Origin: Myxococcales bacterium
GTDB lineage: Bacteria > Myxococcota > UBA727 > VGSZ01
DNA length: 40,022 bases
Direction of reading: 5' to 3'
Assembly (NCBI GenBank): GCA_023248635.1
Contig: JAHFED010000014.1
Location: forward strand, 72,419-112,440
Position 1 is the first letter of the stretch. Each line of letters starts with the position of its first letter. Made by a program: the position numbers and the translations under genes. Shown piece by piece: positions 1-40,022 of this stretch. The notes beneath the pieces are model-generated. The model was given only the letters and a program-made list of their open reading frames with translations. It made no database searches and was not told the origin of the DNA.

Positions 1-854
1 CGGGCCTCCCATGCGCCAGCGACGTCGATGTCGAGGAGGTGGGAGGGGCGCACGTTGCTGATGGCGTGGTGCATGACCGCGCGCACGTCGGGGATGGTCT
101 TTTCGAGGGTCGACAGGAGCTCACTCATGACGTCGCGCTTGAGGCCGTCCTGCGAACCGCACAAGTTGCAGGGCAAGATGGGATAGGACTTTTCGGCGGC
201 GAACACGCGGATGTCCTTCTCGGCGCAATCGATGAGGGGCCGGATGACCGAGAAGCGGCCGTCGTCGGTGGTGTAGCGGGCCGGCATCGCTTGCAGCTTC
301 CCCGCGTAGCAGAGGTTCATCAGGAGGGTCTCGAGCGCGTCGTCGCGGTGGTGACCAAGGGCAATCTTGTTGCACCCAAGTCGCTCGGCAACTGAATACA
401 GAATACCGCGCCGAAGACGTGAACATAGAAAGCAATAAGCTTGACCATCGCGGGTGCCGCCGACAACGACGGAATAAGTGTCTTCTTGGACGATTTCGAA
501 GGGAATGCCCGACTTTTGCAGCCAGTCGAGCAGGAGGCGGCCGTCGTAGCCGGGTTGCACTTGATCGAGGTGAACGCCGACGACGTCGAAGTCGAAGGGG
601 GCGCGGCCCTTGGCCTCCCAGAGCAGGTCGAGGAGGGTGTAGCTGTCTTTGCCGCCGGAGATGGCAACCATGATCTTGTCGCCGGATTGCACGAGCTCCC
701 AGCGCTCGATGGTCTGCATCATGGTCCGGGTGATCTTCCGCCCGGTCTTGGATTTCTGCCGGCTGCTGGCGCTCTTTTGGACCAGCGCTGTCCAGGCAAC
801 GCGCTGGGGATCGTGGCTCACGTCGGGGCGGCTGGGTTCGTCGAGGGAGACCAT
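1..854 (-). CDS. ttcA: tRNA 2-thiocytidine(32) synthetase TtcA (3' end cut by window edge)
   Basis: Cytoplasmic PP-loop ATPase that thiolates cytidine 32 of some tRNAs, using an Fe-S cluster. The gene reads off the left edge, so the last residues and the stop codon are missing; 284 codons are visible. The PP-loop SGGKDS lies at residues 66-71, the first Cys pair CFLC at 141-144 is followed by SRLRRGILY, and further on come ALGHHRDD, a second PCNLCGSQ cysteine motif and a VRPSHL block. All of these are family hallmarks in the correct order. The start is the most upstream plausible ATG, but ATGs at codons 45-46 are possible because the first 45 residues are poorly conserved in character and the RBS is weak. 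The gene is divergent from the SDR gene across a 94-bp gap that must hold both promoters. Identification is firm; only the start is uncertain. Confidence 0.93.
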   Translation of the reverse strand, partial: MVSLDEPSRPDVSHDPQRVAWTALVQKSASSRQKSKTGRKITRTMMQTIERWELVQSGDKIMVAISGGKDSYTLLDLLWEAKGRAPFDFDVVGVHLDQVQPGYDGRLLLDWLQKSGIPFEIVQEDTYSVVVGGTRDGQAYCFLCSRLRRGILYSVAERLGCNKIALGHHRDDALETLLMNLCYAGKLQAMPARYTTDDGRFSVIRPLIDCAEKDIRVFAAEKSYPILPCNLCGSQDGLKRDVMSELLSTLEKTIPDVRAVMHHAISNVRPSHLLDIDVAGAWEA

Positions 855-948
855 GGCCCAGGCTTTCACGCTCGCTCGGGCCCGCAAGGCGGGTAGGCTG
901 CGGCCGTTCCGTTGTCTGGGCGCCCGAGTCCTGCACGAGGAGTTGACG

Positions 949-1875
949 ATGTCGCTGTACGCACGACTCAAGCCCAAAGGCGTGAACGGCTTTGGCTACG
1001 GCTCGACGGCGGAGGAGGTCACCGCTGGGCTCTCGCTGGCCGGAAAGACTCTTCTGATCACGGGCTGCAACTCGGGGCTCGGTCTCGAGACCGCGCGGGT
1101 GCTCTCGTTGAGGGGCGGCCGCATCTTTGGCACCGCGCGCAGCGCTGAGAAGGCGACGACGGCCTTGGCTCCTTTGGGGGGCAGCAGCCTGGGCTTTGCC
1201 TGTGAGCTCTCGCAGCCGAGCTCGGTGCGGGGGTGTGTGAAGGCCGTGCACAGCGCGCTCGAAGGCAAGAAAATCGACGCCGTCATTTGCAACGCCGGCA
1301 TCATGGCCTTGCCCAAACGCGAAGAGGCCTTCGGCGTCGAGCTGCAGCTGTTCACCAACCACATCGGGCATTTCCTCCTCGTCAACGGGCTGCTCGACGA
1401 CCTCGCCGACGAAGGCCGGGTGGTCATGCTCAGCAGCTCGGCCCATTCGATGGCCCCCAAAGTCGGCATCGAATTCGACAACCTCTCGGGCCAGCGCGAC
1501 TACGCGGCGTGGAAGGCCTACGGACAGTCGAAAATCGCGAACCTCCTCTTTGCCAAGGAGCTCGCGCGCCGGCTCGAAGGCACGAAGAAGACCGTCAACG
1601 CCGTGCACCCCGGCGTCATCCAAACCAACCTCAGCCGCCACATGAACCCGGTCGCCCAGTTCTTCTTCGGCTTCGGCGAGCATCTCGTGCTGAAGAACGT
1701 CGGACAGGGCGCCGCCACCCAGTGTTATGTCGCTGTGCACCCCGGTGCGGCCACGGTCTCGGGTCGCTATTTCGCCGACTGCAACGTCGCTGAGCCCCGC
1801 AAAGAGGGCAGCGATGCGGCGACGGCGAAGAAGCTCTGGGAGGCGAGCGAGGAGATCGTGGCCCGCCTACCCTGA
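949..1875 (+). CDS. Short-chain dehydrogenase/reductase (retinol dehydrogenase-like)
   Basis: A 308-residue NAD(P)-dependent oxidoreductase of the classical SDR family. The Rossmann glycine motif TGCNSGLG is at residues 38-45, the NAG motif (CNAG) at 114-117, the catalytic serine is in LSSS (about 162-164), and the YxxxK pair is Y191/K195. Overall pattern and length resemble the RDH11-14 / WW-oxidoreductase / protochlorophyllide-reductase branch. The substrate cannot be read from the sequence. The open frame continues far upstream, but ATG 949 is chosen because a GAGGAG ribosome site sits just before it and the SDR fold starts soon after. The gene is followed 57 bp later by frr on the same strand, so co-transcription is possible. 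Confidence 0.9.
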   Translation: MSLYARLKPKGVNGFGYGSTAEEVTAGLSLAGKTLLITGCNSGLGLETARVLSLRGGRIFGTARSAEKATTALAPLGGSSLGFACELSQPSSVRGCVKAVHSALEGKKIDAVICNAGIMALPKREEAFGVELQLFTNHIGHFLLVNGLLDDLADEGRVVMLSSSAHSMAPKVGIEFDNLSGQRDYAAWKAYGQSKIANLLFAKELARRLEGTKKTVNAVHPGVIQTNLSRHMNPVAQFFFGFGEHLVLKNVGQGAATQCYVAVHPGAATVSGRYFADCNVAEPRKEGSDAATAKKLWEASEEIVARLP

Positions 1876-1932
1876 CTCGCACTCCGCGACGTCATCGGCT
1901 AGGAAGCCACATCTTTTCTCGGGAGGACCGCC

Positions 1933-2490
1933 ATGCTCGAAGACATCCTCGGCGAAACCAAAGACAACATGGAGAAGGTCCTTGAGAGTCTGAAGAAGAA
2001 CCTCACGACCATCCGCACCGGCCGCGCCAATCCTTCGATGCTCGACAACGTGCGGGTCGACTACTACGACACGCCGACGCCGCTGAACCAGATCGCGACC
2101 GTAACGGTGCCCGATGCGCGCCTGTTGGTGATCAAGCCCTTCGAGAAGAGGGTGCTCAAGGACATTGAAAGGGCCATCGTCGAAGCCAACCTGGGCTTCA
2201 ACCCCACCAACGATGGCGAGCTGATCCGCTGCGCCATGCCTCCCCTGTCGGGTGAGCGCCGCAAGGAATACGTCAAGCTCGCCAAGACCAAGGGCGAAGA
2301 CTCCAAGGTCGCCATCCGCGGCGCTCGACGCGATGCCAACGAGATGGTCAAGCAGGCCTGCGCCGAGAGCGCCATCACCGAAGACGATGAGAAGCGCGGC
2401 CTGAAGAGCATTCAAGATCTCACCGATCAACACATCAAGAAGATCGATGAACAGATCGAGAAAAAAGAGAAAGAGATCATGGAGGTGTAG
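1933..2490 (+). CDS. frr: Ribosome recycling factor
   Basis: A 185-residue protein of exactly the family length. RRF acts with EF-G to split the post-termination ribosome. The signature region TIRTGRANPSML (residues about 26-37) and the following NVRVDYYDTPTPLNQIA stretch are typical, as are the C-terminal helices rich in Lys and Glu. A GGAGG site lies 7 bases before the ATG. frr is often found beside tsf or pyrH; here it sits instead between an SDR gene and a flavin-reductase-like gene, so its usual translation neighbours are not in this window. Confidence 0.97.
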   Translation: MLEDILGETKDNMEKVLESLKKNLTTIRTGRANPSMLDNVRVDYYDTPTPLNQIATVTVPDARLLVIKPFEKRVLKDIERAIVEANLGFNPTNDGELIRCAMPPLSGERRKEYVKLAKTKGEDSKVAIRGARRDANEMVKQACAESAITEDDEKRGLKSIQDLTDQHIKKIDEQIEKKEKEIMEV

Positions 2491-2551
2491 CCTTCATGGA
2501 TGCGGCGCTCAGGCCGGGGATGCAGCTTGGGGGCCGGAGGCCGGAGCGCGA

Positions 2552-3163
2552 ATGGAAATAGACGCCGACGGCCTGTCGATCCGCGACACCTATGCGCTGA
2601 TGACGGGGATCGTGGTGCCCCGGCCCATCGCCTGGGTGTCGACGATGGACGACAAAGGCCACGTCAACCTGGCCCCTTTTTCATATTTCAATGCGGTGGG
2701 CTCCGACCCGCCGATGTTGACCCTCTCCATCGCTGCGCGTGGCGACGGCAGCGACAAGGATACGCTGCGGCTGATCAAAACAACGGGCTTTCTCTGCGTG
2801 AATCTCGCCGAAGAAGGCGATGCTGTGCGCTTGAACGACACGTCCGCCGAGCTGCCCGCCGAGGTCAGCGAGGCCCGCCACTTCGGCATCGACACTGCTC
2901 CCTGTTTCAAGATCCCCGGCGTCCGCATCGCCAGCAGCCGCGCGGCGTTGGAGTGTCGCTTGGTCGAGGTGCATGTCTATGGCCGCAAGCACAAGGTGAA
3001 CCTCGTCGTCGCCGAAGTCCTGCACCTCTTCGTCGACGACGCCCTCTTGCAGCGCGGAGTTCCGGGGCTGCACATCAATCCCGCCGCAGTTCAGCCCATC
3101 GCCCGGCTCGGCGGCGCCAACTATGCGGCCCTGGGACGGCGCTTTTCTCTTCATCGTCCGTGA
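2552..3163 (+). CDS. Flavin reductase-like FMN-binding protein
   Basis: A 203-residue protein of the flavin-reductase-like / DIM6-NTAB family, a split-barrel FMN-binding fold. The run TGIVVPRPIAWVST near the N-terminus, NLAPFSYFNAVGSDPP shortly after, and the later FLCVNLA strand are the typical FMN-pocket pattern. Members reduce flavin or act as FMN-dependent reductases; the partner and substrate are unknown here. ATG 2552 is preferred over an in-frame ATG that would overlap the end of frr, because GGAGG lies at 2536-2540 and the family fold begins immediately after it. The gene ends 13 bp before the convergent PBP1C gene, leaving no room for a normal terminator. Confidence 0.85.
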   Translation: MEIDADGLSIRDTYALMTGIVVPRPIAWVSTMDDKGHVNLAPFSYFNAVGSDPPMLTLSIAARGDGSDKDTLRLIKTTGFLCVNLAEEGDAVRLNDTSAELPAEVSEARHFGIDTAPCFKIPGVRIASSRAALECRLVEVHVYGRKHKVNLVVAEVLHLFVDDALLQRGVPGLHINPAAVQPIARLGGANYAALGRRFSLHRP

Positions 3164-3176
3164 TGGGGACCCGAGC

Positions 3177-5501
3177 TCAGCGCACCAGAAAGCGGGCCTC
3201 GTCGACGACGTTGCCCTGGTCGTCATAGGCGAGGGCATGGTGGGATCCAGGGCGCAGGGCCAGCCAACCACCGGTGCCGGCGTCGCGGCCGTCGACGACG
3301 ACGCGGGAGACGCCCTGCGTGCGCAGCGGGATCTCCTGGCCTGAGGGGATGCCCGGATCGAGGGCGTAGACGTCGCCGTCTTTGGGACTGAGCAGTCCCC
3401 GCGCAGCATGGGGTGCAGCGGAGCGTTGGCAGCGTCCTTCGCGCAGGGCCCAGACGCCGAGGGATCCAGCCAAGGACACCGGGCGTTCGCCACCGGCGCA
3501 GGGGCTGGCGTCGTCGGCGCGCTCTCCCTCGCGGTGCACCCCGCACAGAGCTGTGGGGGCCGTGCCGGGCAGAAAGACTTCGTCGACACCGGAGCAAGAG
3601 GCTGTGGCCAGCTGTCCAGAGAGGGGACAAATGCGGGCGTGCTCGAAGCCGTGGGCCTGCTCGACGATGTCGTCGCGCAGGGGAGCGGGATCGATCCCGG
3701 CCATGGCGGCCTCCATCGCTCGCCGAAAGACGACGCCAGCGCCAGAAATGCCGGAGACGCCGCGCATGGGTGTGCCGTCGAAAGATCCCGCCCAGACCGC
3801 CACCGTGCGCTCGGCCGTAAAGCCCGCGGTCCAGTTGTCGACGTAGGAGCGGCTGGTCCCGGTTTTTGCGGCCACGGGAAAGGCGAGATCGAGAGCGTTG
3901 TCGAGACCAAAGGCCGGAGCCCGGGCGGCGCCGTCGCTGAGAATGTGGGTGAGCAAGGCGGTGACGTCGTCGGGGAGGAAGCGCTGCTCGCCGTCGCTTG
4001 GAGCCACGGGGACAGAGTTGCGTTTTTCGTCGAGAGCCGCGTGCACGACGACCAAAGGCCGGTACACGCCGCCACGCGCGAGCCCGCTGTAGGCGGCGGC
4101 CATCTCGAGCAAGGTCACTTCGCCGTTGCCCAGCACCAGACCAGCGCCGTAGTGAGCCGCGGACTCTCTCAAGGAGTGAAAGCCCGCCGAGCGCAACACC
4201 CCGAGGACAGCGTCGGGTCCGAGCGCTTGCGCCACCCGCAACGCGGGCACGTTGTAGCTGTTCTGCAGCGCAGCCCGCAGCGTGACCGGACCATGCATGC
4301 GCCGATCGTAATTCTGCGGCGCGAAGGTGCCGCCGTCGTCGAGGGCAAAGGCCAGGTCGATGTCGTCGAGGACGGTGGCGGCGGTGAAGGCAACCGAGCC
4401 GCTGCTTCGTTGGGTGAGCGCCAGCCCGTAGACGAAGGGCTTGAGCGCGCTGCCCGGCTGTCTCTGGCTGGTGACGCCGTCGTTTTTTCCCAGGCTTGCA
4501 TCGTCGAAGAAATCCGCCGATCCGACCCAGGCCAGCACTTCGCCGGTGGCGTTGTCCACGACGACGACGGCGGCGTGGGCCAGCCCGTGCCCTTTGTGCG
4601 GTCCCTGCTTCACCTCGTCAAAGACGATGCCCTCGATCTCCTGCTGCAAATGCACATCGATGGTGGTCCGCACCTCCACGGCACCTGGTGGAGGAGAGTT
4701 TCGCACCCGGGTGGCCAGGTGGGGAGCGGTGAGGTCGCCGTCGTTGTGCAGACCCGCGCCAAGGGGCTCCGCCAGAGCGCGGGCGAAGACGTCGTCGTCG
4801 ACGAAGCCGCTGGCTTGCATTCGCTGCAGGACCTCATCGCGTCGGGCCCGCGCGGCCGCGGGAAAGCGCAGGGGATCTTCGCGTTCGGGTGCATGGGCCA
4901 TCCCTGCCAAGAGTGCCGCCTGCGACGTCGACAAGAGCGCCGCCCGGGTACCAAAAAACAAGAGGCTCGCGGCGTCGACGCCAACGGTGTTGCGACCCAG
5001 CGGGACCCGATCGAGGTAGGCGGCGAGGATGCGGGCTTTCTCGATGTGGGCATCGAGGCGCAGCGCCCACAGGGCCTCTTCGATCTTGCCGAGCAGGCCA
5101 GGTCCGCGCTTGCCCAGGCGTCGGGCGAGCTGTTGGGTGATGGTCGAGGCCCCGCTGACCACCCGGCCCGCCACGAGGGAGTCGCGCACCGCCCGCAGGA
5201 TGCCTTTGACGTCGACACCGTGGTGAACGGCAAAGCGTCGATCTTCGACGGCGACGAAGGCGGCGGCGACCCGCGGCGGCGCCACGCCCTCGCGCAAGGG
5301 AAGGCTGCGCGCGCCCTCGGCATTGAGGCCAACGGCCAGCACCGTGCCGTCGCGGGCCAGCACCAACACCGAGCTGCCGCCCGCAAAGAGTGCGTCTTCA
5401 TCCAGTGGCCAGGCAATGAAAGCGACGACGGCGACGACGACGACGATGAAGGCCGCTCCGCTTGCTTGCAGCGCGCGCCACCAGCAGCGTCGGCCGAGCA
5501 T
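3177..5501 (-). CDS. pbpC: Penicillin-binding protein 1C (bifunctional peptidoglycan synthase)
   Basis: A 774-residue class A PBP of the PbpC type. One N-terminal membrane helix (about 16-33) anchors it in the inner membrane. The glycosyltransferase domain shows EDRRF (catalytic Glu about 86) and GASTITQQLAR (about 117-127). The transpeptidase domain shows SALK (active Ser about 351), SYN (about 415-417) and KTGT (about 546-549). A C-terminal PBP1C-specific beta domain (BiPBP_C) covers about 690-774. The ATG overlaps the stop of the upstream alpha-2-macroglobulin gene by one base (TGATG); a GTG one codon earlier would give a four-base overlap. This coupling matches the known pairing of PBP1C with A2M, in which A2M is thought to shield the periplasm once peptidoglycan has been breached. 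All catalytic motifs are intact. Confidence 0.95.
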   Translation of the reverse strand: MLGRRCWWRALQASGAAFIVVVVAVVAFIAWPLDEDALFAGGSSVLVLARDGTVLAVGLNAEGARSLPLREGVAPPRVAAAFVAVEDRRFAVHHGVDVKGILRAVRDSLVAGRVVSGASTITQQLARRLGKRGPGLLGKIEEALWALRLDAHIEKARILAAYLDRVPLGRNTVGVDAASLLFFGTRAALLSTSQAALLAGMAHAPEREDPLRFPAAARARRDEVLQRMQASGFVDDDVFARALAEPLGAGLHNDGDLTAPHLATRVRNSPPPGAVEVRTTIDVHLQQEIEGIVFDEVKQGPHKGHGLAHAAVVVVDNATGEVLAWVGSADFFDDASLGKNDGVTSQRQPGSALKPFVYGLALTQRSSGSVAFTAATVLDDIDLAFALDDGGTFAPQNYDRRMHGPVTLRAALQNSYNVPALRVAQALGPDAVLGVLRSAGFHSLRESAAHYGAGLVLGNGEVTLLEMAAAYSGLARGGVYRPLVVVHAALDEKRNSVPVAPSDGEQRFLPDDVTALLTHILSDGAARAPAFGLDNALDLAFPVAAKTGTSRSYVDNWTAGFTAERTVAVWAGSFDGTPMRGVSGISGAGVVFRRAMEAAMAGIDPAPLRDDIVEQAHGFEHARICPLSGQLATASCSGVDEVFLPGTAPTALCGVHREGERADDASPCAGGERPVSLAGSLGVWALREGRCQRSAAPHAARGLLSPKDGDVYALDPGIPSGQEIPLRTQGVSRVVVDGRDAGTGGWLALRPGSHHALAYDDQGNVVDEARFLVR

Positions 5502-8500
5502 CACCGCAGGACCTTGAGCTCGCCGGCATCGGAACGGCCAAAGACCTCGGGCGCGTACATCTCCGAAGCCTCGGCCGGCAGCAGCACGAAGGTTCCCATC
5601 GTTGTCGCGCGGGTCACGAAGGTCAGAGTGTGCACACCAGGGGGCAGGTCGTCGGCGTAGAAAGAGACGCGGTCGTCGCGCTTTTCGCTGTGGCCAAACG
5701 GCGACCAGAACCAGGGGCCGTCGTCGTCGTCCTCGCCTTCTGTTTCATCGTCGCGCGCTCCGCCAGCATGGGCAGTGGAGGCCAGCGAGGTATCGACGGC
5801 CTCCAGGCCCGCGGGCAGAGGAACGTCGACGGCGACGAAGCGTCGCGCATCCTTGCTGGCCACCCGCACCCGCACCCGTACGAGGTCGCCGGCGTAGAAG
5901 CTGCGTCCTTGCTTCTTGTCGTCGCCGAGGGGCTGAAACCAGCGCTGCACCACGAAACCGCGATCCAGAGCATTGGTGGGCAGAGCGGTGGGGGCCCGCC
6001 GCAGCAGGGCCGAATAGTAGAGCGTGCCCGCGCCCTTTTTGCTGAAGACGAAGGGCAGGGAAGCGGTGCCCTTGGCCAGGACCTCGGCCATCGGCAGCAG
6101 GGTGGTGACGACGTCGAGGTTGCGGCCGCGGAAGTCCTCACTGACCAGCGCTGCGGCACCGAGGGACACAGTTGCGTCGAAGTCGGGGGCGTTGCGCTCC
6201 TTGGTTCGGGTGACTTCGGTGAGGGCCATCAGGACAAAGGCGGCCTCTTGGGTGTTGCGGTACTGGCCGCTCTGCAAGCGCGCGGTCTGCAAGAAGGCCG
6301 TCAGCTTGGGGATGAAGGGATGCTCGGGCACGGCGTCGGTGAGGGTCATCAGCACGATGGCGCTCGTGCGCACGTCGCTCGACCAATAGGCCTGGTACTT
6401 CGCCCCTTCGGCCTCTTCGAAATGCACTTCGCGCGGGGTCTCGCGGGCCGCATTCAAGACGGTCTGCAGCACCCTCTGCGCCGTGTCCGGGTTGCCTTTG
6501 CCGGTGACCAAGGCATCGGCCAACAGGGCGCGCACGAAGAAGGCATGGCTCTCGGGGTGCTGCAAGACGTCGTCGACGACGGCGCCGAGGGCGGCGGTCT
6601 TGGGCTTGCCCGCTCGGGCCAAGACGAAGGCGGCGAACACGCGTTCGGGGTTTGTCGCATGGCGCGTTCCCCAGGTGCACGAGGGCAATTTGTCGGCGAG
6701 CACGCGATCGGACAGAAAGTTCAAGGCGGCGTCGACGACGGCCTGTTTGACTGGGAATCCGAGATCCTTCGCGCGGGTGAGGGACAGAGTTGCGTAACTG
6801 CTGGCCCAGGGATCGACGCAGCTCGATTCTGGCCAGAAGTGGAAGCCGCCGCTGCTGGCATCTTGCAGAGCCGTGATCTGGGCCAAGGTGGCTTCGATGA
6901 CTTGGTCGGGGTGTGGCGTTCCATTCTTGTCGAGGATCGAAGTGCCCAACCACTGCGTGGCTTGTTTGATCTCGGCCTCCGAGCCCGGCTTGTGGGAGAG
7001 GCCGAAGCCGCCCTGCAGCTCGCGCAACGCCAGGAAGGGAACGAGCTTCGACGAGAGTTGTTCGAGGCAGCCGTGGGGATAGTCCACCAACTGCTTCATG
7101 GCTTCGCCGTAGCCCGAGAGCACCGTCGAACCCAAGCGGACCTCGAGGCCGCCGACGTCGGAGCGGGCATCGCCGGGGGGTGCCAGGGCTTCGGCGCGGC
7201 TGTCGTCGGTCATGCCGCTCACCGCCGTGGTCTCGACGACGACAGGCAAGAGCACCGGGATGGAGATCTTGACGCCGTCGCTCTCGGTGCCGCGCTTGGC
7301 CTGAAAGGAAAAGGTCGCCGTACCTGGCTGCTCGGCGCGAAAGGCGAAGCGGGTTTCGACGCCACTGTGTTGATGGGGAGGGGCAGCGAGCTGCACGGTG
7401 GTCTGGCGGTCGCCGGCGAGCAGCACACCCGTGGCGTCGGCGGTGACGACGACGGGGCCGGCCTCGCTGCTGTGCACGACGACTCCGGCCTCAAAGACAT
7501 CGCCGACCCGCACCAGCCGCGGCAGCGAGGGCAAGAGCATCACCGGCTTCTGCACCACGATCTCACCCTTGCCCTGGCCGAAGGAAGAGTGGGCGACGGC
7601 GACGGCCATCAAACGGTAGGTGGTGAGATCATCGGGCAGGGTGACGTTGACGCTGACCTCGCCTTGGTCGTCGGTGACGATGTCGGGCAAGAAAAAGGCC
7701 GTGGTCTTGAAGTTCGATCGAAAGCCCGAGCCGCTGTCGCCGCCGCCGCCGCCGGGTTCGCCCTTGCCGCCATAGGCCTGCTTTTTCACGAGGTAAATGA
7801 GCGGTTCGCCGAAGCGTACCGACAGACCGCGCTCGGGGTGGAAGCGTGCCAGCAGGTCGGGCGGCGCGTACTCGGTCAGGCGCAGCACGGCTTCGTCGAC
7901 GGCCCAGAGGGTGACCTCGGCGGGTACCCCCTTTTTCCGGAAATCCCTCACCGCGATCTTCAGCGAGAGCTTCTGCCCGGGTCTCTTGGTGCCGGCGCCG
8001 GCGTCGATGACGACGTCGAGGCGCTTGGAGCTCACATCGACCTTGAGGTTCACCAGCCCGATCTTCACCTGGGGTCGGCCGGGATCAACCTCGCCTTTGC
8101 TGAACTGAGGGGCTGCTTCGGCGTCGCCGATCCGACCGCGCACCAACACCGCGCTGACAAAGACATTGGGGATGGCGTCGTCGTCGATGGGCACATCGAC
8201 GGCGGTGGCTGCGCCCTTCAAAGAGAAGCGTCGCACGGTGCGCACGCCTTCGCGCTCGGTGGTGACGATGGCTTCGGCTGCGGGCCAGGGTGATTTGATC
8301 AGCACGTGGGCGGTGTCGCCGGGCGCGTACACTTTCTTGTCGGCCACCAGCTCGAGGCTGTCGTCGTCACCCCGCTGCCACGACACCCAGCCGTCGCCAG
8401 CGACGTAAAACGACGACGTCGTCTTTTGCTTGCGGCCCTGCTCGTCGGTGGCCGTCGCCTCGACGATGTGCAGGCCGGGCTTTTCCGCCGTGAAGATGCA

Positions 8501-11365
8501 GCGCTCGGGATCGGGTCCGCTCCTGATCGCCTGGCAGGTGTGCACTTCGACGTCCGAGGGCTCGCTCAGCGTGACGAAGCGCCCAAGGTCTTCGTCTTTC
8601 TTGCGCACGTTTTTCCAGTCGCGGCGCTTGATGACGACATCGACGGGGGTGGCGCTCACCCGATGGCCCACGGTGTCGACGGCGATGATCTCGACAACGG
8701 TCTCTTTGCCCACCGCGCCGAAGCCGCCAGGAATGCGCACGCCGGCATAGACCGAGGCAGGGTGCACCGTGACCGAGGTGCGGTTGGCCACCGCCTGGCG
8801 TGAGACGTCGGTGACCTCGGCTTCGACTGTGTAACGCCAGGTGCGACCAGCGGTGGCCTCGACGGCGCCGACGTCGACGTTGAAGCTGCCGTCGTCGACA
8901 ATGACCCCTTTGCTGCGCGCGTAGACGTCGCCGGAGGGTTGGGGATCGGCGTCATCCCAGCCCCAGGTGTTCACACCGAAGCTGAAGGAGTCGTCGCCCT
9001 CGGCGTAGAAGGACGTGGTCTCTCTGGTGATCGTGGCGTCGACGGTGGCGCCGGGCATGGGCGCGCCGAAGAGGTAGCGCGCGTTGACGGTGGCGCCGAG
9101 CTTGTCGCCAGAGACCAAGCCGCCGGCAAGGTTCTGCGGGCCCTCGACGTCGACCTTGAATTGGGGCGCGCGGTACTGCTCCACGCGAAAGGAGGCGCCA
9201 CCGCCGACGTCCTGACCCAGCAGCTTGCCGCTGACCGCCACGCTCCACCAACCAAGGCCGGCATCCTTGGGCAGGGTCACCGTCGTCGAGAAGGTGCCGA
9301 AGCGCGAGAGAGGCACGCGCTCCTCTTTGAGGGTGGTGCCGCTGTCGTCTTTGATCTTGAGCTTGAGCTCGCTGTCGGGTTTGGGAACCGCCAGCTCACC
9401 GCGCGCCCGCGATCGCACCACACCCTTCACCTGCACGGCGTCGCCAGGGCGGTAGATGCCGCGTTCGGTGAAGACGACGACCGTGACGTCGGCGATGTTG
9501 CCCTCCCAGGCTCGGCGTACGTCGCTGCCGGCCTCGCTCTCCCAGGTCGACAGCGTCACGCCGGTGTCTGTGCCCAGGGTGGCGCTCACCAGGGCGAAGG
9601 GCACGTGCCAGGGGCTGTCGGAGTCGCCGTCTTTGCCGAGCACGTCGACCATGCCGGGCAAGCGGGCCACGCCGTCGACGTCGCTCTTGGCTTCGGCTTT
9701 GACCGCACCCTGGGCGTCGTACACGCGTACGACGGCGTCGGCGACGGGCTGGCCTTTGGACAAGGACGTCACCCACACCACGCTGCTCAGCGCGCCGAGC
9801 TTGGCGTGGGCTGCGAGATCGGTGATCTGGCCCACGACCCGGTGATGCTCCCAGCGGGCCGCCTTGGTCGGGTCGTCGACGTTCACAGCGAACAACTGGG
9901 GACCATCTTTGGGCAAGAGAGGGCGCAGGGGCAGCGGCGTGCGCTGGGGGATGTTTTTGCGCATGGGGATCTCGAGCACGCTCTTGACCGCTCCCGCCGG
10001 CAGCGGCGCCGTCTCGCGGCCGTCGGCGAGCAGGCGGGCCATCTCGGCCACGCTGAGGGGCGTGATGCTGGTCTGCAGGCGCTTGAGGTTCGAGGTCTCG
10101 ATGGGCAAAGCGCCGTCGCCACTGGCTTCCAACAACACAAAGGAATCCGGGACCATCAGCTCGGCCTCGAGGTCGCTGGTGGTGGCGCTGTCGGCGAACG
10201 CGGCGGCCGCCCGCCCTTTGACGTCGGTGACGCCGGCGTCGACCACGAGGTCGTAGGCGGTGCCAGCCCGCAGGCGCGCGCCCAAGTAGACGACGTACCA
10301 GCCGCTGTTCACATCGGGATGCTGGGTGCTGTCGTCGACGTCGAATTCGACCTCTTTGGCTGCACCTTTCTTTCGAATGTGCACACGCCCTTTGAGGCTC
10401 TGCAGGTCCAGCTCGTTGGTCGTGGTGAGCACCAGCGGCCCCCCGGGGCAGAAGTCGGCGCCCTGGGCGCTGCACAGCGTCAGGCGCAGGAGCTCCAGAG
10501 GACCGCCGGTGCGCCAGGTCAGCAGCGTCAGTGGCTCGAGGTCTTGGGGGCCTTCGGTGCTGGCCACCCCATCCAGCGCCAGCTGCACGGCGGCCGCCCC
10601 CGGAAGGCCGCTGGCATGCAGCTCGTAGCGCGTCGGACGTCCCCAGGGCGTGCGGCCCGCGGGATGTCGCCCGGCCTTCTTGGCCTGCTCCTCGTCGACG
10701 TCGACCACTTTGGTGATCTGAAAGGGCACGGGCTTGCCAAAGGCGCTGAGCACCGCTTTGTCGAGGTTCTTCACGGGCTGGTTGAAGGTCAGCAAGATGG
10801 GCTCGGTGGGATCGAGCCAGGGCCACCCGCGCTGGGGGCTGACGTTGCTCAGCGCCGGGGGAAGGGTCCTGAAGGTGAACGAGACGGGGGCAGCCAAGCC
10901 TTCGCCGTCGAGCGCCTTGAGCGCGGGGTTGATGCTCACGACGAAGGTGGTCGCGTAGGCAAAGGGAACTTTCGGCAAGAACTCCACCGCCGCCGAGCCC
11001 TGCCAGCGCCAGACGCCCTCGACGGCGGGCGAGATGGTGGCGGGCACCGGCATGTCTTCGTCGACGGCACCCAAGGGCACCACGGGCTTGTTGAAGGTGA
11101 GCGCGGGTCGCTCCTCGCCGCGCAACTGACCCTGCGGTCGGGCGACGACGACGGCCAGGGGGCCACCGGGGATACCGGGCAAGGTGCCGGCAGCGATGGC
11201 GATGGCTGGAGCCTGCGGCAGCGGCGAGAGCTCGAGGGCCGCGCGCTCGTCATCAGGGATGATGCGACCATCGGGCCCCTTCGTCGTCGACGACGGGCCA
11301 CAGGAGTCACATCCGGCGGCGGCGACCAGGGCGAGGAGGGCGAGCAGGGGGCGACGGGGGAACAT
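5501..11365 (-). CDS. Bacterial alpha-2-macroglobulin family lipoprotein (thioester type)
   Basis: A 1,954-residue periplasmic protease-trap protein. The N-terminus is a lipoprotein signal ending in LVAAAGC with lipidated Cys19. Residue +2 is Asp, the inner-membrane retention signal in E. coli, as fits an A2M protein held in the periplasm. Many macroglobulin beta-domains follow, then the thioester motif GCLEQ with Cys1433, so this is the covalent-trap form, and finally a helical toroid and receptor-binding-like end. The start is placed at ATG 11365 because the signal peptide begins there; the longer open frame upstream has no such feature. The 5' end overlaps the SpoU methyltransferase gene by 59 bp and the 3' end overlaps pbpC by one base, so translation is probably coupled along all three genes. 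Confidence 0.94.
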   Translation of the reverse strand: MFPRRPLLALLALVAAAGCDSCGPSSTTKGPDGRIIPDDERAALELSPLPQAPAIAIAAGTLPGIPGGPLAVVVARPQGQLRGEERPALTFNKPVVPLGAVDEDMPVPATISPAVEGVWRWQGSAAVEFLPKVPFAYATTFVVSINPALKALDGEGLAAPVSFTFRTLPPALSNVSPQRGWPWLDPTEPILLTFNQPVKNLDKAVLSAFGKPVPFQITKVVDVDEEQAKKAGRHPAGRTPWGRPTRYELHASGLPGAAAVQLALDGVASTEGPQDLEPLTLLTWRTGGPLELLRLTLCSAQGADFCPGGPLVLTTTNELDLQSLKGRVHIRKKGAAKEVEFDVDDSTQHPDVNSGWYVVYLGARLRAGTAYDLVVDAGVTDVKGRAAAAFADSATTSDLEAELMVPDSFVLLEASGDGALPIETSNLKRLQTSITPLSVAEMARLLADGRETAPLPAGAVKSVLEIPMRKNIPQRTPLPLRPLLPKDGPQLFAVNVDDPTKAARWEHHRVVGQITDLAAHAKLGALSSVVWVTSLSKGQPVADAVVRVYDAQGAVKAEAKSDVDGVARLPGMVDVLGKDGDSDSPWHVPFALVSATLGTDTGVTLSTWESEAGSDVRRAWEGNIADVTVVVFTERGIYRPGDAVQVKGVVRSRARGELAVPKPDSELKLKIKDDSGTTLKEERVPLSRFGTFSTTVTLPKDAGLGWWSVAVSGKLLGQDVGGGASFRVEQYRAPQFKVDVEGPQNLAGGLVSGDKLGATVNARYLFGAPMPGATVDATITRETTSFYAEGDDSFSFGVNTWGWDDADPQPSGDVYARSKGVIVDDGSFNVDVGAVEATAGRTWRYTVEAEVTDVSRQAVANRTSVTVHPASVYAGVRIPGGFGAVGKETVVEIIAVDTVGHRVSATPVDVVIKRRDWKNVRKKDEDLGRFVTLSEPSDVEVHTCQAIRSGPDPERCIFTAEKPGLHIVEATATDEQGRKQKTTSSFYVAGDGWVSWQRGDDDSLELVADKKVYAPGDTAHVLIKSPWPAAEAIVTTEREGVRTVRRFSLKGAATAVDVPIDDDAIPNVFVSAVLVRGRIGDAEAAPQFSKGEVDPGRPQVKIGLVNLKVDVSSKRLDVVIDAGAGTKRPGQKLSLKIAVRDFRKKGVPAEVTLWAVDEAVLRLTEYAPPDLLARFHPERGLSVRFGEPLIYLVKKQAYGGKGEPGGGGGDSGSGFRSNFKTTAFFLPDIVTDDQGEVSVNVTLPDDLTTYRLMAVAVAHSSFGQGKGEIVVQKPVMLLPSLPRLVRVGDVFEAGVVVHSSEAGPVVVTADATGVLLAGDRQTTVQLAAPPHQHSGVETRFAFRAEQPGTATFSFQAKRGTESDGVKISIPVLLPVVVETTAVSGMTDDSRAEALAPPGDARSDVGGLEVRLGSTVLSGYGEAMKQLVDYPHGCLEQLSSKLVPFLALRELQGGFGLSHKPGSEAEIKQATQWLGTSILDKNGTPHPDQVIEATLAQITALQDASSGGFHFWPESSCVDPWASSYATLSLTRAKDLGFPVKQAVVDAALNFLSDRVLADKLPSCTWGTRHATNPERVFAAFVLARAGKPKTAALGAVVDDVLQHPESHAFFVRALLADALVTGKGNPDTAQRVLQTVLNAARETPREVHFEEAEGAKYQAYWSSDVRTSAIVLMTLTDAVPEHPFIPKLTAFLQTARLQSGQYRNTQEAAFVLMALTEVTRTKERNAPDFDATVSLGAAALVSEDFRGRNLDVVTTLLPMAEVLAKGTASLPFVFSKKGAGTLYYSALLRRAPTALPTNALDRGFVVQRWFQPLGDDKKQGRSFYAGDLVRVRVRVASKDARRFVAVDVPLPAGLEAVDTSLASTAHAGGARDDETEGEDDDDGPWFWSPFGHSEKRDDRVSFYADDLPPGVHTLTFVTRATTMGTFVLLPAEASEMYAPEVFGRSDAGELKVLR

Positions 11366-12248
11366 GGGCACCTCGAAGCGCAGGTGAAGCAGCAGGGGAT
11401 GTTGGGGCGATGTGCTGGGCGGCAGCGCTGCGCCACAACTCCCACAAGAGGATCGACGACGCGCAGGCCACGTTGAGGCTTTCGAGGGCCCCCGATCCAG
11501 GAATGGCGACGACGTCATCGGCGAGATCGAGCAAGCCCTTGGACAAGCCAGCACCTTCAGAGCCGAACATCACCACGCTGCGAGCAGGCAGGGCGCTTCG
11601 CCCCAGAGAGACCGTGGCATGGCTCGAGGTGGCGAGCAGACGAAAGCCCTGGGTGCGCAGCTGCAACAAGAGCGCGCGGGTGCCAGCGACGTCGCCGGCG
11701 TGGACGAGAGTGGTGTGCTCCGCTCCCCCCTCCGCCGTCCGCAACACGGCAGGCGAGAGCGCGGGGGTGAGCCCAGCGCGCAAGCAGAAGGGCACGCCGA
11801 AGTGGGCACACACGCGCAAGATGGCGCCGAGGTTGTGCGGGTTCTTGACGTCTTCGAGCAGCACCAGCGCGCAGGGCTCAGCCGGTGCGAGGCGCCGAGA
11901 AAAAGCGCTGACGTCGTCGAGGACGCCTTCGCGACGCTCGAGGGCCAGAAACAACACGCCGTCGTGGTGCACCGTCTCTGCGACCTGGTCGAGGTCGAGG
12001 TCGGTCTTGACGTGATAGGCGAGCTTCTTGTCGGCGCAGTAGCCGAGCACGTCTTTGAAGCGCGGCAGGGTGTGCTCGGTGACGTAGACGCGGCGGATGT
12101 CTTGCGGTCGGCGCAGAAAGAGGGCGCGACAGGCGTTCTCGCCCGCGACTTTGTGCTCCGGGGCGCTGCTCGAGCCCGGACGACGCGGGCGCGGTGCTGG
12201 GGCCGGGCCGCGCGCGGGAAGGGCTTCAGAACGAGGACGATCGCGCAT
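11307..12248 (-). CDS. SpoU/TrmH-family RNA 2'-O-ribose methyltransferase
   Basis: A 313-residue SPOUT-class methyltransferase using S-adenosylmethionine. An N-terminal substrate-binding region (about 30-115) precedes the knotted catalytic domain. Motif 1 is LLEDVKNPHNLGAILR, motif 2 is VMFGSEGAGLS, and motif 3 is IPGSGALESLNVACA. These are the standard SpoU motifs, including the conserved Asn and Arg of motif 1 and Glu of motif 2. The target (rRNA or tRNA position) cannot be told; RlmB-like and TrmH-like proteins share this layout. The first 35 residues are Arg/Pro-rich and may mean a later start, as there is no clear RBS. The gene lies 56 bp after the DNA ligase gene and overlaps the A2M start by 59 bp. 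Confidence 0.9.
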   Translation of the reverse strand: MRDRPRSEALPARGPAPAPRPRRPGSSSAPEHKVAGENACRALFLRRPQDIRRVYVTEHTLPRFKDVLGYCADKKLAYHVKTDLDLDQVAETVHHDGVLFLALERREGVLDDVSAFSRRLAPAEPCALVLLEDVKNPHNLGAILRVCAHFGVPFCLRAGLTPALSPAVLRTAEGGAEHTTLVHAGDVAGTRALLLQLRTQGFRLLATSSHATVSLGRSALPARSVVMFGSEGAGLSKGLLDLADDVVAIPGSGALESLNVACASSILLWELWRSAAAQHIAPTSPAASPALRGAHVPPSPPARPPRPGRRRRM

Positions 12249-12304
12249 GTCGACGTGCTGGCGCGGGCCTCCGGCTGCGTCAAGGACTGCGCCGAGCCCC
12301 GTCG

Positions 12305-14335
12305 TCAGCCGAAGCGCTCGCGCACCGAGAGCTCCTCGATCATCTTGGTGGTGTCGGCTTCGAAGGCGCTCTTGTCGGTGCGCAGCTGGGCGATCTTTGG
12401 ATCGCGCAAGCTCAGCCTCTTGGTCTGTTGATCGCGGGTGATGCCCTCGAACTTGACGGTGACGACGACGTGGGGCCGCAATTCGAGCCCCGGCCGCACC
12501 CCCGAAGCGCTCGGCCTCTCGATGCGCCGACCCGTGATGAGGCCCTCACGCACGATCTCGCCCTGCAGCGCACGGTCGCGTTCGACGTCGACGCCGGCGA
12601 CGTCGCCCACGTCTTCGAAGCTGCCGTCTTCGCGCCGGGCGCCGATCACATAGCTGCCGAACATGCCGGCTCGCTCTTTGGTGGTGACCGCCAAGACGCC
12701 ACCCAACAAGACAAGATCAAGGGTGATCAGTGGCTTTCTCTTTACCCACCCAGGATCGCGGGTCGCGATCTTATACAGCCCATCAGGGTCTTTGCCGATG
12801 ATGCCTTCGTAGCCCTGGCCGCGGAAATACTGGAAGAGCCGGTTCACGTCTTCGCGACTGTGCGCCATCTGGCCATCGACGATGCCCAGCGGTACCGGCA
12901 AGGGCATACCCGCCAGCGGCGCGAGCAGAGCCTGCAGCATTTGCCGCCGCTGCATCAAGGGAAATGGAGTGAGATCTCGGCCGTTCAAGTAGATGATGTC
13001 GAAGGCGCCGAACTTCAGGTTCACGGCCTTTTGGGGTTGACCGGTCAGGTGGGCATAAACGTCGTAGACGGTGGCCGGCTGGGGTCCGTCTTCGGAAAAC
13101 ACCGTCCCGTGCAATTCGCCGTCGAGGATGACGTCTTTGCAGGGGAGCATCTTGGCGCTCTGCTCGAGGCCCGTGACCAGCTCAAGCCAATCGCCGCGGG
13201 TGCGGGTGTAGGCGCCGACCAAGGTGGCACCGCTTCTGTCGGAGGATTTGTGCAGCATCAGGCGAATGCCATCGAGCTTGCGCTCGACCCACACGGGATA
13301 CTTCGCGATCTCGTCGACACCGCCAGAAGCGAGGGCGGGCCGCACCGGTACCAGGGGCTGCAGTTGGATCTTTCTCAGACCCGCGGGGCCCTCGGTCTCT
13401 AGGATGTGGGCGACCTTGAAGTAATCGGTGAGGGCCACGGCGTGGTTCACCTCCTCGGCGCTCAAAGTCCCGACTGCGGGTCCGGCTTTGTGCCGCTCGC
13501 TGTGGGCCTCGGCCAGCGCGCGGGCGAGCAACGGGCCCTGGTAGTCGAAGCCGAAGCCGGCCTTGCGCAGCAGCAGCTTGGCGAGGAAATAGGCCTCGAG
13601 CTTGCCCATCCGAGACAACAATGAACGCAGGATCGAGAACTTCTTTTGCCGCGGCGCATCGGGGAAATAGCGCAGGGCCTCGAGTACCTCCGACGCCGTC
13701 AACGGGGGATCGATGCGACCTTCGGGGCGGGCCTCGGCAAAGAGCACCGCGACGTCGCCGACGATGGTTAATCGATCGATCAGGGTACGTCTTTGTTGGA
13801 GGGTTATCGACAACAAGAGCGCGATCATGCTGTCGCGCTTGAAGGTGCTCTTCCGACCGCGGAAGGCGTCGCCGAGGATGCAGGCGAGCTTCTGCACCAG
13901 CGACAGACCGACGTTCTTGCCCAGGAACTCCCCAAGCAATGCTTCGCGGGCGGCCGTGTCGGGGGGCGGGTCAGCGACGATGCCGAACAACGACGCCACC
14001 CGATCGGGATGCAGCATTGACAGCGGCAAGAACAAGCCCTTGCACAGCGAGTAGAAGGGGATGGACGCAAAGGAGTCGGCGACGCCTCCGTCTCCGCTGA
14101 CCTGCTCGCCAGCGTCCATGCGTGACTCGATGGCGAAGCGGAGGTGCAAGGGCAGCCCGAGAGTCTCTTCGACGAAGGAGTCTCCCAGGCGCGTGGCCCC
14201 AATCGATCCGAACAAATCCGTGAACGGCACGCCGTCGTCGCGCATGCGCAGCAGCTGCGTCACCGACATGAAGCGCGGCTTTTTCGGCTCGCGCGTAAAC
14301 GCCGCCGCGGTGGCAGCCACGTTCTTCTTTTCCAT
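12305..14335 (-). CDS. ATP-dependent DNA ligase
   Basis: A 676-residue ligase with three parts. An all-helical N-terminal DNA-binding domain covers about 25-330. The nucleotidyltransferase core carries motif I ERKLDGIR (adenylated Lys about 353), followed by YTRTRGDW, ILDGELHG (motif III Glu about 407), FDIIYLNG, EGIIGK and WVKRKP. A C-terminal OB domain follows. Size and layout resemble archaeal/eukaryotic LigI-type enzymes rather than the short bacterial LigC/LigB forms. Bacteria use NAD-dependent LigA for replication, so this is probably a repair or specialised ligase. The ATG overlaps the stop of the RadA-like ATPase gene (TGATG), implying tight co-expression; a GTG one codon earlier is the alternative start. 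No nuclease, polymerase or Ku domain is fused. Confidence 0.94.
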   Translation of the reverse strand: MEKKNVAATAAAFTREPKKPRFMSVTQLLRMRDDGVPFTDLFGSIGATRLGDSFVEETLGLPLHLRFAIESRMDAGEQVSGDGGVADSFASIPFYSLCKGLFLPLSMLHPDRVASLFGIVADPPPDTAAREALLGEFLGKNVGLSLVQKLACILGDAFRGRKSTFKRDSMIALLLSITLQQRRTLIDRLTIVGDVAVLFAEARPEGRIDPPLTASEVLEALRYFPDAPRQKKFSILRSLLSRMGKLEAYFLAKLLLRKAGFGFDYQGPLLARALAEAHSERHKAGPAVGTLSAEEVNHAVALTDYFKVAHILETEGPAGLRKIQLQPLVPVRPALASGGVDEIAKYPVWVERKLDGIRLMLHKSSDRSGATLVGAYTRTRGDWLELVTGLEQSAKMLPCKDVILDGELHGTVFSEDGPQPATVYDVYAHLTGQPQKAVNLKFGAFDIIYLNGRDLTPFPLMQRRQMLQALLAPLAGMPLPVPLGIVDGQMAHSREDVNRLFQYFRGQGYEGIIGKDPDGLYKIATRDPGWVKRKPLITLDLVLLGGVLAVTTKERAGMFGSYVIGARREDGSFEDVGDVAGVDVERDRALQGEIVREGLITGRRIERPSASGVRPGLELRPHVVVTVKFEGITRDQQTKRLSLRDPKIAQLRTDKSAFEADTTKMIEELSVRERFG

Positions 14336-15528
14336 CACTTCACCGAAGGAATTGCATACTCTTTTGGTTGCAGAGCATGCACGGTCAGCTCACCAGTGGT
14401 TGTGGCGCGATCAACGCGAACAGGGTGCTGCAACGTCGGCGTTGTCACGCTCTTCACCACATTCAAGATCGAGATCTTGTCGCGGTACTTGCCGCCCCAG
14501 AACTCAGCGACCTCCTTGGAGCCAAGGCCCATCTCTTCGAGCAAGAAGACGACGTCGGCGGTGTGTTGCAGAGCTTCGCCGCCGACAGGTTCGCCGGTGT
14601 CCTTGATCTGGCCGATGCAAATGCAGGTGATGCCCTTTTCGTGGTTGTAGGTCTTCAACGCCGAGAGGTTGTCGGCGGTACCCTTTTTGGTGGGATCGAC
14701 CATGTTGAGCGAATCGATGACGACGAACTCGATCTCCTCTTTTTCTACAAGGTATCGATATTTGGCGACGAAATCATCCCAGGTGTTGTGTTTATGGTAT
14801 TGTGCTTCGAGGACAAAGAGGTTCTCGAGCACCTTCTTTTCGAAGTTGGCTTCATCGAGGCCAGTGGCGGCCATGCCGACCTTGCACAAGCGCGAGCACA
14901 GATCGTCGCGCCCGTGATCGTCTTCGTTGTGGAAGCCCTCTTCGGCGACGACGAAGGCCACCTTCTTGCCGGTGGCTGCCACGCGGGCCAAGGAGGCCAA
15001 GGCCGTACGGGTCTTGCCCTTGCCGGGGGGGCCGACGAAGACGGCGGTGCAGCCGCGGGGAACGCCGCCCAGGGCATGTTTGCCGTCGTCGCTGAGGCAG
15101 AGGAGGTCGAGGACGTTGCCCAGGGGCAGGGCCTCTTGGGTCTTGATCCTCTTCTCGAAGCGGGAGGGGCGCACGATGGCGGCTTCGAGGCCGGGATCGG
15201 TGTCGACTTTGGCTTGGCCGCCAAAAGGCATGGCTGCGGGATCGGTGGGGCCATAGCCGCCCATGCCCTGCATGCCCTGCATCATCTGCATCATCATCAT
15301 CATGGGGTTCATCTGCTGCATCATGGGATTGATCCCCATCTGCGGGTTCATCCCCATGGGCATGCCCTGACCCGGCATCATTCCCTGCATGCCAGGTTGC
15401 ATCCCAGGCATCTGACCCATCGGCATCTGACCCATCATGGGATTCATCCCCATGGGCATGCCCGGCATCATCGCCGGGGCAGCGGCGGCTGCGACGACGT
15501 CGACGTCGGCCTTTTTCTTGGTGGCCAT
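14335..15528 (-). CDS. RecA/RadA-like ATPase with methionine-rich N-terminal tail
   Basis: A 397-residue protein. Residues 20-89 are a low-complexity Met/Gly/Pro/Gln tail with 30 methionines in 70 residues. The rest is a RecA-fold ATPase: Walker A GPPGKGKT (166-173), a following EE pair (196-197), Walker B strand FVVID (268-272), and an IGQIKDTGEPVGGEAL segment resembling the part of RadA before its KNRFG motif. KNRFG itself, the RadA zinc finger and the Lon-like domain are all missing. The function is therefore inferred only as a DNA- or protein-remodelling ATPase of the RadA/KaiC type. Its RBS (GGAGGG) lies inside the last codons of the small upstream gene, and its stop overlaps the ligase start, so the three genes form one translation-coupled unit. 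Confidence 0.82.
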   Translation of the reverse strand: MATKKKADVDVVAAAAAPAMMPGMPMGMNPMMGQMPMGQMPGMQPGMQGMMPGQGMPMGMNPQMGINPMMQQMNPMMMMMQMMQGMQGMGGYGPTDPAAMPFGGQAKVDTDPGLEAAIVRPSRFEKRIKTQEALPLGNVLDLLCLSDDGKHALGGVPRGCTAVFVGPPGKGKTRTALASLARVAATGKKVAFVVAEEGFHNEDDHGRDDLCSRLCKVGMAATGLDEANFEKKVLENLFVLEAQYHKHNTWDDFVAKYRYLVEKEEIEFVVIDSLNMVDPTKKGTADNLSALKTYNHEKGITCICIGQIKDTGEPVGGEALQHTADVVFLLEEMGLGSKEVAEFWGGKYRDKISILNVVKSVTTPTLQHPVRVDRATTTGELTVHALQPKEYAIPSVK

Positions 15529-15530
15529 GT

Positions 15531-15773
15531 TCAGCCCTCCTTCTTCTTCAGCTTGCTTTCATTGTCCTTGATGAAGGTGCGAATCTGCTCTCCCATCTCG
15601 AGCAACTTGAGCCACTGCTCCATATAGAGCGTGACCGGAAACCGGCCCATTCCATAGACGGAAACGGCGCCCTTCTCGGAAACCTTCAGGGATATGCCTT
15701 TGACCGGGGCTTTCTTCAGCGCCTCGTTCTCGGCCTTCAAACGCTCGATCTCGGCCTTCAGGTCTTCGCTCAT
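15531..15773 (-). CDS. Small coiled-coil protein, first gene of the ATPase-ligase operon
   Basis: An 80-residue acidic/basic protein of unknown function. Residues 1-22 (MSEDLKAEIERLKAENEALK) form a clear heptad coiled coil. The remainder contains a compact motif SLKVSEKGAVSVYGMGRFP, then an aromatic stretch ending in a Lys-rich tail. The shape suggests a dimeric adaptor. The open frame extends 41 codons upstream, but ATG 15773 is preferred because GGAGA precedes it and the added residues look like untranslated leader. It ends two bases before the RadA-like gene and carries that gene's RBS, so it likely works with the ATPase and ligase. The family is not one I can name. Confidence 0.75.
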   Translation of the reverse strand: MSEDLKAEIERLKAENEALKKAPVKGISLKVSEKGAVSVYGMGRFPVTLYMEQWLKLLEMGEQIRTFIKDNESKLKKKEG

Positions 15774-15910
15774 GGCTTCTCCGGGGAAAGGGGTGGGGCG
15801 GCGCATCCTGCTGTTCGGGGGGACAAGGATGCAACCCGTCGCCGACAACTCAGGACACCACGCCGTCGAGGGCGCTTGGTCGGTGGATTTCTTCATGCCA
15901 GCACCGATGC

Positions 15911-16732
15911 ATGCACCCGATCTTGTTCACCCTCTGGGGACACCCCGTCTACGCCTACGTGCTGGGCACCGGCCTCGGCTACGCCATCGGCGCCGGGCTT
16001 GGCATCACCCTCGGCTTGCTCGACAAGCGAGCACTGATCGATCTCGTCGAAGCCGCCATCGTCGTGGTGCTGTCGGCGCTCTTGGGCAGCAAGGTCTTTC
16101 ACGTGCTCTTCGAGGCCCAGGGCCACGTGCTCAGCACGGGCGCCAAGGCCACGGGCGTCCTCGATCTGCTCGCCGACGACCCCTGGCACGCGGTGCGCCT
16201 CTTTGAGTCCGGCTACGTCTTTTACGGCGGCGCCGTGTTTGGGACCCTGATGGGCTGGTGGTTCGTGAAGAGGCGCTTCACCAATCCGCTGAGCGTCGCG
16301 GACTACACCGTGCCCGGCTTCGCGCTGGGCATCGGCGTCGGCCGCGTGAGTTGTTTTTTCGCCGGCTGCTGCCACGGCCGCAGCACCACCTTGCCCTGGG
16401 GTGTGCAGTTCCCCGTCGGCCACCCCGCCCACGGACAGCTCGTGCACCCGGTGCAGCTCTACGACGCCGCCTTCGGCTTCTTGGCTTTTGCGGTGTCGGT
16501 GGCCCTGTACCGCCGACGACGTTTCGGGGGCCAGGTCTTTCTGGTGTTTTGCGCCTGCTACGCCGTGTGGCGCTTCGTCACCGAGACCTTCCGCGCCGAC
16601 GCCGAGCGGGGCCTGTGGCTCGGCGGGCTCTTGTCGACGTCGCAGCTGGTGTCGCTGTCGACCCTGCCCATCATCGCCTTGGTCTGGATGCGAGCCTCCC
16701 GCACCGCGCCGGCAGCCCAACCGATGCCTTGA
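15911..16732 (+). CDS. lgt: Prolipoprotein diacylglyceryl transferase
   Basis: A 273-residue inner-membrane enzyme with about seven transmembrane segments. It transfers diacylglycerol from phosphatidylglycerol to the lipobox cysteine of prolipoproteins. The Lgt signature appears as GIGVGRVSCFFAGCCHGR (residues about 140-157), followed by HPVQLYDA and, near the end, RFVTETFRAD. Upstream, FYGGAVFG is also a family block. The window encodes at least four lipobox proteins, so this enzyme serves them, although lgt is a housekeeping gene. The gene stands alone, divergent from the small coiled-coil gene across 137 bp. The RBS is weak, but the ATG is followed at once by the first conserved helix. Confidence 0.94.
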   Translation: MHPILFTLWGHPVYAYVLGTGLGYAIGAGLGITLGLLDKRALIDLVEAAIVVVLSALLGSKVFHVLFEAQGHVLSTGAKATGVLDLLADDPWHAVRLFESGYVFYGGAVFGTLMGWWFVKRRFTNPLSVADYTVPGFALGIGVGRVSCFFAGCCHGRSTTLPWGVQFPVGHPAHGQLVHPVQLYDAAFGFLAFAVSVALYRRRRFGGQVFLVFCACYAVWRFVTETFRADAERGLWLGGLLSTSQLVSLSTLPIIALVWMRASRTAPAAQPMP

Positions 16733-16738
16733 GGCCCG

Positions 16739-16772
16739 AAAAAAAAGACGCCCGGGTTGTCCCGGGCGTCTT
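16739..16772 (-). terminator. Rho-independent terminator of the first cysteine-rich gene
   Basis: Read on the minus strand, a perfect 12-bp stem (arm aagacgcccggg, four-base loop) is followed by eight T residues, 18 bp after the stop of the cysteine-rich gene. On the plus strand it is followed by only two Ts, so it is a poor terminator for lgt. The stem begins with the same aagacgcc as the terminator of the neighbouring paralog. Confidence 0.88.
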
Positions 16773-16790
16773 GCAGTCAGGAGCCTCAGC

Positions 16791-18803
16791 TCAGCTCTGC
16801 CGGCGGCGTGCCATCACCAGGGTCAGCAAGCCCAGCAGGGCCGCAGACGAGACCGGCACACCGTGCGACGTCGAACGATCGCTCGAGCACTGGAGGTTGA
16901 TGTCTCCGGTGTTCACGTCGTTGTTGCTGCCGTTGCCGTTGCCGTTGCCGCCGTCCTCGCCTTCGCCCTCTTCGCCTTCGCCCTCTTCGCCTTCGCCCTC
17001 TTCGCCTTCGCCTTCCTCGCCTTCGCCTTCTTCGCCTTCGCCTTCTTCGCCTTGGCAATCGTTGACGTCGGTGCCCGGGGCGCAGAGATCCGGCTCATCG
17101 CATTCACCGTCGTCGAGGAAGCCGCACTCCTCGCTGAAATCCAACACACAGACGCTGTTGTCGGAAGCATCGGGGACGGCACCACCCACGCCACAGTGCG
17201 CGACCTCGCAGACGGCGGCTTCTGTCGACGCACAATCCACGTCGGTGAGGCCGCAGCCGCAGTCGCAGTCCCCGTCGCCGAAGGTGGCGGGGTTGCAGTG
17301 GTAGCCCGTGAGGTCCGTGCCGTCCTCGGCCTGGGCGGCAGCGCAGAAGGCGTTGTTGTCAGCGCTCACGACCGTGCCTTCGGGGCAAGCGCTCGCATCG
17401 CAGGAGCGGCTGCTCTCGTCGGAGCAGTCCGGGTCGTGTTGGAAGCAGCCGCAGTCGCAGCCATTGCCTGCGTTCAAGCCGTCGCACACCGAGGTGCCGG
17501 TGCCGTCGTCGACGCCGACAAAGAGGCACTCGGAGTGCTCATCGCCGCGGCACTCCCAGCCAGCTTCTTTGCTGCAGAACGCGGCGCAGCCGTCGCCGTC
17601 GTCGTTGTTGCCGTCGTCGCATTCTTCGCCGGCGGTGGTGCCGCTGGCGTCGCTGTCGATGATGCCGTCACCGCAACGAGGGGCTTCGCCGGCGAGGCGT
17701 TCGATCGTGCACACGTCGCTGCAGCCGTCGTCGTTGTCGCGGTTGCCGTCATCGCATTGCTCGGCAAAGAAGCTCTCGGTTTCGCCGTTGCCGCAGGGGT
17801 CTTGCGTCGGGTCGAGGAAGGCCGTGCAATCGGCCGTGCAACGCGTGCCGTCGCCGCCGTCGTCGCAACGTTCCGAGCCGCCGAACCAGTCGGTGAAATG
17901 ATCGCCGCAGCCGCCGGTGGCGGTGTTGACCGCCACGCAGTGGGAGTTGTCGTTGGCGTCGGGGACTGTGCCCTCGGCGCAGTGGTTGCGATTGGCGTCG
18001 CAGGAGGCCGCGCTGGCGCCGGCGACGAATTCGCCGCTCTCGTTAAAGTGGTCAACACAGTTGCCATCGACGCTGCCGCAGCCGCAGTCGCAGGCGTCGG
18101 GGCCCCGGAACTCTCCGGTGTAGGGGTCGGTGATGGAGGTGCTGTGCTGGGTTTGGTCGCAGGCGAAGTCAGAGCCAGCCGGCGCCTCCCAGGTGTCGTT
18201 GAGAACGTCGGGGGGAGCCTCGAGCTTGCAGCGGCTGCTGCAGCCGTCGCCGTCGTCGCGGTTTCCGTCAGCACACTCGTCGAAATCAGGATGGTCGCCG
18301 CAGACGCCCTCAGGGGGAGGCGCGGCCTCACAAAGGGCGTTGTTTTCGAGATTGATGACGCCCGCACACGTCAACTGGAAGTCGCAGACGGATGCCGAGT
18401 GAGGACTTTCGATCGCAACGGGGGGTTGGTCATCGGGGGGGTTGAAGGGGACAATGCAATCGGGATCGAAGGCGCCGCAGCCGCAGTCGCAGTCATTGGA
18501 GCGGCCGACGAAGTAGAAGCCGACAGGACAGGTCCATTCAGCGGGAGGGGTGGCGGAGACGCACTCGCCCGCGGAGGTGTTGATGAGACCGTTGCCGCCG
18601 CTGCCGTCGCTGCCGCCGTTGAACTCGAAGGTGGCGCCCGCACAGACCTCGCCGGCAGCGTCCCTGCCTTGGCGGTCCCGGCACACGACGATGGAGTTGT
18701 CGTTGCCGCTCACGACCGTGCACGGCTCGCCGATGGTGGCGGCCGCCGGCAGTGCAAAGGTGAAGAGACCGACAGACAGAGCGCCAAGAAATCTCATTGA
18801 CAT
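16791..18803 (-). CDS. Secreted cysteine-rich surface protein, copy 1 (DUF4215 repeats, MYXO-CTERM-like tail)
   Basis: A 670-residue secreted protein. The Sec signal peptide covers about 1-22 (cleavage near PAAA-T). The mature part is rich in Cys, Asp and Gly. It alternates Myxococcus cysteine-rich repeats (DUF4215; e.g. CDDGNRDNDDGCSDVC and CDDGNNDDGDGCAAFC) with four copies of a CDCGC module whose core is CDCGC[GF]xxDx[DN]C. A Gly/Glu linker (about 584-617) leads to a short segment with a single Cys, a hydrophobic helix and an MARRR end, as in MYXO-CTERM sorting tails cut by myxosortase. This suggests a cell-surface or released Ca-binding or adhesive protein; that role is inference. An RBS (GGGGAGA) stands 7 bases before the ATG. 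Residues from about 180 onward are the same as in copy 2 downstream; only the N-terminal quarter differs. Confidence 0.9.
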   Translation of the reverse strand: MSMRFLGALSVGLFTFALPAAATIGEPCTVVSGNDNSIVVCRDRQGRDAAGEVCAGATFEFNGGSDGSGGNGLINTSAGECVSATPPAEWTCPVGFYFVGRSNDCDCGCGAFDPDCIVPFNPPDDQPPVAIESPHSASVCDFQLTCAGVINLENNALCEAAPPPEGVCGDHPDFDECADGNRDDGDGCSSRCKLEAPPDVLNDTWEAPAGSDFACDQTQHSTSITDPYTGEFRGPDACDCGCGSVDGNCVDHFNESGEFVAGASAASCDANRNHCAEGTVPDANDNSHCVAVNTATGGCGDHFTDWFGGSERCDDGGDGTRCTADCTAFLDPTQDPCGNGETESFFAEQCDDGNRDNDDGCSDVCTIERLAGEAPRCGDGIIDSDASGTTAGEECDDGNNDDGDGCAAFCSKEAGWECRGDEHSECLFVGVDDGTGTSVCDGLNAGNGCDCGCFQHDPDCSDESSRSCDASACPEGTVVSADNNAFCAAAQAEDGTDLTGYHCNPATFGDGDCDCGCGLTDVDCASTEAAVCEVAHCGVGGAVPDASDNSVCVLDFSEECGFLDDGECDEPDLCAPGTDVNDCQGEEGEGEEGEGEEGEGEEGEGEEGEGEEGEGEDGGNGNGNGSNNDVNTGDINLQCSSDRSTSHGVPVSSAALLGLLTLVMARRRQS
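16801..18266 (-). repeat. 1,466-bp direct repeat, copy A (within first cysteine-rich gene)
   Basis: This tract appears identical to 19065-20530 at a constant offset of 2,264 bp; translations in several frames agree throughout. The similarity drops abruptly at both ends, inside the coding sequence on the 5' side and a few codons before the stop on the 3' side. Such sharp limits inside otherwise diverged paralogs suggest gene conversion or a recent recombination event. Confidence 0.93.
16955..17052 (-). repeat. Microsatellite-like tract encoding a Gly/Glu linker (copy 1)
   Basis: Repeats of tcgcct/tcgccc/ctt triplet mixtures on the plus strand, read on the minus strand as GEEGE units in the secreted protein. 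The linker precedes the C-terminal sorting region. Its repetitive DNA could change length by slippage without loss of frame. Confidence 0.85.
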
Positions 18804-18840
18804 TGTTCATTCTCCCCTGCGCGAGCGTTTTTCCCCCGCG

Positions 18841-18888
18841 CAGCAGAGACCGTAGATGCGCGCCCGAGGTGGGTGCAAACTTCCCGCA
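18841..18888 (-). promoter_or_regulatory. Conserved upstream element of cysteine-rich gene 1 (likely promoter)
   Basis: Two blocks, TGCGGGAAGTTTGC and GCATCTACGGTCTCTGCTG on the minus strand, are separated by 15 bases. Both blocks and the spacing recur exactly upstream of the paralog at 21064-21111, while the sequence between them differs. This is the pattern expected of a promoter with two contact sites. The sigma class is not clear; the fit to a housekeeping -35/-10 pair is weak. Confidence 0.55.
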
Positions 18889-19004
18889 AGCGCCGAGACA
18901 GATCGATCTCATTCAGGCCGCCCGCCGCAAGCCGACCTTCGCCCTGGGCTTGTCCTCCCCCGTCCCTCGTGAAAGTTGCCATCGGATCTGCTGAAGCCTG
19001 AAGT

Positions 19005-19034
19005 AAAAAAAAGACGCCGGCTGCCCGGCGTCTT
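19005..19034 (-). terminator. Rho-independent terminator of the second cysteine-rich gene
   Basis: On the minus strand a 10-bp perfect stem (arm aagacgccgg, loop of four) is followed by eight T residues, about 24 bp after the stop of the upstream copy-2 gene. Its outer stem and T tract match the terminator at 16739-16772, but the inner stem differs, so the two hairpins have drifted while staying functional. Confidence 0.88.
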
Positions 19035-19057
19035 GCAGTCACAAGGTTTGGTTCGCC

Positions 19058-21028
19058 TCAGCGACGGCGGCGTGCCATCACCAGGGTCAGCAAGCCCAGC
19101 AGGGCCGCAGACGAGACCGGCACACCGTGCGACGTCGAACGATCGCTCGAGCACTGGAGGTTGATGTCTCCGGTGTTCACGTCGTTGTTGCTGCCGTTGC
19201 CGTTGCCGTTGCCGCCGTCCTCGCCTTCGCCCTCTTCGCCTTCGCCCTCTTCGCCTTCGCCCTCTTCGCCTTCGCCTTCCTCGCCTTCGCCTTCTTCGCC
19301 TTCGCCTTCTTCGCCTTGGCAATCGTTGACGTCGGTGCCCGGGGCGCAGAGATCCGGCTCATCGCATTCACCGTCGTCGAGGAAGCCGCACTCCTCGCTG
19401 AAATCCAACACACAGACGCTGTTGTCGGAAGCATCGGGGACGGCACCACCCACGCCACAGTGCGCGACCTCGCAGACGGCGGCTTCTGTCGACGCACAAT
19501 CCACGTCGGTGAGGCCGCAGCCGCAGTCGCAGTCCCCGTCGCCGAAGGTGGCGGGGTTGCAGTGGTAGCCCGTGAGGTCCGTGCCGTCCTCGGCCTGGGC
19601 GGCAGCGCAGAAGGCGTTGTTGTCAGCGCTCACGACCGTGCCTTCGGGGCAAGCGCTCGCATCGCAGGAGCGGCTGCTCTCGTCGGAGCAGTCCGGGTCG
19701 TGTTGGAAGCAGCCGCAGTCGCAGCCATTGCCTGCGTTCAAGCCGTCGCACACCGAGGTGCCGGTGCCGTCGTCGACGCCGACAAAGAGGCACTCGGAGT
19801 GCTCATCGCCGCGGCACTCCCAGCCAGCTTCTTTGCTGCAGAACGCGGCGCAGCCGTCGCCGTCGTCGTTGTTGCCGTCGTCGCATTCTTCGCCGGCGGT
19901 GGTGCCGCTGGCGTCGCTGTCGATGATGCCGTCACCGCAACGAGGGGCTTCGCCGGCGAGGCGTTCGATCGTGCACACGTCGCTGCAGCCGTCGTCGTTG
20001 TCGCGGTTGCCGTCATCGCATTGCTCGGCAAAGAAGCTCTCGGTTTCGCCGTTGCCGCAGGGGTCTTGCGTCGGGTCGAGGAAGGCCGTGCAATCGGCCG
20101 TGCAACGCGTGCCGTCGCCGCCGTCGTCGCAACGTTCCGAGCCGCCGAACCAGTCGGTGAAATGATCGCCGCAGCCGCCGGTGGCGGTGTTGACCGCCAC
20201 GCAGTGGGAGTTGTCGTTGGCGTCGGGGACTGTGCCCTCGGCGCAGTGGTTGCGATTGGCGTCGCAGGAGGCCGCGCTGGCGCCGGCGACGAATTCGCCG
20301 CTCTCGTTAAAGTGGTCAACACAGTTGCCATCGACGCTGCCGCAGCCGCAGTCGCAGGCGTCGGGGCCCCGGAACTCTCCGGTGTAGGGGTCGGTGATGG
20401 AGGTGCTGTGCTGGGTTTGGTCGCAGGCGAAGTCAGAGCCAGCCGGCGCCTCCCAGGTGTCGTTGAGAACGTCGGGGGGAGCCTCGAGCTTGCAGCGGCT
20501 GCTGCAGCCGTCGCCGTCGTCGCGGTTTCCATCGCCACATTCATCGACGTCGGGGTGGTCGCCGCAGACGCCCTCAGGCGCAGGGGGGGCCTCGCAGACA
20601 GCATTGTTGTCGGTCGCTGGCACCCTGCCGTCGGTGCAGGCGCCGGTGAAGCCGCAGGCACGGCTGGAGCTCGCGGTAAACTGGCCCTCGGGATCGTCCC
20701 GACAGTCCAGATCGACGGCGCCGCAGCCGCAGTCGCAGCCGTCGGCGTCGCCCCCACCGTAGAAGTTGGGATTGCACGGGCCGGTCTGATTCGAGAGATC
20801 CCAGCTGTCTGGGAGGCAACGTCCGGTGCTGCCTTCGAAGCCATTGAAGTCGCCTCCGACGCACACTTCGCCGGCCGCCGTGGCGCCGGTGCTGTCCGTG
20901 CAGGCCTGGCGCAGCCCCTTTCCGTCGACGCTCCCAACAATGGTGCAATGTTCGCCCAATGTGGCCGAGGCTGGCAGTGCCAGACCGAAGGCTGCGATTG
21001 CGATGGCCCCAAGAAATCTCATTGACAT
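19058..21028 (-). CDS. Secreted cysteine-rich surface protein, copy 2 (DUF4215 repeats, MYXO-CTERM-like tail)
   Basis: A 656-residue paralog of the downstream gene at 16791-18803. The signal peptide covers about 1-22 (PASA-T). The N-terminal region has its own sequence but the same plan: CTIV, VCVGG, a CDCGC module (CDCGCGAVDLDC), and an ATDNNAVC end. From about residue 167 to the last few codons it is the same as copy 1, including DUF4215 repeats, three further CDCGC modules, the Gly/Glu linker, one Cys before the final hydrophobic helix and MARRRR. The two genes have similar leaders and RBSs and separate terminators, so they are tandem transcription units rather than one operon. The variable N-terminus on a constant C-terminus may change what the surface protein binds; that is inference. 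Confidence 0.9.
   Translation of the reverse strand: MSMRFLGAIAIAAFGLALPASATLGEHCTIVGSVDGKGLRQACTDSTGATAAGEVCVGGDFNGFEGSTGRCLPDSWDLSNQTGPCNPNFYGGGDADGCDCGCGAVDLDCRDDPEGQFTASSSRACGFTGACTDGRVPATDNNAVCEAPPAPEGVCGDHPDVDECGDGNRDDGDGCSSRCKLEAPPDVLNDTWEAPAGSDFACDQTQHSTSITDPYTGEFRGPDACDCGCGSVDGNCVDHFNESGEFVAGASAASCDANRNHCAEGTVPDANDNSHCVAVNTATGGCGDHFTDWFGGSERCDDGGDGTRCTADCTAFLDPTQDPCGNGETESFFAEQCDDGNRDNDDGCSDVCTIERLAGEAPRCGDGIIDSDASGTTAGEECDDGNNDDGDGCAAFCSKEAGWECRGDEHSECLFVGVDDGTGTSVCDGLNAGNGCDCGCFQHDPDCSDESSRSCDASACPEGTVVSADNNAFCAAAQAEDGTDLTGYHCNPATFGDGDCDCGCGLTDVDCASTEAAVCEVAHCGVGGAVPDASDNSVCVLDFSEECGFLDDGECDEPDLCAPGTDVNDCQGEEGEGEEGEGEEGEGEEGEGEEGEGEEGEGEDGGNGNGNGSNNDVNTGDINLQCSSDRSTSHGVPVSSAALLGLLTLVMARRRR
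19065..20530 (-). repeat. 1,466-bp direct repeat, copy B (within second cysteine-rich gene)
   Basis: Counterpart of 16801-18266. The boundary at 20530 falls after gtttcc, beyond which the two genes still align but with many differences. The boundary at 19065 falls three codons before the stop. Confidence 0.93.
19219..19316 (-). repeat. Microsatellite-like tract encoding a Gly/Glu linker (copy 2)
   Basis: Same length and sequence as the tract at 16955-17052, lying inside the shared 1,466-bp block. That such a slippage-prone tract is the same length in both copies argues that the block was homogenised recently. Confidence 0.85.
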
Positions 21029-21063
21029 TGTTCATTCTCCCCGGTCGGTATGTTTCCCCGACG

Positions 21064-21111
21064 CAGCAGAGACCGTAGATGCCCCCCCAATGTGCCCGCA
21101 AACTTCCCGCA
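21064..21111 (-). promoter_or_regulatory. Conserved upstream element of cysteine-rich gene 2 (likely promoter)
   Basis: Same two blocks and the same 15-base spacing as at 18841-18888, located about 36 bp before the start codon of copy 2. Conservation outside the coding region, with a diverged spacer, supports a regulatory role. Confidence 0.55.
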
Positions 21112-21634
21112 CCGAGCGAGACAGATCGGGACGTCCGGGCCTTTTGACGTCGAGAGATCAACCTCCCGAACGAGCGTTCCTTTCTAGGAACCCGCCTTGG
21201 ACGCGCGCAGCTGGGGGGTGTGAGCGATAGCGCTCACGGAACTTTGAGGTGGAGCGGCGGCGCGTGGCTTTGCCTGGCCGGCCTGAGAGCCGAGTTCGTG
21301 CGGGACATCACAACGCCCGGCCTCTCGCTGGCTGGTCGTACGATGAGGCGCCGCCTCCAACGGCCGAGCAACGTCGACACTCGTCGAACCCACGCGTGGC
21401 AAATGGATCGCCGGCCTTGCCGGAAACCAAGGGGGGGTGAGTCGGCTGGCATCGAACAAGTGCTTCCACGTTTGCGCCGCTGGCATCGAGCGACGTGGCA
21501 TCAACGGGGCCGCGTTGCTGAACGCGTCTTGGCTGTCGACGTCATGGCTGCTCGAAGTGCGAGGACCCGATGCGCCGCGACCCCGGTGCGGCCCGCGCCG
21601 AGCGCCGCTGCGACGACGACGCTTTCTCTGCGGC
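21112..21634. other. Intergenic region without recognisable gene
   Basis: About 520 bp between the promoter of cysteine-rich gene 2 and the end of the phytase-like gene. Open frames here on both strands give Arg/Pro-rich translations with no domain, no good RBS and no conserved look. A short hairpin (21220-21237) and a weaker one near 21176-21192 are the only structures seen. Confidence 0.6.
21220..21237. other. Short inverted repeat GTGAGCG-ATAG-CGCTCAC
   Basis: A perfect 7-bp stem with a four-base loop in noncoding DNA. It lacks a T tract on either strand, so it is not a typical terminator; an operator or a small structured element is possible. It may also be chance. Confidence 0.35.
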
Positions 21635-22642
21635 TCAGTGCGAGAGCTCGAGGACCACGGCCTTGCCCGCGTTCTTGTGGTCGTTTTCGAAGTCGAGCGC
21701 GACCCACAAGCGACCGAGTTGATCGAAGGCGAGGCCCTCGGGTTTGTCGTTCTTGCTGAGGTGCTTGCTCAGATCGATGGTCGAGACGACCTCGAGCTCG
21801 ACCTGCTCGAGCAAGCCCTGGCTGGCGGCGCGCGTCTGCTTCTTGATCGCCAGCTCCACGACGGTGCGCGACTGATCGCTCACGACGAGGATGTGCCCGG
21901 TCTTGGGATCGATGGCGACGTCGGCGACGTCGGGCAAGAGTTTCTTCGCGGCGTCGGGGATCGCGAGCGTGACTCCGGTGTCGAGGTCCGGGAGCTCATA
22001 GATGCCGATGCGGCGCGGGCTGCCCTCGTGGGCGCACACCAGCGCGTCGTGCTTGCCGCCGAGGACCTCCTTGGAGAGGAAGGTGAGCCCCTCCCAACCC
22101 TTGTTGGTCACGTCCTTGAGCTTGGGCAGGCGGCGGGCGTCGTCGGCATCTTTGAGCTCGAGCTTGCCGTCTTTGTCGTGACTGACGTCGTAGCGGTGCA
22201 CGCGGCGATCGCTCTCGTCGACGACCCAGACGTGCTTGCCTTTACTGTCGCTCGCGATGCCCTCGAGGTCGGCGCCCTTGTGCGGCTTCCCGAGGCTCTT
22301 GGGTCCTTTGTGCTCGCGCAGGCGCGCGATGCCGTCGTTGTCGTTCACCAGCAAGGTCTCGCCGCTCGGCAGGTGGGTGATGCCGCTCGCGGGGATGCCG
22401 ATGTCGACTTCGGCGACGATCTTCGCCCCCGTGATGCCCGGGGTCTTCGACGAGGCCTTCTGCAGGTTGTCGACGTCGACCTTGGTGATCTTCGGGAGGT
22501 GACCGGGCAGGTCCGCCGACGCCGTCGTCGACAACCCCTTCACGCCCTCGGTCTCGTTCGTGCCATGCGCCGCCTTGACGTCGCTGGTTTTGCCCGCGCG
22601 CGTCGGGGTGAACAGCGGCTTGGGGCCGACCGTCTGGCTCAC
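21635..22642 (-). CDS. SdiA-regulated / phytase-like beta-propeller protein
   Basis: A 335-residue protein. Residues about 75-335 show repeated propeller-like blades: ITHLPSGETLLVNDNDGIARL, ADLEGIASDSKGKHVWVVDES, GWEGLTFLSKEVLGG, VADVAIDPKTGHILVVSDQS and KPEGLAFDQLGRLWVALD. The repeated 'EGL/EGI..D..G..WV..' pattern is that of the SdiA-regulated and esterase-like phytase domains. No signal peptide is evident, unlike secreted phytases, so the substrate is unknown. The chosen GTG start overlaps the stop of the 928-residue protein gene by four bases (GTGA), which favours it over an in-frame ATG 63 bases upstream. The N-terminal 60 residues look disordered. It is the last gene of a three-gene set that follows the FHA activator gene. 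Confidence 0.7.
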   Translation of the reverse strand: MSQTVGPKPLFTPTRAGKTSDVKAAHGTNETEGVKGLSTTASADLPGHLPKITKVDVDNLQKASSKTPGITGAKIVAEVDIGIPASGITHLPSGETLLVNDNDGIARLREHKGPKSLGKPHKGADLEGIASDSKGKHVWVVDESDRRVHRYDVSHDKDGKLELKDADDARRLPKLKDVTNKGWEGLTFLSKEVLGGKHDALVCAHEGSPRRIGIYELPDLDTGVTLAIPDAAKKLLPDVADVAIDPKTGHILVVSDQSRTVVELAIKKQTRAASQGLLEQVELEVVSTIDLSKHLSKNDKPEGLAFDQLGRLWVALDFENDHKNAGKAVVLELSH

Positions 22643-25425
22643 ACGGTCCGCCCGAGCGCGAGGGCCGCGGCCATCTCGCCTTTGGACATCGACGGCGCCT
22701 TCCACGTGGCCCGCGCGCCGACGTTGGCCTTCTTTGCGGCTTCGCCGATCAGGTCCATCACGCGCTCGCCCCGGAATTCGGCGACGGACTCCTGCGTCTT
22801 CAAGAGGGTGCGCCAGATGAACTTCGTGGTGTCGAGGTCATCCTTGAGCTGCACGACGACGTCGGGCTTCAGCTGCGCAAAAGAGGTCGCGCCGGAGAAG
22901 GAGTCGACGGGCTTGGCGTCGGCGTTGCGGTAGAGGCCCACGAGGTCGGTGTCGGCGATGACGAGGTCGGGCAGCTTGGACTTGACGAAGGCTTGAACCT
23001 CTTTGAGGAAGTCGGTGCGGGCGCTCTTCACGGCGTCGCTGTCGTTGGGCTGCGGAACGGGCATGCCCTGCTTCAGGTAGTCGGTGAGGGTCGCGCGCTT
23101 GGTGACGTCGACGGCGGCGCCGCCCTTGGCCACGGCGAAGTCGATGAACAACGGGGCGAGCAGGGCCGCCTTCGCGCGGTCGATCGCGTCGGTGTAGGGC
23201 TTCTCGTAGCCAAGCTCGATCTGGAAGTCGTTGCTGAGCTTGAAGTCGAGCATGTTTTTGGGATCGAGGGGCGTGCGCGATCCCCACTGCGACTTCGGCA
23301 GCTTCGCGAACTCGTCCGTCGTGTACATCTCGGTCATGTCGAAGGAGTCGATGATGAAGTTCGACCACCCCGAGCGCTGCACGCCGGCGTAGGCGTTTCT
23401 CACCGAGTCGAACCACAAGGTCTGGGCGGTGTTGCCCGACTCTTCGAGCATACGATGCAGGATCTCCGCGTGGCCGGCGACGAGGTTCTTCCTCATGTCG
23501 CCGAGCACCTGGTCCTTGTCGGCGGGCGTCGCCGCGTCCTGCAAGCGAGTGTTGCCGGCCGCGGCCATCGACTTCCCGAGCGCGTCGACGAAGGCGGCCT
23601 TGCCGGTTCCAGCGAGCTGGGTGTCGAATTGCGCGAGCAAGGGGCCGACGGTCTCGACCTGCTTGAGCGTGTCGGAGCCGAAGGCGTTGGCAGTCTGGGC
23701 CCGGAAGAAAGTCCTGAGGTCGTCGATGCCACCGGCCTTGCGGACCTCGCGGGCCTCGTTGCCGCCGATCTTCTGTTGGGCTTGATCGATCTTCTCGGCG
23801 AAGGCGGCGTAGGCCGCGGAGTAGGCTTTGGCGACCACCTCGCCTTTCTTGACGTCGAGCTTGTTGTTGGTCATGGGCGCGTCGGGCCACAGCTTGTCGA
23901 CGCTGGCCTTGTCGATCGTCATCTGGGGATCGAGCTTTCTCAAGCCCGCGGCGGCGCCAGCGACGACGGCGCTGTGATCGAGCAAGGCGTTGGCGTCTTT
24001 CAAGAGCGCGTCTTTCTCGGCCTTCTGCATGGGCGAGGCGTTGAGCAGCGCGACGAGCTCCTGGAGCTTCACCTCACCGCACTGTTGGAAGTGATCGCGC
24101 ACCGCGGACGTCGGCGTCTCGTTCAAGTGGTAGCGACCGCGCACGGCGCGATTCACGGCGATGGTGCCCATGTGCAGGACTGCGCCATGGTTGTCGACCT
24201 CGGGGAGGGCCCCGCGTTCCTCGAGAGCGTGGAAGGCCTCGATCGTCGCCGTCGCCGTGCCACTGCCATTGAGACCTTTCCCGGTCTGCACGTTCTTCTG
24301 CAGGTTGTCGACGACGGAGGCTGCGACGGGGGTGCCGTCGACGCGCTCGTCCTGCTTCTGCGCGAACTTCACGCCGAACTCGGGATCGATGGCGGTGTCG
24401 ATCTTCGACTGGATGAGCACGCGCGTGGCGTCCCCAGCGGTGCCGTCCATGCGGGCGCGACCACGCACCATCACGTGGTTGTCGAGCATGTCGCCGGTGG
24501 GCTTGCCGGTCTTCAGGTCGAACTCTTCCTGCACGAAGTCGACGAACTGATCTCGTCCGACGGTGACCTCGCGGGCGTTGGTCTTCGGATCGGTCTCGAT
24601 GCGGCCGTCCTCGACGGTGACACTGACCAGGGGGTTGAGCATGCGCAGGCGGTGCGAGTCGCTGTCCCACTTGAGCTGGTCGAGGGAGATGCCCTGGTAG
24701 CCGACCGCGAAGGCCAACGACGCCGTCGGCTTCTGCAGCTTCTGCAGGACCGAGCGTCCGGAGGTCCCTGTCTGGGTCACGAGGGCGTGCAGGGTATCTT
24801 TGTCCAAGCCGCCGACGGTGCGCACCGCTTCGACCTCCATGGAGTTTCTGCCCCAGCTGCTGCTCGGCGTGGCCACGCTGATGGCGTCGATGACATTCTT
24901 GCCCGCGATGAGCGACTCCGGCAGCGACGTCGTCGGCGTCGGCGTCGGCGGCGGCGGCGGCGGTGTCGCGGCGGTGCGTTGCAAACGGACCCCAGCCACG
25001 CTGAAGCTGCCATCGGGGCGCGCGCGGCTCTGCACGCCAAAGGTCGTCGTCGACGACGCATACAGCTTCGAGTCGTTGAGCCCGAGGGCCTTGCTCAGGT
25101 CGCTCGTCTTGGTGAGGTCGAACTTCGCGGAGGGCGCAATCGACGACGACGGCTTGACGATGTCGTCGAGGGCGCCGAGCAGATCGGTCACGTACTTGAG
25201 GACGTCGGCGCGGCTCGCCCCCGTCGTTTTCTGCAGGTCGGCCACGGCGGTCTTCAGCTGCGCGGCCGTCGAGCAGTCCACCGCGCTGGCACCCTCGCCG
25301 ACGCGCACGGTCACGCCCTTGGACTCGAGCTCCTTGCCGACGGCGTCGATCCACGCGTTCTGGTCTTTGGCGTAGATGTCTTTCTTGAACTCGATGCCGC
25401 GCTGAACGTGAACAGTGCTGACCAT
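22639..25425 (-). CDS. Large hypothetical protein (928 aa), unknown function
   Basis: I do not recognise this protein. It has no signal peptide or membrane helix, so it is probably cytosolic or exported by a dedicated system. Residues 1-150 are soluble and mostly helical. A proline/threonine linker (TPPPPPPTPTPTTS) follows at about 155-168. Residues about 170-450 look like a mixed alpha/beta domain with DNHVMVRGRARMDG and GTIAVNRAVRGRYHLNE. Residues about 450-928 are largely helical and rich in Ala, Lys and Gln, with an aromatic patch (WSNFIIDSFDMTEMYTTDEF). A GGGAG RBS precedes the ATG. It lies 52 bp after the 371-residue protein gene and overlaps the propeller gene by four bases. The three proteins share no obvious domain with each other but probably act together. 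Confidence 0.75.
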   Translation of the reverse strand: MVSTVHVQRGIEFKKDIYAKDQNAWIDAVGKELESKGVTVRVGEGASAVDCSTAAQLKTAVADLQKTTGASRADVLKYVTDLLGALDDIVKPSSSIAPSAKFDLTKTSDLSKALGLNDSKLYASSTTTFGVQSRARPDGSFSVAGVRLQRTAATPPPPPPTPTPTTSLPESLIAGKNVIDAISVATPSSSWGRNSMEVEAVRTVGGLDKDTLHALVTQTGTSGRSVLQKLQKPTASLAFAVGYQGISLDQLKWDSDSHRLRMLNPLVSVTVEDGRIETDPKTNAREVTVGRDQFVDFVQEEFDLKTGKPTGDMLDNHVMVRGRARMDGTAGDATRVLIQSKIDTAIDPEFGVKFAQKQDERVDGTPVAASVVDNLQKNVQTGKGLNGSGTATATIEAFHALEERGALPEVDNHGAVLHMGTIAVNRAVRGRYHLNETPTSAVRDHFQQCGEVKLQELVALLNASPMQKAEKDALLKDANALLDHSAVVAGAAAGLRKLDPQMTIDKASVDKLWPDAPMTNNKLDVKKGEVVAKAYSAAYAAFAEKIDQAQQKIGGNEAREVRKAGGIDDLRTFFRAQTANAFGSDTLKQVETVGPLLAQFDTQLAGTGKAAFVDALGKSMAAAGNTRLQDAATPADKDQVLGDMRKNLVAGHAEILHRMLEESGNTAQTLWFDSVRNAYAGVQRSGWSNFIIDSFDMTEMYTTDEFAKLPKSQWGSRTPLDPKNMLDFKLSNDFQIELGYEKPYTDAIDRAKAALLAPLFIDFAVAKGGAAVDVTKRATLTDYLKQGMPVPQPNDSDAVKSARTDFLKEVQAFVKSKLPDLVIADTDLVGLYRNADAKPVDSFSGATSFAQLKPDVVVQLKDDLDTTKFIWRTLLKTQESVAEFRGERVMDLIGEAAKKANVGARATWKAPSMSKGEMAAALALGRTV

Positions 25426-25477
25426 GGGAAGCTCCCTGCGGGACGGAGACGGCTCGGAGAAGAGATGGAACGAGGGC

Positions 25478-26593
25478 TCAGCCCTTGACGATCAAATCGG
25501 TTTTCGGATCGACCTTCACCGCGCCCGATCCCTCAAAAGAAACCTGGAGGTTTGGCGCCATCTTGAAGCCCCAGGCCTCGAGGAGCTTCACCGGGTTGAC
25601 GAACTTCGCGTCGCCGTCGGCGGCGGCCTTCTGCAGGCGCCCTGACAATCCAACGGAAGTGACCATCCCGCCCGACATCTCGATGTGCCCATTGAAGAGC
25701 AAGCGTTGGCCGCGCGCGAGCGAGGGGTTGGTGAGGATGAGGTCTGGCTGCTCAAGGGTGCGGCGCATCGCCGGCACGGCGTGGAAGCTGCCGTCGGCCA
25801 TGATGGCGAAGTTCGAAGCGTACTTCGCGTAACCGTCGGACGCCTGAGCGAGGGCGGTGACCTCGGGGTGGCTGACCTCGTCGTAGCGCGTGCGGATGTT
25901 GCCAGTGCCCTTCATGCGCTTGGTCTCGTACTCGGGTTCTTCCCAGCTCACGGTCTTGCCGGTGCGTCGATCCACCTCGTTGTGGGTCTTGAAGCCGGTG
26001 AGCACCTGCTGGTCGCGCTCGGTGCTCATGTCGTCGGCAATCTTCTTCGGTGTGAGCTCGGTGTAGGCAAAGGACATCACGCCTTTGGCTTCGATCTCCT
26101 GCGGGTAGGGCGACCACTTGCCAGACACAGCCCACTGCGTGGCGTCGTGATCGTCTTTGCCGATCTTGGGATCGAGCTCGGCGACATCGAAGGCCGCGGC
26201 CCCGTTCTTCAGCATCGCGTTCAGGGTCTGCTTCACCTTCTCTGGGACCTCGGAGCCGCCGAAGCTGCGCGTGATCTTGCCCTCGGTGAGGATGGCCTTT
26301 TCGCCGGCCAGCAACGACGGAGCCCGCCGCTCGACCTCGCTGTTTTGCGCTTTGACTTCGCTTTGCATGGCCTTGAGCGTGCGGATCTCCCGGCGCAAGA
26401 AAGTGCCGGCGTCGACGGCGACCTTGTACTCCCCGGATTTGGGCTTGAGCGCCTCCTCGAGGTCCTTGAGATCGTTGGGTGACACGGACTTGCCGGCGGC
26501 GGCGACGAGGGCCTGGGCGTCGGCCAGGTCGAGCAGCTTGTCGGCCGTGCGAGCGATGCGCGCCGTCGTGATGTCGCTGGAGCGGATGGGCAT
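25478..26593 (-). CDS. Hypothetical protein (371 aa), unknown function
   Basis: I do not recognise this protein. There is no signal peptide and no membrane helix. The first 110 residues are helical and highly charged, with the look of a coiled-coil or binding arm. The rest is mixed alpha/beta with conserved-looking stretches ATQWAVSGKWSPYPQEIEAK, GTGNIRTRYDEVSHPEV and FNGHIEMSGGMVTSVGLSG. The C-terminal part (LQVSFEGSGAVKVDPKTDLIVKG) suggests beta strands. A GGAG RBS stands before the ATG. It begins 134 bp downstream of the FHA/sigma-54 activator gene on the same strand and is followed by the 928-residue protein gene, so an operon of three unknown or propeller proteins is likely. No clear sigma-54 promoter is seen in the 134-bp gap. 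Confidence 0.72.
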   Translation of the reverse strand: MPIRSSDITTARIARTADKLLDLADAQALVAAAGKSVSPNDLKDLEEALKPKSGEYKVAVDAGTFLRREIRTLKAMQSEVKAQNSEVERRAPSLLAGEKAILTEGKITRSFGGSEVPEKVKQTLNAMLKNGAAAFDVAELDPKIGKDDHDATQWAVSGKWSPYPQEIEAKGVMSFAYTELTPKKIADDMSTERDQQVLTGFKTHNEVDRRTGKTVSWEEPEYETKRMKGTGNIRTRYDEVSHPEVTALAQASDGYAKYASNFAIMADGSFHAVPAMRRTLEQPDLILTNPSLARGQRLLFNGHIEMSGGMVTSVGLSGRLQKAAADGDAKFVNPVKLLEAWGFKMAPNLQVSFEGSGAVKVDPKTDLIVKG

Positions 26594-26727
26594 CGGGGAC
26601 TCCGGGAGAGAGGGCCCCCTGAATAGCCCGCCGCTGGGAATTCTGGCGAAAGGCCCGGTCGGGCCCAGTGTTTGCGCGAAGTCCTCTCAGCGCCCACTCG
26701 ACAAGACCTCGCGCCAACGGGGGAGCA

Positions 26728-28239
26728 TCAGTCTTCGTCGGCGAGGCGGCGGCGGAGCGTGTTGCGGGCGATGCCGAGGGTGCGCGCGGCCTTGACCTGG
26801 TTGCCGCCGGCGGCGTCGACGGCGGCCTCCACCTGTCGCCTGGAGAGGCGGCGCGCATCACCGCGGGTGGGAAGGACAGCCGGGTCGCCGCCGAAGACCT
26901 CGATGCGCTCCTCGAGGTGACGCTGCAGATCCAGCTCCTGCAGCTCGATGGGCTGGGCCGAGCGGGGCAGTCCCGTCGACGTCGCTGCCGCGGTGCTCGA
27001 CGTCGCCGGCAGCCCACGCTCGAGACGGCGCGCCAGGCCGAGCTGGGCCAAGGCACAGACCGCGGCGCGCAACATGCGCACCTCGCCGGGCCAACGCGCG
27101 CTCTGGGCGAAGCGCACCGCCCCTGCCGTGACGACGACGCGCACGCCCAAAAGCGTGCTCTGCTCCCGCGCAAATTGCGCCAAGAGGCCGGCGATGTCGG
27201 CGCCGCGCTCTTGCAAGCCGGGCACACGCCAGAGGTGGCCTTCGGCGAGGCGCTCGCACAGATCTTGGCGCAACCCGGACTCCGCCAACGGCTTCTTCGA
27301 CGCCGACACCAGCCGGAAGGTGAGGGGCTTCAGGCGCTGGGCGCCCGCACCAAGAGGTGCCAGATCGCCGCTGCCCTCGAGCACGTCGAGCAAGAAGCCC
27401 TGGGCGATGGCCGGCAAGCTCTCGACCTCATCGAGAAAGAGGGTGCCGCCGTCGGCTTGCACGAGCTTGCCGCTGCGCGCGCCCTCCGCACCGGTGTAGG
27501 CGCCGCGCACATGGCCCAGCAGCTCGCTGTGCAACGACGACGGCTCTTGGGGCAGGCGGGCGCAGTTGATCGGCACAAAAGCGCCGGGCAGGCGCGAGAG
27601 CTCGTGCACCCGCCGCGCGCTGAACGTCTTGCCGACCCCCGACGCCCCGAGGAGAAACAAGGGCACGCGGGTGCGCGCCGCCAGCCGCAGCCGGTCGGCG
27701 AATTCGCGTGCCGCCACAGACACCTCCGTGCTGCCGCGCTCGGCGGACTCCACCTCGGCGGATTGGGCGACAAAGCGCACCCGACTGCTGCCCTCACCCA
27801 GCGTGAGCACGTCGCCGACGACGACGTCGATGGGCGTGTGGGGCGCGACGTCTTCTTCGAGACGCGCCAGCGTCTTGAACATCGGAACTTCATCAAGCGC
27901 GCCGCTGCTGCTCTTGCCCAGGCGGGTGCCGTTGCCGCTGCCGTAGTCCTCGAAGCGCCAGGCGCCCTCGAGCCAGGTGAGAACGCCGTGCAAGCGGGAC
28001 ACGCTCTCGTCGTCGAAGACCACGTCGGCGGCGTCGTGGCGGCCGAGCACGTAGCGCTCCCCAGGGGTCAAGGTCAGCGTCGTCGACGTCGTCCCGCGCT
28101 CGATGGCCATGGCCCCCGGCACGAGCTTCGGGGGAGCAGCCGTGCGCAGGCTCGCCTCGGGGATGCTCGGCGCCGGCGTCGCCGTGCGGGGAATGATGGG
28201 GCGGTTCACCACGGTGGCGCGGTGGCGGCGTTCGGACAT
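26728..28239 (-). CDS. FHA-domain sigma-54-dependent transcriptional activator
   Basis: A 503-residue bacterial enhancer-binding protein. An N-terminal FHA domain (about 60-155; RYVLGRH, SRLHGVL and GSGNGTRLG) reads phosphothreonine. The AAA+ domain has Walker A GASGVGKT (198-205), RGAYTGA (245-251, a GAFTGA-loop variant that contacts sigma-54), and Walker B GTLFLDE (265-271). A Fis-type helix-turn-helix closes the protein (about 470-500; AARTLGIARNTLRRRL). Such FHA activators are usual in myxobacteria and are switched by Ser/Thr kinases; one such kinase gene lies about 4 kb away at 32121-34826, but a link is inference. The start at 28239 is chosen for its GGGAGC site; a longer frame would cover the divergent sigma-54 promoter. 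The divergent gene is its likely target. Confidence 0.93.
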   Translation of the reverse strand: MSERRHRATVVNRPIIPRTATPAPSIPEASLRTAAPPKLVPGAMAIERGTTSTTLTLTPGERYVLGRHDAADVVFDDESVSRLHGVLTWLEGAWRFEDYGSGNGTRLGKSSSGALDEVPMFKTLARLEEDVAPHTPIDVVVGDVLTLGEGSSRVRFVAQSAEVESAERGSTEVSVAAREFADRLRLAARTRVPLFLLGASGVGKTFSARRVHELSRLPGAFVPINCARLPQEPSSLHSELLGHVRGAYTGAEGARSGKLVQADGGTLFLDEVESLPAIAQGFLLDVLEGSGDLAPLGAGAQRLKPLTFRLVSASKKPLAESGLRQDLCERLAEGHLWRVPGLQERGADIAGLLAQFAREQSTLLGVRVVVTAGAVRFAQSARWPGEVRMLRAAVCALAQLGLARRLERGLPATSSTAAATSTGLPRSAQPIELQELDLQRHLEERIEVFGGDPAVLPTRGDARRLSRRQVEAAVDAAGGNQVKAARTLGIARNTLRRRLADED

Positions 28240-28252
28240 GGTTGCTCCCTGG

Positions 28253-28314
28253 CTGTGCTCCAGGTTGGCACAGTTGAGCGAAATGCACAGACCTCGTCGT
28301 ATCCGCGGCTGTGC
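28253..28314. promoter_or_regulatory. Four CTGTGC/GCACAG half-sites (putative activator-binding sites)
   Basis: CTGTGC at 28253-28258, GCACAG at 28268-28273, GCACAG at 28285-28290 and CTGTGC at 28309-28314. They form one inward pair with a 9-base gap and one outward pair with an 18-base gap. All lie between the start of the FHA activator gene and the sigma-54 promoter, at about -103 to -42 from the predicted start site, which is where activator sites usually fall. The binding protein is inferred to be the adjacent activator. Confidence 0.5.
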
Positions 28315-28329
28315 TGCCTTGCGCTTTCG

Positions 28330-28345
28330 TGGCACGGCCCCTGCT
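28330..28345 (+). promoter_or_regulatory. Sigma-54 (-24/-12) promoter of the small lipoprotein gene
   Basis: The sequence TGGCACG-N4-CTGCT matches the consensus TGGCACG-N4-TTGCW at all but one position, with GG (28331-28332) and GC (28343-28344) exactly ten bases apart. The predicted start near 28356 leaves a leader of about 13 bases that still contains the GGAGGG RBS. It points to the lipoprotein gene and stands next to a divergent gene for a sigma-54 activator. Confidence 0.72.
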
Positions 28346-28368
28346 CAAGCCAAGCCCGGAGGGACACC

Positions 28369-28980
28369 ATGAACAAACTTCTTTCCGGGGCCGCCGTGCT
28401 GGCGCTGCCCCTCTTTGGCGGCTGCGAAGAGCGCGAGTGCAGCGAGAACGCCGACTGCGGCATCGGCAACGTCTGCAGCGTCGAGGGCACCTGCAACCTC
28501 GGCGGCGGTGGCATCGCCGCTGCCGCCGGTGCTGGGTCCAGAACCTGGAGCGACCCCGCGGTCGTCGACGTTGCGGTGCCGAGCCTCGGCAGTGCCGAGT
28601 TCGATGGCAACATCGGGGTGACCAACAGCAGCGGCGCCGCCGATCTGAACGTGAGCTCGACTCCCAACGGCGTCGTCATCCGGGTCGCGTTGCCGGAGCG
28701 CCCCAACACCTTCCTCGCTGTGACCTTGGCCGATCCCTCGCGTTTGGCTGTGGCGGGCCAGATCCAGATCGCCGATCCCGCCGACGGCGCCCTCGGCGCC
28801 TCCTGGGCCCAGGCCTGCAACTACGACGAGCAGGACGGCTACGACGAGCCCATCAACGACGCCGTCATCGACGTCCCTGCCGCGGACGAAGACGGCGTCG
28901 TCGGCCTCATCATCAGCGTCAACGGCGAGTGGACCGACGGTACGGCGCGCGTGCCCTGGCTGCTCTTGGCGCAGCAGTAG
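28369..28980 (+). CDS. Small secreted lipoprotein, likely target of the FHA/sigma-54 activator
   Basis: A 203-residue protein. The lipoprotein signal ends at LFGGC with Cys19. A short cysteine cluster follows (ERECSENADCGIGNVCSVEGTC), resembling the Cys-rich start of many myxobacterial lipoproteins, then a Gly/Ala spacer. The rest is a beta-rich domain with a two-strand pattern (SAEFDGNIGVTNSSGAADL, GVVIRVALPERPNTFLAVTL) and an acidic end. No enzyme motif is visible, so the function is unknown. The residue after the Cys is Glu. The gene has an excellent RBS (GGAGGG) and a sigma-54 promoter 24 bp upstream. It ends 12 bp before a convergent gene. It may be a surface component made under conditions sensed by kinase signalling, which is inference. 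Confidence 0.82.
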   Translation: MNKLLSGAAVLALPLFGGCEERECSENADCGIGNVCSVEGTCNLGGGGIAAAAGAGSRTWSDPAVVDVAVPSLGSAEFDGNIGVTNSSGAADLNVSSTPNGVVIRVALPERPNTFLAVTLADPSRLAVAGQIQIADPADGALGASWAQACNYDEQDGYDEPINDAVIDVPAADEDGVVGLIISVNGEWTDGTARVPWLLLAQQ

Positions 28981-28992
28981 CCACCGTGGCGT

Positions 28993-29757
28993 TCAGTCCG
29001 AGACGGCCACGACGATGCCGCCCACCGTGAGAGCCGCGGCGCCGATTGCCCCAGCGATGGCACTCGAGATGAGGAGCCAATCGCGCCGATCGTACGCATC
29101 GTTGGCCTCAATGGCGTCGAGGTCGGGGTTGTCGGCGCTGCGATCTGCCTCTGCGGCAACGACCAAGAGCACCACCCCGCCGAGGAGGCCGACGCCGCCG
29201 CCGGCAAGGCTCGACCAACCAAAGAGGCCCGATGACGGCGCTTCGTCGACGACAGCGGCGTTGCGCTGGGGAGGGCGGATGTCCATCACCAAGAGCCTGG
29301 CCGCCTTGCCCTCGCCGAGGCTGTGCAGCAGGGGTGCGACCAGCTGCTGCACGCCGCGCTCGACCTTGGTGCTCAGGCCCGCCAGGCTGACGTCCTGCAG
29401 CGCGATCCGCCCCACCGCGCGGCCCTGGGACGAGTCAAAGACGTTGAGGGTGAGGATGACGACGTCGCCTTGGGTCCCCGCCAACACGCCGATGTTGCCG
29501 TGCACCACCAATTGCGCGCCCATCGCCCCCGCGATCTCCGCCAGGCACGACGCGGACTCGGCGTCGCAGCCCACGGTCTGTCGCTCGGCCTCGGCCTCGA
29601 GCTGGCGGCGCAGGTCGGCACTGGAGACCACTTGAAGGCGGGGCTCGTGGCTCAGCGCCGTCGTCACCAGCTCGGTGAGCACGGTGGCGCTGCGAGCATC
29701 GACGGCGGCCTGGGCGTGGGCCGCACCGATCAGGATGGCCAAGAGCAGAGGGCGCAT
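28993..29757 (-). CDS. Secreted/membrane protein with two-Cys motif, last gene of the Rieske-kinase run
   Basis: A 254-residue protein with a signal peptide (about 1-18, AHA-Q). Residues 20-160 look like a CsgG/TolB-N-type alpha/beta domain: an early helix (ATVLTELVTTAL), RLQVVSSADLRRQLE, then VGCDAESASCLAEIAGAMGAQLVVHGNIG. The C-x(6)-C pair and AEIAGAMGA pattern recur in myxobacterial periplasmic proteins that I know only as a type. Two hydrophobic helices near 178-203 and 230-252 make a C-terminal membrane anchor. Function unknown. It follows the FG-GAP lipoprotein gene by 30 bp on the same strand, so an operon is likely. Confidence 0.75.
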   Translation of the reverse strand: MRPLLLAILIGAAHAQAAVDARSATVLTELVTTALSHEPRLQVVSSADLRRQLEAEAERQTVGCDAESASCLAEIAGAMGAQLVVHGNIGVLAGTQGDVVILTLNVFDSSQGRAVGRIALQDVSLAGLSTKVERGVQQLVAPLLHSLGEGKAARLLVMDIRPPQRNAAVVDEAPSSGLFGWSSLAGGGVGLLGGVVLLVVAAEADRSADNPDLDAIEANDAYDRRDWLLISSAIAGAIGAAALTVGGIVVAVSD

Positions 29758-29787
29758 GGGCCAGACTACCGGGCGCTCGCGCTGGTG

Positions 29788-32094
29788 TCAGGGCAACTGG
29801 AGCACCACAACAATGTGGGCGTCGGCGGCTGAGCTCAGGGTCACCACATCGAGGAGACCGTCGCGGTTGAGGTCGCCGCTGCTCAGCGCTCTGCCCCCGC
29901 CGGAGAACTCAACGACGTCACCAAAGGAGCCATCGCCGACGCCCCACAACACCTGTGTGGCGCCAGGGAGGTCGCGGGCGAGCAGCACGTCGAGGTCCCC
30001 GTCGCGGTTGAGGTCCACCAGCGCGACGGCGTCCCCCCCATTGGGGACGGTGCCGCCCAAGAAAGCACCATTGTCGTCCCCGAACAGGATCACGCCCAGG
30101 TCTCCGCTGCAGGCGGCGAGGTCGAGGTGACCGTCGTGGTCGACGTCGCCGACATCGACGGAGTGGGTTTCTTCCGGCACGCCATTGACGGGGCCGCCGT
30201 CAAAGAGGCCGTCGCCCGTGCCGCGCAAGACCGACAAACCGCCGTCGGCAGCGACGAGGTCCAAGGCTCCGTCGTCGTCGAGATCCGCGAGAACAAGCGC
30301 CGCTACTGACACGGCGATGGGGGGCGCAGAGAACGCGGCGCCAAAGCTGCCCGCGCCCGCGCCGGGGAGGATGGCGATGCCCGAGCTGTGCGCCAACACG
30401 ACATCGAGGAGGCCGTCGCCGTTGACGTCGCCGAGCGCCACGTCGTTGCCCGCGCCGCCCCCAGAGGGAAAGCGCTGGGGAGCCCCGAAGCCGCCGCTGC
30501 CGTTGCCGACCTGCACCACGACGTCGCCCGAGGGTCCATCGGCGAGCACCAGGTCGAGGTCTCCATCGCCGTCGACGTCGCCGAGGGCGAGGGCTGCGGG
30601 AGCGGCGAGGCCGCCGAAAGTGACGGCCTCGGCAAAAAGGCCTTGGCCGTCGCCGCGCAACAGCGACACCCGGCCGCTCTCTGCGCTGGCCGCGACGAGA
30701 TCGAGGTCACCGTCCCTGTCGACGTCGCCCAGGGCCTGGTCGACGGGTGTGCCTTCGCCATTGAAGGGGGTGGGATCGCCGAAGGTCCCCGATGGCGTCG
30801 TCGGCGTGCTGTTGGGCACGATCGAGACATTGTCTGACGAGATGTTCGCCACCGCGAGATCGACGTCGCCGTCGTGGTCGATGTCGCCGAGCGCCAACGC
30901 CTGGGGGCCGATGCCAGCGGGGACGTTGGCGGCGGCGGCGAACAAGCGGTTGCCCTCGCCGAGCAGCACCGAGACGTCGCTGGCGGTCTTTTCGTTGCCA
31001 TGGTTCGCGGTGACGAGATCGAGGGCGCCGTCGGCGTTGAAGTCGACGACGGTGATGGCGATGGGCGCGTTCCCGACCGCCAAGCTCGTTTCCGCGAGCA
31101 CAAAGCCGCCGGCCCCGTCGCCGAAGGCCAGGGAGACGTCGTTGCTGGGCGCGCTGGCGACGCACAGGTCGGCCCGGCCGTCCCGATCGAGGTCAGCCAC
31201 AGCGACAGCCACCGGGGACGTCGCAAATTGGACGAACTTCTCTTCCCGAAAAAGGTTGGCGCGATCGCGCAACAGAATCTGCACACCGCGGTCGTCACCC
31301 CCGGCGACGACGACATCGGGGACGCCGTCTCTGTCCAAATCTGCCACTGCAAGGGCGTGGGGCGCGACGACGGCGAGGGGGGTGTTCGCCGTCAGCTCGC
31401 CGTTTTCCAAGGTCAGGAACAGCAGCTCGTTGTCAGTCTCGTTGGCCACCACGAGGTCAAGATCGCCGTCGCCATCGAGGTCGCTGGCAACGAGGGCCAC
31501 AGCGCTGTGGCCGACGTCGATGATCGGGCCGAGCACGAAGCCGCCGTCGCCGTCGCCGAAGGCGATGCGGACTGTCGCTGGGTCCGAGACCTGGGCGCTC
31601 ACCAGATCGAGGTCTCCATCGCGGTCGATATCGCCGACGGCGAGGGAGAAGGGCTTGTCGATGTCCGAGATGTTGGCGGCGACGCCGAATTGACCAGCCC
31701 CGTCTCCGGCCAGGACCGCGATGGAGTTTGACCCCGACTTGGCCACCGCCAGGTCGAGGTCGCCGTCGATGTCGAAATCACCAAAGACCACCGACGATGG
31801 ATTGAAGCCAACGGCGATGGTTCCCTCTCCTTCGCCTTCGCCCTCGCCCTCGCCTTCGCCTTCGCCTTCGCCTTCGCCTTCGCCCTCGCCCTGATTTGTG
31901 TTGGGCGTGGACGCGCAGGTGTTGGGTTCGCCGCCCTCGCCGTCGGGACCGACGCAACGAAAACCCTTGGGGCACGACCCTCCGCTGTCGCCGCCGCAGG
32001 CACGTCCTTCGATCTCCCGGGCGCCCAGAACGAGGTCGCAGCCCCCCAGGGCCAGCATCGTGGCGACGACGACGACGACGACGGGCCTGCTCAT
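29788..32094 (-). CDS. FG-GAP/VCBS beta-propeller lipoprotein
   Basis: A 768-residue exported lipoprotein. The lipobox is LALGGC with Cys19 followed by Asp. A short Cys-rich segment (about 33-60) leads to a Gly/Glu linker (about 68-91). The remainder is a run of roughly fifteen FG-GAP/VCBS blades with the Ca-binding loop pattern DxDxDGxxD, for example DFDIDGDLDLAVA, DIDRDGDLDLVSA and DVDGDGDLDLVLA. This is the integrin-alpha-like propeller fold used for adhesion or ligand binding on the cell surface. The number of blades suggests two propellers in tandem. It starts 26 bp after the kinase gene ends and probably belongs to the same transcript. The ligand is unknown. Confidence 0.92.
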   Translation of the reverse strand: MSRPVVVVVVATMLALGGCDLVLGAREIEGRACGGDSGGSCPKGFRCVGPDGEGGEPNTCASTPNTNQGEGEGEGEGEGEGEGEGEGEGEGTIAVGFNPSSVVFGDFDIDGDLDLAVAKSGSNSIAVLAGDGAGQFGVAANISDIDKPFSLAVGDIDRDGDLDLVSAQVSDPATVRIAFGDGDGGFVLGPIIDVGHSAVALVASDLDGDGDLDLVVANETDNELLFLTLENGELTANTPLAVVAPHALAVADLDRDGVPDVVVAGGDDRGVQILLRDRANLFREEKFVQFATSPVAVAVADLDRDGRADLCVASAPSNDVSLAFGDGAGGFVLAETSLAVGNAPIAITVVDFNADGALDLVTANHGNEKTASDVSVLLGEGNRLFAAAANVPAGIGPQALALGDIDHDGDVDLAVANISSDNVSIVPNSTPTTPSGTFGDPTPFNGEGTPVDQALGDVDRDGDLDLVAASAESGRVSLLRGDGQGLFAEAVTFGGLAAPAALALGDVDGDGDLDLVLADGPSGDVVVQVGNGSGGFGAPQRFPSGGGAGNDVALGDVNGDGLLDVVLAHSSGIAILPGAGAGSFGAAFSAPPIAVSVAALVLADLDDDGALDLVAADGGLSVLRGTGDGLFDGGPVNGVPEETHSVDVGDVDHDGHLDLAACSGDLGVILFGDDNGAFLGGTVPNGGDAVALVDLNRDGDLDVLLARDLPGATQVLWGVGDGSFGDVVEFSGGGRALSSGDLNRDGLLDVVTLSSAADAHIVVVLQLP
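31824..31891 (-). repeat. Microsatellite-like tract encoding a Gly-Glu dipeptide linker
   Basis: Repeats of tcgcct and tcgccc on the plus strand, read on the minus strand as about eleven or twelve GE dipeptides between the Cys-rich start and the propeller. It is the same linker type as in the two cysteine-rich proteins, which suggests a shared surface-protein design in this organism. Confidence 0.85.
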
Positions 32095-32120
32095 CCTGTC
32101 TTCCTCGCGTTGGCCATCGT

Positions 32121-34826
<2,706 letters not shown>

Positions 34827-34832
34827 CCGTGG

Positions 34833-35966
34833 CTACACCCGCAGCCGGGTGCGTTCTTCACGCACGATGGCTTCGTCGAGGGCGCCCTGCTCGGCCTTCT
34901 TGAGCAAGTGCAGGATGTAGGGTCCCAGCAGGTCGATGGACGTCGACGTGAAACGCTCCCCGCCGAAGCGGCCGACGACGTCGGTTTGGGCGCCGAGGAT
35001 TTCTTTGTCCTGGCTGAGGATCTTCCAGGCGATGGGTCCCGCGAGGGTGGCGATGGCGCCGATGGGAAAACGCGTGCGCAGCGAGAGTACGTTGTGCATG
35101 TCGGTGACGGTTTCGCTGACGGGAGTGCACAGCGTCGTCACCAGCACGTGGTTTTCGTCGCCGAGGCGGTATTCCACCTGCGCCGTCGAGGGCAAAAAGA
35201 AGCGATCCCAATGCCGCACCACGCCGCCCGACGGCGACAACAGGCTGCCCATGAAGCCCGGCGGCCGCGGCTCGCCGACGAATTCGGCTTCGACGCCGTC
35301 TCGACGACGCTGCACGATGGCTTCGATCTCGCTCTTCTTCTCCGACGTGCGAAACAGCCCCCCGTGGAGGAAGGCGGTGTGGGGGACGTCGAGGATGTTC
35401 TCCAAGGTGCCGTGCAAGGTGCCATGGACCCGCAGGCTCTGGCGGATGTGCGTGTAGCCCTCGCCATCGAGCTGGGTCAGGCGCAGGGGCTGGGGAAAGA
35501 GCGTCGTCGCCGGATCACGCGGCGAGAGCCACACCCACACAAAGCCATCGCGCTCGACGACGCGGAAGCCCTCGGCGCAGCGGTGTCGGCCGTCGCGGGC
35601 CTGGGCCAGCACTGCGTCCTCTTCGACGATGGGCAGTCCGGGAACGGCGGTGAGCTTGCCGCAGCCGTCAAAGCGCCAGCCGTGGTAGCGGCACTCGAGC
35701 TCGCCCTTTTCCACGCGCCCCAACGACAAGGGCACGTTGCGGTGGGGACAGCGATCGAGCACGGCCGCCGGCGCTCCTGACGACGTGCGCCACAGAGCCA
35801 CCGGCACGCCGAGGATCTGCGCTGCCACCGGCTTCTTCTTGCCGAGGGCGGTGGACGCACAGGCGACGTACCAGGCGTCGACGACGCGCACGACGCTCTT
35901 TCTGGGACCCGCGTTCTCCCGAGCAATGGAGGACCACAACGACGACGGCTGCTGTGGAGCGTTCAT
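34833..35966 (-). CDS. Rieske-type non-heme iron oxygenase
   Basis: A 377-residue oxygenase alpha-subunit-like protein. The Rieske [2Fe-2S] ligands are C73-P-H75 and C92-R-Y-H95 (CPHRNVPLS and CRYHGW). The mononuclear iron site is N190, D193, H196 and H201 in [13 protein letters not shown]. The pattern and length fit the group of pheophorbide a oxygenase, KshA and DAF-36-like enzymes, which hydroxylate or cleave large hydrophobic substrates using a separate reductase. The substrate is unknown. The open frame runs further upstream, but ATG 35966 is the first start near the conserved fold; the RBS is only fair. It is the first gene of a minus-strand run that continues with the kinase, an unusual neighbour for an oxygenase. 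No ferredoxin or reductase gene is adjacent. Confidence 0.92.
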
Positions 35967-36068
35967 GACTGGAGGCTCACCAATCTCGCTGGCGGCGGCA
36001 ACGCCTTTGCCTGCCGCGACGTTTTGCCTGGAGAGCGAGTAGCATCGCCTCCCGTTCAGGAGGACCCC

Positions 36069-36311
36069 GTGATCATCCGCATCTTGTCCGCTCTGGCCCT
36101 CGCCGCCGCCCTCATCGCTTGCACAGACGACAAGGTCGCCGCCGCTCCGCCCAAAGCGCCCGCGCTCGTCCGGGCGCCGCCGCCCCCGCCCGTCCCCGTC
36201 GTCCCCGTCGCCGTCGCCGTCGACGCCCTGCCGCCGCCTCCGCCCCCACCCGCCCCTGCAGCCCCGGCGAAGGCGCCGGAAAAAGCGCCGGAGAAGGGCG
36301 GCGGTTGGTGA
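36069..36311 (+). CDS. Small proline/alanine-rich lipoprotein
   Basis: An 80-residue protein translated from GTG with a strong AGGAGG site six bases before it. The lipobox is ALIAC with Cys18. After TDDK the chain is almost only Pro, Ala, Val and Lys (RAPPPPPVPVVPVAV, then APEKAPEKGGGW), an extended rod-like tail that could reach into or across peptidoglycan. No folded domain is present. The gene is divergent from the Rieske gene and ends in its own terminator, so it is a complete single-gene unit. Function unknown; the low-complexity composition leaves some doubt, but RBS, lipobox and terminator all agree. Confidence 0.75.
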   Translation: MIIRILSALALAAALIACTDDKVAAAPPKAPALVRAPPPPPVPVVPVAVAVDALPPPPPPPAPAAPAKAPEKAPEKGGGW

Positions 36312-36341
36312 CCTTGGCTGACGACGCTGGCGCATCTCGAG

Positions 36342-36370
36342 AAGACGCCCCGATCGGGGCGTCTTTTTTC
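36342..36370 (+). terminator. Rho-independent terminator after the small lipoprotein gene
   Basis: A perfect self-complementary hairpin (arm aagacgccccga) followed by a run of T residues, 31 bp after the stop. The stem again starts with aagacgcc, as in the two other terminators of the window, hinting at a preferred terminator type in this genome. It also stands right after the stop of the convergent CDF gene and may serve it on the other strand, though the T tract there is shorter. Confidence 0.88.
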
Positions 36371-36372
36371 GC

Positions 36373-37341
36373 TCAAGCGGCAGCGACGGGCGCCGGCAGC
36401 TTGCCTTCGGCCAGGGCCTCGCGACCTTTGCCGGTGTCGAAGTCCGGCTCGACGAAGCACCACTGCACCTCAGGACAGCGGGCGCGCAGCTGGTCTTCGT
36501 ATTCGTTGATGACGCCGATGAGCTCCTCGCCCGACATGCCGTGGGCGATCTTTACCTTGAGGGCGACGAACACTTCGCCGGGTCCTTGCTGCACGGTGAT
36601 GCAGGCCAGCAGCTTCTCGATTTTGGGATGAGCAGTCACGAGCTCGGTGGCCGCGGCCTTGATGGTGGGGTCGGCGGCCTCGCCCACGAGCAGGGACTTC
36701 ACCTCGGTGGCCAAAAAGACCGCGACGCCGACGAGGATGACCCCGACCAACATGGAGCCGACGGCGTCGAATTTGGGTTCGTCGGTGATTTTGGTGAGTG
36801 CGATCGCCACCAAGGCGAAGAAGAGGCCGAGCACAGCGGCCGCGTTTTCGCCGAAGACGACGACGAGATCGGAGTCCTTGGTCTCCTGCAGGAAGCGGAA
36901 GAAGGGGACGGCCTTGCGGCGGGCGTTGAGCTCTTTGATGTTGCCGATGGTCGCCCAGCCTTCGAGCAGCAGCGAAAAACCCAGGATGCCGAGGGCCAGC
37001 GCGAGGTTCTCCACCGGCTCCGGGTGTTGCCAGTGGTGCACGCCCTCGTAGATCGAAAACACGCCGCCGCCCGTGAAGAGCAGCAGCGCGACCATGAAGG
37101 ACCAAAAGTAGAGGTTGCGCCCGTAGCCCAGAGGGTGTTTCTCGTCGGGGAGCTTCTTGGCCTCGGTGACGCCCCGCAGCAACAGCAGCTGGTTGCCGCA
37201 GTCGGCGGAGGTGTGGATGGCCTCGGCGAGCATCGCGCCCGAGCCAGTGAAAACGGCGGCAGCACCCTTGGCAACGGCGATGACGACGTTGACGATGAGG
37301 CTCTGGATGATGTGACCGGTACCGTGATCTTCGCCGCTCAT
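36373..37341 (-). CDS. CDF-family cation transporter (ZnT9-like)
   Basis: A 322-residue inner-membrane cation diffusion facilitator with about six transmembrane helices and a cytoplasmic C-terminal domain (about 225-322). The helix-2 metal site HTSAD (H43, D47) is present. In helix 5 the expected second HxxxD is absent and GENAAAVLG (E165, N166) stands in its place, as in the SLC30A9 (ZnT9) subgroup. The PDEKHPLGYGR loop (65-75) is a strong family mark. Members usually exchange Zn or related divalent metal ions for protons; the altered site makes the substrate uncertain. Good RBS (GGGGAGA). It is divergent from the membrane protein gene at 37572 across a 230-bp gap. Confidence 0.92.
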   Translation of the reverse strand: MSGEDHGTGHIIQSLIVNVVIAVAKGAAAVFTGSGAMLAEAIHTSADCGNQLLLLRGVTEAKKLPDEKHPLGYGRNLYFWSFMVALLLFTGGGVFSIYEGVHHWQHPEPVENLALALGILGFSLLLEGWATIGNIKELNARRKAVPFFRFLQETKDSDLVVVFGENAAAVLGLFFALVAIALTKITDEPKFDAVGSMLVGVILVGVAVFLATEVKSLLVGEAADPTIKAAATELVTAHPKIEKLLACITVQQGPGEVFVALKVKIAHGMSGEELIGVINEYEDQLRARCPEVQWCFVEPDFDTGKGREALAEGKLPAPVAAA

Positions 37342-37571
37342 CTCAATCTCCCCGGAGGAATGAACACCTCAGCCGCACCGCCGCCGTAGCAATACACTTT
37401 GGGGCGCACCTGGCGTCGACGTCGTGGGCGGAGCAAGATGGTGGCAAGGCGGTGGGCGGGTCAAGCGCGCGCCGGAATGCGGATCGCAGAACTGCGGTTG
37501 CGGGTCTGAGGTCTCAGTGTCCACTGCTCCAGGTGCTGCCGCGCCTGCAGTCTTCAGCCCAGAGGTGCCCC

Positions 37572-38108
37572 ATGCCGCAGGTCTCCCCCCAACCCTTCTC
37601 CTCGGCGACCCAACGGCAGGCCGCGCTCTGCTTGCTGACGTCTTTCGTCAGAGAAGCCGCTCGCGCCCTCTTGTTCGCCCTCGTCGTCGCCGGCGTCGCT
37701 GGGGCGGTGGGTCTTGGCTTTTGGTGTGCCGACATCACCCTGGTGCAGGCCGACGTCTTCGCCACCGGGCGGGTCGCCTTGCTCGCCAGCGTGCTGCCCG
37801 CGTTTTTTGGGGCCTGGGCGTTCTTTCTCTTGCGCAAGATCGCGTGGAGCGGTCCCGGCGAGGCCTTCGCCGTCGGCGCCACCACGGCAGGTCTTGCCGT
37901 CGTCGCCCACCGCAATGTGCTGATGTCGAGCTTCTTCGACCTGGTCTCTCAGGGGGCCGATCCCCTGAGCGCCTGGGTCGGCGCTGCCACCGGCTTGATG
38001 CCCAGAAACGGCGCCGTCGACACCTTGCTCCTGGCTGAGATCGGCGTCGTCGCTGGCGTCGGCCTGGCGGCGCTGGCCGTGCAGCGTCTGATCGTGCGTC
38101 GCCAGTAG
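37572..38108 (+). CDS. Four-helix membrane protein, unknown function
   Basis: A 178-residue protein with four likely transmembrane helices (about 31-52, 66-88, 97-114 and 153-172) and an Arg-rich C-terminus. I see no known motif. The loop between helices 3 and 4 (RNVLMSSFFDLVSQGADPLSAW) is amphipathic. The frame is open for 120 bases upstream, but ATG 37572 has an AGAGG site and the upstream residues look noncoding. The gene ends five bases before the convergent acyltransferase gene. It stands alone on its strand, so its neighbours do not hint at a role. Confidence 0.7.
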   Translation: MPQVSPQPFSSATQRQAALCLLTSFVREAARALLFALVVAGVAGAVGLGFWCADITLVQADVFATGRVALLASVLPAFFGAWAFFLLRKIAWSGPGEAFAVGATTAGLAVVAHRNVLMSSFFDLVSQGADPLSAWVGAATGLMPRNGAVDTLLLAEIGVVAGVGLAALAVQRLIVRRQ

Positions 38109-38113
38109 CTCCC

Positions 38114-39253
38114 TCAGGAGAATCGGTCCTTGAGCTTCAAGAAGCGCTGCTCGTAGAACTGAAACGATGCCTGGGCCACCACCACGGTGACCACGAGTGT
38201 TGCCGGGAACAACCAGAAGTCCTGCACGAGCCCGAGCTTGGTTAAAACAGTTTTGCATCCATGCCGACAGAGCATGTGCAACAAATACATACCGTAACTC
38301 AACATCCCGATGCGCACCAAAGGGGGCAAGCGCAGCATGGGTTGCAGCAGGTGGTCCTCACGGATGACCGAGGCCCCCACCAACACCGTCATGGCGAGGT
38401 GCAGGGAGAAGCGGGGCCAACCGGTGAGGTCGGGTGGGGCGACGGTGCAGATGAACACGATGACAAAGAGGGCGACGACGGCGGTTCCTCTGAGGTGAAG
38501 CAGGCCGGCCAAGCGCGCGTGCCAGCGCGGATCGTGGAGGCCATGGGCCAGCAGCACGCCCAGCATGATCGGCGTGAAGCCCGTCTGGCGCAGGAATTCC
38601 GGCTGGTGGGGGGTAAACCCCAGGGAAGCCATCCAGCCATCGATGAGACCGAAGTGAATCACCTGGCTGAGGATCAACAGTCCCCACAACAGGGGCACCG
38701 CCGCGCCCTTGGCGAAGCGTTCGAGAGGGGGCCAGAAGACGTAAAACTGCTCCTCCGCCGACAGCGACCATGTGATGGCCAGGAAGGTCGAAAGCCCTGC
38801 CCAGTTTGACGTATAGGTCAGCGCCCAGGGTAAATCATCGAAGAAACCGGCGCGCATGTTGGCATTTTTTCCAACAGTGAGAAACAGGAGAGAGAGCGCA
38901 AAAAGCAAGCCGTAATAGACCGGAAAAATGCGCAGAAGTCGGCGAATGTAAAAGCCCTTGAGGGAGATGGCCCCCCGCCGGTCGCGCTCCCGCAGCAGCA
39001 GCGTGACGATGAGAAAGCCGCTGATGACGAAGAAGAGGTCGACGCCGAGAAAGCCGCGACCGGTGGCGCGCCAGCCGGTGGGGACCTCATAGGTGTGGTG
39101 CCAAAGCACCGCGAGGATCGACAGGGCCCGCAGACCGTCGAGGGCGCCGAAGGTCTTCTGCCGCAAGAAGGTCTGGTGCGTCGTCGTCGTCGTCGGCCCG
39201 GGCGTGGCCCCAACGTCGGAGGCGGGAACCGTCTCTCGCTCAGGGCTCGTCAT
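38114..39253 (-). CDS. Acyltransferase 3 family membrane protein (OafA/YrhL-like)
   Basis: A 379-residue polytopic inner-membrane acyltransferase. Family blocks are LDGLRALSILAVLWHH (39-53, with the catalytic-type His pair), GVDLFFVISGFLI (70-82) and FYIRRLLRIFPVYY (101-114), followed by about ten hydrophobic helices. A later ITWSLSAEEQFYVFWP motif is also typical. Members O-acetylate or acylate sugars of lipopolysaccharide, capsule or small glycosides; the acceptor is unknown. The first 30 residues are Thr/Pro-rich and cytosolic. Its ATG overlaps the stop of the preceding small gene by four bases (ATGA), so the two are co-translated. No glycosyltransferase genes are next to it, which leaves the pathway open. 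Confidence 0.93.
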   Translation of the reverse strand: MTSPERETVPASDVGATPGPTTTTTHQTFLRQKTFGALDGLRALSILAVLWHHTYEVPTGWRATGRGFLGVDLFFVISGFLIVTLLLRERDRRGAISLKGFYIRRLLRIFPVYYGLLFALSLLFLTVGKNANMRAGFFDDLPWALTYTSNWAGLSTFLAITWSLSAEEQFYVFWPPLERFAKGAAVPLLWGLLILSQVIHFGLIDGWMASLGFTPHQPEFLRQTGFTPIMLGVLLAHGLHDPRWHARLAGLLHLRGTAVVALFVIVFICTVAPPDLTGWPRFSLHLAMTVLVGASVIREDHLLQPMLRLPPLVRIGMLSYGMYLLHMLCRHGCKTVLTKLGLVQDFWLFPATLVVTVVVAQASFQFYEQRFLKLKDRFS

Positions 39254-39783
39254 GCTCGTCCCACGCGCACGCGACGGCGGCCCAGGACGCGCTCCTGATC
39301 TTCGCTGCGCACTTCGAGGGGCGTGCCGGCGGCGTACAGGGTGCGCACACGCGCCAGCAGCTCGTTGCGCGACATGGCCGGACCCAAGACCGCAAAAGCC
39401 AGCAGCTTGACGCGCGCTCCCTCGAGCACGGTGGCCAGCGACTGGTGGTCGGCGGCCGAGCCATCTTCGAGGCGGATGACATCGGTGACGACGACGACGC
39501 CGCCGTGGGGTCCCCCACCCGGGCTGAGCGTGGCCCGCAACCCGCGGGTGACATCGAGGGCGCGGGTCAGGGCTGCGAGTCGACGCGACAGCCACAACAG
39601 CACCGAGCGGCTCTCGTCGCCGTCGTCGACGAGCACTCGATGGCCGCGGAGGGTCAACCAGGGCTCGTAGGGACTGGCGAAGCGCAGCGTCACCGCCGCA
39701 CCGCTGGGCACGGGAGCAGTGACGACGTCGCCTTCGGGGAAGGGCGCGTCGTCGTTGTCGAGCGGCGGTTCGTCGACCAGCAT
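39250..39783 (-). CDS. Hypothetical protein (177 aa) coupled to the acyltransferase
   Basis: No recognised family. The protein has an acidic N-terminus (VDEPPLDNDDAPFPEGDVV), then strands (AAVTLRFASPYEPWLTLRG), a helical Arg-rich middle (LLWLSRRLAALTRALDVTRG), a beta segment (GGVVVVTDVIRLEDG) and an Arg-rich end. The make-up, with a hydrophobic VVVVTDVIRL strand and a following helix, resembles small cytosolic regulators but no motif settles it. It has no signal peptide or membrane helix. It overlaps the acyltransferase gene by four bases. The tandem repeat array begins about 75 bp upstream of its start, so the promoter must lie in or close to the repeats. Confidence 0.7.
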   Translation of the reverse strand: MLVDEPPLDNDDAPFPEGDVVTAPVPSGAAVTLRFASPYEPWLTLRGHRVLVDDGDESRSVLLWLSRRLAALTRALDVTRGLRATLSPGGGPHGGVVVVTDVIRLEDGSAADHQSLATVLEGARVKLLAFAVLGPAMSRNELLARVRTLYAAGTPLEVRSEDQERVLGRRRVRVGRA

Positions 39784-39858
39784 GTGATCGTCTAGCTCGC
39801 TTGGACCCCGGGTGCTCGCTTCTGCGCTTGGGGGCTTCAGCCCTGCGTCCCCCCACCG

Positions 39859-40022
39859 GAATTGTCTACAGGTTCATCGCCTGGCGGCGATGTAATTCAC
39901 TGACAGCGCTTCGCGTGTCGGTGAATTGTCTACAGGTTCATCGCCTGGCGGCGATGAATTCACCGACAGCGCTTCGCGTGTCGGTGAATTGTCTACAGGT
40001 TCATCGCCTGGCGGCGATGAAT
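39859..40022. repeat. 63-bp tandem hairpin repeat array (continues past the window)
   Basis: Units start at 39859, 39923 and 39986; the last is cut by the window edge. The first unit has one extra T (64 bases) and the second has 63. Each unit contains two hairpins: a 9-bp stem with arm ttcatcgcc and loop tggc, and a stem with arm aattcaccgaca closing over a small inner cgc-ttc-gcg hairpin. There are no spacers between units, so this is not a CRISPR array. The second unit reads open in one frame as a 21-residue repeat, but the first unit has a stop in that frame. Confidence 0.9.

Follow-up and report, generated by a model that had tools for sequence, protein, structure and literature searches.

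A RecA/KaiC-fold ATPase and a full-size ATP-dependent DNA ligase, encoded side by side in a window of 40,022 nucleotides (the whole stretch of DNA analysed here) from a Myxococcales bacterium, are, with high confidence, functionally paired. They probably form a dedicated two-protein module for DNA strand joining, of which the small open reading frame (ORF) preceding them would be a mere lineage-specific neighbour. This two-gene reading is based on conserved gene order and tight spacing, co-occurrence of the two genes when they are unlinked, broadly parallel trees, the lack of a tie to Ku and the lack of any recurrent third gene.

Organization of the locus

Three ORFs, all on the minus strand, were confirmed; they encode an 80-residue coiled-coil protein, the ATPase and the ligase, with the following features:

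15773..15531, minus strand: small ORF P0001, 80 aa, coiled-coil/beta-alpha protein
15528..14335, minus strand: RecA/KaiC-fold ATPase P0002, 397 aa, first gene of the recurrent pair
15229..15528, minus strand: N-terminal tail of the ATPase, approximately 100 residues, Met/Pro/Gly/Gln-rich, probably disordered (pLDDT mostly 30-58)
15268..15309, minus strand: Met-rich helix in this tail, NPMMxMMQMMQ then D-x-A-A-x-PF, conserved across phyla in the ATPase family alignment A3 and in Planctomycetota
15010..15033, minus strand: Walker A of the ATPase, GPPGKGKT, invariant in A3
14710..14727, minus strand: Walker B of the ATPase, FVVIDS; D272/S273 invariant in A3 and the same in E. coli RadA
14333..14338, minus strand: overlap of ATPase stop and ligase start, junction GTGATG
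ATG 14335 to 12305, minus strand: ATP-dependent DNA ligase P0003, 676 aa, second gene of the pair; overlapping alternative start GTG at 14338
13268..13279, minus strand: ligase motif I (adenylated lysine), K-L-D-G; KxDG in 22/22 family members

The ATPase ATG lies 2 bp downstream of the small-ORF stop, and in the junction GTGATG the stop codon of the ATPase (TGA) overlaps the start codon of the ligase (ATG) by one base (TGATG). These coordinates bear out the 2-bp gap and the TGATG overlap that an earlier note on this DNA had described among the three genes. All three are real genes, the small ORF having homologues at 60-74% identity in 12 of 58 relatives, the ATPase at 62-79% and the ligase at 47-58% in other lineages. 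The small ORF is probably co-transcribed with the pair here, as judged from the spacing, since a promoter-like site was looked for and none was found. The neighbours of the trio in the window encode an A2M-family protein, a SpoU methylase and Lgt, and the genes around it resemble housekeeping and surface genes.

Co-occurrence and linkage of the ATPase and the ligase

Our survey covered 541 genomes from three phyla (58 relatives, 294 Planctomycetota and 189 Myxococcota); the ATPase was detected in 19 of them, the ligase in 19 and both in 18. Among the Planctomycetota, each gene was found in 13 genomes and both in 12 (Fisher p=2.4e-19, phylogeny not corrected for). The Myxococcota carry the two in the identical three genomes, and so do the 58 relatives, with true orthologues of both. 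The sole ligase-only genome (G364) has its ligase at the extreme start of a contig, and the sole ATPase-only genome (G323) is a draft. When genomes were picked by the ATPase alone, the ligase was present in six out of six, and unlinked in four. The 21 genomes with both genes divide into 11 in which they are adjacent and 10 in which they are unlinked; in all 11 adjacent pairs the ATPase comes first, and the spacing ranges between -4 bp (a 4-bp overlap, in G005) and about +35 bp, being <=10 bp in most. Such near-perfect co-occurrence extends to genomes in which the two genes are widely separated on the chromosome, and it suggests a DNA-joining partnership not described so far; literature searches (open-licence papers) turned up no account of the pair. 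The functional tie between ATPase and ligase assumed in the earlier note is thus upheld by their co-distribution in three phyla, by the six ATPase-selected genomes and by the single gene order of the 11 adjacent pairs among 21.

The histories of the two proteins are also broadly parallel. Pairwise distances in the two trees are correlated (r=0.82, Mantel p=0.0002), partly through shared ancestry, and the main groupings are common to both trees. Three Planctomycetota (G195, G197 and G244) stand apart from the other members of their phylum in both, which is consistent with joint transfer of ATPase and ligase. A third recurrent neighbour was sought by all-against-all blastp at 31 ATPase or ligase loci, and just protein kinases and single-clade genes were retrieved, nothing consistent. 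Where it is unlinked, the ATPase gene has that of PolX, a repair polymerase, as its neighbour in just two Enhygromyxa and that of dTMP kinase in just two Planctomycetota.

The ligase

In bacteria, ATP-dependent ligases are accessory enzymes, and what each of them does is explained by its partner: Ku in the case of LigD, a helicase/nuclease cluster in that of LigB. A single, strict RecA-fold partner would, if true, place the ligase in a further class of these enzymes. The window ligase combines DNA-binding, nucleotidyltransferase and OB domains (PF04675, PF01068 and PF04679, all above cut-off), which is a LigB-type layout, and motifs I-V and OB motif VI are present (KLDG, FDIIYL, EGIIGK, KRKP, RTDK); its orthologue family is given as alignment A4. 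The closest solved structures are archaeal-type DNA ligases (E=1.9e-24). It resembles the archaeal/eukaryotic DNA ligase I family in its best solved-structure matches, its three-domain layout and its conserved R-x-DK...EADT end, but it differs from this family in being bacterial, in being paired with a RecA-fold ATPase and in having extra N-terminal residues.

Bacterial ATP ligases had been described in the earlier note as usually tied to Ku or LigD, a statement that turns out to be too narrow, as the full-size LigB type is the most widespread of these ligases, its usual setting being an operon with an Lhr helicase, a phosphodiesterase and an MBL-fold nuclease (PMC10140301). The window ligase shares with the LigB/Lhr cluster the DNA_ligase_A_N, A_M and A_C domains and the tie to a nucleic-acid-remodelling ATPase, but its partner is a RecA-fold ATPase rather than the Lhr helicase; no Lhr helicase, phosphodiesterase or MBL-fold nuclease was seen beside it in the window, nor as a recurrent neighbour at the other loci. 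Scores against the LigB-type equivalog and cisplatin-response models were far below cut-off. Similarly, Ku/LigD offers the parallel of a bacterial ATP ligase with a dedicated and, here putatively, DNA-acting partner, but the window ligase has neither a polymerase nor a phosphoesterase domain. A non-homologous end-joining (Ku/LigD) identity was rejected on the grounds that the ligase has none of the extra LigD domains and that Ku was found in no more than 5 of the 21 genomes with the pair (that of the window has one, on another contig).

The ATPase

Orthologues of the ATPase were found in its own phylum, in Planctomycetota, in Myxococcota and in Acidobacteriota; its relatives number at least those listed and are under-reported, one contig scan having used low-complexity Met-rich seed peptides. 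The best Pfam match is the KaiC domain PF06745 (E=2.9e-10; 40.4 bits for a gathering cut-off of 26.6), an assignment that holds at the superfamily level only, and RadB/Sms-type models scored below their cut-offs. The earlier designation of this protein as ‘RadA-like’ stands for its core and fails for membership of the RadA family. The protein shares with RadA/Sms a RecA-like core with Walker A and B motifs, hhalign aligned it with E. coli RadA over this core (prob 96.5), and its segment GQIKDTGxPVGGEALQHTAD aligns with GHVTKDGSLAGPKVLEHCID of RadA, the pattern common to both being G(H/Q)-x-x-x-x-G-x-x-x-G-x-x-x-L-x-H-x-x-D. However, RadA has an N-terminal C4 zinc finger (C11, C14, C25 and C28 in E. 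coli), whereas the tail of the ATPase family has no cysteines; the KNRFG motif of RadA is found nowhere in the ATPase, which has VKSVTTP at a comparable C-terminal place; and the Lon-like C-terminal domain is missing from a chain that stops shortly past the core. RadA orthology was rejected on these three grounds and on a full-length TIGR00416 score of 18.6 bits, far below the cut-off of 403. A separate true RadA is also encoded in G000, G001, G005 and others, and canonical RadA was not found in the pair-bearing Planctomycetota genomes. Bacterial RadA/Sms is a branch-migration helicase, and recombination intermediates are what RadA acts on (PMC11612176).

The Met-rich tail is a further feature that sets the ATPase apart from RadA/Sms. 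Almost all measurable orthologues have an M/P/G/Q-rich tail, and the helix within it (residues 75-87 in the predicted structure) is a candidate docking motif. The structure model is weak overall (pLDDT 55.7), and RAD51 paralogues, DnaB, KaiC and RadA are similarly good matches for its fold, which does not allow a helicase role to be distinguished from that of a clamp or a clock-like protein. A phage origin was rejected, no relatives having been found in 50,697 phage records or in IMG/VR. Plasmid matches were weak, generic KaiC-like ones only, annotated as GvpD or ATPase-domain proteins.

Possible mechanism and alternative explanations

The module quite likely acts on DNA rather than on RNA or protein. 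The pairing was established computationally; the mechanism that we infer for it would run as follows. The ATPase, through its RadA-core-like RecA fold, would assemble on DNA that is branched, gapped or nicked, either as a ring or as a short filament, would spend ATP remodelling or holding the junction and would pass the resulting nick to its partner ligase, which would close it via ATP-dependent adenylation; the ligase or the DNA would most likely dock at the Met-rich helix of the disordered tail. To this remodel-then-seal sequence specifically we give somewhat less than an even chance. More tentative still is the picture of an undescribed two-protein machine in which the ATPase, docking by its Met-rich tail, loads its own ligase onto branched or gapped DNA or positions it there, a machine that would have spread through Planctomycetota, Myxococcota and relatives, including Planctomycetota carriers in which no canonical RadA was found.

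The ATPase could instead be a KaiC/GvpD-like signalling or scaffold protein and the pair regulatory rather than directly involved in joining DNA, as its best Pfam match, its structural matches to KaiC and the annotation of its weak plasmid relatives would suggest. We consider this unlikely, as a DNA ligase with its catalytic motifs is the only partner that accompanies the ATPase constantly, no kinase or response-regulator partner is consistently recurrent, and its core aligns with RadA too. There is a similarly small chance that the ligase is a stress or stationary-phase repair enzyme akin to LigB/LigD with which the ATPase is merely co-regulated: the domain make-up is LigB-type (as defined in PMC10140301), but the scarcity of Ku, the low LigB-type equivalog scores and the setting in the window, where the Lhr, phosphodiesterase and nuclease genes were not seen beside the ligase, do not fit, and strict co-occurrence even when unlinked indicates more than co-regulation. 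The patchy distribution over phyla, which are mixed in the trees, would suit an anti-phage or mobile-element module spreading by transfer. This is highly improbable, however, in view of the lack of relatives in phages or IMG/VR, the lack of plasmid copies of either the ATPase family or the ligase among our searches, and window neighbours of housekeeping or surface type. A defence-system identity was itself rejected, PADLOC having returned only weak matches to a generic ATP-binding fold.

The small protein

In the earlier note, the 80-residue protein was thought to bridge ATPase and ligase in a three-gene module. Such a module would be consistent with the 2-bp spacing here, with an ORF of the small family that lies upstream of the pair in the sister species, and with the fact that the three of the 58 relatives that carry the pair all have a small-family gene somewhere (Fisher p=0.007, phylogeny not corrected for). 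However, the small gene lies beside the pair in one genus only, that of the window, and is never adjacent to it outside that genus; it is on another contig than the pair in G005, and nine other relatives of the 58 have it without the pair. The family was found in none of the 13 ATPase-bearing Planctomycetota and in only two of all 294, neither of them with the pair. It is otherwise scattered over unrelated loci, an Acidobacteria plasmid and phages. The three-gene module is thus already largely refuted by distribution, and we regard it as very improbable; on the same distribution the small ORF was rejected as a module member. Under the criterion of refutation that the earlier note itself had set, the two-gene ATPase-ligase version of the proposal stands, whereas its three-gene version fails. 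The small ORF is a lineage-specific chance neighbour from a separate, widespread and unnamed family, and co-occurrence, not operon adjacency alone, tells the true partner (the ATPase) from the passenger.

A look-alike stretch raised the idea that the small protein may be a PC4/Sub1-type single-strand binder; Pfam and PDB profile searches with it returned nothing, and several chains of one Sub1 structure were listed by Foldseek as weak matches (E about 4.6-6.4), which leaves the idea a tentative lead. The family carries the signature KVSEKGAVSVYGLGRFPVTLYxEQW (alignment A5), which was not found in the literature (open-licence papers). The passenger ORF exposes an unnamed family of small proteins common to bacteria, a plasmid and phages.

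Gene arrangement and co-occurrence

Three consecutive genes occupy the minus strand of the window:

15773-15531, minus: small open reading frame of 80 residues, first of the three
15528-14335, minus: RecA/KaiC-fold ATPase of 397 residues, second of the three
14335 or 14338 (alternative starts) to 12305, minus: ATP-dependent DNA ligase of 676 residues, third of the three

As read on the window sequence, the gene order and the kinds of protein given in the earlier note are accurate, as are the 2-bp gap between small frame and ATPase and the TGATG overlap between ATPase and ligase.

Among 58 relatives, the ATPase was detected in the window's own genome (G000), G001 and G005, and an orthologue of the ligase in the identical three, the orthologues scoring down to 773 bits and the next matches 70 bits. 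Extending the ATPase search to all 195 genomes of the phylum examined again retrieved only these three. In Planctomycetota (n = 294), 13 genomes carry the ATPase, 13 the ligase and 12 both (Fisher p = 2.4e-19, uncorrected for shared ancestry), and in Myxococcota (n = 189) the two genes are found in an identical set of three. The functional tie postulated in the earlier note is thereby upheld: over the three samples (541 genomes), 18 genomes encode both, one the ATPase alone (G323) and one the ligase alone (G364, where it begins fewer than 160 bases from a contig start). A further ATPase scan of one genome per species (84,980 species), its yield limited by poor seed peptides, added at least five genomes (one Gemmataceae, one Planctomycetaceae, one Vicinamibacteria and two Enhygromyxa salina); the ligase does not adjoin the ATPase in four of the five, and its orthologue is present in all five (E < 1e-200). 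Both genes occur in 21 genomes: in 11 they adjoin on the same strand with the ATPase leading, and in 10 they lie apart. The association holds when the genes are unlinked, showing a strict partnership independent of linkage. Spacing in adjacent pairs runs between an overlap (-4 bp) and a gap of about +35 bp, is mostly 10 bp or less, and varies with the start codon chosen. In one adjacent pair (G552, Myxococcota; locus L152, contig G552:C52), an in-frame TAG interrupts the ATPase, and the N-terminal third of the ligase is out of frame with the remainder, reflecting either gene decay or a fault in the assembly.

Trees built from 22 ATPase and 22 ligase sequences have their main groups in common, and in both the Planctomycetota G195, G197 and G244 group with the window's phylum and Myxococcota, away from other Planctomycetota. 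Distances in the two families correlate at 0.82. This parallel pattern would fit joint transfer, common ancestry being expected to supply some of the correlation.

The small protein

The small protein had been proposed as a bridge between ATPase and ligase. This is not borne out: the window genome and its sister species are the only two in which its family adjoins the pair, and it occurs in 2 of the 294 Planctomycetota, neither with the pair. We thus treat it as a passenger. The family (loci L015-L026 and L046-L072, besides the window gene) is compact, with a variable N-terminal helix and the signature KVSEKGAVSVYGLGRFPVTLYxEQW, and is spread over bacteria of several phyla, including 12 of the 58 relatives, one Acidisarcina plasmid, phage records and 24 IMG/VR contigs. 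One genome (G053) holds two copies 3 kb apart and a third, partial one. No convincing match was found in Pfam, NCBIfam, PHROG or PDB families, nor was the signature found in open-licence literature; the protein defines an unnamed family. Its confident model (pLDDT 91.4) predicts an N-terminal helix, then three strands and two helices, and a fold search with it gave no significant match.

Identity of the ATPase and ligase

RecA-fold ATPases form rings or filaments that work on DNA or on proteins. KaiC (PF06745) matches the ATPase at 2.9e-10; other RecA-superfamily models are weaker, and RadB, Sms and like specialized models score far under cut-off. The earlier description 'RadA-like' stands for the core, which in profile comparison aligns with Escherichia coli RadA (probability 96.5; the aligned part includes ATPase GQIKDTGEPVGGEALQHTAD versus RadA GHVTKDGSLAGPKVLEHCID), but not beyond it, as the zinc finger, KNRFG motif and Lon-like domain of RadA are all missing. 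Residues 1 to approximately 100 are rich in Met, Pro, Gly and Gln and predicted with low confidence; this tail keeps an NPMMxMMQMMQ...DPAAxPF stretch across phyla.

A plain RadA was rejected as the identity of the ATPase, because pair-bearing genomes outside Planctomycetota encode RadA besides (full and above the curated cut-off in seven of eight, partial in the other), while none of the 13 pair-bearing Planctomycetota (G195-G482) has a convincing one, no RadA/Sms match exceeding about 41 bits. PMC11612176 describes RadA as a protein that bacteria conserve throughout. As a lead only, seen from these 13 genomes, the ATPase might fill part of the RadA role in Planctomycetota. The window's own genome carries two full-length RadA/Sms genes on one strand of contig C112, approximately 2 kb apart (30746-32116 and 34322-35668).

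The ligase has DNA-binding, nucleotidyltransferase and OB domains with catalytic motifs, its best solved relatives being archaeal-type DNA ligases; three-domain ATP ligases are nick sealers. A Ku/LigD system was ruled out as the identity of the pair, since no more than 5 of the 21 pair-bearing genomes encode Ku.

Unlinked ATPase genes are divergent from the repair DNA polymerase/exonuclease PolX in both Enhygromyxa (L078, 7552-9699; L079, 2327-4492) and adjoin dTMP kinase in two Planctomycetota, lending modest backing to a DNA role. We infer that the ATPase may remodel or mark a DNA structure and would then hand the nick over to its own partner ligase, probably in repair or recombination. Among known bacterial ATP ligases, LigD is partnered by Ku, and LigB by a cluster of Lhr helicase, phosphodiesterase and nuclease (PMC10140301), whereas the partner here is a RecA-fold ATPase, which we did not find described for a bacterial ATP ligase in open-licence literature. 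The parts are of known kinds; their pairing appears new.

Neighbouring genes in the window

The three genes are flanked by an alpha-2-macroglobulin-like protein, a SpoU-type methyltransferase and, in divergent orientation, Lgt. Within 3177-11554 (minus), a penicillin-binding protein 1C-type gene lies directly 3' of the bacterial alpha-2-macroglobulin-like gene, in line with a familiar pairing of the two families. Two tandem cysteine-rich proteins of approximately 660 residues (myxo_disulf_rpt; 16791-18803 and 19058-21028, minus) differ over their first 160 or so residues and are nearly identical over the other 500 or so, a putative recent duplication or gene conversion.
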